From: a virus
Virus record (IMG/VR): IMGVR_UViG_3300023170_000013
Location: 1-64,000 of that record
DNA: 64,000 bases
Direction: 5' to 3' (one strand)
In this document: one piece after another, positions 1-64,000 of the stretch
Layout of the letters: each line of letters starts with the position of its first letter
Numbering within the stretch: the stretch's first letter is position 1
Notes under the pieces: generated by a model
What the model was told of the DNA's origin: nothing
The model's database searches: none
The model's input: only the letters and a program-made list of their open reading frames with translations
Made by a program: the position numbers and the translations under genes

Positions 1-1
1 G

Positions 2-1645
2 CAAAACCTTTTGAAAGAAAATAAAAAGCTGGTTCTCCTTCCCGGCGGTTTCAAGCCACCTACCAAAGCTCACAAAGCAATGATTGACTACTATGCTAGT
101 CTGCCCGATGTTGAGAAGATTTTGGTCCTGATCGGCCCCAAGGCTAGAGAAGGGTTTTCTAGAGAACAATCAATGAAAGTTTTTGATCTTTATAATTTAG
201 ATGGGAAAGTAGAAGTGTTGGAGACTGATTACAACTCTCCCATTATGGCTGCTTATGAGTTTTTGATCAGTGATGAAAGAAGGGAAGCTTACAAAGATTT
301 AGCTTTCACAATGGGTGCTGGCTCAAAAGACGCCGATGCAAGAAGAATCGAAGAGTTTAAAAACTATTTTGAAGTTAAAAACCCGGACAAACTTCCGGAA
401 GGCTTTTCGGTCGATGTTATCTCGCCTTGCGAAACACAACCTTGTGTGGGTCCAGATGCTACTCCAGTCAGCGCCACAAAGCTTCGAAATGCGATTAGTT
501 CTAGAGACAAAGAAGCTATTAAAACAATGATTCCGGATAACATTGATGTTGATCGTTTTATAGAAATCTATGACACTGAAAGACTTGAAGAAGCCTCTTC
601 AATGGCCGCTGGAAATGTTGCTGGGCATTCTGGTCGTCCTTTTAAAAAGGACGAAGATGATGAAAAGAAAAAAGAATTGAAAAAACTCATTAACAAAGGG
701 ATAAAAACCGTGAAAGAGCAAAAAAGAATAGAAGAAGCAAAGTTTCGACAGATTGTTCAAGCTTTGGTTGTAAAGAAATACAAAACACTTATGGAACAAG
801 AAGAAATGAAAGCAGGAGAAAGATCGACTGCTATCAACTATCTTGAAAAAGTTCTGAAAATGATCATTCCCGGGAAAGTGGGCGGTTCCCAGTTGGAACC
901 AGAGTATAGCGCGCTTTCTACAGCGGCAGAGCGTAGGTCTTTTATCAAGCACGTTATTCAAGGTCTTTACGACGAGATTGCACCTGAAATGTCTTTGGAT
1001 GGACTTATTTCTCGATTTGAGAGAAGAAAAGAATCTTTCTTACAGAAAGATCAAAAACCCCTCATGGAGCAAGAAGATATCAAAATCACTTTGGATGCTG
1101 AAGGGTTACCAAAAACCGAAAAAGAAGTAGAAGAAGATGAACTAGCAGCATCAGACAGCTTGACAACCGGTCGGGTTACTGACCGTGGCCCGGAAGATGA
1201 CTTTCCAGAACCTATCTCTGGCGAGAACTCAATTGGTCGAAAAGCAGCTTATCGGTTCATCTCTACCCAAAAAGCAACCATCGAGAATGCTTTGAAAGAC
1301 CTTCAAATGACACCGGAAGAATTGGAAGTTTTCAAAAGAGAAAGTCCCGGAAAAGATGAACCTCAAGTTGAATTCTTGGACTTTTTGTTCACCAATATCG
1401 CTCTTCACTTTGATCGCCTAGAGAACAAATACTTCAACTCTGAAGTTTCAATCTCGCAAGACTTCTTTCAAGATGTCTTGAAGCAAGCGACGGGCGAAAA
1501 AGAAGCTGGTGCAGAAATTGCAACCGCTTCAGATAATATTGAGTTAACCGGACCTGAAGAAGGCGGTGAAGAGGAAATTGAACTTGATCTGGGAGAGGAG
1601 GGGCCAGAAGGCGGTGAAGAGGAAGAATTGGAGTTGGAACTTTAA
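2..1645 (+). CDS. Nucleotidyltransferase-like protein with acidic, head-protein-like C-terminal half (5' end cut)
   Basis: The N-terminal ~180 residues look like a HIGH-superfamily nucleotidyltransferase. There is a GGFKPPTKAH loop (counting from the TTG at 11, residues 12-21), in the place of the (H/T)xGH motif, and VSATKLR at 153-159, matching the family's (I/V)S(S/A)TxxR motif. These bind the NTP phosphates in cytidylyl- and adenylyltransferases. The rest is not enzymatic. EEASSMAAGNVAGH (194-207) resembles a segment I associate with internal virion proteins of marine T4-like phages. It is followed by charged helical stretches and a Glu/Gly/Leu-rich acidic tail. The frame is open to the left edge, and the codons before TTG-11 read QNLLKEN, resembling the leader region of the gene at 62812, so the true start probably lies upstream of the window. 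The stop overlaps the stop of the convergent metalloprotease. The NTase fold is fairly sure; substrate and role are unknown. Confidence 0.6.
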   Translation, partial: QNLLKENKKLVLLPGGFKPPTKAHKAMIDYYASLPDVEKILVLIGPKAREGFSREQSMKVFDLYNLDGKVEVLETDYNSPIMAAYEFLISDERREAYKDLAFTMGAGSKDADARRIEEFKNYFEVKNPDKLPEGFSVDVISPCETQPCVGPDATPVSATKLRNAISSRDKEAIKTMIPDNIDVDRFIEIYDTERLEEASSMAAGNVAGHSGRPFKKDEDDEKKKELKKLINKGIKTVKEQKRIEEAKFRQIVQALVVKKYKTLMEQEEMKAGERSTAINYLEKVLKMIIPGKVGGSQLEPEYSALSTAAERRSFIKHVIQGLYDEIAPEMSLDGLISRFERRKESFLQKDQKPLMEQEDIKITLDAEGLPKTEKEVEEDELAASDSLTTGRVTDRGPEDDFPEPISGENSIGRKAAYRFISTQKATIENALKDLQMTPEELEVFKRESPGKDEPQVEFLDFLFTNIALHFDRLENKYFNSEVSISQDFFQDVLKQATGEKEAGAEIATASDNIELTGPEEGGEEEIELDLGEEGPEGGEEEELELEL

Positions 1646-2301
1646 TTCAACAAAGAATGGATCTTATCACAAACCTCTGGACATTTCCTGCAAACTTCTT
1701 CCCTATCATAACAAAAATAATCAGTGAAAACAACCGCATAATACTCCCTCAAGGAAGCCGTTGAATAAGGGGAGGGAAAGCCTCCCAAGTGACCCCTCAA
1801 TTTAGAATATCCAACCTCTTCGTGGAAAAACACATCCAAGTTTGGATTGAAATCCACCTTCAAGAAAGCTTTCTTGTCACAGTCGTAGCCAGCGCTTGTC
1901 AAATTGTTGTAAAGATTGTATCTTTTGTTGATAAAGTGATCTCGGATCTCTCCATCGCCATAGATATGATCTTGAAACTTCACTTCAGTGAAGTGAGCCA
2001 GTTCATGAACAATATCATCCAACATATCTTTAAAGTCATCTTGCTCGTTTGTAATGTAGATTGTGTTGTCTTTGAACACTGCGTTTCTGTTCAACTCATC
2101 AAATTCTTTTAGATGAGCCATATAAAAACCATCCAAACCATCAACCAGTCGCGCAGGGATCATGTCTTCTACCCTTTGAATGACTTCTTCAGGGTTCACC
2201 TTTGAATAGTCAGGTTCGTGAACAATAACGAAAGGAACTCCGTGGATAGAATATTCTTTCATTCTTTTGTTTGAATAGTTATTTGTTTTGTGTCGTTCCA
2301 T
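1642..2301 (-). CDS. HExxH zinc metalloprotease-like protein
   Basis: This 219-residue protein carries an HELAHF motif, the HExxH signature of zinc-dependent metallopeptidases, in which the two His bind zinc and the Glu activates water. A downstream LREYYAVVF helix may give the third (Glu) ligand, as in gluzincins. Its C-terminus has three closely spaced cysteines (EVCRKCPEVC), possibly a second metal site. The open frame extends to 2451, but the start at 2301 is preferred. A GAGG ribosome site lies about 9 bases before it, and the longer version would overlap most of the upstream gene with a low-complexity Leu-rich N-terminus. It overlaps the end of the 82-residue gene by 23 bases and probably shares its transcript from the promoter near 2552. 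No signal peptide is seen, so it would act in the cytoplasm. The substrate is unknown. Confidence 0.6.
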   Translation of the reverse strand: MERHKTNNYSNKRMKEYSIHGVPFVIVHEPDYSKVNPEEVIQRVEDMIPARLVDGLDGFYMAHLKEFDELNRNAVFKDNTIYITNEQDDFKDMLDDIVHELAHFTEVKFQDHIYGDGEIRDHFINKRYNLYNNLTSAGYDCDKKAFLKVDFNPNLDVFFHEEVGYSKLRGHLGGFPSPYSTASLREYYAVVFTDYFCYDREEVCRKCPEVCDKIHSLLN

Positions 2302-2527
2302 TAAAAGTTGCCTCACGCTCATTTTCAATAAATTCCTTTGCAAAGTCAAAATCTTGTGCTGCTTGTTCATATCCTCGAAAAAAGTTCTCTTCCGCAATAG
2401 CAATAACAAATTCAGGAAACTCATCAGCAACAACTTCAACAATGTTTTCAACTGTTACTTCTTCTGTTTCCTTATCGAGGAGGAGCTTCTCTCCAGCATA
2501 ATCAATCAAATATTGTTTTAAATCCAT
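2279..2527 (-). CDS. Small acidic hypothetical protein
   Basis: An 82-residue acidic protein with no family I recognise. It is rich in Glu and hydrophobic residues with a helical pattern and has no cysteines or membrane segment. The start is supported by a GAGGT ribosome site 8 bases upstream and by a good promoter at 2552-2580, which would give a leader of about 18 bases. It is the first gene of a two-gene minus-strand unit with the metalloprotease. Small acidic proteins at early promoters in T4-like phages often bind host proteins, but nothing here shows that directly. Confidence 0.6.
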   Translation of the reverse strand: MDLKQYLIDYAGEKLLLDKETEEVTVENIVEVVADEFPEFVIAIAEENFFRGYEQAAQDFDFAKEFIENEREATFNGTTQNK

Positions 2528-2551
2528 TTTACACCTCGTTTTCTTTTTTAC

Positions 2552-2580
2552 ATTATAACACAGTTTGATTACAATTTAAA
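2552..2580 (-). promoter_or_regulatory. Sigma-70-like promoter with extended -10
   Basis: Read on the minus strand: TTTAAA (-35), 17-base spacer ending in TGT, then TATAAT (-10). It lies about 25 bases before the start codon of the small acidic gene at 2527. The -35 falls over the 3' end of the Nudix gene. Confidence 0.55.
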
Positions 2581-3093
2581 GTGTTTTATGCAATTTTTTA
2601 TTCCAAAGTGAATTGGGGCATTTACGCTTCTTTTTCTGCTTCCGGGAAATTTAAACTTGGAAGACTTAAGTTTGCAATCTTTTTTAATGCACATTTTGAT
2701 CTCGTCCAGATCTACCCAGCACCAAGCATCGTGCTCGGAGTTCAGCCTAGGCTCAAACTCATCAACAACTTCAACCAAGAAAGTGGTATATTTAAAGTCG
2801 TCCCTTTCATTGACAAACTTGTCCATATAATCACGACCAGAAAGATCTTTTCCAATTTCCTCTAGGGTTTCTCTTTGTGCTGTTTTCTCTGGTTTTTCGC
2901 CTACTTTGGCGTGTCCGCCGGGAGAAGCAAGATGGCCTGTTTCAGAACCATCTGCCCTTCTTAGGAGCAAGACGCTATCTTTTTGAGGGCAGTAAATAAA
3001 AAAGCCAGCGCCTTCATCTTGAGAATCTTCGTTTCTCAGACTTTCTCTAATAAACTTGCCCCAACCAAATTGGATATACTCTTCTTTTGACAT
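2569..3093 (-). CDS. Nudix hydrolase
   Basis: This 174-residue protein has a complete Nudix box. GGHAKVGEKPEK followed by TAQRETLEEIG fits G-x5-E-x7-RE-U-x-EE-x-G, the Mg-binding catalytic helix that hydrolyses nucleoside diphosphates linked to another group X. The N-terminus (GKFIRESLRNE) precedes the usual beta-rich fold, where FFIYCPQKDSVLLLRRADG is a typical first Nudix strand pair. The start codon directly follows the TAA of phoH, so the two are translationally linked. T4 also encodes a Nudix enzyme (NudE), but I cannot assign a substrate here. It could sanitise oxidised nucleotides, act on ADP-ribose or NADH, or decap RNA. Confidence 0.85.
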   Translation of the reverse strand: MSKEEYIQFGWGKFIRESLRNEDSQDEGAGFFIYCPQKDSVLLLRRADGSETGHLASPGGHAKVGEKPEKTAQRETLEEIGKDLSGRDYMDKFVNERDDFKYTTFLVEVVDEFEPRLNSEHDAWCWVDLDEIKMCIKKDCKLKSSKFKFPGSRKRSVNAPIHFGIKNCIKHFKL

Positions 3094-4404
3094 TTACAAA
3101 ATCCTCGCTGCTAAACTGGCGACTTTCGATCTTTCGCCTTTTTGTAGGGTGATATGACCAGCTAATTCAGTTTCTTTGAAACTTTCAACTGCATATGTCA
3201 GCCCGTTGGTTGTTTCATCAATGTAAGCATTGTCAATCTGCTCAATATCTCCTGTTAGAACAATCTTTGTGTTCTCACCCACACGAGTGATGATCGTTTT
3301 CAACTCATGTCTAGACAAGTTTTGAGCTTCATCAATAATAATATAAGCATCAGAAATAGAACGACCCCTTATGTAAGTGAGAGCCTCTACTTCAATCAAG
3401 CCGTTTGAAAGGTATTCTTCCATTAGAATCTTATCATTGCCCATAAGATACTGCAAGTTGTCTCTGATCGGAGCTAACCATGGTCTCATTTTCTCTTCCA
3501 TTGAGCCCGGAAGAAAGCCAATGTCCTTTCCAAGAGGCTGAACGGGTCTGGAAACAACAAGGGTTTTGTACCTTTCTGTGTTTAAGACCTGCTCCATCCC
3601 AGCAGAAATAGCAGCAAGCGTCTTACCAGACCCTGCTTTCCCAATCAAAGTAACCACAGGAACGTCAGGGTTCATTAGAAGGTCAATAGAGAACCTCTGC
3701 TCCTTATTACGGGGCTTGATTAACCATTCGTGACCCTTGCTATCAAAAATGTGTTTAAGGGGCATAGAATGGCTTAAAAAGCGCGCTAACGCAGTCTTCT
3801 TTTCATTTGAAGAGGAAACCAGCATCACAAACTGGTTTGGATGGAGATTGTGCTCTTCTTTTTCAACAAAGACATCTTTCTTTGCATAAAACTGATCCAC
3901 AATCTCTTCATCTACAAGGATTTGCTTTAGGCCGGTGTAAAGCTCGGAAGAGTCTTTTACAACCTTGGAGGCAACGTATTCTTCACATTCAATACCAATA
4001 GCGTCACATTTAACTCGCATATTGATATCACGAGAAACAACAACAACTTTCTTTTTGGGATTTTCTCTTTTTTCGGTGAGAGCTACGCAGATAATCTGAT
4101 TGTCGGGGTGTTTAGGGTCAAAGCCTTCTGGAAGATACTCGATATTATACCCTTTGGTATAAATTAAGCCTTTTCCTTTTTCAATTCGAACACCTTTTTG
4201 AAGTGAACCTTTTGTTCTTAACTCATCTAAAATTCTGATAATCTGTCTTGCCTGTGCTCCAACTCCGTCTTGTCTTGTTTTGTGTTTATCGATTTCCTCT
4301 AGAACCTTCAGGGGGATGATAATGTCGTTCTTTTTGAATTCTTTGATTGAGTTTGCGTCTGTGAGATAAACTGAAGTATCTAGGATGTAAGTTTTCTTTC
4401 TCAT
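3094..4404 (-). CDS. phoH: PhoH family ATPase with N-terminal PIN domain
   Basis: This 436-residue protein has two domains. The first ~140 residues are a PIN-type ribonuclease domain (YILDTSVYLTD with an acidic residue at the strand end, followed by VLEEIDKHK). The rest is the PhoH P-loop domain with Walker A GKAGSGKT near residue 255 and Walker B IIIDEAQN. Bacterial PIN-PhoH (PhoH2) proteins couple RNA unwinding to RNA cleavage, and PhoH genes are very common in marine phages. The frame is open to 4470, but the start at 4404 is chosen because an AAGGAAA ribosome site lies 7 bases upstream and the protein then begins at the PIN domain. It is followed without a gap by the Nudix gene. A role in host mRNA turnover or phosphate stress is inference. 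Confidence 0.9.
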   Translation of the reverse strand: MRKKTYILDTSVYLTDANSIKEFKKNDIIIPLKVLEEIDKHKTRQDGVGAQARQIIRILDELRTKGSLQKGVRIEKGKGLIYTKGYNIEYLPEGFDPKHPDNQIICVALTEKRENPKKKVVVVSRDINMRVKCDAIGIECEEYVASKVVKDSSELYTGLKQILVDEEIVDQFYAKKDVFVEKEEHNLHPNQFVMLVSSSNEKKTALARFLSHSMPLKHIFDSKGHEWLIKPRNKEQRFSIDLLMNPDVPVVTLIGKAGSGKTLAAISAGMEQVLNTERYKTLVVSRPVQPLGKDIGFLPGSMEEKMRPWLAPIRDNLQYLMGNDKILMEEYLSNGLIEVEALTYIRGRSISDAYIIIDEAQNLSRHELKTIITRVGENTKIVLTGDIEQIDNAYIDETTNGLTYAVESFKETELAGHITLQKGERSKVASLAARIL

Positions 4405-4461
4405 AATGCTTTCCTTGCAGTGGTTTAGAGTTAAAACTCTATGATTAAATAGTTTTGATAC

Positions 4462-4490
4462 TTTAAACAAATTAGAAAACTAGTTAAAAT
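4462..4490 (+). promoter_or_regulatory. Probable promoter of the lipoprotein protease
   Basis: TTTAAA, 17-base spacer, TAAAAT, in the divergent gap between phoH and the protease gene. Predicted transcription would begin about 20 bases before the ATG at 4518. It lacks the TG extension seen at the other promoters in the window, so it is weaker evidence. Confidence 0.35.
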
Positions 4491-4517
4491 TGTAACCCTA
4501 ATTTGCGAGGAAAAGCA

Positions 4518-5297
4518 ATGAGGAAACGTTTAATTTACTTTTATCTTTTTTTTATCCCTCTCTGCTTCCATTTTGCTGGATGTTCCCACCTCACTTATTT
4601 CCGCTCGTTCGCAAAGAAAAACCCATTCAAACAAAGAGCCTTTTTCAAATTTGTTCGAGTAGCAACAATTCAAATCTGTAAGCCAGAAAGATTTCACATT
4701 GCTTGCAGGTCTAGACAAGTAAGATATGAAGGTTCAGCTTTCCATGTCCACAAAGAAGGTAAGTGGAGTTATGCTTTGACTGCTGCTCACAACATATACC
4801 TTGATCCGGTACATCCAATGCACAGAAGAATGTTAAGTGCAATGAAATACAAGATCTCTGTGTCTAATGACCATTCCTACTTGATCGATTGGCACAAAAG
4901 AAAACACAAGATCGTTGGCTTCAAAATGGTGAAAAAAGCTGATCTGGGCATTGTAAGAGTCAAGTTGGTCGAAGACCTGCCTACTTACAGGATCGCCACG
5001 GAAATGCCCCAAAAAGGCGAGAAAGTTTATAATACAGCCTCACCCCTAGGTTTCTTTTCAGGAAACGTTCTAGGGCTATATGAAGGGCGTTATCTGGGTA
5101 AAAAGATTGTGCCTATCAAAGGATATAAATCTTTAATGGCTGTTTACACGATTCCTGTGATTGGTGGTTCATCTGGTTCTCCGATCCTGAATAAATGCGG
5201 AGAGGTGATCGGCATTGTTTCTTCTGTTCATAGAAGGTTCCATCATATCAGCTTTGGTGTGCCTCTTTCAGCCATTCGCTCTGCAATGTATAAATAA
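4518..5297 (+). CDS. Exported trypsin-like serine protease, predicted lipoprotein
   Basis: A 259-residue protein that starts with a positively charged, then hydrophobic signal peptide ending in a lipobox (HFAGC, Cys22), so it should be lipidated and held in the periplasm or outer membrane. The body has a chymotrypsin/trypsin-like triad: His91 in TAAHN, Asp142 in KKADLGIV and Ser219 in GGSSGSP. GEVIGIVSSV after the serine is the usual last strand of DegP/Trypsin_2-type proteases. No PDZ domain follows. The ATG at 4518 is preferred over the in-frame TTG at 4503 because GAGG lies 8 bases before it. It is isolated between two minus-strand genes and has its own promoter-like sequence. An exported protease could modify the host envelope, block superinfection or aid lysis; these are guesses. 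Confidence 0.8.
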   Translation: MRKRLIYFYLFFIPLCFHFAGCSHLTYFRSFAKKNPFKQRAFFKFVRVATIQICKPERFHIACRSRQVRYEGSAFHVHKEGKWSYALTAAHNIYLDPVHPMHRRMLSAMKYKISVSNDHSYLIDWHKRKHKIVGFKMVKKADLGIVRVKLVEDLPTYRIATEMPQKGEKVYNTASPLGFFSGNVLGLYEGRYLGKKIVPIKGYKSLMAVYTIPVIGGSSGSPILNKCGEVIGIVSSVHRRFHHISFGVPLSAIRSAMYK

Positions 5298-5657
5298 TCA
5301 CTTATTCTTCTGTCTTAAATCAAATCTAGTTAAAAGCTCTCCGAATCTTTCTGTTGTTACACCTAGGAAAGACGCTGCCCCTCTTATATCTACAGCGGCT
5401 GAAATAGCCGTTTTTACTATTGCTTCTTTAATTATTTTGTCTATGTTGTAAAAGATCCTCAAACCATATAGCTTTCCTCCTGCTGCTATGGTAGCTGATT
5501 CCAGCTTTATTGCTATAAGATCTTCTAATGTTATTTGATCTATCTTAGAAAGAAAATTATTATCTATTTTTCCTTGACTTTTTAATTCATTTATGATAGA
5601 ATAAGACTTATAAGGTCTTTTTGTTTTAAGTTTTTCAAATTCATCCCAATAATTCAT
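5298..5657 (-). CDS. Small protein with HTH-like C-terminus
   Basis: A 119-residue protein whose last ~25 residues (AASFLGVTTERFGELL) have the spacing of a helix-turn-helix, so DNA binding is possible. The middle is a helical Ala/Ile-rich segment (AIKLESATIAAGG, then IIKEAIVKTAISAAVDI). I do not recognise a named family. An AAGGAAA ribosome site lies 8 bases before the ATG and a good promoter lies at 5692-5720. Its stop codon abuts the stop of the convergent protease gene. A regulatory role is inferred only from the C-terminal pattern. Confidence 0.6.
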   Translation of the reverse strand: MNYWDEFEKLKTKRPYKSYSIINELKSQGKIDNNFLSKIDQITLEDLIAIKLESATIAAGGKLYGLRIFYNIDKIIKEAIVKTAISAAVDIRGAASFLGVTTERFGELLTRFDLRQKNK

Positions 5658-5691
5658 ACTAATATTTCCTTTTTCTTTTTAAGCTTTAAAC

Positions 5692-5720
5692 AGTATAACA
5701 TAAAGATCTTATTATTTCAA
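5692..5720 (-). promoter_or_regulatory. Sigma-70-like promoter with extended -10
   Basis: Minus strand: TTGAAA, 17-base spacer ending TGT, TATACT. It points at the HTH-like gene starting at 5657. Confidence 0.5.
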
Positions 5721-5754
5721 TAAAAAAATAAATTAAATTATTTTTCAAATTAGG

Positions 5755-5783
5755 TTAAAAAATATAAAAATGTATGTTATAAT
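5755..5783 (+). promoter_or_regulatory. Sigma-70-like promoter for the sugar operon
   Basis: TTAAAA, 17-base spacer ending TGT, TATAAT. The only plus-strand promoter candidate of this type before the 13-kb carbohydrate operon that starts at 5850. Confidence 0.5.
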
Positions 5784-5849
5784 CTTTTTTAAGAATTTTA
5801 AAGATATTCTTTTTAAGCTATAAATTAATATTTCAAATAAGGTTTTAAT

Positions 5850-7130
5850 ATGAAGAAAACAAAGATCTTAACCATTTCTGATCATCCTTATTCTCCTTCT
5901 GGAGTAGGAACTCAAACAAAATATGTTATTGAAGCTCTTCTTAAGACTGGAAGATATGAGATCCGAGCTTTAGCAGGTGCTATTAAGCACGAGAACTATA
6001 CTCCTCAAAAAACAGAAGAGTGGGGAGACGATCTTATTATTTATCCTGTTGATGGATATGGAGATCAAGATTCAATCAGGTCTATTATCAGAAATGAAAA
6101 ACCAGATCTTCTTTGGTTTATGACAGATCCCAGATTTTATGGTTGGCTGTGGGAAATTGAAAACGAAATCAGACCACTTATGCCGATGGTTTACTACCAC
6201 GTCTGGGACAACTACCCTTATCCAAAATACAACAAAAAGTATTATGATTCAAATGATGTTATTGCTACGATTTCAAAGGTCACAGACGACATTGTAAGAA
6301 CTCTTTCTGATGTGGAGTGTCATTACATCCCCCATGCTGTAGACTCTACGGCTTTCAAAAAGCTTCCAGAGGCAGAGATCAAAGAACACAGAAAGAAAAT
6401 CTTCAAAGACAACCTTCTTGATAAAGAAGGAAATGAAAAGATGGTCTTTTTCTGGAATAACAGAAATGCAAGAAGAAAGCAATCTGGATACCTTCTTTGG
6501 TGTTTCAAAGAATTTTTGAATGAAGTGGGTCATGACAAAGCAATCTTGATGATGCACACTGAACCAAAAGACCCGCACGGTCAAGATCTTGAAGCGATTA
6601 TTCACGAATTGGGTCTTGTCAATGGAGAGGTGATCTTTTCAACAACAAAGTTGGATATTCCAACTCTTGGAAAGGTATACAATGCCGTTGACTGCACCGT
6701 GAACATTTCAGATGCAGAAGGGTTTGGATTGGCTACTTTGGAATCTCTTTCTTGTGGGACACCAATCATCGTGAATATGACTGGAGGACTTCAAGAGCAG
6801 GTAACAAATGGCACAGATTGGTTTGGAATGGGTTTGTTCCCTTGTTCAAAGTCTGTTATTGGCTCACAACCAGTACCTTACATCTATGAAGACCGCCTAA
6901 ATCAAGAAGATGTTGTTAATGCTTTGCGTGATATGTATGAGCTTTGGAAAAACAAAGATCCTGAATTTGAAGCAATGTCCCAAATGGGAATGGAGCATGT
7001 TCAAGAAAACTACAATTATGAAAAGTTTTGTGAAACGTGGGTTGATCTGATCGATAAAACAGTGGAAAAGCACGGTTCTTGGGAAAATAGAAAAAATCAT
7101 AAAACTTGGGTTTTGAAAGAGGTTGTTTGA
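5850..7130 (+). CDS. Glycosyltransferase, GT4-like (GT-B fold)
   Basis: A 426-residue GT-B glycosyltransferase. The C-terminal half has the donor-binding signature DAEGFGLATLESLSCGTPII, in which the E-x7-E pair contacts the nucleotide sugar as in GT4 enzymes. The N-terminus SDHPYSPSGVGTQTKYV is the typical first strand and loop of acceptor-binding domains. It is the first gene of the carbohydrate operon. Donor and acceptor cannot be read from sequence. The stop is followed one base later by the ATG of a 60-residue gene. Confidence 0.88.
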   Translation: MKKTKILTISDHPYSPSGVGTQTKYVIEALLKTGRYEIRALAGAIKHENYTPQKTEEWGDDLIIYPVDGYGDQDSIRSIIRNEKPDLLWFMTDPRFYGWLWEIENEIRPLMPMVYYHVWDNYPYPKYNKKYYDSNDVIATISKVTDDIVRTLSDVECHYIPHAVDSTAFKKLPEAEIKEHRKKIFKDNLLDKEGNEKMVFFWNNRNARRKQSGYLLWCFKEFLNEVGHDKAILMMHTEPKDPHGQDLEAIIHELGLVNGEVIFSTTKLDIPTLGKVYNAVDCTVNISDAEGFGLATLESLSCGTPIIVNMTGGLQEQVTNGTDWFGMGLFPCSKSVIGSQPVPYIYEDRLNQEDVVNALRDMYELWKNKDPEFEAMSQMGMEHVQENYNYEKFCETWVDLIDKTVEKHGSWENRKNHKTWVLKEVV

Positions 7131-7131
7131 A

Positions 7132-7314
7132 ATGACTAGCGGGAGTTATGAATTGTGGCAAGTTTCTTCCTTGGGTAATGAAGTGTTTCCTATCAAGTTG
7201 ATTAAAAAAGGAACTTATAGCGAAGTTGTTGAAAAATGGAATGAATTTTCAAAAAATTCTAAAACTCCATGCAATGTTTACTATAAAGGTCAAGTTTTAG
7301 TTATTAAAAAATAG
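7132..7314 (+). CDS. Small hypothetical protein in glycosyltransferase operon
   Basis: A 60-residue protein (MTSGSYELWQVSSLG at its start), basic, with alternating beta-strand-like patterns. I do not recognise it. The ATG at 7132 is chosen over the in-frame TTG at 7123 because GAGG lies about 9 bases upstream inside the end of the preceding gene. Its place between two glycosyltransferases suggests an accessory role, but this is inference. Confidence 0.55.
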   Translation: MTSGSYELWQVSSLGNEVFPIKLIKKGTYSEVVEKWNEFSKNSKTPCNVYYKGQVLVIKK

Positions 7315-7324
7315 AGGTTATTTA

Positions 7325-8596
7325 ATGAAAAAGAAGGTTTTGATTAAAGCTCCAATGTTGAGTCGCTCTGGATATGGAGAACACGCTCGTTTTGTTCTCC
7401 GTGCTTTGCGGAGTAGAGAAGAGCTTTTCGACATTTATATCTTGAATATTCGCTGGGGCGAAACCGGCTGGATCTGGGAAGACAATGAAGAAAGGCAGTT
7501 TATTGATGAAGCAATCAAAAAAACTGTTTTGACACTTGAAGGTGCTAAAAAAGCAGGGCAACAAGTTCATTTTGATGTTTCGCTTCAAGTTACCATCCCG
7601 CAAGAATGGGAGAAGCTAGCTGCCGTTAACATTGGCTGTACAGCCGGAACAGAAACAACTAAAATGTCCCCGCAATGGGTTGAAAAAAGCAACCTGATGG
7701 ACAAGATTCTGGTTGTTTCAGAACATACAAAATATGCTTTTGATAACACAGTTTATAAATTTCAGCATCCACAAACTGGACAAGAGATCGTTTTTAGAAA
7801 TGAAACTCCTGTGGAAGTGACGCATTATCCAGTTCGTAAAGTTGCTCCTTGTCCAGAGTTTTTGGAACTTGATTTCAAGCATGATTTCAACTTTCTTTGC
7901 AATGCTCAATGGTCCCCAAGAAAGAACTTGGAAAACACTGTTCGTTGGTGGCTTGAAGAATTTCAGGACAAACCTTATGGCCTAATTCTAAAAGGAAACT
8001 TTGCCAAGAACTGTGTGATGGATCGAGAAAAGTTTGAGCAAAGAATCAATCACATTCTTAAAGACTTTGAAGACCGAGAATGTTCTGTTTATTACCTACA
8101 CGGAGACATGACAGAAGAGGAACTCTCAGCCCTTTATCAGCATCAAAAAGTTAAATGCTTTATCAATTTGGCTCATGGTGAAGGGTTCGGCCTTCCTGTT
8201 TTTGAAGCGGCTTACTATGGACTTCCAGTAATTGCCCCTGATTGGGGCGGCGTGGTTGATTTTCTTTATGCCCCAGATGATAAGGGAAAGAAAAAAGCTC
8301 ATTTCTTGAAGGTCGATTATGATCTCAAACCAGTCCAAGAAGAGGCTGTCTGGGAGCCAGTTTTGATTAGGGACTCTCTTTGGGCTTTCCCAAAAAGGTT
8401 TTCTTATGTTTCACGACTGCGAGATGTCGTGAAAATGTATGGCATTTATCACGCCAAAGCGAAGAGATTAAGAAAGTGGCTTTTGAAAGAGTTTGAAGCA
8501 GATAGCAAATATCAAAAAGTTTTGGAAAGCGTGAAGGAGAAAGATTTTGATGTTGATTCGTGGCTAGCCTCTTTGGGAGAAGAGGTTTATGATTAA
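7325..8596 (+). CDS. Glycosyltransferase, GT4-like
   Basis: A 423-residue GT-B protein. AHGEGFGLPVFEAAYYGLPV is the E-x7-E donor site, followed by APDWGG. SRSGYGEHARFVLRAL at the N-terminus is the usual GT4 acceptor-domain start. A GAGG ribosome site precedes the ATG. The stop overlaps the next start (TAATG). It is clearly of the same broad class as the gene at 5850 but diverged, so the two probably build different linkages. Confidence 0.88.
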   Translation: MKKKVLIKAPMLSRSGYGEHARFVLRALRSREELFDIYILNIRWGETGWIWEDNEERQFIDEAIKKTVLTLEGAKKAGQQVHFDVSLQVTIPQEWEKLAAVNIGCTAGTETTKMSPQWVEKSNLMDKILVVSEHTKYAFDNTVYKFQHPQTGQEIVFRNETPVEVTHYPVRKVAPCPEFLELDFKHDFNFLCNAQWSPRKNLENTVRWWLEEFQDKPYGLILKGNFAKNCVMDREKFEQRINHILKDFEDRECSVYYLHGDMTEEELSALYQHQKVKCFINLAHGEGFGLPVFEAAYYGLPVIAPDWGGVVDFLYAPDDKGKKKAHFLKVDYDLKPVQEEAVWEPVLIRDSLWAFPKRFSYVSRLRDVVKMYGIYHAKAKRLRKWLLKEFEADSKYQKVLESVKEKDFDVDSWLASLGEEVYD

Positions 8597-9435
8597 TGTA
8601 TATCTTTTTGTCCGACTTCTTTTTAGAGCAGGGTGTGATCGGCGGAGGTGAACTGAATGATTATGAGCTTTTAAAAATATTATCCAATAAAGGCTATAAA
8701 GTAAAGAAAAAGAACACTTCTGAAGTTGATTTGAGATTTTTAAAAGAAAATATTGGAAATAACTTTATTATTTCCAATTTTATATTCTTAAAAGAAGAGT
8801 GTAAAAAGTTCATTCAATCAGGGTTAAATTATGCGATATACGAACACGATCACAAATACCTAATCAATAGAGACCCCTCCAAGTGTGAAGATTATATATG
8901 CAAAAAACAAGAATTAATAAATATAGGTTTTTATCAAAATGCAAAAGCCATTTTATGTCAATCTTTGTTACACGCAGAAATTATTAACAAAAACTTAAAG
9001 AAAATAAATGCTATAAGTTTATCTGGCAATTTGTGGTCCGAAGAGGATCTGAAATTGATGAGAAAGCTTTCAGAAAACAAAAAAAGTAATTTTTATTCAA
9101 TTATAAATTCCATCAATCCAATAAAAAACACAAATATTTGTATTAAATACTGCCGGCATAAGCAGATTCCATTTAAGCTGATATCAAAAATGCCTAGACA
9201 GCAGTTTTTAACTGAATTATCTAAAAATGAAGGGCTGGTCTTCTTTCCCGGAGTTGTTGAGACATTAAATAGGGTTTGCGTGGAAGCTAAAGCAATGAAC
9301 TGTAAAGTTGTAACAAACAAGAAAGTTGGAGCTACATCTGAAGAATGGTTTTCCTTGAAGGGAGAGCCCTTATTGGAAGAAATGTATAAAATGAGAGAAA
9401 GCATTCCAAAGTTGATTATTGAGGTGTTTGAATGA
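8596..9435 (+). CDS. Probable glycosyltransferase (diverged GT-B)
   Basis: A 279-residue protein with a weak GT-B pattern. IGGGELNDYELLKIL at the N-terminus resembles the Gly-rich acceptor loop. LVFFPGVVETLNRVCVEAKA plus NCKVVTNKKVGA near the C-terminus occupies the place of the E-x7-E donor site. It is shorter than typical GT4 enzymes and AT-richer than its neighbours, with many Asn, Lys and Ile. It overlaps both neighbours by 1-4 bases, so it is translated as part of the operon. Confidence 0.65.
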   Translation: MYIFLSDFFLEQGVIGGGELNDYELLKILSNKGYKVKKKNTSEVDLRFLKENIGNNFIISNFIFLKEECKKFIQSGLNYAIYEHDHKYLINRDPSKCEDYICKKQELINIGFYQNAKAILCQSLLHAEIINKNLKKINAISLSGNLWSEEDLKLMRKLSENKKSNFYSIINSINPIKNTNICIKYCRHKQIPFKLISKMPRQQFLTELSKNEGLVFFPGVVETLNRVCVEAKAMNCKVVTNKKVGATSEEWFSLKGEPLLEEMYKMRESIPKLIIEVFE

Positions 9436-10334
9436 GAAAAGTATATATTAAATCTCACGAAGAAAACGCTGGAAAATACATTTATCGCGGCTACTTCAAA
9501 GCTTGGGAGGCACTAGGTTATGAAGTTGTGAATTATAAAAACCTTTTAGATATTTCAAATGATGAAGGTTTTTATTTGATGGCAGTGGATGCAGAAATCA
9601 ACTCCACAAACATTCACGTTGTTAAAAAAGCAATAAAGGCTTACGTATACGTCCAGCCAAACACATTTCCAATGAAGTGGGGAACGCATCCCAATTTTGT
9701 ATCATTGTGCCCAGACGATACAATTAAAGAGCTTAATGTTTTGGACAATGTTGTTCTATGGCACTGGGCAGACAGTTTTGAATACCATACAAAATGGAAA
9801 GGGATTAAAAAGCTTCCATTGGCTTTTGACTCTATCTCATATCAGATTGAAGAAGACGATAAATACAACTTTGATTGCTGTTTTATTGGCACTTGGGCAA
9901 ACAACGGCTTCAATGAAAAAAGAAAGATTTTATTAGATTATCTAGGAGAGTTTAAAAATAGCAATCTTAAGTGTGGATTTTTTATCAATCGTAATATCTC
10001 TCACGAGAAAGAGAATCTGATCTTATCTAGTAGTAAGATTGCAATTAACATTCACGATGCATATCAACAAATGCTGGGTTTGGATACAAACGAAAGAACA
10101 TTTAAATCTCTTGGGTTAACTGGTATTTTAGTGTCAGACTCTGTAAGACAAGTTAATACAATCTTTCCCAATGTACAACTGGCAAAAGATCCCAAAGAAA
10201 TGGTTCAGATTGTAGGCGATTTACTGCTGAAAGACAAAGAACAAATTAAAGAAATGAAAAATTATAATAGAAATAATGTATTAAAAAACCACACTTATAT
10301 TAAAAGAGTTGAGGAGATGTTGAGCTTTGGATAA
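9432..10334 (+). CDS. CgeB-like glycosyltransferase
   Basis: A 300-residue protein. The C-terminal third has the pattern of CgeB/Glyco_trans_1_2 proteins: CCFIGTWANNGFNEKRK, then KIAINIHDAYQ, NERTFKSLGLTGILVSDS and KDPKEMVQIV. Such proteins are single-chain GT-B transferases found in polysaccharide and spore-coat clusters. A second CgeB-like gene lies at 16148. It begins with an ATGA overlap of the previous gene. The donor is unknown. Confidence 0.7.
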   Translation: MRKVYIKSHEENAGKYIYRGYFKAWEALGYEVVNYKNLLDISNDEGFYLMAVDAEINSTNIHVVKKAIKAYVYVQPNTFPMKWGTHPNFVSLCPDDTIKELNVLDNVVLWHWADSFEYHTKWKGIKKLPLAFDSISYQIEEDDKYNFDCCFIGTWANNGFNEKRKILLDYLGEFKNSNLKCGFFINRNISHEKENLILSSSKIAINIHDAYQQMLGLDTNERTFKSLGLTGILVSDSVRQVNTIFPNVQLAKDPKEMVQIVGDLLLKDKEQIKEMKNYNRNNVLKNHTYIKRVEEMLSFG

Positions 10335-11055
10335 CAAACCGAAAGTTACAATCGTAATACCTTGTTATAATTCTGAAAAATGGATTGAACAGAGTGTTAG
10401 AACTGCTTTGGATCAAGATTACGACAACGTAGAAGTTATCTTTGTTGACAATGAAAGTACAGACAGTAGCGTTGATATTGTTAGCAAGATCCAAAGTGAT
10501 AAGCTTATTATGTCTTCTGCTCCGAACATATACCCACATTGTTGGGATGAGGCTAGAGAAGAAGGTATTAGAATGTCTACCGGTGAGTACATTTTGATTA
10601 TGGGTTCTGATGACTTTTTGGAGAACAATTTTATTTCAAATTGTATGAGCATTGTAATGAAGGTGCCGGATAAAATAAGGGTGCTTCAAAGCCCAATTAG
10701 AGGCATCAAGGGGCAAGAAGAGGGAGATGTTGGGTTCGTATCTTATTTTTACAATAACAAAGAACAACTTAAACAGGAGTTGGTGAAGAGATGCGTGGTC
10801 AACACCCCAACGGTTTTGTACAAGAAAGATGTTTTATTAGAGACAAAGACAAAACCAAGCCAATATGGAGGAGCCGCAGATTATGATTTTTATTGCCAGT
10901 TGGTTGATAAAGGAGAATTCATTTTCCCTGTGAGTTCTTGGCTTGGGTTCAATTATCGTTGGCACCCGGAACAGGCAACTTGGAAGATGAAAAAACAACA
11001 AACGAATTATGACAAGAAAATCCAGAGATTTTGGAGGGAAAAGTGGAGAATCTAA
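10327..11055 (+). CDS. Glycosyltransferase family 2 (GT-A fold)
   Basis: A 242-residue GT2 enzyme. VTIVIPCYNSEKWIEQSVRT with VIFVDNESTDSS is the classic nucleotide-binding start of GT2 proteins, and YILIMGSDDFL supplies the metal-binding DxD-type motif. It starts at a TTG with GAGGAG 10 bases upstream and overlaps the preceding gene by 8 bases. It has no membrane segment, so it works in the cytoplasm. Confidence 0.88.
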   Translation: MDNKPKVTIVIPCYNSEKWIEQSVRTALDQDYDNVEVIFVDNESTDSSVDIVSKIQSDKLIMSSAPNIYPHCWDEAREEGIRMSTGEYILIMGSDDFLENNFISNCMSIVMKVPDKIRVLQSPIRGIKGQEEGDVGFVSYFYNNKEQLKQELVKRCVVNTPTVLYKKDVLLETKTKPSQYGGAADYDFYCQLVDKGEFIFPVSSWLGFNYRWHPEQATWKMKKQQTNYDKKIQRFWREKWRI

Positions 11056-11666
11056 AAAAAAGAATTCTAGAAATAGCATATAAAAACAATCTATCGCATT
11101 TGGGAAGTTACTTCTCAAGTGTTGGTATCATTGATGAAATCTATAAAGAAAAGAAAAAGACAGATATTTTTATTTTGTCATCCGGACACGCAGCTTTGGC
11201 TTTGTATGTTGTTCTGGAAAAATATCACGATCTAGATGCAGAAAAGTTGTTTAAAAAACACGGAGGCCACCCACATCGATGTGAGAGTGATTTTATCTAT
11301 TGCTCGACAGGAAGTTTGGGAATGGGGTTGACGGTGGCTGTAGGCAGAGCCTTGGCGAATAAAGACATCCACATTCATTGTTTGGTAAGCGATGGAGAAG
11401 CATATGAAGGGTCTATTTGGGAGTCCTTGAGGTACATTGAAGAGAAGAACATCAAGAATATAACAGTACACGTAAATGTTAATGGGTATGCTGGTTATAA
11501 ATGCGTTGATTCTAGAAAATTAGTTGAAAGACTTAAAACTTTCCTTCCGGACATTCAGATTCACTATACCGATGTTGGTGAATATCCATTTCTATCCGGA
11601 TTGAACGCACATTATCACATTATGAGCGAAGAAGATTATCAATCCGCAAAGGAGAGGTTCGAATGA
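11043..11666 (+). CDS. Transketolase-like N-terminal subunit (thiamine diphosphate-binding)
   Basis: A 207-residue protein (GTG start at 11043; an in-frame TTG at 11031 is the alternative, as GGAGGG sits only 4 bases before the GTG). It follows the ThDP diphosphate-binding domain of transketolase: SHLGS (His19), ILSSGHAALALY (His49), GHPH, STGSLGMGL (~91-98), SDGEAYEGSIWES (116 on) and NVNGY (Asn147). The canonical GDG is SDG and the SKGH lysine is Ser, but the metal-binding Asp117 and Asn147 are present. It is much shorter than full transketolase (about 620) and than known split N-subunits (about 270). It forms a two-gene unit with the next gene through an ATGA overlap. A two-carbon ketol transfer reaction is expected; the acceptor is unknown. 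Confidence 0.8.
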   Translation: MENLKKRILEIAYKNNLSHLGSYFSSVGIIDEIYKEKKKTDIFILSSGHAALALYVVLEKYHDLDAEKLFKKHGGHPHRCESDFIYCSTGSLGMGLTVAVGRALANKDIHIHCLVSDGEAYEGSIWESLRYIEEKNIKNITVHVNVNGYAGYKCVDSRKLVERLKTFLPDIQIHYTDVGEYPFLSGLNAHYHIMSEEDYQSAKERFE

Positions 11667-12139
11667 GAAGATACTTTAGTGAACTGCTTCATAGAGAAAT
11701 GGGGCAAAATAAAGATATTGTTCTGATCACGGGAGACCTTGGTTATGGATTGTGGGATCGGATCAAGATTGATTACGAAGACCGTTTTCATAATGTCGGA
11801 GCAGCGGAACAATTTATGATGGGGATGGCTAGTGGAATGGCGATGGAAGGAAAAATTCCAGTTGTTTATTCGATTACTCCATTTTTGCTGTATCGGCCAT
11901 TCGAATTTATACGAAATTATGTAGATCATGAAAAAGTGCCTGTCAAGTTAGTGGGCGGAGGCCGAGGAAAGGATTATGGATACTTGGGATTTTCTCACTG
12001 GGCAGAGGACGATGTGAAAATTATGAAGTGCTTTAAGAATATAGAGACTAACCACCCAAAGAGTGAAAAAGAATTAGAAGAATCTTTTCGTGATATGCTG
12101 TACAACAAAGGCCCCTATTATTTGAACCTTAAAAGATGA
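11663..12139 (+). CDS. Transketolase-like pyrimidine-domain subunit
   Basis: A 158-residue partner of the preceding gene, covering only the pyrimidine-binding domain: DIVLITGDLG, FHNVGAAEQFMMGMASGMA (Glu49 is the residue that activates the ThDP aminopyrimidine), GKIPVVYSITPFLLYRPFEF and VKLVGGGRG. The usual third C-terminal transketolase domain is absent, so the two genes together give ~365 residues, a minimal catalytic core. Because the next genes make nucleotide sugars, I infer that it modifies a sugar, for example by adding a two-carbon branch, rather than serving the pentose phosphate pathway. Confidence 0.8.
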   Translation: MRRYFSELLHREMGQNKDIVLITGDLGYGLWDRIKIDYEDRFHNVGAAEQFMMGMASGMAMEGKIPVVYSITPFLLYRPFEFIRNYVDHEKVPVKLVGGGRGKDYGYLGFSHWAEDDVKIMKCFKNIETNHPKSEKELEESFRDMLYNKGPYYLNLKR

Positions 12140-12152
12140 GTAGGAAAGTAAA

Positions 12153-13010
12153 ATGAATAATACCGTGCTTGTCACCGGTGCAAATGGTTTTATTGCAAAA
12201 AGCATCATTCCAGAATTGGAGAAAAAATATAAAGTTATTTCTACAAATAGAGCTACTTTGGATGTTTTAGATGAGACCGAGGTAGACAACTTTTTTCAAG
12301 CTAATAAAGTTGACTACGTGGTACATACGGCGGCTTCCGGCGGAAAAAGAATTCATAAAAACGAAGAAAGATATTTCTATGAAAATTTGAAAATGTATGA
12401 AAACTTGAAAAAACATAGAGATAAGTTCAAGTTGATGATTGTTTTTGGTTCCGGAGCGGAATATTGCAAAGAAGAAAACATTGAAAACGTAGATGAAGAA
12501 AAGTTTGATAATAAAGAACCTCTTAATCATTATGGAAGAGCAAAGCAAGAAATAACAAAAAGCGTTATCAATATAAACGACAACATATACAATATTCGTA
12601 TTTTTAATTGCTTTGGAGTGAACGAAGAACCTCAAAGAATGATTAAAAATTCTATCTTAAAATATATTGAAAAGTGTGGTATAATAGTACACAAGAACAA
12701 AGAGATGGATTTTTTCTATGTGAAGGATTTGTATAGAATTATAGATCGCTTGATGTCCGAAGGTGGTCATAAATTTAAGCAATTTAATGCTTGTTATATG
12801 GAAAAACAAACTTTATTGGATGTGGCAAACAAGATCAACAACCTAGACAACCACGATGTAGATATTTCCTTGTTGGATGAGGAAATGGATAATAGCTATT
12901 CTGGAAACGGCGCAAGGCTAGGCTCTTTGGGATTAGAATTCATAGGTTTTGACGAAGCAATTAAAGAGTATTATCGGGAGATTAAAAAATATGCAAAAAC
13001 AGCTTCTTAA
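12153..13010 (+). CDS. Extended SDR: NAD(P)-dependent sugar-nucleotide reductase/epimerase
   Basis: A 285-residue extended short-chain dehydrogenase. TGANGFIAKS is the Rossmann TGxxGxxG loop, HTAASGG the second cofactor strand, FGSGAEY the catalytic Ser region and HYGRAK the YxxxK pair. It most resembles enzymes that reduce 4-keto sugars bound to a nucleotide (abequose- or tyvelose-pathway type reductases), but the exact product is not readable. GGAAAG precedes the ATG. It lies between the transketolase pair and the E1-like dehydrase, which suggests that it reduces their product. Confidence 0.8.
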   Translation: MNNTVLVTGANGFIAKSIIPELEKKYKVISTNRATLDVLDETEVDNFFQANKVDYVVHTAASGGKRIHKNEERYFYENLKMYENLKKHRDKFKLMIVFGSGAEYCKEENIENVDEEKFDNKEPLNHYGRAKQEITKSVININDNIYNIRIFNCFGVNEEPQRMIKNSILKYIEKCGIIVHKNKEMDFFYVKDLYRIIDRLMSEGGHKFKQFNACYMEKQTLLDVANKINNLDNHDVDISLLDEEMDNSYSGNGARLGSLGLEFIGFDEAIKEYYREIKKYAKTAS

Positions 13011-14346
13011 TGAGATTTTAAACTTGGTTAGTGAGTATGTTAAACAAAAGAACAAAGAAGAAAATGACTGGAAAGAGGGCGATTGGGTTAAATATTCAGG
13101 ACCAGTTTTGGATGAACGCGAATACAAAGAAGCAATCAGAACTCTCTTGAGCGGTTGGCTCATTTATGGCGAGAATGCAAGAAAGTTTGAATTAGAATTT
13201 GCAAAAGAGCTTGGCAAGAAGTTTGGAGTTTTGACAAACTCTGGAAGTTCTGCTAACCTTCTGATGGTGTCCACACTAACATCGAAAGATAAAAGATTGG
13301 CAAAATACCATCTTCCTCGTGGTAGTAAGTTTATTACTCCTGTGGTGTGTTTCCCAACAACTCTCAACCCCATCATTCAGAATGGATATGAGCCAGTTTT
13401 TGTTGATGTTACGCTCCCTGATTTGAATCTGGATTTGGATCAAGTGGAGAAAAAACTAGAAGAAGATCCTGAAATTAAAGGAATTATTTTTGCTCACGTC
13501 CTAGGCAATCCACCAGATATGGATAGACTGATGGCCCTTGTGGAAAAATATGAACTAGTGTTTTTGGAGGATGCTTGTGATGCTCTAGGTTCAACATACG
13601 ATGGTAAGTTGCTGGGCTCTTTTGGTTTGATGTCGACTTGCTCTTTCTTTCCAGCCCACCATATGACGATGGGAGAGGGTGGTTTTGTTGCGACTAACCA
13701 AAACCAACTTCGAAGGGGATTGGCTAGTTTTAGAGACTGGGGTAGGGCTTGCTATTGCAATGAAAAGTCTCCCGGAGATGTCACATGTGCAACTGCTTGC
13801 GGAGATCGATTTAAGAATTGGTTTCCAGATTTGCCAGAAGTTACATATGATCATCGTTATGTTTTTGATGAGATTGGGTACAACATTAAGCCACTGGATC
13901 TTCAAGCCGCAATGGGGCTGGAGCAGTTGAAGAAATTGGAAAAGTTTCATCAAGACAGAAAAGATAACTTTGAAAGATTGTATGAAATCTTCAAGCCATA
14001 TGGAGAATATTTTCATCTACCAAAGGCAACAGAAAAAGCAGATCCTAGCTGGTTTGGATTTCTTTTGACTGTCAAAGAAGGAGCGCCCTTTAGTCGACAT
14101 CAATTCCAAACATATATGGAAAAGCAAAAAGTTCAAACTAGAGCTTACTTTACCGGCAATGTTATGTATCACCCCGGATATCGACATTTGGCTAAAGAGT
14201 ACGGAGAGCTTAAAAAAGTATTTCCAAATGCTCACTTGGCAACAACCAGCACTTTGTTTTTGGGAACTTATTCTGGCTTGACTGAAGAGAAAATGAATTA
14301 TATTAAAGAAAAGGTAGATGCCTTTTTTAAAGAATTGGGAGCATAG
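12991..14346 (+). CDS. rfbH: E1/RfbH-type PLP and [2Fe-2S] C3-dehydrase for 3,6-dideoxy sugars
   Basis: A 451-residue DegT-fold enzyme. Instead of the PLP lysine it has His223 in FFPAHHMTMGEGG, as in CDP-4-keto-6-deoxyglucose-3-dehydrase (E1/AscC/RfbH), where the cofactor is used as PMP to remove the C3 hydroxyl. Cys196, Cys254, Cys256 and Cys266 form C-x57-C-x1-C-x9-C, very close to the [2Fe-2S] motif described for E1 (C-x57-C-x1-C-x7-C). This separates it from the cluster-free ColD. GSSANLLMVS and ACDALGSTYDG are the other cofactor-contact regions. The ATG at 12991 is chosen over 12949 because GGGAG lies about 10 bases before it. No E3-type reductase gene is seen in the window, so electrons may come from the host or from elsewhere on the phage. 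Confidence 0.88.
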   Translation: MQKQLLNEILNLVSEYVKQKNKEENDWKEGDWVKYSGPVLDEREYKEAIRTLLSGWLIYGENARKFELEFAKELGKKFGVLTNSGSSANLLMVSTLTSKDKRLAKYHLPRGSKFITPVVCFPTTLNPIIQNGYEPVFVDVTLPDLNLDLDQVEKKLEEDPEIKGIIFAHVLGNPPDMDRLMALVEKYELVFLEDACDALGSTYDGKLLGSFGLMSTCSFFPAHHMTMGEGGFVATNQNQLRRGLASFRDWGRACYCNEKSPGDVTCATACGDRFKNWFPDLPEVTYDHRYVFDEIGYNIKPLDLQAAMGLEQLKKLEKFHQDRKDNFERLYEIFKPYGEYFHLPKATEKADPSWFGFLLTVKEGAPFSRHQFQTYMEKQKVQTRAYFTGNVMYHPGYRHLAKEYGELKKVFPNAHLATTSTLFLGTYSGLTEEKMNYIKEKVDAFFKELGA

Positions 14347-14348
14347 AT

Positions 14349-15299
14349 ATGAAAATAGTTTATATTACTGGCTGCTTGGGGTTTATGGGCTCACATACCA
14401 CTAGAAAGGTGCTTGAGATGGGCTGGGAAGTGTGTGGAGTGGATAAGTTGACCTATGCAGCCAATCCGGATTATCTGGAAGAATTCAATAAATATCCAAA
14501 TTTTAAATTCATTAATTCAGATATCAAAGATTTGAAATCGCTTTATGATTGCGATTATGTTATCAACTTCGCAGCCGAGTCTCACGTTGGAAACAGTATT
14601 ATTGATAGTGATGAGTTTATTACCAGTAACATTGTTGGTGTTAAAAACTTGCTAGAACTGGTTCGGAGGAAACCTCACAACTGTAATGATAGGCCGATTT
14701 TGTTTCATATTAGCACAGATGAGGTGTATGGAGACATTGAAGAAGGTGCGCACAATGAAGAGTCCATCTTGAACCCAAGTAACCCATATTCAGCATCAAA
14801 AGCGGCTGCTGATATGCTGATCACAGCGTGGGCTCGAACATATGGAATTAAGTATCTTATCTTGAGACCGACAAACAACTACGGCCCCGGCCAATATCCA
14901 GAGAAATTAATTCCGATTTCTGTCAAGAATTTGATGCGAAAGAAAAAGATCAAACTACACAACGAAGGCACTCCAGTAAGGAACTGGCTACATGTAGAGG
15001 ATACGGCAGAAGCTGTTATTAAGATTGTAGAATCAGGCGAAGTTAATCAAGTATACAACGTTGCCGGTGGCTTTGAGCAGGCAAATGTGGATACAGTAAG
15101 GAAAATTATCAAAGCTTTCTTTGGTTCGGAAGAGAATTGGAGAGAACATGTAGACTTTTCAGAAGTTAGAGAGGGTCAAGATGTTAGATATGCAATTGAT
15201 GACACAAGATTGAAAGAACTAGGATGGAAACCCTTGAAGGAATTCGATGAAGAGATTGTCGAGATTGTAAAAGAAGTAAGGAACAACTGGAGATGGTAA
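14349..15299 (+). CDS. NDP-glucose 4,6-dehydratase (RmlB-like)
   Basis: A 316-residue extended SDR with TGCLGFMGSH, DKLTYAANPDYL, FAAESHVGNSI, STDEVYGD (catalytic Asp-Glu), YSASKAAAD (YxxxK) and RPTNNYGPGQYPEKLIP. All of these match dTDP-glucose 4,6-dehydratase rather than the CDP-glucose enzyme RfbG. It oxidises C4 and removes the C6 hydroxyl, giving the 4-keto-6-deoxy sugar that the E1-like enzyme next to it needs. It is some 30-40 residues shorter than bacterial RmlB. The nucleotide carried by the substrate (dTDP, CDP or GDP) is not proven. Confidence 0.85.
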   Translation: MKIVYITGCLGFMGSHTTRKVLEMGWEVCGVDKLTYAANPDYLEEFNKYPNFKFINSDIKDLKSLYDCDYVINFAAESHVGNSIIDSDEFITSNIVGVKNLLELVRRKPHNCNDRPILFHISTDEVYGDIEEGAHNEESILNPSNPYSASKAAADMLITAWARTYGIKYLILRPTNNYGPGQYPEKLIPISVKNLMRKKKIKLHNEGTPVRNWLHVEDTAEAVIKIVESGEVNQVYNVAGGFEQANVDTVRKIIKAFFGSEENWREHVDFSEVREGQDVRYAIDDTRLKELGWKPLKEFDEEIVEIVKEVRNNWRW

Positions 15300-16144
15300 A
15301 GCAAGAGAAAAAAATTGCTTGTTTGATCTATTTTTTTGGCAAAAGGTACGAAAGAATAGGAAAATGCGCTGTTGATAGTTTTAAAAAATATCATCCGGAT
15401 GTTGATTTGATTCATGTTAACAAAGAAAATGCTGAACAATATCGTTCAACAGAGAAACTTAAATTAGTTGGCCATGGCATATACAAATATATGCTAGCTG
15501 CTGAAATTATGATGAGATTTAAGTATGATAAAATCATCGTCCTAGGTGCAGATACCATAACTTGTTCTAGATTGACAGAATTTATTGATAACGATGAAGA
15601 TGATATATTAGCCACGTTGGATTATCCATACAGGCTATATTCTAGACATCGTAATATGTTTTTATCACCAGATTCTGAAACACATCTTAATGCAGATGTG
15701 GTTTGTTTCAATAATCCTTCTGCTATAGTCGATATTGTTAGAATTGCTAAATCATTCCCAGAGTATGTGGAGCAGGCTGGGTTGAATTATGTTGTATGGT
15801 CTGAAGATTATAACTATTCGTGTTCAATTGTTGATGGCCCATACAAGACTAGCGAGGTTGTATACAATGCTCGCGCAAAAGGAAATATCGTAGCCAAGCC
15901 GAACACAAAACCTTGGGGAGAGCATACTAATAAATTCTATGTGAAAGATCAAAAGTTGTATACCGGCGATAATAAGCAAATTAAAGTTTGGCATTATTGT
16001 GATGGCTTGGGAGTTCAAACTGATGCAGTATTTATGGGCACAATGAATCATTATATTAATGATTGGTTTAATAAAGAGACAAAAGAGTTCTTTGAAGAAT
16101 GCTGTGATTGTGGAGACTTTTTCAAAAGAGAGTTTGCTTTTTAA
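15293..16144 (+). CDS. Probable GT-A type glycosyltransferase
   Basis: A 283-residue protein starting KKIACLIYFFGKRYERIGKC, with DKIIVLGADTIT near residue 80 in the place of the metal-binding DxD of GT-A enzymes (GT8-like layout), then ILATLDYPYRLY, HLNADVVCFNNP and a His/Trp-containing KVWHYCDG near the C-terminus. Family assignment is tentative. The C-terminus has a CC-x-C cluster of unknown meaning. It overlaps the dehydratase by 7 bases. Confidence 0.6.
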   Translation: MVKQEKKIACLIYFFGKRYERIGKCAVDSFKKYHPDVDLIHVNKENAEQYRSTEKLKLVGHGIYKYMLAAEIMMRFKYDKIIVLGADTITCSRLTEFIDNDEDDILATLDYPYRLYSRHRNMFLSPDSETHLNADVVCFNNPSAIVDIVRIAKSFPEYVEQAGLNYVVWSEDYNYSCSIVDGPYKTSEVVYNARAKGNIVAKPNTKPWGEHTNKFYVKDQKLYTGDNKQIKVWHYCDGLGVQTDAVFMGTMNHYINDWFNKETKEFFEECCDCGDFFKREFAF

Positions 16145-16147
16145 TAT

Positions 16148-17050
16148 ATGAGAATTTTACTTACAACAAACAAAACATACAGAGGCTTTTTAGATGGTGG
16201 TTATTACCATTTCTTCTCGGCATTAGAGGAGTTAGGGCACGATGTTTATTTTTATGATACGGTCAAACCAGATGAAGTAAGTTATTCTAAAGTTATAGAA
16301 TCCTTTAAGCCAGATGTTATATGGTCTTGTTTGACGGGTGATGCCAACATCGCCCCATATGAACCAACAAGAGAGATTAAAAGAGAAACAAAGAGAGGTA
16401 GAATCAAGACATTCAATTGGTTTTGCGATGATACTTGGAGATTTGAAACGTTTTCCAAAAAAGTGTGTAATTTTTTTACTTGCTGCTCCACTCCAGAGCC
16501 GCTTTATTTAGAGAAATATAAGCAAATAGGGTATGATAATATACTTTTAGGAAACTGGCATATAAATAACAAATACATCAAAAGAGTAGACTTTGAACAG
16601 AAAGACATTGACATTTCTTTCATAGGCAATATGACCAAACAAAGAAAGAATTTTTTTGATAATGTTGACATCGAGGTTAGCAACTTTTTTGGTTTAACAA
16701 ACGAGCAACTTTTCAACACACACGGTAGAACAAAGATCGGAATTAATTTAAGCAGGAACGATAATGATCCTTTGCGGAAAACGCAAATGAAACAAAGAAT
16801 ATTTGAAATAGCCGCTTCAGGTGGGCTAGTCGTGACTGAATATCATAAAGGAATCGAAGAGTTTTTTACAATCGATAAAGAAATCATAACGTTTGAAACA
16901 GTCGATGAGTTCAATAAAAAAGTTATTTTTCTGTTAAAAAACCCCAAATTAACAGAAAAGATTGCAAATAACGGATACAAAAGATTCTGCAAAGAGCACG
17001 AATCTAAAATTAGATTGTCAAAAATCTTAACAAAGATAGTGGAAATATAA
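16148..17050 (+). CDS. CgeB-like glycosyltransferase
   Basis: A 300-residue protein with the CgeB layout: GYYHFFSALEELGHDVYFYD at the N-terminus, WFCDDTWRF in the middle, DISFIGNMTKQRKNF, then KQRIFEIAASGGLVVTEYHK and FETVDEFNKKV as the donor-site region. It is more typical of the family than the gene at 9432. It is AT-rich, like the neighbouring 15293 and 17051 genes. Acceptor and donor are unknown. Confidence 0.75.
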   Translation: MRILLTTNKTYRGFLDGGYYHFFSALEELGHDVYFYDTVKPDEVSYSKVIESFKPDVIWSCLTGDANIAPYEPTREIKRETKRGRIKTFNWFCDDTWRFETFSKKVCNFFTCCSTPEPLYLEKYKQIGYDNILLGNWHINNKYIKRVDFEQKDIDISFIGNMTKQRKNFFDNVDIEVSNFFGLTNEQLFNTHGRTKIGINLSRNDNDPLRKTQMKQRIFEIAASGGLVVTEYHKGIEEFFTIDKEIITFETVDEFNKKVIFLLKNPKLTEKIANNGYKRFCKEHESKIRLSKILTKIVEI

Positions 17051-17956
17051 ATGGAAGTATTGGTAACTGGCGGTTCAGGATTTGTTGGAACCAGATTGCA
17101 AAAAAAGCAGAAAAATTGGACATATATTTCTTCTAAAGATTATGATTTGACGGTCAAAGATCATTGCCGGCAAATGCTTTTAGATATAAAACCTGATGTT
17201 GTTCTTCATTTGGCTGGTAAAGTTGGTGGAATAAAAGAAAATAATAAAAAACAAGCAGACTTTTATTATACCAACACCATGATTAATACCAATATTTTAG
17301 AAGAATCGTATCGTGCAGGGGTGGGAAGGGTTCTGTCTTCTTTAAGCACATGTGCTTTCCCAGATAAGCTAGACAAATACCCATTTACAGAAGAAGATCT
17401 GTTAATAGGACCACCGGCTGTAACAAACTTTTCTTATGGATATGCAAAGAGGAGCTTGTTTGTGCAGTCATTATCATATTCACGCCAGTATGGTGTAAAT
17501 TATAATTGTTTTTGCCCCTCAAATCTATATGGGCCTGATGATAATTTTGATTTAGAGAGTGGTCATTTTGTGCCGAATTTAATTCGAAAAGTTTTTGAAT
17601 CAGGTATGAAAAAGAATATTGAACTGTGGGGGACCGGTAAGCCTTTGAGGCAACAATTGTATGTTGACGATTTGGTTCAGCTTATTCCCGTTTTAATAAA
17701 AAAGCACAAAGGGGATTCCCCATTGATAGTGGCTCCTAATGAGAATTATTCGATCAGAGAGTTGGCTAATCTTTTAATTGAGCAATTGGATAGAGATTTT
17801 AATATTGTGTTTAATAATGAATTGGATGGACAATTCAGAAAAGATGGAGATAACAAGCGTCTTCTAGGCGTAGTAGGTGATTATAACTTTACCACTTTTA
17901 AAGAAGGGGTTATGAAAACATATGAATGGTATGAAAAAAACTATGAAAAACAATAA
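17051..17956 (+). CDS. fcl: GDP-L-fucose synthase (GDP-4-keto-6-deoxymannose epimerase/reductase)
   Basis: A 301-residue extended [34 protein letters not shown] (catalytic Ser and the Cys of Fcl), YGYAKRSL (YxxxK), [20 protein letters not shown] and [17 protein letters not shown]. These are the Fcl signature segments. It epimerises C3 and C5 and reduces C4 of GDP-4-keto-6-deoxy-D-mannose. The partner Gmd follows at once, overlapping by 14 bases. Together they would convert GDP-mannose from the host into GDP-L-fucose. Confidence 0.92.
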
Positions 17957-18926
17957 GACAGCTATTATTACTGGCGCGACTGGTCAAGATGGCTCTTATC
18001 TTGTAGAGCTTCTTTTAGATAAGGGGTATTTTGTTGTTGGATGTAAGAGAAGAACATCCATTATCTGTACAGAAAGATTGGATCACATTTATGATCATCC
18101 AAACTTTAAATTAGAATATTTTGATTTAAATGATGTTGGTAACATTTATCGCCTTTTGATGAAATATAAGCCGGATGAGTTCTATAATTTAGCAGCACAA
18201 TCTCACGTTCGAGTTTCTTTTGATATTCCAGAACATACAGTCGATGGAGTGGCAATGGGAACTTTGAGAATTCTAGAGGCGATTAAGAATGTTCTCCCAA
18301 CGTGCCGTTTCTATCAGGCTAGCTCTTCAGAAATGTTTGGGGACAATCCTGAAAATCCACAAAATGAAGAGACGGCTTTGATGCCTGCATCACCATATGC
18401 CTGTGCAAAGGTGTTTGCTCACAATTTGATTAGAAATTATAGAGAATCATATGGGCTCCATCTCTCTTCGGGGATTTTATTCAACCATGAATCTCCTAGA
18501 AGAGGCGAAACTTTTGTGACAAGAAAGATCACAATGGCAGCAGTAAGGATTAAATTGGGCTTGCAACAAAAGCTATATCTAGGAAATCTAGACGCAAAAA
18601 GAGATTGGGGTTTCGCAGGGGATTACGTTGAAGCAATGTGGATGATGCTACAACAAGAGCAGCCAGATGACTATGTTGTTGCAACAGGTGAAACACACAC
18701 TGTAAGGCAGTTTTTAGACGTTGTTTTTGAATATGCGGGTCTAGACACCAAAAAGTATGTAGAGGTTGATGAGCGGCTTTTTAGACCCCACGAAGTGCCT
18801 CTGCTTTTGGGCGATGCTACCAAGGCAGAGAAGAAATTAGGATGGAAGCCAAAAGTTAGATTTAATGAATTGGCAATTATGATGTATGAAGAAGATCTTA
18901 AAAAATTAAAAGGAGAAGTAAAATGA
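17943..18926 (+). CDS. gmd: GDP-mannose 4,6-dehydratase
   Basis: A 327-residue enzyme with [48 protein letters not shown] (Ser-Glu catalytic pair), [12 protein letters not shown] (YxxxK), [19 protein letters not shown] and [20 protein letters not shown], all diagnostic of Gmd. It makes GDP-4-keto-6-deoxy-D-mannose for Fcl. In-frame ATGs at 17922 and 17931 could also start it; 17943 is chosen because family members start just before the Rossmann strand. It is the last enzyme of the sugar operon. Confidence 0.93.
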
Positions 18927-19126
18927 AATTATCACCGCAAGCAATGGGAGCCTTGATGCTGGCTCTTCAAAATTCAATCTTGGAACAATCAGACATTGTT
19001 CCAGTTTTGCAAGATTTTGATTTCCAACTAGATCAAAATGAACTTTTGATCGTTAGTAATCCTCCAAAAGGTAAAACCTTGGAGGAATTTTCAAATGTTG
19101 GAAAAACGGAAGAATTGGATGCCTAA
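18923..19126 (+). CDS. Small acidic hypothetical protein
   Basis: A 67-residue acidic protein beginning [16 protein letters not shown], with a predicted helix followed by a [18 protein letters not shown] strand region. AAGGAG lies just before the ATG. It overlaps gmd by 4 bases and the zinc-ribbon gene by 8 bases. I have an impression of similar small proteins near gp55 in marine T4-like phages, but no function is known. Confidence 0.65.
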
Positions 19127-19382
19127 GTACGATTATTGTTGCAAGATCTGTGGATTTGTTTTTGAGTATCGTCATCAAATGAGCGAAACTCTTGAAAGAC
19201 ATCCGGACTGTAAACAAGAAGAATGTCAGGTAGAAAAAGTGCCTTCTTTTCATAGGCATTTTATCAAAATTCAAGACAAAAAAGGTAGAAAACCGGGAGA
19301 TTTAGTGAAAAAACACATTGAAGAGACAAAAGAAGAAATCAAACAGCAAAAATTAAATCTTCAAAAAGAATGGGAAAAATAA
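19119..19382 (+). CDS. FmdB-like zinc-ribbon protein
   Basis: An 87-residue protein starting [19 protein letters not shown], the typical FmdB/CxxC start, with CC-x2-C near the N-terminus and Cys at DCKQEEC that can complete a four-cysteine zinc site. A long charged helix follows. The ATG at 19119 is chosen over 19095 because GGAAGAA precedes it and family members begin with MPxYDY. The function of phage FmdB-like ribbons is unclear; they may act as regulators next to the late sigma gene. Confidence 0.7.
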   Translation: MPKYDYCCKICGFVFEYRHQMSETLERHPDCKQEECQVEKVPSFHRHFIKIQDKKGRKPGDLVKKHIEETKEEIKQQKLNLQKEWEK

Positions 19383-19760
19383 ATGTTAACTATTTATGCA
19401 ACTTTGCTAACTCTCCTAGTTATAGGAGGAACATTTTATGTGGTTGCCCTTCTTCGAAAACTTTTCTTTTTTGCTGAGAACGTCGCTGAATTAAGAGAAG
19501 AGGTGTTGGAATTCTTAGAGCACCTTAAAGCTCTTTATTCAATGGAAATGTTCTATGGGGATGAAACTTTAAAGGCTCTAATAACGCATACAAAGCATTT
19601 AAAAGACAAGATAGAAAACTTTGAAGACTTTTATTCTCTCTTGTATGAAGAGGAAGAGTATGAAGAAGAAAAAGAACTGCTGCAAGAATTAGAGGAAAAT
19701 ATAAAGGATGAATATGCCCCAGCCGAACAAACAACAAAATCAACCAAAGAAGAGAGGTAG
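19383..19760 (+). CDS. Single-pass membrane protein with acidic coiled coil
   Basis: A 125-residue protein with one N-terminal hydrophobic helix (about residues 4-25, ATLLTLLVIGGTFYVVALL) followed by a heptad-like acidic region with a Glu-rich patch (EEEEYEEEKELLQELEE). It overlaps the start of the sigma gene by 47 bases. The function is unknown; membrane anchoring is the only clear property. Confidence 0.65.
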   Translation: MLTIYATLLTLLVIGGTFYVVALLRKLFFFAENVAELREEVLEFLEHLKALYSMEMFYGDETLKALITHTKHLKDKIENFEDFYSLLYEEEEYEEEKELLQELEENIKDEYAPAEQTTKSTKEER

Positions 19761-20433
19761 AAAAAGAAAAAAAGAGAACATGTACTTTACCAAGTTTCAC
19801 GAACAGCAAATCATAAAGTACAACAATACAGAAGATATCAACGTTCGAAGCCGCATTTACAAGCAAGATATCAAGCCAGTTTTCTCTGAAATGGTTGATA
19901 AAATTGTTTATACCTACCGATTCACAACCCTCCCCAACATTGATTCTCTCCGAGAAGAGTGCAAAGTCTGGTTGGTCACTATTTTAGAAAAGTTCCAACC
20001 TGAAAAGGGCCACAAAGCTTTTTCTTACTTTTCTGTGATCACCAAAAACTGGTTCATTCACGAAACCAAGAAGCACAAGAAAAAACTTAAAAAACATATT
20101 GTCATTGAAGATATTTATGAAGTTAAAGACCAACTGATCGTTGAAAATCAATATCATAAAAAAAGAGAAACCTCTGAATTTATGCTCCTTTTAGAAAAAG
20201 AAATCCAAGAATGGAAAAAAATGGATCTAAAAGAGCAAGAAGAACAACTTGTCAAAGCTATTGAGATTATTTTCCGAGACATTGATTCAATCCCAATTTT
20301 TAATAAGAAAGCTATTTATCTATACCTTCGAGAAATCACTGGAATGAACACAAAGCAGTTAACTTCCAGCTTAACCAAGATTAGAAGAAGGTATAAAGAC
20401 TTTAAACAAAGGTGGGATAACGGAGAACTCTAA
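19714..20433 (+). CDS. 55: Late transcription sigma factor, T4 gp55-like
   Basis: A 239-residue protein with a basic N-terminus (KKRGRKRKKENMYF) and a diverged sigma-70 region 2: EECKVWLVTILEKFQPEKGH followed by KAFSYFSVITKNWFIHETKK. This is the pattern of T4 gp55, which recognises only the -10-like TATAAATA element of late promoters. C-terminal LREITGMNTKQLTSSL could be an HTH-like helix pair. The ATG at 19714 is favoured over 19708 because AAAGG then sits 7 bases upstream. It is placed just before the 30-kb structural block it would activate. Confidence 0.8.
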   Translation: MPQPNKQQNQPKKRGRKRKKENMYFTKFHEQQIIKYNNTEDINVRSRIYKQDIKPVFSEMVDKIVYTYRFTTLPNIDSLREECKVWLVTILEKFQPEKGHKAFSYFSVITKNWFIHETKKHKKKLKKHIVIEDIYEVKDQLIVENQYHKKRETSEFMLLLEKEIQEWKKMDLKEQEEQLVKAIEIIFRDIDSIPIFNKKAIYLYLREITGMNTKQLTSSLTKIRRRYKDFKQRWDNGEL

Positions 20434-20434
20434 A

Positions 20435-20710
20435 ATGGATTACGATCAAAAGCTAGAAGAAGTCCTTGATAACGTTAAAACTGACAGAGCAGCAATTAAT
20501 TCTGTTTTGATTGATGCAATGGTTTACTTGAAAAAGAACGAAGAAAATCATAGCCGAGCAGGTATGGTTGTTGCAAAGTATTTTGAAGCACTTCAAAGGT
20601 CTAACGAGCAGTTGATCAAAGTTTTGACACTCCAAGAAAAAAAGCTGCGTCATGAAAACGACGATCTTTCCTCCGAAGAGCTTTATGATATGTTGGAAAG
20701 CGAAAAATAA
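20435..20710 (+). CDS. Small helical hypothetical protein after gp55
   Basis: A 91-residue, almost wholly helical and charged protein (KTDRAAINSVLIDAMVYLKK, then a coiled-coil-like RSNEQLIKVLTLQEKKL). The position directly after the gp55-like gene, one base apart, suggests a role with late transcription. A gp33-like co-activator is possible in size and position, but there is no clear gp33 sequence signature, so it is left unnamed. Confidence 0.6.
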   Translation: MDYDQKLEEVLDNVKTDRAAINSVLIDAMVYLKKNEENHSRAGMVVAKYFEALQRSNEQLIKVLTLQEKKLRHENDDLSSEELYDMLESEK

Positions 20711-20721
20711 GGGGGCTTGTT

Positions 20722-22194
20722 GTGGCTGATGATTTTTATGACAAAGGCTCTGAGTTTGACACTCTAGGTTTTAATGATCTTTACTATGATGACAATCAAG
20801 CATTTGTTGAGATGCGTAAGTTCATCAGAGAAGCTGTTTATAAACCAAAGGGCATAATTTCCTCAAATAACAGATATTCTGCTATTGTGTTAGCTCCAGA
20901 TATTAATGGGGACGGCGCAGAAGCAACCGAATATTATCACGTTTATGTTCACGATATCCACGCAAACAAAAGAAATCCTCTAGAAATCGAGGTAAACAAA
21001 GATCTTTCAAAAGATCAAATAGAGAAGATCACCGCTCTTTTGATTTCTTCTGAGTTTAATGATTCACAGAGTTATGTTTTCAACCCTTCCAAGACACCGC
21101 TTAACAAAGGCGATGTTGTTGAGATAAAGTACGATGCAGTTGTTGGAGGTGTCCCAAGTCAAGGTAGGGTTGTTTCTGTTGTTGGAACTGGTGTTCCTCC
21201 CGGAGCGCAAGGCGCTTTGTCTTTTAGTACAACGGTTGACGTTCGTGCATTGGCGCAAAAAACAAGACAAAAAACAAGGCTCTCCTCGTTAAAAACTAGC
21301 AGTGATGACTGTGAAAAAAATTCCATTAGAAAAGGAGATCAGATTAACTCTTACATTTTTAATTACGATGGAGAGATTAGACACTTTGATTATTCTTGCA
21401 AGCCTTGCAACCAGAAAATAAGAGAAGCTGCTATTTCTATGCGGAACAGGATCGCAAGGACAAAAAATAAATCTCTTTGGAAAGACAAACAATTTGAGCA
21501 AAGAATTAGATCAATAATGGACTCTGGTTTTGGTGGTGGAAAGTTTTATCCTTATATGTTTGGCGGGGTTCAAAAGTACACAAACCCCGGAAGATATAAG
21601 CAACCTAACAATATTTCTGGAATTTTAAAAGCGACAGGAAAAGGTTTTACAAAAGACGGATATTTCAACAACTATTCCAATTTAATGACAACTGATGGAA
21701 CAGGTATTTTCAAAGATGGTACATTTGATTGCTCTGGAATTCCTGCTTGGCTTGCTTTTGAGTTGGGTTTTATTCTTGGGTTAAGGAGTTATGACGCAAA
21801 AAGAAGTCCAAAAACTTATGATAAAGTTGCTTGGGAATACGGAAGGGGTTCTCATTCTCAAACCCTATACGCACTAAATTTTGGCTTGGATATCACCATT
21901 GAGCAGTTCGCATACACCCCCGGCGCTTGTGTTTTTTATGTTAGAAATAGTAGTCGGGGAAAATATGGACATGTTGCTGTGTCGGCTGGCAAAGGATTTA
22001 AAAAATCAGGAACTAAATACAAAATAGAAACATATGAAGCAATGTTCTTCCAATATAAAACAAAATTAGCAACAAGAACTTTTTACTCTTTGAACAAGAG
22101 AGGAACACGAGCAAAACACAGAAAAGACGTAGTGGTTTTTGGCATACCAATCACATTTGCTTTAGCAGATCAGTTTGGATTTTGGGATAGATAA
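20722..22194 (+). CDS. Baseplate/tail protein with NlpC/P60-like peptidase domain
   Basis: A 490-residue protein with a GTG start after a strong GGGGG ribosome site. The N-terminal ~200 residues include beta-rich stretches (NKGDVVEIKYDAVVGGVPSQ) like an OB or SH3 fold. The C-terminal half has an NlpC/P60-type catalytic Cys337 in TFDCSGIPAWL and His417 in KYGHVAVSAG. Such cysteine peptidases cut peptidoglycan stem peptides. As the first gene of the tail block it could be the tail-associated lysin that helps the tail tube through the wall, the job done by the gp5 lysozyme in T4. Confidence 0.72.
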   Translation: MADDFYDKGSEFDTLGFNDLYYDDNQAFVEMRKFIREAVYKPKGIISSNNRYSAIVLAPDINGDGAEATEYYHVYVHDIHANKRNPLEIEVNKDLSKDQIEKITALLISSEFNDSQSYVFNPSKTPLNKGDVVEIKYDAVVGGVPSQGRVVSVVGTGVPPGAQGALSFSTTVDVRALAQKTRQKTRLSSLKTSSDDCEKNSIRKGDQINSYIFNYDGEIRHFDYSCKPCNQKIREAAISMRNRIARTKNKSLWKDKQFEQRIRSIMDSGFGGGKFYPYMFGGVQKYTNPGRYKQPNNISGILKATGKGFTKDGYFNNYSNLMTTDGTGIFKDGTFDCSGIPAWLAFELGFILGLRSYDAKRSPKTYDKVAWEYGRGSHSQTLYALNFGLDITIEQFAYTPGACVFYVRNSSRGKYGHVAVSAGKGFKKSGTKYKIETYEAMFFQYKTKLATRTFYSLNKRGTRAKHRKDVVVFGIPITFALADQFGFWDR

Positions 22195-22196
22195 AA

Positions 22197-23192
22197 ATGA
22201 CAATCAGCGCAAGTAAACCTTCACAAGGTGCAAAAAGATTAAATACAGATAAAGATGCTTTGAGTACGGATCAGTTAAAAGAGATGAATAATCTGAATCC
22301 AAGTTTGCGAAAAGCTAGAATGCTAGGTGTGGGCGGCTCTCAAATGCTTGTCCCAAAACCAGAGTATATCAAGGCAGATGGGGATATTATACTAGACAGT
22401 AAGAACTCTAATGCCTCAATAGTGGTAGGGAAAGATAGACCCTCTGGGCTAACATCAGGGTATGGAGGCTTAGGACATCAAAAATCTTCTACAATTGACA
22501 TTGTCGCAGGCAGGATATCTCAATTTGCTAAAACAACAATTAGACAAGGTGGTGGCCCCGAAAGAAGAGTGTTTGCAGACCCTAACTTTCGGTATGATGC
22601 TTCTAGGATTTATATATCAGAGAAGACAGATATTGATCAAAACTTTGGGATAGTAAAGACTGATAATTTTAACACAGCACCTAGCATTACAGGCCGTCCC
22701 GCTATCGGTATGAAAGCGGATTTGGTTCGAATTGTTGGCGACGAAGGAATCAAGCTAGTCACGGGTGTATACAACAAAGGTGATAAAACACCGGCAGGCA
22801 TTCAACTGATTGCTCAAAATGCAGACAAGGGAGTTTTAGAGGTGCAGCCGTTTGTTAAAGGCAAGAACTTTCTCCAAAGTTATTATCAAATGTATAAGAA
22901 TGTTCTAATATTAAATGGGCTTTTGCAAGAGTTTGTTAATTATCAAATTTCATTTAATAGGATAGTTTCAAATCATACCCACTTTTCAAGCGCTCCGGGT
23001 GCTCCAACTACGCCTCCCGGTGTTATGACGATTGAGGCTTTTGTTAACTTGTCGTTAAGGTTGAATAAACAAATAGAAAATATAGGAACAAGGTTGGAAC
23101 AGCAAGTTGATAACCTAACCAATTGGGAACAAATCTGGACAAATCCGAAAGAAGAGACATTCTTGCTTTCAAGGTTTAATGGGACAAACTAA
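22197..23192 (+). CDS. Putative baseplate hub/spike-associated structural protein
   Basis: A 331-residue Gly/Asn-rich beta protein. The segment around KADGDIILDSKNSNASIVVG and TIDIVAGR resembles repeated beta-helix-like strands seen in tail spikes and hub proteins. NHTHFSSAPGAPTTPPG is a HxH-containing segment typical of gp5-like spike regions. The C-terminus is helical. It starts 3 bases after the peptidase gene and its stop overlaps the next start (TAATG). Assignment to the tail block is firm from context; the exact role is inferred. Confidence 0.6.
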   Translation: MTISASKPSQGAKRLNTDKDALSTDQLKEMNNLNPSLRKARMLGVGGSQMLVPKPEYIKADGDIILDSKNSNASIVVGKDRPSGLTSGYGGLGHQKSSTIDIVAGRISQFAKTTIRQGGGPERRVFADPNFRYDASRIYISEKTDIDQNFGIVKTDNFNTAPSITGRPAIGMKADLVRIVGDEGIKLVTGVYNKGDKTPAGIQLIAQNADKGVLEVQPFVKGKNFLQSYYQMYKNVLILNGLLQEFVNYQISFNRIVSNHTHFSSAPGAPTTPPGVMTIEAFVNLSLRLNKQIENIGTRLEQQVDNLTNWEQIWTNPKEETFLLSRFNGTN

Positions 23193-26100
23193 TGGCAAAT
23201 TACAGTTTTCAAGAATTTGATCGCTTGGCAATAGATAATATTGAAAAGATTTCTTCCTTCGTATATTATTTGACAGACAGCAGTAAAGAGGCCGATTGGA
23301 GAAAAATATATAATACTATTGGCGATCCTGCTAATAACAAAGAATATGTTCGCTCTCTTTTTGAAAAGGAAGCTGATCTTTCGAAGTATATTTCGCTTTT
23401 GAAGTCTTTGAGTTCTTTCTCATACAATCTTACTGGCCCAGACAGATCAATTTTCAGAGAATATATTAAATATCTAGATAATTTTTTGTCTAAAAAAGTC
23501 CAAGAAAGACAAAAAAGAGAAAAAGAAAGAAAGATTAAAGATGCATATAATGAATTAGACGAGATTGATGCTCAAACGAGAGGTGAAAAGAAAGCTATTA
23601 AAGAGCTTAAAAAGATCCAGAAAAAGCAAAATAACAAAATTTTAAAAACAGCAGAGATAGCAAGGCAAGAAAAAGATGAGATCAACAACTATATCAATAC
23701 CTATATTGATCAATTTTATAAAGCATCTTTAAGATTTAAAAATAACAATCAAAAAGTTGGCAACTTCTTTACTTCAAATTATAAAAATTTGAAATCAGAC
23801 TTCACAAGAGAAGTTATGTCCTCTTCTGGTTATAAACAAGTAAATGCTTTTTATGGTGATTATGTAAGAAAGTTCAATATTGATAATTTGGCAGGTGATG
23901 CCATCAGATGTTTGACAAAAAACATTGCTTTCAGTGAGATTAAAGAAGTTTTTGAACAAAAACAGAAAGAAATTAATGATTTTATAAAAAACACAGATCA
24001 ACTTATAACTGAAAGCTTGAATATAGCAGATAAAGCCTTGGGCATCACAGAAGAGGGTTTTGATTTTGCTAGCAAATATATTGTCAATTATTCAAATTCT
24101 AAAAAAACTTTAAGAATGGCTCCAATTAGAACAATAAATGATGTTCGCGTCAATAGAAAAAGAAATCAATTTTTAAATGCAATTGTTCCAATCATAGTGA
24201 CAGCAGCAACTAAGACAATCGATGTTATTGTTAACAATGTCTGTGACGAAGATGAAGTTGGTACGTTCTCTTTTGATGATATCCCTGAACTCAAAGAAGA
24301 ATTAAGAAGACAGTTCGGGCTAGATTCGGATACTTTGGATGATTTTATAGGTCTTTTGGCAGATCTTTCTTCATTTTTAACAAAGATTGAGATTTGCTCC
24401 CTGTTTGAAGGAGCGGCAGAAGAGCAAGTAGTAGAGTCTGTTATCTTTTATATTGAAGCATTTTATCCAAACATTGCTTTGTATTTAAACACAGAAGAAA
24501 AAGTTAAAAACCTTTTTGTATATTTAGGAAATATCTTACCAGAAAGAGAGGAGTTGTGTGCCGATGTGGCAGTTGCATCGCTTGGGGATGATCCTTGTCT
24601 GGACCCTGACAGTTACGCTGGAAAATTGCGACCTTGCGTTTTTCAAAGGGATAAAAACAAACTTAAATCTCTTAGAAAAGATTACATAAAAAATAAAAAA
24701 GAGGGTTTAGCAAGGGCAATTGAGATTGCCTATTTCCCAAAAGAAATGAGAGCAAATCAGCAAGAAATCCAAAAGCTTTTGGAAAGAGAAGAACAAAGAA
24801 GAAAAGAAAGAAACTTGCTTTCGATTGTGGATGGTTATGAAACCTACTATAGAGACGGAATAGATAGCTATAAAAAGTATTATAACTTTAATTTCAACTA
24901 CAACGAAGATGCAGAGCCTTTTTTAAATTCAATATTTAGGCAGTTAACTGGTTCTGATGATGCTGCTCAAGAGGATATCAATAGGATAAAGAATTCTTTA
25001 ATTAAGTCTTATGAAAAAGGCATTTCTAAGATAAGCAAGCAAATCAATCCGCAGTTGGAAAAGAACATTCTTTTAAGCGAAGGTGAGATTGGCATCGGAT
25101 TATCATCCGATGGGCAATATGAATACGCCGTGTTGAAGAAATATGGAAACTTTGCAGAAAGCTCTAGAGCATTATTATATTATGTTGATGTGTTTAAAGC
25201 GGTCGACAAAGGAGCAGATCCGAAAAGATATTTTTACAATCCGGATTTAAAAGTTCCATACTATGGAAAGGAGTATGCCTACTCTTACACTCCGTTTGAA
25301 AAAAAGAGAAGAAATAGGAGCCGGTTTACTGAAATTAGCAGCTTAATTGCAATCAATGATAAAAATAAACCATACAGTCCAATTCCCTTCGGGTTTAAAA
25401 ATGAAGTTATGCTAGAGCAGAAAAAAGATGATATCAAGGAAGGAAATTCATTTACAAATTACTTGTACAACTCTCTTGGTATTGACTATGGTAAGGTAGG
25501 GAGAGATGATCCAAACTCTTTGAGAGATGAAAAATACAAAAGAGAATTGCACACGACATATAATCAGTTGGCAAAGATTTGTTACAACAGTGTTTATTCT
25601 AGAAAAGTTCCTGTTGCCGCATCAAACAATTCCTTTGATTCGTCGAAGATTTCGTCATATGATGTTATTCCACCTTACTATCCGGCAGATGATGGAAGCT
25701 TCTGTGGGAGATTGTTTTCATCACCATCCGGCTCTTTGAAATATAAAGAGTTGGTGAACTTCAAAGAAGAAGCTAGAATTGTTGCTGGGGTTGACATTTT
25801 TGATTACTACAAACCAGCAGCAAATGAAATTATTGATGAAGAGTTGGAAAGAGAAAGGTATTTAGACCTTTTGTTGAAGTTCAAGCTTCAGGTGGCTAGT
25901 TTTGTTTTAAAGTCAATTCACGTCTTTTCCCAGTTTAATTTTGAAGAAGTTGATGTAGATGATATGATGAAAGATTTCATTTACATTCAAATGTTCAGAA
26001 ATTTAATCTTCAAAGATGCACTGGGATCGCAAAAAAGTTTTGATTATTTAAGATTGACACAACCTGAAAAGCAAGAGTTTCTAAAAAAGATAAGATATTT

Positions 26101-28819
26101 TGATTTTGCACCAGAGTTTGTCGACAAGATTGAAAAAGAAATTGATGATATAAAACAAAAAATATCCGGTCAAGCTTTTATCGATCAAGAAAAAGCTAGA
26201 AAACAATTAGGGGAAGCTATCACACAAAACAATTATCTGTACAAGATAGCGGAAAAAGAAGGGTACTTCGACAACCCGTTTGAAGAATTTAAAATCTCTG
26301 ATAAATCAAAAGTTTTTAGATATCGAAATCCAGATCCGAGAGCAGTAGGTACTATCGCCATTATATCGCCTAGATATAACGGAACAATAGCAGACGCAAA
26401 TTATAGCTTTCGGAAAAAATATCCCTCTCTCCGCGGAGAGACGCCTAATAGGCCGGCAATAATAAGATTATTTGAGCTAATCAATCAAAGCTTTGAAAAT
26501 GCTAAAAGCTCTTTATCTAATTTGAATTTAAAAGAAAGAGAACGGCAAAATCTTTTTCAGCAAGAGGATTTTTTAAATGCTTTGGCTGAAAGGTTTAAGC
26601 AACTTGATGTTTCCAAGATTTCAATATCTGGAACAAACAATGGTGAAAAGCTAATTGTGAATGATGCGTATGACATCACAAAAGTTCTTTTGCACCATCA
26701 CAATAAAGTTGAAAAGCTAACGCAAGAAACTAATTTCTGCATTGCTATAAGAAATCTTATAGCAGTAGAAATTTCAAGAATTTCCAAGCGACTTAAAGAG
26801 ATTATATACCCGGAAGAGATTAAAGATCGCTCTGTGTTTTCAATTGATGAGAGATTTTTAGAAGAAAAGTTGAATTTCATTAAATTAGATTACAACAATC
26901 GGGAAAGCTACGAACTAATGCTTAAGCGGGGCTTGACAGAGTTTTTAAAAGAAGCGGTTTCTTATCAGTTTCCTTATTTTGAGAATTTAGATACTGCTGA
27001 AAAGTATGTTAAAGAGGAATTGAAAAGAAACATCGACAGTCAATTAGGAAGAAACTATTTTCTTGTCACAACGATCAGTTATAGTCAAAAGACAGCAGGA
27101 AAGTTTAAAGTTTCTGTCCGGAAGGCTTTCCCGTTTGAAGAAACAACTTTTAACCAATCTGGCTTTAAAGATGTGGACGGGTTCAGATTTGTGGTACCGC
27201 TAGATATTAATAAAGACTCAGACAATCAACCATACAATGCACACGATTTAGAAGAAAATCTTTTAATTGAAGATGTTTTTGGAAAGAATTCTTATTTTAA
27301 ACTTAAAAGAAAAACCTTTGATAAAGGTTCGAACAAAAAGTTCGAAGATGTGTTTTACACATTCTCTGAATATCCAAACAGCAGTGTTGGTGGTTTTTTT
27401 GAAAAGTGGAAAAACCTAGAAGGCACTGATGTTTCTTTCTTTGGCTCTTTCTTTAGGTCGCGGTCGTACAAACAATCTTTTGAATTAGGGGAAAGCAACA
27501 ATCCAACAACAAATTACGAATACCAGCCGCCTATTGTTTTAAAGGCAAATTATCCCAAAGATAAGAAAGAATCTGAGGAGCAATTGGAGCAATTCCTTGC
27601 CAAAAAAGCGGATAAATCTTTGGAATATGTTGCGAAATTAAATAATATTTCTAATTCTAGAAGTTTCATAATTGAAAAGAAGCCGATTTATCAAAAAGAA
27701 TATGATTCTGACATTCTCCAAAATGGAACTTTGAGAAGGAATTATGAAAAAAAGTATGGAAAAGTTCGAAACAATTTGAATATTGAAGATTACTTTCACT
27801 ACTGTGTTAAAGAAGAATTTTTGAAAGACATAAAGAAAGACATATTCACGAATCAATATGGTTATGTGTTTGAAGAAGCGTTACCAATTAGGAAATACCT
27901 TTCACACATTGCTGTGAATTTAAACCTACACACAGATCATATCAACAATGTTATAAAAGATTTAAACTCCGATGTGTTTAGTCTGAACTATGTTGATCCC
28001 TTGCAAAGAGCAAATAACATTATTGATTTAAAAGTGGGCCAAATTAACTACCTAACAGACCGCGATATACAATATATCAAGTCAGTCAATTGGGATCAAG
28101 TCGGAGTAGAAGTGGGTAAACAATTGTTTGACTTTGCTCTTTTTACTTTGAAAAGTAAAATTAAATCATTTATGAATGATGTTGAAATGAAAGAGCAACA
28201 TGTCGCTTTTGGAGCAAAGACCGCTCGCGATCTTGGGTTGGTAGTGAGAAAATATTTTCAAGCAGCCAATCAAATAGAATCGGGTGTTAGGAAAGTTGGT
28301 TCTCTTTTCGGAGCAGATATACCAGATAGAGTACCAACTCAACAACAATTAATCTCTAAAAATAAAGCATTTAAATACCTGTTCAACCCGCCGGTAGCTC
28401 CTTTTGCGATTACAAACGCAGCTTTGGGACCACCTCCTTTGAATGTGGTTGATTTTGTTCTATATATTATATTTGAATCGATTTTGATTGGCCTAGATCT
28501 AACACAGGAGCAGGTAGAGAAACTTAAAAACCAATTGTTCGACATCCCAGAAGGGCAGATTTCATTTTTGAAAGCGCCAGAAGAAAATTTCCAAAAAGCG
28601 TGTAAAGATCTTTTAGGAAAGTATTTATTAAAGAACCCAAGAGTGTCAGACGGGGTCACCAAAGGCGGTGAATATATAACACCTGATGGTAAAAACTATA
28701 GGGGTGAATACCACATACACAAAGATGGCACTGTGATGGTTGGAAAAGATCACAAAGAAGTCGAAGAAAACATTGTTCTGACAAAAGTTGTGAAAAGGGA
28801 CGATATAGAAGATGCCTAA
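23192..28819 (+). CDS. Very large tail/baseplate structural protein (1875 aa)
   Basis: A 1875-residue protein that is Lys-, Asn- and Glu-rich and mostly helical in its first 250 residues (long charged coiled-coil-like stretch 130-170), with mixed folds after that. No enzyme motif is seen. The last ~60 residues carry a distinct module, YITPDGKNYRGEYHIHKDG followed by TVMVGKDH, which I have seen at the ends of tail proteins of marine T4-like phages. Its position between hub-like genes and gp25/gp6 argues for a baseplate component. No T4 equivalent can be named. Confidence 0.65.
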   Translation: MANYSFQEFDRLAIDNIEKISSFVYYLTDSSKEADWRKIYNTIGDPANNKEYVRSLFEKEADLSKYISLLKSLSSFSYNLTGPDRSIFREYIKYLDNFLSKKVQERQKREKERKIKDAYNELDEIDAQTRGEKKAIKELKKIQKKQNNKILKTAEIARQEKDEINNYINTYIDQFYKASLRFKNNNQKVGNFFTSNYKNLKSDFTREVMSSSGYKQVNAFYGDYVRKFNIDNLAGDAIRCLTKNIAFSEIKEVFEQKQKEINDFIKNTDQLITESLNIADKALGITEEGFDFASKYIVNYSNSKKTLRMAPIRTINDVRVNRKRNQFLNAIVPIIVTAATKTIDVIVNNVCDEDEVGTFSFDDIPELKEELRRQFGLDSDTLDDFIGLLADLSSFLTKIEICSLFEGAAEEQVVESVIFYIEAFYPNIALYLNTEEKVKNLFVYLGNILPEREELCADVAVASLGDDPCLDPDSYAGKLRPCVFQRDKNKLKSLRKDYIKNKKEGLARAIEIAYFPKEMRANQQEIQKLLEREEQRRKERNLLSIVDGYETYYRDGIDSYKKYYNFNFNYNEDAEPFLNSIFRQLTGSDDAAQEDINRIKNSLIKSYEKGISKISKQINPQLEKNILLSEGEIGIGLSSDGQYEYAVLKKYGNFAESSRALLYYVDVFKAVDKGADPKRYFYNPDLKVPYYGKEYAYSYTPFEKKRRNRSRFTEISSLIAINDKNKPYSPIPFGFKNEVMLEQKKDDIKEGNSFTNYLYNSLGIDYGKVGRDDPNSLRDEKYKRELHTTYNQLAKICYNSVYSRKVPVAASNNSFDSSKISSYDVIPPYYPADDGSFCGRLFSSPSGSLKYKELVNFKEEARIVAGVDIFDYYKPAANEIIDEELERERYLDLLLKFKLQVASFVLKSIHVFSQFNFEEVDVDDMMKDFIYIQMFRNLIFKDALGSQKSFDYLRLTQPEKQEFLKKIRYFDFAPEFVDKIEKEIDDIKQKISGQAFIDQEKARKQLGEAITQNNYLYKIAEKEGYFDNPFEEFKISDKSKVFRYRNPDPRAVGTIAIISPRYNGTIADANYSFRKKYPSLRGETPNRPAIIRLFELINQSFENAKSSLSNLNLKERERQNLFQQEDFLNALAERFKQLDVSKISISGTNNGEKLIVNDAYDITKVLLHHHNKVEKLTQETNFCIAIRNLIAVEISRISKRLKEIIYPEEIKDRSVFSIDERFLEEKLNFIKLDYNNRESYELMLKRGLTEFLKEAVSYQFPYFENLDTAEKYVKEELKRNIDSQLGRNYFLVTTISYSQKTAGKFKVSVRKAFPFEETTFNQSGFKDVDGFRFVVPLDINKDSDNQPYNAHDLEENLLIEDVFGKNSYFKLKRKTFDKGSNKKFEDVFYTFSEYPNSSVGGFFEKWKNLEGTDVSFFGSFFRSRSYKQSFELGESNNPTTNYEYQPPIVLKANYPKDKKESEEQLEQFLAKKADKSLEYVAKLNNISNSRSFIIEKKPIYQKEYDSDILQNGTLRRNYEKKYGKVRNNLNIEDYFHYCVKEEFLKDIKKDIFTNQYGYVFEEALPIRKYLSHIAVNLNLHTDHINNVIKDLNSDVFSLNYVDPLQRANNIIDLKVGQINYLTDRDIQYIKSVNWDQVGVEVGKQLFDFALFTLKSKIKSFMNDVEMKEQHVAFGAKTARDLGLVVRKYFQAANQIESGVRKVGSLFGADIPDRVPTQQQLISKNKAFKYLFNPPVAPFAITNAALGPPPLNVVDFVLYIIFESILIGLDLTQEQVEKLKNQLFDIPEGQISFLKAPEENFQKACKDLLGKYLLKNPRVSDGVTKGGEYITPDGKNYRGEYHIHKDGTVMVGKDHKEVEENIVLTKVVKRDDIEDA

Positions 28820-29195
28820 ATACACTCCAAAACTACCTCTACTGCCTGATAAAACACAGCCGGGGTTTGAACACATTGAAGAAATCAGAGATTTAGCAAG
28901 GCAAAATCTAAAAATGGTTTTGCTAACAAATCCCGGAGAAAGAGTTATGATTCCAGAGTTTGGGGTTGGCTTATCTGGTATGTTGTTTGAGAACTTTTCT
29001 GACAAAGATATGCTCTTAGATTTTGAAGGAAGGATAATAGAACAAGTTAATAGCTATCTTCCTTATGTTGATTTGGAAGAAGTTAGTTTTGACTTGGTTG
29101 AAACAGATAGAAATAAGATTTTTGTTCAAGTTACATATTCCATTCCAGAGATTGATCTGGTGGATTCTGTCTCTATTGGATTAGCAGAAGAATAA
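28812..29195 (+). CDS. 25: Baseplate wedge subunit, gp25/GpW family
   Basis: A 127-residue protein with the gp25 core: ARQNLKMVLLTNPGERVMIP then EFGVGLSGMLFE, and a C-terminal strand region VSFDLVETDRNKIFVQVTYS. In T4 gp25 sits in the baseplate wedge next to gp6 and joins it to the sheath. It is followed 11 bases later by the gp6-like gene, which matches that partnership. Confidence 0.9.
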   Translation: MPKYTPKLPLLPDKTQPGFEHIEEIRDLARQNLKMVLLTNPGERVMIPEFGVGLSGMLFENFSDKDMLLDFEGRIIEQVNSYLPYVDLEEVSFDLVETDRNKIFVQVTYSIPEIDLVDSVSIGLAEE

Positions 29196-29206
29196 GGAAA
29201 CAAAAA

Positions 29207-31021
29207 ATGGCTTTTAAAAATAAAAGACCACCAATTGACTACACAGCAAGAGATTTTCAATCAATTAGAGAAGCTTTAGTTGACCACGCAAGAAGATATT
29301 ATCCAGATACTTTTCAGGATTTCGACACTTCTGGTTTCGGCTCTTTGATGATTGATACAGTTTCTTATATTGGTGACACTCTTTCTTTCTTTTTGGATTA
29401 CCAAGCGAATGAAACGTTCTTGGAAACAGCTTTGGAAGAAGAAAGCATTCTTAAAATTGGAAAGCAAATGGGTTATCGCTATTCTGCTTCTGGGGTCTCC
29501 ACTGGGTTGGTTGAAATTTATGTTGAAATTCCAGCAAATACAGATGGAACTCCAAATACAAACTATCTTCCGATTGTCAAGAAAGGCTCCACCTTTGCGT
29601 CTGTCGATGGCGGTGTTTTTACTCTAACTGATGATGTTAACTTCAATGATACAAACGCAGATATTCTTCTTTCCAAGGTTGATGAGACAACTGGTGTTCC
29701 AACTTTTTATGTTCTAAGAAAAGCCGGCGAAGTCGTCTCGGGGACGGAACAGTCTGAGGCGGCTCTGATTGAAGGCTTTGAGGCGTTCAATAAAATTGAA
29801 GTTGGGGAAAATGTTGAAGGTGAAATAATTGAAATCATCTCAGTTTTTGACACCGAGGGGAATGAGTATTTTGAGGTTGATTCTCTTTCACAAGATATTA
29901 TTTACAAAGCATTTTCAAATAAAGATACATCTACAAACAGCATGGTTCCAAACATTTTAAAGCCATTGGTTGTACCCAGAAGATTTACGGTTGAAAGAAC
30001 ATCCACTGGTCAGGTATTTTTACAATTTGGAGGCGGAAGTGAATCGGATACGTTGAATGATCAGATTTCTGATCCTTCTTCTGTTGCTCTTCAACAAAGA
30101 GGAAAGAATTACATTTCTTCAACTTATTTTGATCCAAATGTTTTGTCTTATCATGATAAGTTGGGAATTGGACCATCAAACACCACACTGGATATTACTT
30201 ACCTTGTGAACAACGAAGTTCTTTCAAACGCCTCTGTTGGAGCAGTAAATCAAGTTTTGTCTACCACTTTGGAGTTTAATGACGAAGAAACGTTGGACGA
30301 AACAAAAGTTTCAGATGTTCGCGGCGGGGTCGAGGTGGACAACGAAAAAGCAATCTCAGGTGACGTTTCAGCGCCTACAGCAGATGAATTAAGGCAGCGA
30401 GTTATTGGCTCCTTTTCAACTCAGAACAGAGCGGTAACAAGAGAAGATTATATCTATCTTTCTTATTTAATGCCGGCTTCTTTGGGTGCTGTGAAAAGAG
30501 CAAATGCAGTGAGAGACTCAGACTCTCAAAAAAGAAATTTAAACTTATACATCTTATCAGAAGATACAGAAGGCAATTTTTCAACAGCCTCTTCTGTTTT
30601 GAAAAACAATCTTCGCACTTGGTTGTCCAGATACAAAATGATCAATGACACTGTTGATGTTTTTGATGCGAAGATTATAAACTTGGGTATTAATTTTTCT
30701 GTATTGGCAGAGGAAGACACAAACAAATTTGATGTTTTACAGCTTTGCATCGACAAATTAACAGAAGATTTAACCGAAAGAAAGTTCGATATTGGAGAAA
30801 ATTTCAATATTATTGAAGTATACAAGAGCTTAAAAGAGTTGGAAGAAGTGGTAGACGTTTTAGATGTTGAAATTGTCTCAAAGTTTGGCTCTCCTTACAC
30901 TGACTTATTCTTAAGCATTGATGAGGCTCTCACTTCTGACGGTAGGGTGGTGGTTTGTCCTGATAATGCTGTTTTTGAAATTAAATTCCCTGAATCTGAT
31001 ATTAAAGGAACTGTGAAGTAA
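29207..31021 (+). CDS. 6: Baseplate wedge subunit, gp6/baseplate J family
   Basis: A 604-residue protein with the N-terminal gp6-type segment YTARDFQSIREALVDHARRY, FQDFDTSGFGSLMIDTVSYI and FFLDYQANETFLETALEEES. A C-terminal baseplate-J region follows: NRAVTREDYIYLSYLMPASL, GAVKRANAV, then domains with DLTERKFDIGENFNIIEVYK. T4 gp6 forms the ring that holds the wedges together. Length is close to T4 gp6 (660). Confidence 0.9.
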   Translation: MAFKNKRPPIDYTARDFQSIREALVDHARRYYPDTFQDFDTSGFGSLMIDTVSYIGDTLSFFLDYQANETFLETALEEESILKIGKQMGYRYSASGVSTGLVEIYVEIPANTDGTPNTNYLPIVKKGSTFASVDGGVFTLTDDVNFNDTNADILLSKVDETTGVPTFYVLRKAGEVVSGTEQSEAALIEGFEAFNKIEVGENVEGEIIEIISVFDTEGNEYFEVDSLSQDIIYKAFSNKDTSTNSMVPNILKPLVVPRRFTVERTSTGQVFLQFGGGSESDTLNDQISDPSSVALQQRGKNYISSTYFDPNVLSYHDKLGIGPSNTTLDITYLVNNEVLSNASVGAVNQVLSTTLEFNDEETLDETKVSDVRGGVEVDNEKAISGDVSAPTADELRQRVIGSFSTQNRAVTREDYIYLSYLMPASLGAVKRANAVRDSDSQKRNLNLYILSEDTEGNFSTASSVLKNNLRTWLSRYKMINDTVDVFDAKIINLGINFSVLAEEDTNKFDVLQLCIDKLTEDLTERKFDIGENFNIIEVYKSLKELEEVVDVLDVEIVSKFGSPYTDLFLSIDEALTSDGRVVVCPDNAVFEIKFPESDIKGTVK

Positions 31022-32586
31022 TGGCCATTAAAAGATATTTAGCAGATGCCGACAATACAATTACAAATGCTTTTGATTCAAGCTTGATTTTAGCTAATAG
31101 GGGCACTGTCTCTAACATGGGTAGAGCCGACATTCTTGAAGTTTTTTCAATTTATGATCAAATTTCAGGCTCAGATTTTGGAGAAAGTCAAGAATTATCA
31201 AGAGTTTTGGTTAACTTCCCTATCACAACTGTTTCGGCAGACAGAACAGCAGGAAAAATTCCAGCAGCCGGCTCTGTTTCTTTTTATCTTCGTATGTTTA
31301 ACGCAGAGCACTCTGAAACTCTTCCAAGAGACTATAAAATGACCATTCAAGCGGTTTCTAGATCTTGGGAAGAGGGTGAAGGTTTGGATATGGATAACTA
31401 TACAGACCAAACTTACAACAAATTGGAAGGTTCAAACTGGATTTCTGCTTCTCTGGGAACTGCTTGGACTTCTGTTGGTGGCGATTATCACGCTTCGCCT
31501 TCTTACACTGCTTCTTTTGGCAGAAAAGGAACAGAAAACATTGAAGTTGACATTACAAGTTTAGTAGAACAGTGGCTAGATGGGACAAAAACAAACTATG
31601 GAGTTGGGGTAAGATTAAGTTCTTCTTATGAAGCTTACTATTCCTCCTCAACTGGGCAGAACTCAAGTTCTTTTATACATAATACGGATGGCGCTCAAAG
31701 ATCTTACTACACAAAAAAGTTTTTTGCAAGAGAGTCCGAATTCTTTTATAGAAGGCCAATCCTTGAAGCAAGGTGGGACTCCAGAATTGAAGATGATCGC
31801 AATTATTTCTTTTATTCGTCTTCGCTAGCACCTGCTGCTGACAACCTTAATACGATCTACCTCTACAACTACGTTAGAGGGCGCTTGGCAAATATTCCAT
31901 CTGTTGGCCAAGGAGCCATTCTTGTCAGTCTTTATTCAGGCTCTTCCAATGACACTGCCCCGTCTGGTTCAAAATTATTGCTTCCAGCGGGCGGAGGAGT
32001 GGTTTCTACGAATGATCTCAATGTAACTGGGGGCTGGGTATCAACTGGGATTTATAGTGCCTCATTCGCCGTTACAGCAGCCTCTACGCCTGTCGCCACT
32101 TTGTATGATGTTTGGCACTCTGGCGGGGTGGAGTTCAAAACAGGGTCAATTTCACCTCAAACCTTTGATGCGCTTGGCTACAACGACAATAGAAAATACG
32201 TTATCAATGTTACCAATCTTAAAAAGTCATATGATACATCAGAAACTGGAAAATTTAGACTTTTTGTTCGTGAAAAAAACTGGAACCCAAATATTTATAC
32301 TAGAGCGGTTGCCGCCCAATCAACTTTACCGATTGTTAGTGCCTCTTACAAAGTGATAAGAGTAGCAGACAACTATGAGGTTATTGGTCACGGCACCGGC
32401 TCCACTACAAATCACACTCTTATGTCCTATGATTCAGAAGGCAACTACTTTGACTTGGACATGTCAATGTTAGAACCCGGATATATGTACGGTTTAAAAT
32501 TTGCCTTTTACAATGATGCTGTTGGTGATTACCAAGAGCAAAAAGGCATCTTCAAATTTAGAGTAGAAGAAGACAATAATGAGTAA
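31021..32586 (+). CDS. Structural protein with DNRLRE-like beta domain
   Basis: A 521-residue Ser/Tyr/Thr-rich beta protein. SVSFYLRMFNAEHSETLPRD, TIQAVSRSWEEGEGLDMDNY and IEVDITSLVEQWLDGTKTNY resemble DNRLRE-type domains, which are jelly-roll-like modules of surface proteins. The C-terminal half is again beta-rich. TAATG overlap with the gp6-like gene puts it in the baseplate operon. A wedge or short tail fibre role is likely but not proven. Confidence 0.6.
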   Translation: MAIKRYLADADNTITNAFDSSLILANRGTVSNMGRADILEVFSIYDQISGSDFGESQELSRVLVNFPITTVSADRTAGKIPAAGSVSFYLRMFNAEHSETLPRDYKMTIQAVSRSWEEGEGLDMDNYTDQTYNKLEGSNWISASLGTAWTSVGGDYHASPSYTASFGRKGTENIEVDITSLVEQWLDGTKTNYGVGVRLSSSYEAYYSSSTGQNSSSFIHNTDGAQRSYYTKKFFARESEFFYRRPILEARWDSRIEDDRNYFFYSSSLAPAADNLNTIYLYNYVRGRLANIPSVGQGAILVSLYSGSSNDTAPSGSKLLLPAGGGVVSTNDLNVTGGWVSTGIYSASFAVTAASTPVATLYDVWHSGGVEFKTGSISPQTFDALGYNDNRKYVINVTNLKKSYDTSETGKFRLFVREKNWNPNIYTRAVAAQSTLPIVSASYKVIRVADNYEVIGHGTGSTTNHTLMSYDSEGNYFDLDMSMLEPGYMYGLKFAFYNDAVGDYQEQKGIFKFRVEEDNNE

Positions 32587-35500
32587 AAAAGACCTTTTCA
32601 AAAAACAAAATCCAAATAAGTTCATTTCGTCTGCCAATTATGACAAATTGAAAGAAGAAGTGGAATCCAAAGACTTCATCAAAGAAAAGATTAAAACTCA
32701 AAAATCTTTCACACCAAGAACGGACTTTTCAAAGCCAGAAAACTTTGCTAGGTATGGGTTGGCAGAAGAATATTATCGAACTTCTGTTGAATATATCTAC
32801 AATTCTTATCCTTATGATGGTTCTCTGTACGAAAGAGAAGATTGGTACAACAGGGGAACTTATTTAGATCAATACATTTTTGAAAATCTCTATCCTAGAA
32901 CAAACGGATACGTTGTCTTGGGTGATGGCTGGGGTACGCAAGACGCTACTGTAGGTGATTATTCTTTATCAACACAGTCAGAATACATTGGATTTACCGG
33001 CGGGCCGCATTTGGGCTTTGACCCTGACGGTGATCGAGCAAAATCCAAAGCAAACTTGTTTAAAGCGTCAAAAAACAGAGAAAACAACCTTAAATTAGAC
33101 CTTGAAGATGGCGTAACTGTTGAATTTTGGTTGAAAAAAGGTGCTTTTAACAACGCTTTGACCAAAAAAGAAGTGCTTTTTGATCTTTGGAACAACAATT
33201 TGTCGTCCTCTGCGGACTATGGAAGGCTCACAATCGAGCTTTCAGCCTCCGCAGTACCGTCTGATCCCGTCTTTTTGGTCACTTGCCAGTCCGGAACAGT
33301 CGGATATTTCCAAGAAGAGATTGGAAATTTAACAACAGCGGCCATTGCAGACGACAATTGGCACCATTACGCTGTTTCTTTTGCTTCTGCATCCAGCGGT
33401 GTCAGTACAAAGTTTTATAGAGATGGCCAGTACGTCGAAGAGAAGGTTTTAGGAACAGCATTTAGCGATGCAACAGCCGCAAAGATGTCTGCTAACATTG
33501 GTGCTCTTGTCAATGCGCCTTCTGGTAATGTTTATCACGGCGAAGAGATGCTTGGCTACGGTAAAGTTCTTTCTTCTTCGTTTGACGAGTTCCGATATTG
33601 GAAAACAGAAAGAAATGCAAAGCAAATTTTCCAAAACTACAACAATCAAGTTGGTGGCGGGACAAACACTGATGACGCAAACACGCTCCTAGGGGTCTAT
33701 TTTAAGTTTAACGAGGGTGTGACAGGTACAGACACGGATAAGACCGTTTTGGACTATTCTGGGCGTGTTTCCAACGGTTCTTGGACAGGATATGAAGCAG
33801 GCGATCGCAACGTTGGCTCTGCAATCGTTTCAGCAAGCGCATCTTCGTACGAATACAAAGATCCAATCATCTATTCTTTCCACCCTGATGTTTCGACTTT
33901 GAAGTCAAACTTGGAAAATAGCGGCTCGGTTCACGACAACCTAAACACATCAGCCCTTTTCTTCTCGCTTCCTTCTTGGATTATTGAAGAAGATGAGTCT
34001 TATGGTGGAGAGAACCTTCGTCATTTAACTCAAATAATGGGAAGCTATCTGGATACACTTTATCTTCAAATTGAAGAGTTGAAAGACATTAAGTCTGTTG
34101 AATATACTTCCGGCTCTGTCAAGCCTCTTCCGTTTGGGGACAGGCTTCTTTCTGACAAAGGTATGTTGGTTCCGGAACTGTTCGTTGATATGGATATTGT
34201 CGAACAGCTTTACAACAGAAACGAAAAAACAGATTATCAAACTGATCTAACAAAGATCAAAAACAAGATCTACGAAAACCTTTACAATAACTTAACTCAC
34301 ATCTACAAGTCCAAAGGGACTTATGACTCTTTTAGAAATACCCTGAATAGTCTTGGCATCTCACAAAAGATTGTGGATATTAATCTCTACTCGAACAACG
34401 CACAGTACGAGATTTTAGACAATACAAAGTTGATTATGGACAACAAAAAGAAAATCAACTTTAAAGATCCAGACAACAACTCGGCAACCATTCATCAGTT
34501 TAGTTCATCGGCAGAGCCAAGCAAATCATTTATTTCAGGCTCTGGGGTTGGTAAATATTACTACACCCCGATTACAATTGATTCTTGTTTGACGCTACCT
34601 TCTGATAAGATTGGAGCAAACTTTTATTATCAAGCGATAACAAATTCTTACTTGACTTGTTCTTTGTTTGGCTTTCACGATGTTGACGAAACACAGGCCG
34701 AGACAGATTTAACTTGGTTGGCAAGTGATCAAAATCAAGTTCAAGCACACGCTATTAGACCAACTTTGAAGACACCAGATGGTTATTTCTTGTTGACTGG
34801 TTCAGTTGGTGGTGCAAATATTGAATTAACCAGCAGCACTGTGAAAGATCTTTTCACAAATACAAACTGGAACGTGTCAGTTCGCTTTAAACATATCAAT
34901 TACCCTCTGACACAAAGGGTGTCGGGCGCTTTTGATGTTGACGCAGATGCTTATCTCTTGGAGTTTTCCGGCTATAATGCTTCAACAAACTACATTGAAA
35001 ATGAATTTAAAGTAACAGCATCAGTAAGCGAAGTACAAGGCCTTCTTTTTTCCGAAGCATCAAAAAGACTTTATGTTGGAGCACACAGAGAGAACTTTAC
35101 TGGCTCTGTTTATCAAAACGGATACTCTTTTGCGAAGATTTCAAATATCAATTTCTGGTATAACTACCTTTCTGATAATGACTTGAAATCTCATTTAAGA
35201 GATCTTCACAATTACGGGATAACGAACAGCGAAAGAGACGCTTATCTCTTGGATTCAAACTATCCAACGAAAGTTAAGAACATTGATACTTTGATGTTGC
35301 GTTGGGATTTTGAGACCGTAACAGGTTCAGACTCCTCCGGAAACTTTACTGTAAATGATCTTGGAAACTTCCAAGGAGATACAGAAAATCAGTATTACCA
35401 CAGTGGAAAAGGCTTTGGTTTCGAAGCATCTTCTACAGATGTTGTTAAGAAAGAAAAGGTTGCAACCTACAAGTTAGCACCTTATGATACAGTATCTTCC

Positions 35501-38500
35501 AATGAGATGATTTCCATCTTGTCGCAAGACGATGATGTGTTTTCTTTGGATAAAAGACCCATCAACTATTACTTTGCAGCAGAAAAAAGCTTTTACAAAG
35601 CAGTTGATGATCGTATTTTGGAATACTTCTCGACCTTGAAAGACTTCAACAACTTGGTTGGTGAAACTGCAAACAGATATAGGCCAGAATATAAACAATT
35701 GAAGAAGTATAGGCAATATTTCTTCAACAAAGTCCAGAACGAATTGGACTTTGAAAGATTTTTAGATTACTACAAGTGGGTTGATACCAGTATTGCAATG
35801 GTGATCGAGCAATTGATCCCTGCGACTGCCGAGTTTTCAAGCACAGTTTGGAATGTTATTGAAAGTCACGTTTTGGAAAGAAACAAGTTCCAACATAAAC
35901 TGCCTGTAATCAAGCCACAGACTGTTTATGAGACGACAATACAAGCTGCGCCAAACTCTTATCCTTTTTCAACAAAAGGCAACAAGGCGTTGAACTTGCA
36001 AAATGCTAATCCGCTGACTGCTAGTTCATTTTTGTCTGCATCTGTGGGGGCTCAATCAACGTTTTTCCTTTCGGGAACGGTGAAGAACATTGCGAGCATA
36101 AACACCAACAATGTAAACAGAAAACTTTATATCTCTGGCTCGGATCAATTGAATACAATTGGCGTTCCTAGAACCCTCCTGAAAGACCAAAAAGGAAGTG
36201 TCGCTTCTGATGGTTTCCATTCGGTAATGATCACAGAGATCAAAGGAAACGACGATTACTTCCTAGATCCTTTTGCTTCCGTTGTTACAACAACGGACTC
36301 CATTCAAATCTCCGGAGTTGTTGATTATACTTTGCCAACAAGACTATCGCAGCCCCAGTTTATAAGAACTAGATTTGCTGCTCCCGGCGGTTATGAAGTA
36401 ACTTCCTTGGGTTATTTGGATTTTGAGACAAGTCAATACTCTGTCTATAACAATATGAACTATAGAAACGCTATTGTTCGCAAAGCTTTGGATGAGATTT
36501 ACAGTGCGCCAGATGATGATCCAACAATCTTGGCAAATCCCGAAGATGGTTCTTACTTTTTGGGTGTCTATCGCAACCCAAGAAAAGAATACGTCACATC
36601 AGCAGCCGGATTTGTAACGCAATCTTTCTTTGATAATGGATTTGTTCAATACCCCATCCCAGCGTCTGATTTGCAGTATGATTGGATTGAAAAAAGCTAC
36701 TCTTCTTCAAACTTGGAGTTTCTTTTGAACCAGACTGGTTCGGAAGAGATTACATTCAAGCCGGAAACTTTCTTTTCTTGGGTTGCAAGTCCCGGTTCGG
36801 CAACAAACATTTATGGAGCAGAGGTTAATTCTAACACAAACACATCAACAGTGGTACTAGAAACGCCTTCTGCCAGTAACAACTATTTTAGTTCTATTGG
36901 AAAGTTTGGTTACAACACTTGGCTTCAGACTAGAAATGGTGATAGTTTAGTTGTACGGACACACAAAAAGAATAATACATTATCTGTTGATGATAGACTT
37001 CCGATTTTGCAGTTGGAAAACTCCAATGGTCAGAGAGTTGTTGAAAAAGGTTTGGTTGCCAATTCGTTCACAAATTATACCGAGCCCCTAGTGATCAAAA
37101 AGTACAAACCAATTCGTCACGTCTTTGTTTTGAACACAGAGGCAGAAGAATTTATTGAAGTTCAAAGTTCGTATGCCGGAAAGTTGGCTTCATTCTCTAA
37201 CCGAGAATTGAATGCGAAGTTCAATTTAGACAATGTGAAAGTTGATACTGGATATGAAAAAGTAAAACAACTTTATCTTAACAATGCAAAGATTGATGGA
37301 AACCCAATCAAAGGATGGACTTCTGTCGAATATTCAGAAAGAGTTTGGCCAAAAGAAAAGTTTGAAGGCGTGAGTTCTCACAGAGATAAGCCAAACTATG
37401 ATTCAACCAGTGAGCAATTGCTAGACATTTTGGGAACTGCTAATACATTCTGGCAAAAAGAGGGTGAGCAAACCATAAGAAAACGTGGCGGTCGTTTGGA
37501 TGCTGAAGTGCGAAAAGCACCAGTTTATACTAATGCTAAAAACTCAATGGGTCATAAATCAATTTATTCTGAAAATGTGTTTCCATTGTCAGATTATGCG
37601 GTTACACCGGAAGAAGATCGCTACTTCGATGGCGAAGAGTTCTATATAGCATCTGCAAACGCTGGAACTTCAGGACTGGGCGGGTTACCGGCTACATTCA
37701 CTGTTGGTGATAAAGTAACTTTTACCATTAATGAAACAGCATACGAATTAACAGCGTCAGCAACAGATAATGATGGTTATAATAGTTGGTTTAGGCATAC
37801 AGAGTATGGTCAAAGTTTACAATATTTGGCAAATACGATCAACCAACACCCGATCGTTTCGCAACACGTTCTTGCTGGGCATCTGATTATTAGCTCTTCT
37901 TCGCCGGCAGACTCTCATAAGTTGGGTCTTTATTTGACCACCCCCAATGGAGGCAACAATATCTCTGTCGAGGTTAGCTCCAGCGAGGAGGGTGCTTGGG
38001 TAGAGACGTCTGGCCCTAATGTTCGCACTGTCTATTCAAAAGAAGATGGAGAGTTAAACTCTTCTTTTTATGCTTTCTATACTCCTGTGAAGTATAAAGA
38101 AAATTATTTTTATCAAACAAAAGAATTTGGACACGCTGCTCCTTTGAACAACCGTGGCTTTAAAAACGAAGGTATTTTTGGCTCTGGGCGAGCAATGAAA
38201 AACGCACAATACCTTGTGGACTTTGGATTAGACGAGTTAGCAGTCGCGGGTATTACAATTACAGCGTCTGTTTCCTCTTCTTTGTTTGCCGATGGCATCT
38301 ATAATCACTACTTGCCAACTGCATCTTTATCTTATGTTAATAAGGTTAAATCGCCGGTTGGAACGGGCTCGGTTTATCAGTTGAGGGAGATTACTCCCTA
38401 CCACGGGCACACATACAGAGTGCCTGCTTTGAGTGAGAGAGAGCCTTTCTTTGCTTCTTTTGCAGAGTATAATGAGAGTATTAAGTTTCTCACGGATGAC

Positions 38501-41035
38501 TACGCTATTGTACCAGAATTCAACATTTCAGAGCATATGCCTTACTATGTTGATCAGAAAGGTGCAAACTTTAGAGCAACAAACAAAAAGTTTTTGGATT
38601 TAAAAGGTGCAATCAACACCACTTCAAGTGCTGAAACTGAAACTTCCAATTACAGCGCAGATTTTTATAAAGATTATGTTAATACTGAATTTTTGCAAGG
38701 TTTTAAAGTAGTTAAAGAAGATCACGATAAGATAGGAAAAACAGGCGAGGTAACCCTTACTTGTAAGGGCGTGAAAAAGTTTCTCCCAAAGCAAGGTTTT
38801 TATCCGATGAACCGTTCGGTTCAGCTTGGAACACTGTTTTCTCAATCAGTTGGGCCAAACTTAACCGCATATACCAGCACAGAGCATGGCGCGGTTGAGA
38901 CAAACCAAAACTCGGCAAAAGGGATATTCAAGACCAGCACCACAGATGGCGAGCTATACGGAACGTCATTATATAATGAAGAGCAAATCAATGCCAATAT
39001 GAGGCCGGCAATGCTTCAAGCCGCGCTGCAACCTTTCTTCGCCCCCGGCATTTTCTTTAATACTATCAAGTCCGGTATCGCTGTTGACTTTCTCTTGGAA
39101 AGCCAGCAAGGGTGGGCAACAGATTCATACACTAGCTTTATAAAAGGAAACTTTGACCATTTTCCATCTTCTTCAAACGTGATTACTGGAATGGGTGATC
39201 CAATTCGAGTTCCATTTGAAGCATTGACAGATTTGAACAAGTTTCCAACTAATTTGGACATTCCTTATTTGTGCCCTAGTTTCGTCACTGGCACACTAGA
39301 GTTTGGAGGTCAATCTAGACCTTTTGTGACTTTTAAATGGGATGGGACAAAGGCTTCTAATCTTTATGAAAAGGCAATGAACAATTACTTGGCAGAGTCT
39401 GCCAACTTCTTTTTGAGAGAAAAAAGCTTTACTTCTTTTGTGTCCGATGTCGAAGAAAACTTTAAATTGTTTGAGACCGGTAAAACTTATTATATGGATA
39501 TCGCTTTGCAACAAACTTCCAACCATGTCATGTTTAACGAGATTTGGGTTGAAAACGAAGGAACAGGCTCTAACCTTTTACAGACAATTTTTACAGATCC
39601 GGGAAGAAAAGGAAGAGCATTCGGTCCTCCTTTTGGTGTCGATCGCACCGATGGCGAATGGTATGCAGGTGGTAATGCTGGGTTGGACATTTCTGCTTCC
39701 TACATAGCTTCTGATCCATCTTATGCGCCTTATACTCCGCCTTATTTTTATGGGAAGAGTGTGGCTAGGGTTGCATTTACACCGACAGAAACTAGAAGAT
39801 ATACATTAGAAGAAGTTCAAAGAAGTTCTAGTATCACCTACTTTAACGAAGGGTTGGATGGAGATCCAATTGAGGGAACTGCAACTTACAATGGTGCGGC
39901 TATTGATTATCAAATGCTTCTCTCTTCGAGTGTCAATTTACTGGGTAAAATAACACAGCCAGATATCAAGGTTGTGACAAGAGATTTACAGTCAGTTGTT
40001 CGGCAAAAAGAACTTTCTTCAACGTCCGATCTATCAATTGAGACGACAAATGTCTTAACGGACAACCTTTTAAATATTAACAACGTATTTCAACCACAAG
40101 CCGATGTATCAATTGAGCTTGGCGAACCTTTGAATACGAACAAGGCATCTTGGAGAATTTCTACTAAATATGAATGCCCCGTTTTGAACTTCTACGAACA
40201 AGAAGCGGTTGCTTTCCACTCTCGTGGGATGTGGAGTGGCTTGGGTGAATTGCCAACCAACGAAAAAGAAGGTATCTTCCTTTCTGTTTTGCCAAGTTTT
40301 TCCGGTTCTTACTTTGCAGTAAACAATACCGGCTCTTTGGCGGATCAATTGGGTTTTAAACCAGAAAAGAAAAGAATTGGAGCAATCGCAGAAAAAACTG
40401 TTATCAAAGAAGCAATTGTTGCTATTCCTTTCTTGGAAAGAGAAAATATCTCACAAGAAGAAGCGGATTTGACTGTTATTGAAAAGCAAAACTTCTTCTC
40501 TGTTGACCGTGATGTCTTGGAGCAGCAGATAAAAGACAATAAAGACACTACGCTAACAAGAATGTATAGAAGAATGCAAAACTATGTTATTCCGCCTAAC
40601 TACAACTTTGTTAAGTATAGAGATATCAATCCTTTTGTTATGTATCTTTTTGAATTTGATGTTGAATTCGACCAACAAGACCTAGCCTATATGTGGCAAG
40701 GTGTTATGCCAGACGCTTCCTTGACTGGAAATGAAGAATTTGACGAAGTTACAATCAAGCATATGACTGGAAAAGATGAATTCTTCCATGGAAAAGAGAT
40801 CCCATCAGATGTTCGTTGGTTGATCTTTAAAGTTAAACAAAAAGCAAGAAAAGATTATTTAGATGTAGTTAATTTGAGAGAGACAGCAATTGACGATTAT
40901 GGTTACAACTGGCCATACGACTACTGCTCCATTGTTGAGATGGCAAAAGTGGAAGCAACTCTTAAAATTGTGCCAAAAGATACAACAGAAGAAGCAGGTG
41001 TCAAACTTGGAAAGATTTTGGAAGGTGAAGAATAA
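32579..41035 (+). CDS. Giant tail/baseplate protein with LamG-like domains (2818 aa)
   Basis: The largest gene in the window. Residues ~170-360 form a LamG/concanavalin-like domain (VTVEFWLKKGAFNN, DDNWHHYAVSFASAS, KFYRDGQYV, FDEFRYWKTERNAKQI). A second LamG-like region lies about 720-880 (VSVRFKHINYPL, RLYVGAHRENFTGS, ISNINFWYNYLSD). LamG domains bind sugars or proteins, so they may touch the host surface. Between them is a helical part (~450-600) with LTQIMGSYLDTLYLQIEELK. The C-terminus includes NPFVMYLFEFDVEFDQQDLA. The position after gp25 and gp6 is that of T4 gp7, but no clear gp7 similarity can be claimed. Confidence 0.65.
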   Translation: MSKKDLFKKQNPNKFISSANYDKLKEEVESKDFIKEKIKTQKSFTPRTDFSKPENFARYGLAEEYYRTSVEYIYNSYPYDGSLYEREDWYNRGTYLDQYIFENLYPRTNGYVVLGDGWGTQDATVGDYSLSTQSEYIGFTGGPHLGFDPDGDRAKSKANLFKASKNRENNLKLDLEDGVTVEFWLKKGAFNNALTKKEVLFDLWNNNLSSSADYGRLTIELSASAVPSDPVFLVTCQSGTVGYFQEEIGNLTTAAIADDNWHHYAVSFASASSGVSTKFYRDGQYVEEKVLGTAFSDATAAKMSANIGALVNAPSGNVYHGEEMLGYGKVLSSSFDEFRYWKTERNAKQIFQNYNNQVGGGTNTDDANTLLGVYFKFNEGVTGTDTDKTVLDYSGRVSNGSWTGYEAGDRNVGSAIVSASASSYEYKDPIIYSFHPDVSTLKSNLENSGSVHDNLNTSALFFSLPSWIIEEDESYGGENLRHLTQIMGSYLDTLYLQIEELKDIKSVEYTSGSVKPLPFGDRLLSDKGMLVPELFVDMDIVEQLYNRNEKTDYQTDLTKIKNKIYENLYNNLTHIYKSKGTYDSFRNTLNSLGISQKIVDINLYSNNAQYEILDNTKLIMDNKKKINFKDPDNNSATIHQFSSSAEPSKSFISGSGVGKYYYTPITIDSCLTLPSDKIGANFYYQAITNSYLTCSLFGFHDVDETQAETDLTWLASDQNQVQAHAIRPTLKTPDGYFLLTGSVGGANIELTSSTVKDLFTNTNWNVSVRFKHINYPLTQRVSGAFDVDADAYLLEFSGYNASTNYIENEFKVTASVSEVQGLLFSEASKRLYVGAHRENFTGSVYQNGYSFAKISNINFWYNYLSDNDLKSHLRDLHNYGITNSERDAYLLDSNYPTKVKNIDTLMLRWDFETVTGSDSSGNFTVNDLGNFQGDTENQYYHSGKGFGFEASSTDVVKKEKVATYKLAPYDTVSSNEMISILSQDDDVFSLDKRPINYYFAAEKSFYKAVDDRILEYFSTLKDFNNLVGETANRYRPEYKQLKKYRQYFFNKVQNELDFERFLDYYKWVDTSIAMVIEQLIPATAEFSSTVWNVIESHVLERNKFQHKLPVIKPQTVYETTIQAAPNSYPFSTKGNKALNLQNANPLTASSFLSASVGAQSTFFLSGTVKNIASINTNNVNRKLYISGSDQLNTIGVPRTLLKDQKGSVASDGFHSVMITEIKGNDDYFLDPFASVVTTTDSIQISGVVDYTLPTRLSQPQFIRTRFAAPGGYEVTSLGYLDFETSQYSVYNNMNYRNAIVRKALDEIYSAPDDDPTILANPEDGSYFLGVYRNPRKEYVTSAAGFVTQSFFDNGFVQYPIPASDLQYDWIEKSYSSSNLEFLLNQTGSEEITFKPETFFSWVASPGSATNIYGAEVNSNTNTSTVVLETPSASNNYFSSIGKFGYNTWLQTRNGDSLVVRTHKKNNTLSVDDRLPILQLENSNGQRVVEKGLVANSFTNYTEPLVIKKYKPIRHVFVLNTEAEEFIEVQSSYAGKLASFSNRELNAKFNLDNVKVDTGYEKVKQLYLNNAKIDGNPIKGWTSVEYSERVWPKEKFEGVSSHRDKPNYDSTSEQLLDILGTANTFWQKEGEQTIRKRGGRLDAEVRKAPVYTNAKNSMGHKSIYSENVFPLSDYAVTPEEDRYFDGEEFYIASANAGTSGLGGLPATFTVGDKVTFTINETAYELTASATDNDGYNSWFRHTEYGQSLQYLANTINQHPIVSQHVLAGHLIISSSSPADSHKLGLYLTTPNGGNNISVEVSSSEEGAWVETSGPNVRTVYSKEDGELNSSFYAFYTPVKYKENYFYQTKEFGHAAPLNNRGFKNEGIFGSGRAMKNAQYLVDFGLDELAVAGITITASVSSSLFADGIYNHYLPTASLSYVNKVKSPVGTGSVYQLREITPYHGHTYRVPALSEREPFFASFAEYNESIKFLTDDYAIVPEFNISEHMPYYVDQKGANFRATNKKFLDLKGAINTTSSAETETSNYSADFYKDYVNTEFLQGFKVVKEDHDKIGKTGEVTLTCKGVKKFLPKQGFYPMNRSVQLGTLFSQSVGPNLTAYTSTEHGAVETNQNSAKGIFKTSTTDGELYGTSLYNEEQINANMRPAMLQAALQPFFAPGIFFNTIKSGIAVDFLLESQQGWATDSYTSFIKGNFDHFPSSSNVITGMGDPIRVPFEALTDLNKFPTNLDIPYLCPSFVTGTLEFGGQSRPFVTFKWDGTKASNLYEKAMNNYLAESANFFLREKSFTSFVSDVEENFKLFETGKTYYMDIALQQTSNHVMFNEIWVENEGTGSNLLQTIFTDPGRKGRAFGPPFGVDRTDGEWYAGGNAGLDISASYIASDPSYAPYTPPYFYGKSVARVAFTPTETRRYTLEEVQRSSSITYFNEGLDGDPIEGTATYNGAAIDYQMLLSSSVNLLGKITQPDIKVVTRDLQSVVRQKELSSTSDLSIETTNVLTDNLLNINNVFQPQADVSIELGEPLNTNKASWRISTKYECPVLNFYEQEAVAFHSRGMWSGLGELPTNEKEGIFLSVLPSFSGSYFAVNNTGSLADQLGFKPEKKRIGAIAEKTVIKEAIVAIPFLERENISQEEADLTVIEKQNFFSVDRDVLEQQIKDNKDTTLTRMYRRMQNYVIPPNYNFVKYRDINPFVMYLFEFDVEFDQQDLAYMWQGVMPDASLTGNEEFDEVTIKHMTGKDEFFHGKEIPSDVRWLIFKVKQKARKDYLDVVNLRETAIDDYGYNWPYDYCSIVEMAKVEATLKIVPKDTTEEAGVKLGKILEGEE

Positions 41036-42087
41036 TGGAATTTTTTGATAAAAAAGAAGAAGTTATGGAAATTCAATTAACTTCCTATGGTCGTCAATTA
41101 CTTTCCAAAGGAATGATGAAACCAGCTTATTATGCTTTTTTTGATGATGGAATTATGTATGATGGTGCGAAAGGTGGCTTAACAGAAGTTCAAAACGATG
41201 TTCAATATCGTGTTAAAAACGAAACAATCTTTATGAAAGATGTTGACGATTATGAACAAGCAGATCGTTTTGCAAAAAATCCCATTCTTATTCCAGATGA
41301 ATTTGAAAAAAACGTTTTGCCACTTATGGATTTCAACTCAACGTTTGAAAACCAACTTGGGGCATCTAGAAATACAAATAACAACGCCCCTGCTTGGGCT
41401 GTTTCTTGTTTTTCAGCAGAGATTACAGGATCTAACAATTTCCTAACAGCATCAGCAGAAAGCAGAGACATTCCAATCCCGCAGATCAATATTGATCGAG
41501 AAAGCATTCAATATGAAGTTAGACCAAGTTCTGAAAACGTTGATCAATTTAATGAATTGGAGCCTTGCGAGAGAGAGGAAAGTGCTTTCTTTAATTCAGA
41601 GGTTGTTTTTGGAGATGGAACAACTTTGGAAATCAAAGAAGGCAAGATTTTATTGAAGGTGGAGGAGAAAAACACCCTCTCTTTGAAAGATAACTTTGAA
41701 ATTGAAGTGTTTGAAGTTGTTGATTTGAAAGAAACTCCTGTATCTGCGACAAATACTGAATTTTTAGTACCATTAAAGTTTCTCAAAGAAGAAAAACAAA
41801 TTCAAAACAATCTTTTGGTTGAACCTGATACGGAAATTCTAGATTCATTAGACAAAGTTAACAATGGATTTGTTTCTTATTATTTAGATATATCATATGA
41901 TGCAGACGTTGATGAGGTTTTGGTTTGTAAAAACGAAGAAAAAGACGACACAACACTTTTCTTTAAAAATCCAATCAACTGTGAGGAAGTAATTTCTCGA
42001 CAAGGAGCAGAGTCTGTTTATGATAACAACCTAGGAGAAGGCGGAATTGATTTGTTTATTTCAACGTTGGACGAGGAGTGTGAATAA
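41035..42087 (+). CDS. Structural protein with N-terminal LT-GR-LLS domain
   Basis: A 350-residue acidic protein. Its N-terminus has LTSYGRQLLSKGMMKPAYYA then FFDDGIMYD, a pattern repeated in altered form at the start of the gene at 47899. The rest is a beta-rich region with several Cys and a Glu/Asp-rich tail (ISTLDEECE). TAATG overlaps join it to both neighbours. Probably a baseplate or fibre-attachment component. Confidence 0.55.
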   Translation: MEFFDKKEEVMEIQLTSYGRQLLSKGMMKPAYYAFFDDGIMYDGAKGGLTEVQNDVQYRVKNETIFMKDVDDYEQADRFAKNPILIPDEFEKNVLPLMDFNSTFENQLGASRNTNNNAPAWAVSCFSAEITGSNNFLTASAESRDIPIPQINIDRESIQYEVRPSSENVDQFNELEPCEREESAFFNSEVVFGDGTTLEIKEGKILLKVEEKNTLSLKDNFEIEVFEVVDLKETPVSATNTEFLVPLKFLKEEKQIQNNLLVEPDTEILDSLDKVNNGFVSYYLDISYDADVDEVLVCKNEEKDDTTLFFKNPINCEEVISRQGAESVYDNNLGEGGIDLFISTLDEECE

Positions 42088-44510
42088 TGTCGATATTTGA
42101 TGACTATATGGACGCAATACAGATTCCCTCAACAGACGGGGTCGGGCCAAGTAACGCTCCAACCCCATCTGTTGGAACTCCAACTTTCTCACCCGGAGAA
42201 GATCCATCTATTACTCCATCTCCGGCAGAAAATGCAGGATTTATCCCCGCTGCGGAAGATGCTGACCCAGTTCCGATGCCAGTTTCAAGTGGTGGTGGGG
42301 ACATACACCCTTTTTTGAAGACTATTCACGCTTCTTTTCCTATGCCAGAGATTATTGATCTTAAGTTGAATGACCGTGGCCCTCTTTTAAACAAAACTTT
42401 GTCAATCAAAGTTAAAGTTTCCGGAGATTTCTTATCAGATGAGTGGTTTTGGGAAGATTTTCTAGAATATTTCAAACTCAAAGCTTATTTGGTACCAAAC
42501 ACAGACAAATTAGAGAATGAAAGTATTACAAGGACTTCTCTTTTTGATGATTATGTCGGCTATACAGGTCAAATCGACTTTAAAAGAGAGAAGAAATCAC
42601 TTTTAAGCATAACTGATCTTGAAAATAAGAGCAATAAATTAGAAAATAAGTATTTCTTCGAAGCACAGATTGAAATCCCAGAGAGGCTCTTAACAGACCA
42701 ATACGAGCATTATGTCGTAGTTCGCACTTTTTTCAGCCAGCCTGACTTTTCCAGAGATTTTTTGAACAATACGAAAAATCAAGTATTAGATATGTTGAAT
42801 AGTGAAAACAATGGACTATGGGATGCAATAAAGATTGAGAAAACATCTAGTTCCGAAGTTGTTTCTTATAAAAGGATTAGAGCTTACTATATTAATGATG
42901 GCTCCCAAGAGTTTTGGAACGGTGCATTCTCTTTTTTCTCTCAAAATCAGAAATACTATGCAAGTGGTGATGTCAGTGATGATGTTAGAAACAATCTCTC
43001 ACCCAGACAGCTTTTCTTTATGGATGTTTTGTTCTCAAAACAAGATCTCTCTGATGATCTGTTGAAGCCGGTTGTAAGTAATTTAAAAACAGTAGATAAA
43101 AAACTGGACATTGGTTTAAACAAGAAAATACAAACAATTCAAATCCCAACTCCAAATTCTGATATTTATTTATCAAAGGAAAAGAGCGGAGATGTAAAGG
43201 TTTTGTTTTCTTTGGATCTGTTCGAGCTTATTAAACAACATTCAGAACTTCCAGAAAGCCTTTTAGATTTTGTTCAAAAAGGGTTGACAGGGAATACAGT
43301 AAAAACATTTGAAATATATGACAGGGGAGCCGCAACAGTAGCTTCTGGTCGTCATCAATACTCGCTGGAAGTTAAAATTTCAGAAACATTCAGGCAGAAT
43401 GTGGAAACTTTGATCAAAAGGTTGACAAATTCTCAAAGATTGTTGAATAATGCCTTTGAAGAGGCCAAAAAAGAAGAAAATTATGATGAAGTAACAAAAG
43501 AGTTTTCTAGAAGTTTCGCTGAAACTGGCGGAAATGGTATGCAAAATGACATTGATCAGGTTGCAAATGAAGTTTATGATGCTTTAACTACCAACTTTTT
43601 AGCTGATTTTGCGATTGGCTCTCTTACTTTGAAGAGAAAAAGAGTAAAAGAAGAGATCTTCAAAAAAGAAGAAGACCAATTCACCGGTGAAGACGTTGTT
43701 TTAAGTTATACCACACCCATAACTCTTTTTACAGATGTTATTTCAGCCGGTGAAATACAAATGTTTTCTTTTGAAGAAGTTACTTATAGCCCAAGCCTTT
43801 CCTACACTAGGGAAGAGTTTATGCAAAGCTACAATCTGAATAACACAGACGTTGAGCAGTTTAAAAATCTTCAAAAGAATATCGAAGACTTTGTCGTTTC
43901 TTTGCAGCAGTTGACAAATGCAAAAGATTTAGAAACTAAAAATGTGAAAAACCAATCAAATCAAAATAAAGCCAGACAAGTTAGGCTAGATCCAATTAAA
44001 TTTGTATTTAAAAACATTTTTGTTCCTGCTAGCTACAATGAAGCGTTTGAATATAGCGAGGAAGTTCTTTTCTCTGGTGAACAAGAAACAATAGAGAAAG
44101 AAGAGGTGTTGACTTTCCCACAAGGTGTCGTATATAACTTTATTCCATCGGCAACCACCGGTGAACAGCCGGATAAAAAACTGAAACAGTTAGAAAGATT
44201 GGATGAAGGAGACAAAAAGTTTATTTTCTCTGATAATTTGGGAATGTCTTTTGAGAATGTTGCATTTAATGATGCACTTTCTAAAGTTGGTGCAAAAGTT
44301 CCGACTGCAACAGTCAGATTGGAATACCTTTCAGGGTATCAAAAGAGCCCAAACAAAGAAAATATTATGAGATCGCCCATCTTCCTAGAGTACAGCGAGC
44401 CTCTGGAAGAAGGAAAGACTTACTTATTTAGAGCAAAGCCGATCCAGAAAGATTCTCAATTTGCTATTTATAATGAATACTTCATTAGAGAAGAGAGGTC
44501 TAGAGAATAA
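42087..44510 (+). CDS. Structural protein with Pro-rich N-terminus
   Basis: An 807-residue protein. The first ~75 residues are rich in Pro, Ser and Gly (SNAPTPSVGTPTFSPGEDPS) and probably unfolded. After that come mixed alpha/beta regions and a helical part about residues 450-490. No enzyme motif was found. It lies inside the tail block with 1-base overlap upstream and 2 bases downstream. Unknown function. Confidence 0.5.
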   Translation: MSIFDDYMDAIQIPSTDGVGPSNAPTPSVGTPTFSPGEDPSITPSPAENAGFIPAAEDADPVPMPVSSGGGDIHPFLKTIHASFPMPEIIDLKLNDRGPLLNKTLSIKVKVSGDFLSDEWFWEDFLEYFKLKAYLVPNTDKLENESITRTSLFDDYVGYTGQIDFKREKKSLLSITDLENKSNKLENKYFFEAQIEIPERLLTDQYEHYVVVRTFFSQPDFSRDFLNNTKNQVLDMLNSENNGLWDAIKIEKTSSSEVVSYKRIRAYYINDGSQEFWNGAFSFFSQNQKYYASGDVSDDVRNNLSPRQLFFMDVLFSKQDLSDDLLKPVVSNLKTVDKKLDIGLNKKIQTIQIPTPNSDIYLSKEKSGDVKVLFSLDLFELIKQHSELPESLLDFVQKGLTGNTVKTFEIYDRGAATVASGRHQYSLEVKISETFRQNVETLIKRLTNSQRLLNNAFEEAKKEENYDEVTKEFSRSFAETGGNGMQNDIDQVANEVYDALTTNFLADFAIGSLTLKRKRVKEEIFKKEEDQFTGEDVVLSYTTPITLFTDVISAGEIQMFSFEEVTYSPSLSYTREEFMQSYNLNNTDVEQFKNLQKNIEDFVVSLQQLTNAKDLETKNVKNQSNQNKARQVRLDPIKFVFKNIFVPASYNEAFEYSEEVLFSGEQETIEKEEVLTFPQGVVYNFIPSATTGEQPDKKLKQLERLDEGDKKFIFSDNLGMSFENVAFNDALSKVGAKVPTATVRLEYLSGYQKSPNKENIMRSPIFLEYSEPLEEGKTYLFRAKPIQKDSQFAIYNEYFIREERSRE

Positions 44511-44512
44511 AA

Positions 44513-47500
44513 ATGGCTGATACAAAAATTACTAATATTTGCCAAGAAGAGTCCGACTTTTTCTTGGATTTGTCTCCAACCGGCCCGAGCACTTTCTTGC
44601 CATTTACACTGGTTGAATCACAGCCGAATATTATAAAAGGCAAGAACCTTCGTTCAAAGCATTTGAGAATTATTTCCAAAGACATTTATTTTGGTTCTTT
44701 GGGTAGCAGTGTTGATATCTTTCGCTCTTCGGAATATGGATTTGGTGGATTTGACACCTCTAGAGATAACGGTACACTCTCTTTAAGAAAGAGGACAGCA
44801 CCCAGTCAGGTAGAGTTTTATACGCTTGAAATTAATAAAAATACTATATCATATGATGTTCCCTCGACTGCGGAAGGTAAGGCTCTCCTAGACTTTGAAA
44901 AATACGTTAAAGGAAAAGAATTTGTTTATTTGAACTTTGTTTTAGATGTGCCTTTCTCTCAAGAGGAGGTGAGACAAAACCAAATCTCTTCTGGAAGACC
45001 AGACCATCAATCAGGGTTTGTTGACAATGATCCTAGGATTTCTACTTTTCAATCTGAATTTGTTTATAACCTTTATTTGAGAGATTATGAAAAGCTGATC
45101 GAAAGAACAAATCAAGAAGAATGGATTATTCCAAATGCACATATGTTTTCTTTCTTGAAGGAAAGTTTGACAGATCAAGATGTTAAAAACTTTGATAAAG
45201 AATATTTGGAACTTATGTCGTATGGCGGGAATGAGGACGAACTGAAAGGTAGAATGACTGCCAAAAACTTTAGCTTTCAAGAATATCAAAATGGTTATCT
45301 TCCGGCAAAAGAAAATTACTTTAAAAGTGCTCCACAAACTACAAAAAACAAAGCAAAAAACTATGTTGTAACCCAAGATGATGTTATTGAATATAATCAA
45401 TTGGCAGAACAATATAGAGGTGGTGCAAACTTTGGTTTCTATTTGGAGTTTCCATATGAACCCCCAACTCTTACTGGGAAAGAAGATGATCTGGATGACT
45501 TTAAAAACCTTTTCAAAAAAACAAACACTGATTTAAATTTGTATGACTTGGTGATCAAAACTGATAAAGATTTGCCGGCCAGAACTGCTTTTGGCATTCC
45601 TCCGGGGCAGTCTATCGATCAGGAAGTGTCCGATTTTATCAATAATGCAAACCCTTCAAGCTTCGAGTATATTTCTCAACTTTCTTTTGTTGAGTTCGGA
45701 AATTTAGGGAAAGCAAAATTACCTTTAGATTTCTCCTTGGATAAAACGAAGTATAAAACTTGGGATTTGACAGAGTTTTTCTTAAAATATGGCAAGATAG
45801 TCAATAAAGTTCAAAACAATGCTGTATTATCCGATATCTTAAACATCTCTTCCAATGAAGATGTCACTGTTCTAGGTGAGTCAAGCGAAGCGATACAAAA
45901 ATATCAAACAAATCCAACATACAGCTTTTTTCAAAAACTTATGACAGAGACGGCAAATATAGGTTTCAGTAATTTGGTCAATAAAAACAGCTTAACAGCA
46001 AAGCAGTGCTTTATTGACTCTAGCGAGACCCCTCACGAAATTTTGTTTTATAAGATCACTAAAAAAGATCGAAATGGTAATCAACTTCAAACATTTATAT
46101 TACCATCACCGGCAGAAGAAAGCAAAACAAGAAGAAAGTTGTTGAACTTTTTCGATGCACAAGTTAAGTATGATAAACAATACGAGTACGAGATCAATGC
46201 TTATCCTCTTGTATTAGCAAAGAAGTATTCTTATCTAGATAGTAATATAATTCAAACAACGGACGAATTGAGATTTAGTATATTTTTTAAGTTTATGAGT
46301 TATTTTGTAATTGATTTTATTAAGACTATGAAATTTAAGATTGTAGTTGTAGGTAAAAAATTAAAATATGATTTTAAAGTTATTTCACAAGTTATAAAAG
46401 ATTACATCAATAACTTTCCCAAGAAATCAAAAATGGCGTTCCAAAATGCAAAATCCAAGATTATCTTTTTTGAAATTTTGGCAGATATTCAATTGGATTT
46501 TGACAATTTGTTAAAAAAGATAGAAAATTCTTTAGACTTCAGTAAGATTAACTCTGCTAGTAAGATTTCTGTAACAGAATTAAACACAATCAAGACAGTT
46601 GTTGCAAAACATTACTACAATCAGAGTATTTTTAGCTATAGAAAGACAGCAGCTATACCCAGAGACTCACAAGTGGGCAAAAAACTGCTCTCTCTTTTGG
46701 GAAGTTTTAAATACGATAATAGCCTCGCGCAGCTATTTTTAGACAAGTTCACGCCCGGAGCAATAAACCTGCAAGGTGTCAAGCTTAAAACGTCTGAAAC
46801 GAAGCTTTTGGCGATATCAAAAGATTTTACAAAATTAGAAAAAGAATTATCTTTGTACAAAAATGCGAACTTGAATCAAACTACCTTTGATGTTTTAGAG
46901 ATTAAAGTAGAAGATTACATTGTTCTTATGGAGGTTCCATTATTCTCTATTGAAGGGAGGGTTTTGGAAAATCCCCCAATCTATCCGGAAGTCAATTTTT
47001 CTGGTGTGAAAGGAAAGAACAATCAAATCTTTATTAGTTTGAAAACGCAAACTACAAGAATGTATGAAAAGCCTATCCCTTTTAATGACATTGAAGAAGA
47101 TTATTTTAATAATCTGATCAAAAGCAAGGGAACTGATCGGAACGGAAGGTTGCTTTTTAAAACAGACGATGAAAATAGAAAGTTCCAAATATTTAGATTG
47201 GAAGAAAAGCCAAAGTCCTACAAAGACTTTGATCAAAAAATAAGAAGAGAGATCAATCTTCAAGGAAAGTATGCCGGAGCAACCTATAAAGACCGCTTGC
47301 TTCCAAATAAAAAGTATTATTACACTTTTAGATCGATGGATGTCCACGACAACCTTTCAAATCCATCGCCGGTTTATGAAGTTGTCGTCAATGATCAAGC
47401 TGGGTTTATATTCCCAGAGTTTAAAGTAGTTCAATTGGAAGACAAAGATTACTACCAGTACACACAATCTTTCAGAAAATACTTGGAAATCAAACCAAGC

Positions 47501-47857
47501 TTCGAAAATACAATCATAGATACAGAAATAACTGACAACTTTAAATCAGCATATGGCTTGGGGCTTGGAGGTGTTGCGCCTTTGGGTTCTGGAGTGGATA
47601 ATGCTTGGGGTAAAAAGTTTAAAGTTAGGATTACATCGAAATCAAGTGGTAAAAAGATCGATGTTAATTTTGACTTTACAAAGAAATACGTTGGTGATAT
47701 TGTGACAACCTCTGATGTTGCTGGATATGGAAAGTTGGATGAAGAAGACAGGAAAAACATGGTCACACTACCAGAAAGTCAAAGACCACCAACACAAGAG
47801 TTAGGACAAACAACAATCCTAGAAGATAGTGACTTCTTTAAACGAAAAGAAGAATAA
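44513..47857 (+). CDS. Large structural protein (1114 aa)
   Basis: A 1114-residue protein with no recognised domain. One segment near residues 595-625 is hydrophobic (LRFSIFFKFMSYFVIDFIKT) but is flanked by charged residues and is probably buried rather than a membrane helix. Near the C-terminus, RSMDVHDNLSNPSPVYEVVV resembles the last strand of a fibronectin type III-like domain. It closes the long overlapping run that began at 20722; a 41-base gap follows. Confidence 0.5.
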   Translation: MADTKITNICQEESDFFLDLSPTGPSTFLPFTLVESQPNIIKGKNLRSKHLRIISKDIYFGSLGSSVDIFRSSEYGFGGFDTSRDNGTLSLRKRTAPSQVEFYTLEINKNTISYDVPSTAEGKALLDFEKYVKGKEFVYLNFVLDVPFSQEEVRQNQISSGRPDHQSGFVDNDPRISTFQSEFVYNLYLRDYEKLIERTNQEEWIIPNAHMFSFLKESLTDQDVKNFDKEYLELMSYGGNEDELKGRMTAKNFSFQEYQNGYLPAKENYFKSAPQTTKNKAKNYVVTQDDVIEYNQLAEQYRGGANFGFYLEFPYEPPTLTGKEDDLDDFKNLFKKTNTDLNLYDLVIKTDKDLPARTAFGIPPGQSIDQEVSDFINNANPSSFEYISQLSFVEFGNLGKAKLPLDFSLDKTKYKTWDLTEFFLKYGKIVNKVQNNAVLSDILNISSNEDVTVLGESSEAIQKYQTNPTYSFFQKLMTETANIGFSNLVNKNSLTAKQCFIDSSETPHEILFYKITKKDRNGNQLQTFILPSPAEESKTRRKLLNFFDAQVKYDKQYEYEINAYPLVLAKKYSYLDSNIIQTTDELRFSIFFKFMSYFVIDFIKTMKFKIVVVGKKLKYDFKVISQVIKDYINNFPKKSKMAFQNAKSKIIFFEILADIQLDFDNLLKKIENSLDFSKINSASKISVTELNTIKTVVAKHYYNQSIFSYRKTAAIPRDSQVGKKLLSLLGSFKYDNSLAQLFLDKFTPGAINLQGVKLKTSETKLLAISKDFTKLEKELSLYKNANLNQTTFDVLEIKVEDYIVLMEVPLFSIEGRVLENPPIYPEVNFSGVKGKNNQIFISLKTQTTRMYEKPIPFNDIEEDYFNNLIKSKGTDRNGRLLFKTDDENRKFQIFRLEEKPKSYKDFDQKIRREINLQGKYAGATYKDRLLPNKKYYYTFRSMDVHDNLSNPSPVYEVVVNDQAGFIFPEFKVVQLEDKDYYQYTQSFRKYLEIKPSFENTIIDTEITDNFKSAYGLGLGGVAPLGSGVDNAWGKKFKVRITSKSSGKKIDVNFDFTKKYVGDIVTTSDVAGYGKLDEEDRKNMVTLPESQRPPTQELGQTTILEDSDFFKRKEE

Positions 47858-47898
47858 AAGACTATTTATTTTAAGTTTTATAAATTAGGAGACTAAAA

Positions 47899-48825
47899 AT
47901 GGGTTTTATTGACAACAGTGGGGACATTATTTTAGATGCAGTCCTTACAGACCTAGGGAGAGACCTGCTTTCAAGAGCAGACGGAAGTTATAAGATTACG
48001 CATTTTGCTTTGGGCGATGACGAGATTGATTACAGTCTTTATGATGCTACTGCTAGCACTGGAACCGAGTCTACTTCTTTACGTCAGTTGCCTGTTTTTG
48101 AAGCATCTACTGAAAGTTCAATTGGCTTGAAGTACCGTTTGGTTTCAATGACAAACAACAATACTTTGTTTATGCCGATTGTGAAGCTGAACGAACTTCA
48201 AAGAAATACTCAAAAAGCATCTGGTGGGTATTTTGCTGTTTGCGTTGATAAGAATACAGAAGATTTGATCTTCACCAACAACACCACTGTTCAGGGTGTT
48301 CTGGCCGGTGCAAACCCAACCGAACAAGACACTTTTGTTCTTTTGCATCAAGGTTTAGATACAGACCTTATCTCACCAAAGCAATCTTTGAGCCCAGAGT
48401 TTTTTGAAACTGGCTATGTTGCTGAACTGGACAATCGTTTTGGCTCCGTAGTTTCAGTTGGAACTACCGCTGTCAATGCTCCTCTGACTTTTATTGACGA
48501 TGATAATGTTGCATTTTATGATATGTCTTTGGAGTCTGATGGTGGAGAAACAGTTTTCGTTCAGCCAATCAGCAACGACACTGATTCGAAATTTATGACA
48601 ATCTTGGGACCAAGGGGAACTTTCCTGCAATTCAAAATTAAAGCTTCCGAACTTCTCACTACTTCCACTACAATCTTTACGGAACTTGGCGGAACAATGA
48701 GTTCAACAACTTTTGGAGCATCTGGGACAGACGATCTTTACTTTATTGATGCTATCATTCGAGTTCGAGCAAAAGTTACAGGATATCAATTGGATATTCC
48801 ATTAAGATTTATCAAAGAAATTTAA
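47899..48825 (+). CDS. Structural protein with N-terminal LT-GR-LLS domain
   Basis: A 308-residue protein starting with ILDAVLTDLGRDLLSRADGS then ITHFALGDDEIDYSLYD, which aligns with the N-terminus of the gene at 41035. The rest is beta-rich with Thr/Ser/Asp-rich loops. A GGAG ribosome site precedes the ATG. It may be a tail fibre or collar component. The upstream gap contains TATAAATT at 47879, but this is too close to the ribosome site to count as a late promoter. Confidence 0.55.
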   Translation: MGFIDNSGDIILDAVLTDLGRDLLSRADGSYKITHFALGDDEIDYSLYDATASTGTESTSLRQLPVFEASTESSIGLKYRLVSMTNNNTLFMPIVKLNELQRNTQKASGGYFAVCVDKNTEDLIFTNNTTVQGVLAGANPTEQDTFVLLHQGLDTDLISPKQSLSPEFFETGYVAELDNRFGSVVSVGTTAVNAPLTFIDDDNVAFYDMSLESDGGETVFVQPISNDTDSKFMTILGPRGTFLQFKIKASELLTTSTTIFTELGGTMSSTTFGASGTDDLYFIDAIIRVRAKVTGYQLDIPLRFIKEI

Positions 48826-48841
48826 TTCAAAGGGATAAAAA

Positions 48842-49972
48842 ATGGCTGGTACGACTAAAAAAATTACCAAAACTCAACCAATTACAACCAAATTAAGGGA
48901 ATCTATCCCTATTACCGGTTCAATTGTGTCTGGGACATACGCAGAACCGAACGGTGCAGGAACAACCTCGAACATTAAAGAGTATACTCACGAGATGTTC
49001 CAATCTGTTTACGACTATCCTTATGCTTCCTCCTCGGCAAACCATCTTTTTGATTTGACCGCTGGGTATAGTACGAATTCCGACTTGGATGGTGTCACTG
49101 GAGAGGTGTCTGGCTCCAAAAAGAACAACATTTACAACGAAATGGCACAAGTTCTTGTTGGTTTTGACATCAACAACAACATTCATCGCTTCGATAAAGA
49201 TGGAGACCTTACTGGTGGTGCAAAGTTTGATGAAGTAATCACAATCAACGTTGCTCGTCTTTTGGCAAAAGATGGAATTCAGAAAGGAACGTTTGAGTTG
49301 GAGCTTGGCGTTTCTGGATCGGACGCTGGGTATGCTGCTCCGTTTACTCAAAGAATTAAGATTAAAGACCTTAATGGGACTTCTTCTTACAAAGTAAACT
49401 CCCCCAAGGGAGAGTACGGTATTCTTTACGCAAACAACTCCACAGGTACTCCTTTGGATGGTGTTGGTATTGATCCAACAGATAAAACTGCTCCTTGTGG
49501 TTTGATTTACTACCAAGCCGGCGTGGCAGTCCTTTCTGCTTCGATGTTTATGCCATCTGCCAATGGTGGGATTATGAGTGCGTCTACCAACAACTTGCTT
49601 TGGCTTTCTTCTTCGTCTAGACAAGAAGATATTCACGAGATTTTGACTTCAGGCTCGATTGAAGAAGTTGCAACTGGACTTCGCAGAAGAATGTACAATA
49701 TGACATTCAACAACACTACGAACTTGGTTTCAACAATGTACTTCTGCGATATTGAGCCGGAAGATTTCAACTTCAGTGCCAACCCGACTTACCTGACGGG
49801 AAGCAAGATTAGAGTTAAAGGAAACGACCCACAATCTCCTCCCAAGGCTTATATCACCACTGTTGGCCTTTACAACGGAGCAGATCAGCTTCTTGCAGTT
49901 GCAAAACTTTCCAAACCAATTGAAAATAACCCCGCACAAGCCTTGAAAATCAAAGTGCGCCTTGACTACTAA
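48842..49972 (+). CDS. Structural protein, paralogous C-terminus with next gene
   Basis: A 376-residue Thr/Ser/Asn-rich beta protein. The C-terminal ~80 residues contain EDFNFSANPTYLTGS, KAYITTVGLYNGADQLLAVA and KLSKPIENN, ending KIKVRLDY. The same order of motifs ends the next protein, so the two share a C-terminal domain. Probably a tail or fibre protein exposed on the virion. Confidence 0.55.
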   Translation: MAGTTKKITKTQPITTKLRESIPITGSIVSGTYAEPNGAGTTSNIKEYTHEMFQSVYDYPYASSSANHLFDLTAGYSTNSDLDGVTGEVSGSKKNNIYNEMAQVLVGFDINNNIHRFDKDGDLTGGAKFDEVITINVARLLAKDGIQKGTFELELGVSGSDAGYAAPFTQRIKIKDLNGTSSYKVNSPKGEYGILYANNSTGTPLDGVGIDPTDKTAPCGLIYYQAGVAVLSASMFMPSANGGIMSASTNNLLWLSSSSRQEDIHEILTSGSIEEVATGLRRRMYNMTFNNTTNLVSTMYFCDIEPEDFNFSANPTYLTGSKIRVKGNDPQSPPKAYITTVGLYNGADQLLAVAKLSKPIENNPAQALKIKVRLDY

Positions 49973-49991
49973 ATTATTAAGGAGGTAAAAA

Positions 49992-51182
49992 GTGTCTTTG
50001 TATAAATTTAACAAGGGCGACACCCTGCTTAATACTTTGGTAGCGAGACCTTCCTATAATTTTTTCATTTATCAGAATGATCTCTACCTTAATGAACATG
50101 AGCCAATGTCTGGAGCTTACTCGTCTAGCGTTACAAATGTTCCACCGGGCTATGTCAACCTTTATGAACTAAACGTCAACCGATCTTCTAGCAATTTAAT
50201 CTATCCTTTTGTTTATCCTAGGTACGATCAAACATTTGCCTTGTCCAGTTTGCCGACTTCTTCTCAAGTTCAGCAGATCACAGGTTCTATTTCGGGGTCT
50301 TATCCACTTTCTTCGTCGATCAGTTTGTTTTATTTTGCTAGTACTGATGCAACTGTAAAGCACAAGCTGCTTTCTTTGAAGAATACGATCAATTATTATC
50401 GCCCTATGAGCCCACATTTCAACTATTCAGGTCAGATCCCTGCCGGCTCGACCTATAGAACAAGGAATTTGGACGAAGAAAACATTAATTTGATCAATAT
50501 TCCTGCAATTATCACTGGAAATAACATTAAAAAAGGCTCTGTTTCTTTGAAATATTATGTTTCCGGCACAATGGTTGCGGAATTGACAGATTACAAGAAC
50601 GAAAGAGGCGAATTGGTTCAAGTTTCCGGAGCAATTGCAGCAAATGATGGCAAAGTAGCAGGGTTGGTTCTTTATAATGAAGGATTTATCCTTCTTACGG
50701 GGGCTTGGGCTTTGGATACCAGCCACCAAGAAGATTACATTGGCGATGGAAATGACAATCCCAAGTGGATTTACTATGGAAGTGCCTTATCAGAGACCTT
50801 TACAGGTATCTCAACGCCATCTTCCAGTTATACTTTTGACTTTCAAGCAACAGAAAAGATTCCAAACTTAACTATGTTAGCTCACGCTAATAGAGGGGAG
50901 TTGAATTATTCAAATAATCCAACTTTTATCTCTTCTAGTTCAACGTTGCCGACGATTACAACAGGTTCTCTTTATTATAAAGAAAACCCAGAAAGAGCAA
51001 TCAAGAACATTGTGTCTTCTTCTTTCACACAAACCACCGGTTCGTTTGAAAAGATCACTTACATCACCAAAATTGGTATTTATGATGAATATAAGAACCT
51101 GATCGCAGTTGCTAACTTGGCAAACCCTGTTAGAAAAAGAGAAAAAGATTCATTCACATTTAAGTTAAAAATGGATTTATAA
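49992..51182 (+). CDS. Structural protein, paralogous C-terminus with previous gene
   Basis: A 396-residue protein with a GTG start after a strong AAGGAGG site. It is rich in Ser, Tyr and Asn. The C-terminus has ELNYSNNPTFISSSS, KITYITKIGIYDEYKNLIAV and ANLANPVRKREK, ending KLKMDL, matching the end of the preceding gene. It is the last gene of the tail block. The promoter of the resolvase lies across its 3' end. Confidence 0.55.
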   Translation: MSLYKFNKGDTLLNTLVARPSYNFFIYQNDLYLNEHEPMSGAYSSSVTNVPPGYVNLYELNVNRSSSNLIYPFVYPRYDQTFALSSLPTSSQVQQITGSISGSYPLSSSISLFYFASTDATVKHKLLSLKNTINYYRPMSPHFNYSGQIPAGSTYRTRNLDEENINLINIPAIITGNNIKKGSVSLKYYVSGTMVAELTDYKNERGELVQVSGAIAANDGKVAGLVLYNEGFILLTGAWALDTSHQEDYIGDGNDNPKWIYYGSALSETFTGISTPSSSYTFDFQATEKIPNLTMLAHANRGELNYSNNPTFISSSSTLPTITTGSLYYKENPERAIKNIVSSSFTQTTGSFEKITYITKIGIYDEYKNLIAVANLANPVRKREKDSFTFKLKMDL

Positions 51183-51193
51183 TGTGGTATAAT
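51165..51193 (+). promoter_or_regulatory. Sigma-70-like promoter with extended -10
   Basis: TTAAAA, 17-base spacer ending TGG, TATAAT, followed by a TGGAGG ribosome site and the RuvC-like gene at 51212. It lets the replication genes be expressed apart from the upstream tail block. Confidence 0.55.
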
Positions 51194-51211
51194 GTATCTT
51201 TGGAGGTTTAA

Positions 51212-51730
51212 ATGATATTAGGTTTAGATGTTAGCACAAGCATAACTGGAATTTGTGTACTTGACAAAGAAGAAAATATAGTTTATAATTCTGCTGTGGA
51301 TACTAGAAAATACAAAAATATGTACGAAAAAGCAGAAAAAGTAAAAGAAAAGCTTAAAGAATTAAAAAAAGAATATGATATTAATAGCATTTATATTGAA
51401 AAGTCTTTGCAATCTTTTAGATCAGGCTTCTCCTCTGCGAAAGTTCTTTCAACATTATCTGCTTTCAACGGGATTGTATCTTGGTTCTGTTATGAGATCT
51501 ATGGAATTTCACCAGAATACATTTCGGCTTCCTCCGCAAGAAAAGATTGCGGTATCAAAGTTCCAAAAGGCCAAAAGGCAAAGCCCTTTGTTTTAGGAGT
51601 TCTGGTGAAAGAAGGTCTAATAAATCCAGAATACACGAAAAAAGGAAATCCAAAACCTATTTATTACGATATGTCAGATGCGATTGTCATTGCAAAATCA
51701 GGATTTTTAAAAAGGAGAGCAAATAAATGA
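51212..51730 (+). CDS. RuvC-like Holliday junction resolvase
   Basis: A 172-residue RNase H-fold nuclease: Asp6 in MILGLDVSTSITG, Glu63 in SIYIEKSLQSF and Asp153/Asp156 in YYDMSDAIVIA give the acidic metal site of RuvC-type resolvases. It should cut branched DNA made during recombination-dependent replication and clear branches before packaging, the role of endonuclease VII (gp49) in T4. It opens a replication/recombination group under its own promoter. Confidence 0.82.
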   Translation: MILGLDVSTSITGICVLDKEENIVYNSAVDTRKYKNMYEKAEKVKEKLKELKKEYDINSIYIEKSLQSFRSGFSSAKVLSTLSAFNGIVSWFCYEIYGISPEYISASSARKDCGIKVPKGQKAKPFVLGVLVKEGLINPEYTKKGNPKPIYYDMSDAIVIAKSGFLKRRANK

Positions 51731-52167
51731 AAATCACTAAAAAGCTTTTGATGAAGATCATCAAAGAAGAATTGGTTAGAGAAAGTATGAGCGATTGGCA
51801 GGCACACGACCGAAGAGAACGAGGTTTGCCCCCGCTAAAGGCCAATTACGACATTTCCAATAGTATCCCTCCTGATGGATATGTCCCGCCTCCCGAGCCC
51901 AAACTCGAAAACCCCCCTCCCCTTCCACCTGCGACAGAGCAAGATCTGGAAAAAGGAAGAATGGTCAGTTTTGACGGCCCCTATGAACAACAGATTCATT
52001 TCTTGAAAATGCATAATCAATGGTTAAGAAGAGTGTATATGAAGCCTCGCGTAAAGGGCTACGAGAGCCTAAGCCGGCTTGAGCAACTTAAAGTCCTAGC
52101 CAACGGTCCCAATCCCGGTGCGGTCCACGCAGACAAGGGAAGCTTGGAAGACTACCCTCTGGCATAA
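51727..52167 (+). CDS. Pro-rich protein with KIIKEEL-type N-terminal leader
   Basis: A 146-residue protein. The first 16 residues, MKITKKLLMKIIKEEL, are nearly the same as the starts of the otherwise unrelated genes at 62812 and 63799. After that comes a Pro-rich, probably unfolded part (PPDGYVPPPEPKLENPPPLP) and a short helical C-terminus (YEQQIHFLKMHNQWLRRVYM). I-K-E within the leader fits the (I/L)-x-E cleavage rule of T4 prohead protease gp21. A packaged head protein is my inference. ATGA overlap with the resolvase. Confidence 0.6.
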   Translation: MKITKKLLMKIIKEELVRESMSDWQAHDRRERGLPPLKANYDISNSIPPDGYVPPPEPKLENPPPLPPATEQDLEKGRMVSFDGPYEQQIHFLKMHNQWLRRVYMKPRVKGYESLSRLEQLKVLANGPNPGAVHADKGSLEDYPLA

Positions 52168-52180
52168 TAAAACAAATCAC

Positions 52181-52209
52181 TTGACAACACCCCCCATTCT
52201 TGATATAAT
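52181..52209 (+). promoter_or_regulatory. Consensus sigma-70 promoter
   Basis: Perfect TTGACA, 17-base spacer ending TGA, perfect TATAAT. It sits 30 bases before the primase ATG, in a 71-base gap. It is the strongest promoter in the window and would be read by unmodified host RNA polymerase, so primase and the Mre11-Rad50 fusion are probably early genes. Confidence 0.85.
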
Positions 52210-52238
52210 GTGTGTAACTTTTTCAAAGGAAACCACAC

Positions 52239-53162
52239 ATGAAAGAACTATCCATCCTTAAAAACACATTAGATTATGCTTACTCCAAAGGGAGCGAGCA
52301 TCTTTTCTATTGTCCTTTCTGCAAGCATCACAAACCAAAAATGTCTGTTAACATCTCTAAAAACGTATTCAAGTGCTGGGTTTGTGACACAAGCGGTAAA
52401 AACGTCTATTACCTTCTAAAAAGATTTGGCTCATTTGATAATCAACAAGAATGGCTGAAGATCACAAATCAGATCGATGTTCGCGATTTTGAACTGATCA
52501 TAACAGGTTCGACAGTCCAAGAAAAGATCAAACAAAAGATCGATCTACCAAAAGAATACAAGCCTCTTTTTACAGGTTCAATTGACCTTTATTCTCAAAA
52601 GCCCCTGAATTATCTTAAATCAAGGGGTTTTTCGCAAGAAAAGATCCTAGAATGGAAGGTTGGATATTGCCCATCAGGAGAGTACAAAGGAAGAGTAATC
52701 ATTCCTTCTTTTGATGATGAGGGAGATGTTAGTTATTTTATCTCTAGAACATACGAAAAAGATTGGAAAAAGTACAAAAACCCAAAAGCATCAAAAGATA
52801 TTGTATTCAATGACCTTTTGATTGATTGGGAAAAACCAATCATCTTGGTTGAAGGTGTTTTTGATGCGATCCATGAAAAGAATATGATCCCGATCTTGGG
52901 ATCAACCCTCTCAGAAAGATCAGACCTTTTTCAAAAGATTGTTGAAAAAGCCAAGAAGGTTTTTATTGCTTTAGATCCAGATGCTTACAAAAAAGAGCTT
53001 GACATTATCTCAAGTTTGATCAAATATGGAGTAGACGTTTGGAAAATAGAAGTTCCAGAAGGGAAAGATTTGAACGACATTTCAAAATATGAATATCAAA
53101 GACTAAAAATGACAGCAGTTGAAGTTAGATTTGATACTTTATTTTCAATGATTAACATATAG
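52239..53162 (+). CDS. 61: DNA primase, T4 gp61-like
   Basis: A 307-residue primase. A zinc ribbon (Cys25, Cys28, Cys46, Cys49 in FYCPFCKHHKP and FKCWVCD) is followed by a TOPRIM domain with the Glu motif ILVEGVFDAIHEKN and the Asp motif FIALDPDAYKKE. CHC2-type ribbon plus TOPRIM is the DnaG/gp61 layout. It makes RNA primers with the replicative helicase, which lies outside this window. A near-consensus promoter drives it. Confidence 0.88.
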   Translation: MKELSILKNTLDYAYSKGSEHLFYCPFCKHHKPKMSVNISKNVFKCWVCDTSGKNVYYLLKRFGSFDNQQEWLKITNQIDVRDFELIITGSTVQEKIKQKIDLPKEYKPLFTGSIDLYSQKPLNYLKSRGFSQEKILEWKVGYCPSGEYKGRVIIPSFDDEGDVSYFISRTYEKDWKKYKNPKASKDIVFNDLLIDWEKPIILVEGVFDAIHEKNMIPILGSTLSERSDLFQKIVEKAKKVFIALDPDAYKKELDIISSLIKYGVDVWKIEVPEGKDLNDISKYEYQRLKMTAVEVRFDTLFSMINI

Positions 53163-53171
53163 GAGACACAA

Positions 53172-53567
53172 ATGATTGAATTTTTGAAGCAACAAGGCGT
53201 TTATGAACTGGTTTGGTTTTTAGGTGGTATTCTAGCTTACATGACTCTGCAATTTGTTGTAGGTGTAACACAAGCATTCAAGCTTATGAGGTCTGCAATG
53301 TATCTATCTCTTTCTTTTCTTTTGCAGGTTTATGTCGACACTAGACAAGAAATCCAAGAGCAAAAAGAAAGCTTCAAAAGAATGAATCCAGATTACACAG
53401 ACTATGCTCTAGAAAAAGAGTTTGATAAAAGAGAGAAAGACGTTGATCTCTGGAGAGACAAGGCATTCAAAGAATTGCACGGATTATCTCCGGTAGTGTT
53501 TAATGCTGTAAGAAGTGAAATTAATGAAAAAATAGAAGAAGTTAAAAAGGGAGGTCTTAATGACTAA
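53172..53567 (+). CDS. Membrane-anchored hypothetical protein
   Basis: A 131-residue protein with a hydrophobic N-terminal half: YELVWFLGGILAYMTLQFVV (~11-30) and a second helix MYLSLSFLLQVYV (~43-55). A charged helical C-terminus follows. It lies between primase and the Mre11-Rad50 fusion and overlaps the latter by 8 bases. Membrane location is likely; the role is unknown. Confidence 0.65.
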   Translation: MIEFLKQQGVYELVWFLGGILAYMTLQFVVGVTQAFKLMRSAMYLSLSFLLQVYVDTRQEIQEQKESFKRMNPDYTDYALEKEFDKREKDVDLWRDKAFKELHGLSPVVFNAVRSEINEKIEEVKKGGLND

Positions 53568-56500
53568 GTTCGCTCACATCGCAGATACCCATATCAAAAA
53601 CCTTAAATATCACTACGAGTATGATCTAGTTTTCAAGCAACTTTACAAAGAATTGAAAAAAGAAAAGCCAGATTATATCATTCATTGTGGTGATATTGCC
53701 CACACCAAGACCCAAATCTCACCAGAATTTGTTGAAATCTGCTCTGATTTCTTCAAGAACTTGGCAGAAATTGCACCAACTTATATTATCTTGGGGAACC
53801 ACGACGGAAACCTACGCAATAAAAGCCGTCAGGATGCCATTTCTCCCATTGTAGATGCCCTAGGTATAGCTAACCTCCATTTGATCAAGAACGCGGCTAA
53901 AATAAGGCTTCCAGAGCCTTTTACGCTGAATGTGTTGAGCATCTTTGACGAAGACAATTGGGATCTAACACAAGATCTCGATCGCATCAACATTGCTCTT
54001 TACCATGGAGCAGTCAAAGGGTCGAAAACCGACGTTGGGTATGTGATCGAACACGGTGATGTTGAGATCAAAGATCTTAAAAAGTTTGATTATGGTTTTT
54101 TGGGAGACATTCACAAGACAAATCAGAAGATCGATCGCAAAGGGAAGATCAGATATGCTGGTTCGACTGTACAACAGAACTTTGGCGAGACAGATGACAA
54201 GGGTTTTTTGATTTGGGAGATTGAAGATAAGGACAAGTTTTCTGTTCGGCATATTCTTTTGGAAAACCCAAAACCTTTTGTTACAATTAAGCTAACAAAG
54301 AAAGGCAAAATTCCAAAATCCGCCAAGCCAAAGCCCGGCTCTAGGATCAGGTTGGTGTCTGAAAGCAACATCACGCTCGATGTCCTTAAAAAAGCCATTG
54401 AAGACGCTAAAATTGACTTTAAAGCAGAGTCTGTCACTCACTTGAGCAAAGCAGAATTGGCTAAAAAGAGCGTTGAACTGAAAGACAACGAGATTGAGAA
54501 CCTTCGAGATGTAGAAGTCCAGAAAAAACTGATGAAAGAGTATCTAGAAGAATTTGAAGTTGAAGATGACATTATGGACAAGATTGTAGAACTTAATGCA
54601 AAGTACAATTCACTGGTTGAAGGTAATGATGATCAGTTTCGCAATTTAAACTGGAAAATGAAATCCATGGAGTGGGAAAACCTTTTCAACTATGGGGGTG
54701 ATAACTCGCTAGACTTTGAAAAAATGAAAGGAATCATCGGGATCTTTGGGAAAAACTACTCCGGAAAATCCAGCATTATTGACTCTTTTCTCCTAGGAGC
54801 GTTTAACACCACTTCAAAGCCGGCAAAGAAGAATATTTCCTTTATTAATCAAAACAAGGAAGATGCTAGCATCGAGCTTAAATTTGACATTGGAGGAGAA
54901 GAGTACACTATTTCCAGAAGTATTGAAAAATACGTTAAAAAACTGAAAGGAAAGACAACAGACGAAGCAAAAGTGAATGTTGATTTCTCTTATTTTGACC
55001 CTGCTGCGAAGAAAGTTGTAGAATTGAACGGAAACACAAGAGCAGAGACAGATAGAAATATTCGCAAATATATTGGTTCAATTGAAGATTTTCTGATCAC
55101 ATCAATGTCGGCACAGCATGGAGCATTGCAATTTGTGAACGAAGGCTCCACCAAGCGTAAGGAAATCTTGGCAAAATTCCTAGATTTGGTGTTTTTTGAA
55201 GAAAAATTCAAAGCAGCAAAAGAAGACTCCAGAGACCTTAAAGCTCTGATCAAAAAAGAAGAAGAAAGAAACTTTAAAGACGAGATTTTTGAACAAGAAA
55301 GCGCCTTAATCTATAATCAATTAGATTTGGATGAGAAGAAAGAATGCTGTGATCTTCTGAAAGAAGAGAAGAAAGAAATGGAAAAAGAACTTTCTCTTTT
55401 AGAGCACAAAATCAAGTCAGTTCCAGCAAAAATCATCAACGTTGAAAAGTGTAGAAAAGAGTTGAAAAACTCAAATCAAATCTTGGAAACCTTGAAGTCA
55501 AGCCAAGCTGCGTTGGAAAGCCAGAAAGAAGAGAAAAGTGCTTATTTGAATAAAATCAAAGAGTTCCTTTCTACTTTTGATCCGGAAGAATATTACCAAT
55601 CTTACGAGGTCGGTAAAGAAAAAGCCAAGCAAGTTAAATTGATCTTAAATGAGGTAAAACAAGAGGAAATCAAGAAGAAGATGGAAGAGAAAAAGATCTC
55701 TCTTCTTGATCAAGTTCCTTGTGGAGATCAGTTCAAAACTTGCAAATTCATTAAAGACGCTTTTGTGGCAAAAACAACAGTTTCAGAGTTGGAATTGGCA
55801 CTAAAAGGACTTCAGAAGGAAAAAGAAGAAGCACAGAACTATATTGACAGCGACGAATACAAGAAGGCAGAAGAGTATGTTCAAAACTACGAAAAATTAG
55901 TTGAGAAAAAGAACAAAGTTAACTCTGAATTGCTTAAGTTGAAGAACAAAGTGCTTCAGGGTCAAACTAAGGTTTCATCCACTGAAAGCATTATTTCTGA
56001 ATTGAAGTCCGACATTAAAGAATACGAAGATAACAGAGAAGCAATTGAAAACTTGGAAGCCCTAGCAAAAGAAAAAAAGCAACTTAAAAAAGACCTTAAA
56101 CAAAAAGAAAACGAATATAACACCTGTGAAGCAGAATATATTCACCTTCATACTGTTAAGGGACAAATTGAGCAAAAGCTGGAAACTGTCAAAAAAGAGG
56201 CAGAAGAATATGAAGAAAATAAAAAGAAGTTCGCAGCATATCATTTGTTCATGACTTGCTATCATAACTCTGGCATCTCATATGAGATTATCAAGAAAAG
56301 GCTCCCAAAGATCAACGAAGAGGTTCAAAAGATCCTGACAGGAATTGTTGATTTCGAAGTTTTCTTTGAAACAGAAGAAAAGAAATTGAATATTCTTATT
56401 CAACACCAAGGGCACGATCCTAGACCGCTAGAATTAGGCTCCGGAGCCGAAAAGTCCATTGCCGCCATGGCTATAAGGCTGGCTCTATTGAATGTCTCTT

Positions 56501-56709
56501 CTCTTCCAAAGAGTGATATTTTCATTCTAGACGAGCCGGGAACAGCATTGGATGAAAGCAATCTGGAAGGCTTTACCAGAATACTTCAAATGATTAAAAA
56601 CTACTTTAAAACTGTTTTGATCATAAGTCATATGGATTCTCTCAAGGACATTGTTGACTCGACAATTGATATTGACAGAGTTGACGGATTTGCGAGAGTA
56701 AATCAGTAA
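53560..56709 (+). CDS. 47-46: Single-chain Mre11-Rad50 recombination nuclease (gp47-gp46 fusion)
   Basis: A 1049-residue protein joining two T4 proteins in one frame, in T4 gene order (47 then 46). Residues 1-~340 are Mre11/SbcD-like: ADTHI (Asp9, His11), HCGDIAH (Asp45), LGNHDG (Asn80, His81), YHGA (His149), LGDIH (His185). Residues ~365-1049 are Rad50/SbcC-like: Walker A GKNYSGKSS (397-405), long coiled coil, Cys721-x6-Cys728 at the tip in VPCGDQFKTCKF, signature LGSGAEKS (959-966), Walker B IFILDEPG (Asp991, Glu992) and switch His1024. It processes DNA ends for recombination-dependent replication and probably degrades host DNA. T4 makes two proteins of 339 and 560 residues. There is no stop or internal ribosome site in the linker that would suggest two products. 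Confidence 0.92.
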   Translation: MTKFAHIADTHIKNLKYHYEYDLVFKQLYKELKKEKPDYIIHCGDIAHTKTQISPEFVEICSDFFKNLAEIAPTYIILGNHDGNLRNKSRQDAISPIVDALGIANLHLIKNAAKIRLPEPFTLNVLSIFDEDNWDLTQDLDRINIALYHGAVKGSKTDVGYVIEHGDVEIKDLKKFDYGFLGDIHKTNQKIDRKGKIRYAGSTVQQNFGETDDKGFLIWEIEDKDKFSVRHILLENPKPFVTIKLTKKGKIPKSAKPKPGSRIRLVSESNITLDVLKKAIEDAKIDFKAESVTHLSKAELAKKSVELKDNEIENLRDVEVQKKLMKEYLEEFEVEDDIMDKIVELNAKYNSLVEGNDDQFRNLNWKMKSMEWENLFNYGGDNSLDFEKMKGIIGIFGKNYSGKSSIIDSFLLGAFNTTSKPAKKNISFINQNKEDASIELKFDIGGEEYTISRSIEKYVKKLKGKTTDEAKVNVDFSYFDPAAKKVVELNGNTRAETDRNIRKYIGSIEDFLITSMSAQHGALQFVNEGSTKRKEILAKFLDLVFFEEKFKAAKEDSRDLKALIKKEEERNFKDEIFEQESALIYNQLDLDEKKECCDLLKEEKKEMEKELSLLEHKIKSVPAKIINVEKCRKELKNSNQILETLKSSQAALESQKEEKSAYLNKIKEFLSTFDPEEYYQSYEVGKEKAKQVKLILNEVKQEEIKKKMEEKKISLLDQVPCGDQFKTCKFIKDAFVAKTTVSELELALKGLQKEKEEAQNYIDSDEYKKAEEYVQNYEKLVEKKNKVNSELLKLKNKVLQGQTKVSSTESIISELKSDIKEYEDNREAIENLEALAKEKKQLKKDLKQKENEYNTCEAEYIHLHTVKGQIEQKLETVKKEAEEYEENKKKFAAYHLFMTCYHNSGISYEIIKKRLPKINEEVQKILTGIVDFEVFFETEEKKLNILIQHQGHDPRPLELGSGAEKSIAAMAIRLALLNVSSLPKSDIFILDEPGTALDESNLEGFTRILQMIKNYFKTVLIISHMDSLKDIVDSTIDIDRVDGFARVNQ

Positions 56710-56717
56710 AAAGCACC

Positions 56718-56733
56718 TATTTATATATAAATA
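56718..56733. repeat. 16-base perfect palindrome holding TATAAATA
   Basis: TATTTATATATAAATA reads the same on both strands. It lies in the 42-base gap after the Mre11-Rad50 gene and contains TATAAATA (56726-56733), the exact T4 late promoter element, on both strands. It is flanked by CACCT and AGGTG, which could pair around it. It may be a late promoter for the head/lysis operon that begins at 56752, a protein-binding site, or both. Confidence 0.45.
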
Positions 56734-56751
56734 TGTAAAAGGTGTCCAATA

Positions 56752-57171
56752 ATGATCAAGATTAAGTTCCTCAAAAAACTCCCCGTTTCAGGAGGCAAAT
56801 GCCCTCCTGCCACACAAGATCTGAAACTAAACACCAAAAATAGAAACGCTTCAATTAAGGCAGAACACATCCAATACGGCCCTTTAAACCTATCTGACGA
56901 GGCTTATTGGGAAAGAGCCGCAGAACATTGGAACACCACTCCTGCCGTGGCTAAAAAGTCCAAATGCGGCAATTGTGTTGCTTTTGATATTTCACCTAGA
57001 ATGGATGATTGTATGCCCGGCCCTGTGTCCGATAAGGATGGCCGTTTGGGTTACTGCTGGATGCACCACTTCAAATGCCACAGTGCGAGAACATGCTACA
57101 CATGGGCAGCAGGTGGGCCAATCAAAGAAGACAAAGTTTCCCTTGAATGGCAAGAAAAGGGTGAAAAATAA
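56752..57171 (+). CDS. Cys-rich putative metal-binding phage protein
   Basis: A 139-residue protein. The C-terminal half has a regular cysteine pattern: SKCGNCVAFD, DDCMPG, LGYCWMHHFKCHSARTCYTW, then AGGPI. Six or seven Cys plus two His suggest bound zinc or an iron-sulfur cluster. I recall similar proteins in marine T4-like phages without known function. It is the first gene of a tightly coupled run (TAATG to the next). A virion location is inferred from its neighbours. Confidence 0.65.
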   Translation: MIKIKFLKKLPVSGGKCPPATQDLKLNTKNRNASIKAEHIQYGPLNLSDEAYWERAAEHWNTTPAVAKKSKCGNCVAFDISPRMDDCMPGPVSDKDGRLGYCWMHHFKCHSARTCYTWAAGGPIKEDKVSLEWQEKGEK

Positions 57172-58442
57172 TGCCCTATAAGATCAGGAAAACAAAGTGC
57201 AAAAAATCAGATGGTTCTTCCGGAACTCACGTTGTTTATAAAAAAAGCGGTAAGCGTGTCGGATGCACAGATGAGCCAGAAGATTACAAAAAAGCTCTTT
57301 ATGCAGCAGAAGTTAATGAAGTTTTGATCTTGGAAGATACGCTGTATAAAAACGTAGAAGATGACGTGTTTCTACACTTTACCTTGCGAGATAGAGCTTA
57401 TAAGATCAGAGAAATGGGAGAATTACTTCGACAGCCCGAAGGTATAGAGAAGTTTGGAACAGATACAATTGACGCAGTTTCTTTGATTTGGGGAGATTTT
57501 GTCCCCAAAGTGCAGACCAATCACCTAGGCGGCGAAGACATTGTAGCAATCATTTTCAAGACTGATGTGCCTCCAAAATATGGCTATGTTGAAGAGGTGA
57601 AATGGGACGTTGAAAGACTTCCTATTTACGATGTTAGGATTGTGCCTTTCGAAGAAGCAGTTCAAATGTTGAGAAATGCGCCTGAATATGTCGATGAAAT
57701 GGATTATGTTCTTTACAAGGAAAATAAACAAATGAATATTGAAGACCTAAGTGCGATCATTCGAGAGGAAGTTAAGCTTGCACTGGAAGAAGCCAAAAAG
57801 AAGAAAAAGAAGAAGAAAAAATCTAAAAAGAAGAAGGGCAAAGACGATCGCTGCACTCGTATTGCAAAAAGAAAGTATGATGTGTGGCCGTCAGCCTACG
57901 CTAGCGGCGCAGTTGTTCAGTGCCGCAGAGGAAAGATTTGGAAAGGTCTAACAGAAGAGAAGGAAATCACCCCAGAAGACAAAGAGACAATTTCTGATAT
58001 TGTAGCCAAATTGAGAGCAGCATCGGAGTCTCACGCTCAAATGGCAAAAGATTTGGAAGATGGTGCAGCAAAGCTTGAAAAAGGTTCAGAAGCCCATTCT
58101 AGCCAAGCAGACAAATTAGAAAAGATGATCCAAGAAAGAAAAAAGAAGAAAAAGAAGTCTAAAAAAAAAGTAAAAACTGACTTCTCCAAAGAAAAGGACA
58201 AAGGCCTTCACGGTTGGTTTGAAAGGCAAGGTGGTAAAGGAAAAAGTAAAGGCTGGGTTGATTGTAATACTTGCCGAACAGACAAGAAAACAGGAAAGAA
58301 AACTTGTAAATCTTGTGGTCGTCAAAAAGGCGAGAAAAGAGCAAAATACCCCTCTTGCCGTCCAACCCCTGCTGCTTGTGGGACTGCTGGCAAAGGAAAG
58401 TCTTGGGGTAAAAAGTCTGCTAAAAAAGGAAAAAAGAAATGA
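57171..58442 (+). CDS. Modular Lys-rich, Cys-rich protein, probable internal head protein
   Basis: A 423-residue protein made of separate modules. (a) 1-48, KKSDGSSGTHVVYKKSGKRV with two Cys. (b) ~50-180, starting FLHFTLRDRAYKIREMGELL, loosely like an ADP-ribosyltransferase start. (c) MNIEDLSAIIREEVKLALEE (188 on), like the shared leader. (d) A Lys-only linker. (e) RCTRIAKRKYDVWPSAYASG then VVQCRRGKIWKG. (f) A helical part and a second Lys linker. (g) A C-terminal module with KGLHGWFERQGG, WVDCNTC and YPSCRPTPAACGT. Modules e and g recur in marine phage genomes. The strong positive charge suits DNA packing. AAGGA lies 10 bases before the internal ATG at 57732, so a second, 236-residue product is possible. 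Confidence 0.6.
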   Translation: MPYKIRKTKCKKSDGSSGTHVVYKKSGKRVGCTDEPEDYKKALYAAEVNEVLILEDTLYKNVEDDVFLHFTLRDRAYKIREMGELLRQPEGIEKFGTDTIDAVSLIWGDFVPKVQTNHLGGEDIVAIIFKTDVPPKYGYVEEVKWDVERLPIYDVRIVPFEEAVQMLRNAPEYVDEMDYVLYKENKQMNIEDLSAIIREEVKLALEEAKKKKKKKKKSKKKKGKDDRCTRIAKRKYDVWPSAYASGAVVQCRRGKIWKGLTEEKEITPEDKETISDIVAKLRAASESHAQMAKDLEDGAAKLEKGSEAHSSQADKLEKMIQERKKKKKKSKKKVKTDFSKEKDKGLHGWFERQGGKGKSKGWVDCNTCRTDKKTGKKTCKSCGRQKGEKRAKYPSCRPTPAACGTAGKGKSWGKKSAKKGKKK

Positions 58443-59284
58443 AAATAAAGATTTTGAAAGAGATGAAAGGGTGCGGTGGTGTTTATGAAAGATGCCCACA
58501 TTCCGGGTGCTCCCATTGCAGGAGTGAACACGGTCGAGATTTTGATAAGCACGATCACGAAGGTTCAATGGCAAGAACCAATCTTTGGAAAACCAAAAAG
58601 TATTGTGAAAAGTTATTAGATATGCTTAATGACAAAGATGATCTTCCAGAGTGGGTTGACGCAAAGATCACAAAAGCAACAGACTATCTTTCCTCTGTTA
58701 AAAGATATATGGCTGGTGAGATTGCCAGAGATCAGGGAATGCTTGAAGAAAGGCTTTCCGAAGGAATGAAATATCATATGGATAACAATATTACGATTGA
58801 TAAAAATATTTATCGCATCCACTCTGACAACTTCTTTTCTCTTTTCAAAGAAGCAAGAAATCTTTGGAAAAGAGGTTTGGTTAATTTAACAGAAGCTGAA
58901 AGATATTACATCTCTGAAACTGAAATTGGAGAGTTTAGCATCTTTGAGGGCAAAAGAGTTCCATTGGACTTTCCAATGGTTGAGGAGTCTCTTTTGGAAG
59001 CAAAGTATAAAGGAAAGGATGTTAAACTTAACAAGCCACAAAGAGGTGGTTCCAAGAAGTTTTATGTTTACGTTAGAGATCCAAAAACTAAAAACATTCG
59101 CAAAGTTTCTTTTGGAGACAAAGGAATGTCTGTAAAGGTGGCAGATCCAGAGAGAAGAAAGTCTTTTGCAGCACGACATAAATGCAAGGAAAAAAAAGAC
59201 AAAACAAAAGCAGGATACTGGGCTTGTCGTATTGGGCGCTACCCTCATCTAACTGGTTCAAAGAAAAGGTTTACTTGGTGGTAA
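58439..59284 (+). CDS. Modular putative internal head protein
   Basis: A 281-residue protein with three parts. A Cys/His-rich N-terminus (KGCGGVYERCPHSGCSHCRS) may bind zinc. SMARTNLWKTKKYCEKLLDM with LPEWVDAKITKATDYLSSVK is a helical module often seen in T4-like phage head proteins. The C-terminal module is VSFGDKGMSVKVADPERRKS, FAARHKCKEKKDKTKAGYWA, CRIGRYPHLTG. The basic C-terminus suggests DNA contact. ATGA overlap with the previous gene. No catalytic site was seen. Confidence 0.6.
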   Translation: MKIKILKEMKGCGGVYERCPHSGCSHCRSEHGRDFDKHDHEGSMARTNLWKTKKYCEKLLDMLNDKDDLPEWVDAKITKATDYLSSVKRYMAGEIARDQGMLEERLSEGMKYHMDNNITIDKNIYRIHSDNFFSLFKEARNLWKRGLVNLTEAERYYISETEIGEFSIFEGKRVPLDFPMVEESLLEAKYKGKDVKLNKPQRGGSKKFYVYVRDPKTKNIRKVSFGDKGMSVKVADPERRKSFAARHKCKEKKDKTKAGYWACRIGRYPHLTGSKKRFTWW

Positions 59285-59285
59285 T

Positions 59286-59564
59286 ATGGAATTTCCTTTC
59301 AAAGAAAAGAAGTTAGAAAACAATATCGTGATCAGAGAGTTCAAAGAAAATGTTGATTCCGAAGAGCTTATCTGGCATAGAGATAGAGAAAACAGAGAAG
59401 TTACAATCTTGCAATCTTCTGGATGGCAACTTCAAATGGACAATGAAATTCCAAAAACCCTTGAAGAGGGAAAAACTTATTATATTCCTGCTTTTGTTTA
59501 CCACAGAGTGATCAAAGGCAGCGGCAATCTTATTGTTAAAATAAAAAAGGAAGAGATTAAATGA
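59286..59564 (+). CDS. Small cupin-fold-like protein
   Basis: A 92-residue protein. The order of short strands with IWHRDRENREVTIL, GWQLQMDNEIP, GKTYYIPAFVYHRVIKG matches a minimal cupin barrel. Conserved His in LIWHRD and VYHRV could bind a metal. Its function is not readable. One base separates it from the preceding stop and it overlaps the next gene by 4 bases. Confidence 0.6.
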   Translation: MEFPFKEKKLENNIVIREFKENVDSEELIWHRDRENREVTILQSSGWQLQMDNEIPKTLEEGKTYYIPAFVYHRVIKGSGNLIVKIKKEEIK

Positions 59565-61378
59565 AGATGAAATTAATCATGGAAAGTTTTCGAAAAACAA
59601 TGAAAGAATTCAAAGAGAGAGAAGGCAAAACAATGTCTTATGATTCTTCTTTGGGTGGCTTTGTTGTTTCAAAAGAAGACTTGTCAAAAATCAACCAAGC
59701 AATCGAAAAGATCTACAAAGCATTTGAAGAAAGAACCGGAGGAACTGCTGAAAATATCCCTAGGATTGAAGCAGAAGATCTAGAGCCTGTTGCGGGAGCT
59801 TTGAACGAATCGGCGGAACAAGGTGGGGAGCCCACCGAAGAGGAAAAGGATTATATTGCTCTACGACATTTTGGATACGATTCATGGAACGAATTGCCCG
59901 AAGAAGACAAAGATCTTGTGATGAGAAGGTTGGAGCTTTTCACTTCGGGCGGCGAAATGAAGCAAACCATTGGAGCCGTTAGTGGCTTGAAAAAAGGTCT
60001 GGGACGTATGAGCCCAGAGGACTTTGAAAAAGGGGGATACGTCCTTCCCGTTTCCGCAGAAGTTCTGGAAGATTTTCAGGCTATGGTCAATGAATTGAAA
60101 GAAGGTGGTGAAGTCGATAGCCTTTTTGAAAAAGCTAGGGACTGGTATCATAAAATTAGAGATCTCCTCGATGAAGAAACTGGAAATGATCAAGACGCTA
60201 CTTTGCTAGGTCTTCTTATTGCAACGTACAGCCCCAGAGCAAAGTTTGCTCTGAACTTGGCTGAAGCTGCTTTTATGTTCAAAGCAGTTGAAATGGATGC
60301 AAAGGACAACAAAGAGCTTTTGAGAGAATATATTAATATCTTTCCCGGTGGTAAAAAGAAAAAGCAGGGAGAATTTCGAGGGTTTACAAAGGCGCACAAA
60401 GTTCCAAACTTCACCCTGAACCTGATCGCCCCAGATTTGTCTGGTGGGCGAGATAAAGAAGGGAAAATTAGCTATGATGAGCTTTATATGTGGAACTCCA
60501 CAATTGACACTTGGATGATTGACGCTTTTTATCCAAATGTCAGAGGTGTTACAACGGCAAAAGAATGGGAAAAGATCAAAGGCAAGATGATGGGTAACGT
60601 TGTTACTTATCGGTATATGGCAGGGTTGGTCGCACAGGAAGCGAAAAAACTAGGCCTCTTACCTCATGAGCTTCAAGCTATTGTGTGGGTTGCTTCTCAA
60701 ATCAGAAAGACTGGAGAGAAAGGTCTTGGTGTCACTACTGAGTTTGCAATCAATCAAATTAAACAATCCATTGTCAACCTAGAAAAGATTAAAGAACAAT
60801 TCAACGAAGAGGAAAGGATTAATAAGAAGTTGGTCGGACCATACCTTAAAGAGTTGGATATGGACAAAGAATATACAGAACAGTTTGGAGATCAAAGCTG
60901 GCTTAAAGTTATTTTGGATAAGATTGAAACAGATGGTTTTGATGAGGCTGCTGATTATATCTTAGGAATTAAAAAAGGAGACAAAACGGTTGTTCCCGGT
61001 GTGCGCTCTATCACAGCCTCTGGTAAGAAAGGGAAAGAACCAGATCGCTTTAATCCTGTTCGCCCAGAGTTTAAACCAAAGAAAGAGAAGAAAGAAAAGG
61101 AAGAAAAGAAGAAGAAGCCAAAGGACACAAGATATCAAGACGCAGAAAAATATGGAGAACTTAAAACATTTTATGTTATGAATGAAGTCATTCAGATGCG
61201 AACCGGAAAGTTCAATAACCTTCACGACTCAATTCTTTTGTATTTGAGTGATGATTTCTCTAAAGAAAAGGCTGTTGATTATATTCTAGGCAGGTTCGAC
61301 TCCGAAGCAAAAGCCTCCAAAGATTATTTCATCAAAGAAAGCAAAAGAAGATTTGTTGTAAGGATTTTGAAATCATGA
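59561..61378 (+). CDS. Large putative virion protein with helical SPR domain
   Basis: A 605-residue protein. The start MKMKLIMESFRKTMKEFKER resembles N-terminal propeptides of packaged proteins (I-M-E fits the T4 gp21 cleavage rule). Residues ~195-400 form a helical domain with LLGLLIATYSPRAKFALNLA, RGFTKAHKVPNF, MWNSTIDTWMIDAFYP and GLLPHELQAIVWVASQIRKT. This pattern reminds me of domains in the polyvalent proteins that phages and plasmids inject with their DNA, but I cannot confirm it. A Lys/Glu-rich linker (~505-530) and a C-terminal domain follow. No catalytic site is certain. It overlaps both neighbours by 4 bases. Confidence 0.55.
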   Translation: MKMKLIMESFRKTMKEFKEREGKTMSYDSSLGGFVVSKEDLSKINQAIEKIYKAFEERTGGTAENIPRIEAEDLEPVAGALNESAEQGGEPTEEEKDYIALRHFGYDSWNELPEEDKDLVMRRLELFTSGGEMKQTIGAVSGLKKGLGRMSPEDFEKGGYVLPVSAEVLEDFQAMVNELKEGGEVDSLFEKARDWYHKIRDLLDEETGNDQDATLLGLLIATYSPRAKFALNLAEAAFMFKAVEMDAKDNKELLREYINIFPGGKKKKQGEFRGFTKAHKVPNFTLNLIAPDLSGGRDKEGKISYDELYMWNSTIDTWMIDAFYPNVRGVTTAKEWEKIKGKMMGNVVTYRYMAGLVAQEAKKLGLLPHELQAIVWVASQIRKTGEKGLGVTTEFAINQIKQSIVNLEKIKEQFNEEERINKKLVGPYLKELDMDKEYTEQFGDQSWLKVILDKIETDGFDEAADYILGIKKGDKTVVPGVRSITASGKKGKEPDRFNPVRPEFKPKKEKKEKEEKKKKPKDTRYQDAEKYGELKTFYVMNEVIQMRTGKFNNLHDSILLYLSDDFSKEKAVDYILGRFDSEAKASKDYFIKESKRRFVVRILKS

Positions 61379-62091
61379 AGATGGACGAAAAATATCCTCT
61401 CCTTCCACACGACGAAGAGATTTCAGATTGGCAATGGTGTATCAAAAAAGCAATCATTGATATTCACGCCAAAGCAATGCCTTATAAAAGAGGCACTTGG
61501 GGTGGTTCAACCGAAGACATTTATTATGACAAAAGAAGGATCTTGAGAAAAGGCGAAGGAACCTACTGTGTTGGATGCACTTCTGAAATCTTCTTCCGCG
61601 CTTGGAAAGAATTCACAGGGGATTACCTTGAAACACCAGAAGGCAACTTTACAGGCAAAGAAGCTTGGGAAGTTGCAAGAGCCTTTTTCTTTGCTTACAA
61701 AGACGAAGAGATTGACGGAATGCGAACAGACGAATTTGGAGCAATGGGTTGGTTTAAATGGTTAGCAAACAGACCAGAACGCTTTGATTGGATTGAAACC
61801 TTCACAACACACAATCCTTATGAGATCCAATTTGGAGATTGGGTTTCAATGCAGTTTGCAGAAGATTATTCATCCGGCCACGCTACAGTGGGGTTGGGAT
61901 TGGACAAGTACAAAGGCAATGATGTTGTCAACGTTTATTCTTCAACTACTTATTATGATAAAACTTGGATGAAAGAAAAGGGCGTTGAAAATCCCTACTC
62001 AACAGGGAACGGCTTTGATTATTACCGTTTAAACGTAACAAAGAGTGGATTTAAAAGAAAGTTCTTTGTTTCAAGATTAGTTCAAAAATAG
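61375..62091 (+). CDS. NlpC/P60-like cysteine peptidase, candidate endolysin
   Basis: A 238-residue protein with a papain-like layout: Cys65 (or Cys68) in GTYCVGCTSEIFFRAW and His169 in FAEDYSSGHATVGLGL, where GDWVSMQF precedes the His strand as in NlpC/P60 and CHAP enzymes. These cut peptidoglycan peptides. It is followed 9 bases later by a holin-like gene, supporting a role as endolysin. There is no signal peptide, consistent with release through a holin. It differs from the larger tail-block peptidase at 20722. Confidence 0.75.
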   Translation: MKMDEKYPLLPHDEEISDWQWCIKKAIIDIHAKAMPYKRGTWGGSTEDIYYDKRRILRKGEGTYCVGCTSEIFFRAWKEFTGDYLETPEGNFTGKEAWEVARAFFFAYKDEEIDGMRTDEFGAMGWFKWLANRPERFDWIETFTTHNPYEIQFGDWVSMQFAEDYSSGHATVGLGLDKYKGNDVVNVYSSTTYYDKTWMKEKGVENPYSTGNGFDYYRLNVTKSGFKRKFFVSRLVQK

Positions 62092-62100
62092 GAGTTTAAA

Positions 62101-62412
62101 ATGGCTAGAAGAACAGCTTTTGTTGATAAATATTTATCATCGTTTATTTCAAAAAAGTTATTGGTTTGGATTGTCGCAACAGTCGTGTTTTTGACAACTG
62201 GCAATCTTAAATCAGGAGATTGGCTTGTGATCTCTGCTATTTACATTGGTGGGCAATCTGTTATTGACGCAGTGAAAGCAATGAAAGGCTCGACCAATGT
62301 TACAACGAAAGTTGAAACAGCAGTGAAGACAATCTTGTCCGACAAAGACAAGAAAGATGAGAAAGGGAAAGTTCCCCTTTCTGATACAACAGGCGATACG
62401 GTGACAAAATGA
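62101..62412 (+). CDS. Holin-like membrane protein
   Basis: A 103-residue protein with two hydrophobic helices, LLVWIVATVVFLTTGNL (~20-36) and DWLVISAIYIGGQSVIDAV (~40-58), joined by a short turn, and a charged Lys/Asp-rich tail. This is a class II-like holin layout. It would form inner-membrane holes to release the peptidase encoded just upstream. GGAG precedes the ATG by about 6 bases. Confidence 0.72.
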   Translation: MARRTAFVDKYLSSFISKKLLVWIVATVVFLTTGNLKSGDWLVISAIYIGGQSVIDAVKAMKGSTNVTTKVETAVKTILSDKDKKDEKGKVPLSDTTGDTVTK

Positions 62413-62822
62413 GTGAGATTTGGGCAGAGGTTAAAAGAAAGTGGACAGAGTCCAAATATTTTATAGCAGTTGTTTTTGTTTTCTTGACAGTTGCTATTTT
62501 TCTTTTGACGACCAGCGATGGTCAAAAAAGATTGAGACAAATCATAAGGTCTTTGCAAAAAAGAAGAGAAGATGAATTGTACGAAATCCAAGAAAAACAA
62601 AATCAAAAAGAAAAAGAAAAGAAAGATTTAAAAAAGAAACATGAGAAGATTTTGGAAGAGATTGGAAAAGAATACAAGATTGGAAAAGAAAACGCCAAGA
62701 AAGAATACGACAAGAAGGTTAAAAAGATCTTGAAACAAACAAAGAAAGATCCTTCTCAGTTGTCCAAAAGATTGGCAGATGAATTTGGTCTTGACTACAA
62801 GGAAGATAATAATGAAAATTAA
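62409..62822 (+). CDS. Single-pass protein with coiled coil, candidate inner-membrane spanin
   Basis: A 137-residue protein with one helix (FIAVVFVFLTVAIFLLTT, ~19-36) and then a long, strongly charged coiled coil (about 45-115). This is the shape of an i-spanin such as lambda Rz, which links the inner and outer membrane during lysis. It overlaps the holin gene by 4 bases (ATGA). No embedded Rz1-like lipoprotein frame was noticed. The assignment rests on shape and place only. Confidence 0.55.
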   Translation: MSEIWAEVKRKWTESKYFIAVVFVFLTVAIFLLTTSDGQKRLRQIIRSLQKRREDELYEIQEKQNQKEKEKKDLKKKHEKILEEIGKEYKIGKENAKKEYDKKVKKILKQTKKDPSQLSKRLADEFGLDYKEDNNEN

Positions 62823-63348
62823 AAAAAAACAACTCTTAAAAATCATCAAAGAAGAGCTTTTAAAAGAAAACATACAAGAACTTTTTGCAACAATAAGACA
62901 GCTTATCAATGCCGGCCAATATGACAGGGCATATGCTCAAATCATGGTGCAAATTGATGAAGACGATCCAAAGCACAAAATGGCAATTGATTATCTTGTT
63001 AGGCACAGTGGAGATGATTCGTATGAAGATAAGCTAAATAGTTGGCCTGATAGCGATTTTAGAAAATTAATTGCATATGGCTTTCTGCAATACGATCATG
63101 ATTTTGATGACTTTCTGTCGAACTATGTCCAAGGTATCTTCGAAAGTCCCGAAGATTATCTTAAATATAGGTGGGAAGAGTACACTTGGGACATGATTGA
63201 GGAGCTTCCACTTCCCTCCGACATAGAACGTTATATCGATATCGAAATCAATTGGGCTATGTGGGCAAGAGACAGTGAGCTTAATGGCGAGTTTGCATCT
63301 TGGGAGCTTGATGGCGTTCCCGGAGTTTTGATTATATCCCCAGCATAA
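62812..63348 (+). CDS. Hypothetical protein with KIIKEEL-type leader
   Basis: A 178-residue acidic protein that begins MKIKKKQLLKIIKEEL, the shared leader, then LLKENIQELFATIRQLINAG. The body is helical and rich in Asp, Glu, Trp and Tyr (WPDSDFRKLIAYGFLQYDHD). I do not recognise it. The start at 62812 is preferred to 62779 because GGA lies 9 bases before it and the leader then begins at residue 1. It overlaps the preceding gene by 11 bases. Confidence 0.6.
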   Translation: MKIKKKQLLKIIKEELLKENIQELFATIRQLINAGQYDRAYAQIMVQIDEDDPKHKMAIDYLVRHSGDDSYEDKLNSWPDSDFRKLIAYGFLQYDHDFDDFLSNYVQGIFESPEDYLKYRWEEYTWDMIEELPLPSDIERYIDIEINWAMWARDSELNGEFASWELDGVPGVLIISPA

Positions 63349-63361
63349 GACAGGAGTAGAA

Positions 63362-63802
63362 ATGATTACCTTTAAACGCGTTTTAAGCACCATTCTAGCC
63401 ACTTTCATCACAATTTCGCCCTGCTATGCCAATAAGTCCACAAGGCTTCAAAAAGGGGCAAAAGCGCCCTTTTCTGGAACGCTCTTGGATGATGAAGCGG
63501 TAGCAAAGATTTTGGCAAAACAAGATTACTTGAAAAAAAGCTTGAAGTTGGATTGTTCTTACCAAAGACAAAAAGAAAAAGCAAAGCTTCAATTGAAGAT
63601 TGATCAATGCAAAGTAGATTTCAAAATTGAGAAAGAATTGAGAAAAAACTTAAGAAAGATTGATCAAGAAGAGATTACAAGATTAAGAAAGATTGCAAAG
63701 CCGCAAAACAATTGGACACCTCTTTGGATCACAATTGGCTTTGTTGCAGGAGCAGGAACAACAATTTTAATTCTTTATGGAATACAAGGAATTCAAAAGT
63801 GA
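63362..63802 (+). CDS. Exported protein with C-terminal membrane helix, spanin-like
   Basis: A 146-residue protein with an N-terminal signal peptide (VLSTILATFITISPCYA, likely cut before Asn24), then KGAKAPFSGTLLDDEAVAKI, a segment I have seen in phage lysis-region proteins. A charged coiled coil follows, and a C-terminal hydrophobic helix (LWITIGFVAGAGTTILILYG). The result would be a periplasmic coiled coil tied to the inner membrane at its C-terminus. A spanin or lysis-regulator role is likely given the holin and peptidase upstream. Confidence 0.6.
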   Translation: MITFKRVLSTILATFITISPCYANKSTRLQKGAKAPFSGTLLDDEAVAKILAKQDYLKKSLKLDCSYQRQKEKAKLQLKIDQCKVDFKIEKELRKNLRKIDQEEITRLRKIAKPQNNWTPLWITIGFVAGAGTTILILYGIQGIQK

Positions 63803-64000
63803 AGATCAAAAAAGAAACCATTTTCAAGATCATCAAAGAAGAGATTGAAAGAGAACTTTCAAAAGAAGAAAAGCACAAGATTGTTTCTTTTGATTTTGAT
63901 GATACCTTGACCTTTGCTCCTTTTGATCCGGAAGAAGAACATTCTGTTTACAAAGGGCCTCATGAGGAAATGATGAAAAAGATTAGAGGCTATATCGAAG
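63799..64000 (+). CDS. HAD-family phosphatase with KIIKEEI leader (3' end cut)
   Basis: Starts at a GTG that overlaps the stop of the preceding gene (GTGA) and runs out of the window after 67 codons. The leader reads VKIKKETIFKIIKEEI (initiator shown as V), matching the genes at 51727 and 62812. It is followed by HKIVSFDFDDTLTFAP, the DxDxT motif I of HAD phosphatases, in which the first Asp is the nucleophile. Phage HAD enzymes include 5'-nucleotidases and polynucleotide kinase/phosphatases; the missing part decides which. Confidence 0.65.
   Translation, partial: MKIKKETIFKIIKEEIERELSKEEKHKIVSFDFDDTLTFAPFDPEEEHSVYKGPHEEMMKKIRGYIE

Follow-up and report, generated by a model that had tools for sequence, protein, structure and literature searches.

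The gene at positions 12991-14346 (plus strand) of the window, which here means the whole stretch of 64,000 nucleotides that was analysed, is an intact open reading frame with an ATG start and a GGGAG sequence upstream of it. It encodes a protein of 451 amino acids of the E1/RfbH type, i.e., a PMP-dependent nucleotide-sugar 3-dehydrase. The protein scores 472.8 bits with the NCBIfam model RfbH, above the equivalog cut-off of 423, it matches PF01041, and in alignment its nearest solved sequence is E1. Its predicted structure (mean pLDDT 94) has the DegT/DnrJ/EryC1/StrS fold, and a fold search with this structure returns E1 (3bcx) first and ColD second. As originally predicted, a histidine replaces the PLP lysine at residue 223 (13657-13659, plus strand); H223 aligns with H220 of E1 and is invariant in 70 relatives. 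Family model, fold, the histidine in place of lysine and four conserved cysteines, to which we return below, give good support to the central claim of the original prediction, namely that a phage carries a PMP dehydrase of the E1/RfbH type in which a [2Fe-2S] site is probable. Between pairs of relatives, dN/dS is about 0.05, an approximate value given that dS is near saturation; where measurable, so low a ratio reflects strong selection and thus a gene in use.

The gene is part of a run of overlapping or abutting plus-strand genes (starting at 11031/11663, 12153, 12991 and 14349), which continues with sugar and glycosyltransferase genes up to 18926. Further upstream on the same strand are glycosyltransferase genes (5850-7130, 7325-8596, 9432-10334 and 10327-11055; PF00534/PF13692, PF13524, PF00535) and a gene without family match (8596-9435). 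They are followed by the two halves of a split transketolase, the ThDP-binding, N-terminal half (11031-11666, matching transketolase models), which overlaps the next gene, and the pyrimidine-binding half (11663-12139; PF02779, E 1.1e-18), and by an SDR gene (12153-13010; PF01370, epimerase/dehydratase or ketoreductase), which overlaps the start of the E1-type gene. Immediately downstream lies an RmlB-type nucleotide-glucose 4,6-dehydratase (14349-15299, plus strand; TIGR01181), the probable substrate supplier, followed on the plus strand by a gene without family match (15293-16144), a glycosyltransferase-like gene (16148-17050; PF13524) and Fcl-like and Gmd genes (17051-18926), a GDP-fucose type branch within the sugar cluster. 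The Gmd gene passes the cut-off of TIGR01472 (459 bits against 415), and the Fcl-like gene stays below that of the GDP-fucose synthase model (198.4 against 500).

The IMG/VR virus record that contains the window is 93,943 bp long and, further along, has genes for a terminase, a portal and a major head protein; the terminase shares about 46% identity with its counterparts in one Microcystis phage and several Flavobacterium phages. These genes, and the presence of an identical E1-type gene on a viral contig of 156,945 bp, make contamination of the record unlikely. The window also encodes a PhoH-like protein with a PIN domain (3094-4470, minus strand) and, adjoining it, a trypsin-like protease (4503-5297, plus strand). 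Just beyond the sugar cluster are two very long open reading frames (23192-28819 and 32579-41035; 1875 and 2818 amino acids), whose products are possibly tail or fibre proteins and targets of the sugars.

Partner genes, substrate nucleotide and electron supply

Relatives of the protein are encoded by at least 585 IMG/VR stretches in one scan, and a further viral scan with the protein of Synechococcus phage S-H68 as query yielded 209. With relatives on hundreds of viral contigs, and with rfbH already listed among viral genes in surveys (PMC10653327, PMC11295528), the enzyme is not the unusual or rare phage cargo it was first taken for. Partner genes were counted inside the fetched flanks of E1 loci, as RmlB-like (threshold at least 40%) or RfbG-like (CDP-glucose type) genes, in a main viral sample of 97 loci (L003-L022 and L105-L181, some of them near-copies) and in the 80 nearest genome loci, where a first scan was empty and matches came with an alignment as query. 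RmlB-like genes accompany E1 in 78 of the 97 viral loci, in 39 of them within 400 bp, and RfbG-like genes in none; the corresponding figures for the genome loci are six of 80, four of these six being the phage-like L025-L028, and 26 of 80.

The dehydratase at 14349 reaches 312.4 bits with TIGR01181 as opposed to 91.0 with the CDP-glucose model TIGR02622, and since the former value lies below the TIGR01181 cut-off of 365.1, the nucleotide is unproven. Among ten dehydratases scored, the viral proteins score better with the dTDP model (293-310 bits; S-H68 381.7, above the cut-off), and those from cells with the CDP model (472-523 bits for three of them, and just 197, below the cut-off, for L096). 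From the RmlB-type family of the partner we infer that the phage E1 acts on a dTDP-linked substrate. It is rather unlikely that the enzyme is instead an ordinary CDP-linked E1 (RfbH) fed with host-made CDP-4-keto-6-deoxyglucose, its loop a product of neutral drift and its RmlB-type neighbour serving another sugar. The RfbH equivalog score is in keeping with such a role, and the Gmd and Fcl-like genes indicate that the cluster makes more than one sugar, but every host would then need to provide CDP-4-keto-6-deoxyglucose, and the close and frequent pairing with RmlB-type genes in viral loci that all lack RfbG-type genes speaks against it.

Other partners are less regular. SDR relatives occur in 61 of the 97 viral loci, and both transketolase halves in 24 of 97 viral and seven of 80 genome loci; with transketolase genes in merely 24 viral loci, sugar branching is not a general property of the group. 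A nucleotidyltransferase (NTP_transferase) was found in none of 12 viral records.

With respect to electron supply, the initial observation that no reductase partner is visible in the window extends to the whole 93,943-bp record and to the contig of 156,945 bp on which an identical gene lies: neither of them, both maybe incomplete genomes, has a match to Fer2, NAD_binding_1, FAD_binding_6 or Flavodoxin_1. With no ferredoxin, flavodoxin or E3 found in the record, the electrons are presumably host-derived. Fer2 was likewise found in none of eight viral records and flavodoxin in none of 18, and a motif search, perhaps with too strict a motif, found no E3-like genes beside E1 in viral or cellular loci. 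Separately, a gene for a ferredoxin-reductase-like protein of 261 amino acids (L183:1411-2196, minus strand; also L182) is present in two E1-carrying viral records, G002 and G005, which probably represent one phage kind, and in these only; in G002 some 25 kb separate it from E1, and it possibly constitutes a phage-encoded electron supply in these two.

Cluster cysteines and loop length

The protein has cysteines at positions 120, 196, 217, 254, 256, 266 and 270. The original prediction read the cluster motif as C-x57-C-x1-C-x9-C, and the letters for this reading exist (C196, C254, C256 and C266). In the alignment, C266 falls on C257 of E1 and C270 on C261, of which we take C261 to be a cluster ligand and C257 a non-ligand. 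Both alignment and conservation thus designate C270 as the fourth ligand: C196 (13576-13578), C254-Y-C256 (13750-13758) and C270 (13798-13800, all plus strand) occupy the positions of the four cluster cysteines of E1, with no misplacement seen, and are invariant in 16 viral relatives and in a mixed set of 70, and C266 (13786-13788) varies in both. By homology the motif is C196-x57-C254-x1-C256-x13-C270, with a loop of 13 residues (13759-13797, plus strand) that is six residues longer than the x7 of E1, and not two. Within the structural model, confidence is lowest in this loop (pLDDT 67-84 in blocks 251-280). The x57 spacing, already pointed out in the original prediction, and the x1 spacing are kept in all 97 viral and in 78 of 80 genome relatives, far beyond chance.

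This conservation bears on two further readings. An aminotransferase, or an electron-free dehydratase like ColD whose cysteines no longer serve iron, would share the fold type and agree with an electron donor not being found in the record, and SpnQ is indeed able to transaminate without a reductase (PMC8987622). We regard such an activity as improbable, however, as the lysine is replaced by histidine and the four cysteines are kept in the 97 viral relatives, while nine lower-scoring bacterial matches from a sample of 299 genomes, which look ColD-like or similar, lack the cysteine motif. That C266 binds the cluster in an x9 arrangement and leaves C270 spare is very improbable, even though some viral relatives have an extra loop cysteine and E1 has C257 at the equivalent place, for the C266 column holds many other residues and C270 never changes.

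The shift relative to E1 is therefore real, but the gap is x13 instead of x9, and a shifted motif characterizes the phage E1 clade as a whole, not one gene. In the 97 viral loci the last gap measures 13 residues in 48, 12 in 40 and 11 in nine, and seven in none. Since x7 is the spacing of the type enzyme and the homologous fourth cysteine is present, the protein at 12991-14346 with its gap of 13 is counted as a variant within the E1/RfbH family. A cyanophage-type set (L220-L299), consisting of contigs recovered with the S-H68 protein as query, has a gap of 11 in 80 of 80 loci, most of them 73-98% identical to the query and hence counted as one group. The deposited phage records S-H68 and AG-345-D19 and that of a 642-kb phage each have 11 as well. 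With a bacterial E1 as query against viral contigs, nine loci were obtained: L304 and L305 are on the contigs that also carry L137 and L114, two long-loop loci from the main sample, L302, L303 and L306 were left out of the loop reading, and L300, L301, L307 and L308, on contigs classed as viral, bear a cellular-type x7 loop, which L301 and L308 share, leaving three distinct x7 loops. A cellular-type x7 E1 is also present in L185 (OR851175.1), an unverified record of 2,570 bp named 'Salmonella phage S.Kent 1-2-1', which is probably host DNA. As each of these viral sets gathers the top matches to a given query, x7 is rarer among the sampled viruses yet present, and its share applies to the sample only.

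The 80 nearest genome loci have x7 in 70 cases (68 with x57 and two with another first spacing), 11 in five, 13 in three and 10 in two. In the independent sample of 299 genomes, all from a single phylum, 35 have a match above the RfbH cut-off, and x7 is found in 34 of the 34 readable E1s (L320 excluded), which comprise 30 loci (27 read by pattern, plus L203, L218 and L219) and four further ones. Totals are kept separate for each set because the sets were drawn differently.

In a tree built without the loop columns, with a midpoint root only, a branch with an SH-aLRT value of 99 separates 77 viral and six genome rows from 65 genome rows, and a program count on this tree requires one change between long (at least 10) and short loops. 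Two x10 genome rows branch basally on the cellular side, which makes a stepwise lengthening of the loop possible. The six genome rows that group with the viruses are L025, L026, L028, L029, L031 and L047. L025 and L026, small contigs from MAGs, show the phage gene order; together with L027, these short contigs, binned as Thaumarchaeota/Maricaulis MAGs, have the same phage cluster order and are probably binned phage DNA. The Pirellula contig L028 (1-3892) has a phage-type E1 and an RmlB-like gene, with a transposase-like gene opening the contig and bacterial genes beyond, and perhaps records a gene transfer between phage and cell. L029, L031 and L047 look cellular, and the 11-residue-loop E1s of L029-L031 and L047 (Nitrospirales and another bacterium), which group with the viral clade, are a possible source of the phage E1 form.

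Proposed pathway and relation to known enzymes

Judged from its sequence, the product of 12991-14346 very probably removes an oxygen from a sugar with the help of vitamin B6 and an iron-sulfur cluster, and we put the probability that it acts as an E1-type nucleotide-sugar 3-dehydrase within a phage-encoded deoxysugar operon at roughly 0.6. The proposed mechanism is based on the E1 chemistry reviewed in PMC8987622. The RmlB-type dehydratase (14349) would convert host dTDP-glucose to dTDP-4-keto-6-deoxyglucose, which the E1-type enzyme would couple to PMP, with H223 removing a proton and the C3 hydroxyl departing. The resulting PMP-glucoseen intermediate would be reduced in one-electron steps via a putative [2Fe-2S] cluster on C196, C254, C256 and C270, fed by a host ferredoxin or flavodoxin and its reductase. 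The product, dTDP-4-keto-3,6-dideoxyglucose, would then be reduced by the SDR (12153); alternatively, the split transketolase (11031/11663) may first add a two-carbon branch at C4, in line with the proposal that split transketolases branch keto sugars (PMC12247030). Nearby glycosyltransferases may finally place the sugar on an acceptor of the phage or of the host, with virion, DNA and host surface as candidates.

The closest characterized system is E1/AscC/RfbH, the CDP-6-deoxy-L-threo-D-glycero-4-hexulose-3-dehydrase of Yersinia pseudotuberculosis (PDB 3bcx, 3bb8), which resembles the phage protein in its fold, the histidine in place of lysine, C-x57-C-x1-C and the homologous fourth cysteine. 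The phage protein differs from it in a gap of 13 instead of seven, in its RmlB-type rather than CDP-glucose-type partner, and in that E3 was not found in the record. A precedent for combining a [2Fe-2S] site with a dTDP substrate and generic ferredoxin/flavodoxin reductases, as proposed here, is SpnQ, the dTDP-4-keto-2,6-dideoxyglucose 3-dehydrase of spinosyn formation (PMC8987622); the likeness, taken from its description only, would cover these three traits, whereas SpnQ uses a 2-deoxy sugar and serves antibiotic synthesis. ColD, the GDP-4-keto-6-deoxymannose 3-dehydratase (PDB 2gms, 3b8x), has the fold and the histidine in common with the phage protein, but acts on a GDP sugar, is hydrolytic and has no iron-sulfur cluster (PMC8987622), unlike the phage protein with its four conserved cysteines. 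The S-H68 protein QBP05885.1, annotated as CDP-4-dehydro-6-deoxy-D-glucose 3-dehydratase, belongs to the same clade and adjoins RmlB- and RmlC-annotated genes; it is only about 36% identical, has a gap of 11, and the score of its RmlB (381.7) exceeds the dTDP cut-off.

More tentatively, and with appreciably less confidence than in the activity itself, we propose a virus-dominated E1 subfamily characterized by a switch to dTDP sugars, a [2Fe-2S] loop remodelled to a length of 11, 12 or 13 residues and the use of host electrons, some members of which would form a hitherto undescribed branched 3,6-dideoxy sugar by means of the split transketolase. The long-loop clade looks new: a limited literature search, covering few subscription papers and thus weak evidence of novelty, found no description of it or of its RmlB pairing.

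One odd motif thereby leads to a testable group on hundreds of phage contigs, whose enzyme should depend on vitamin B6 as well as on an iron-sulfur cluster, and for which the partner gene points to a substrate linked to dTDP and not to CDP. If this is true, phages would make their own 3,6-dideoxy, and perhaps branched, sugars during infection with the help of host electrons, and these sugars would be destined for the virion, for DNA or for host-surface glycans.
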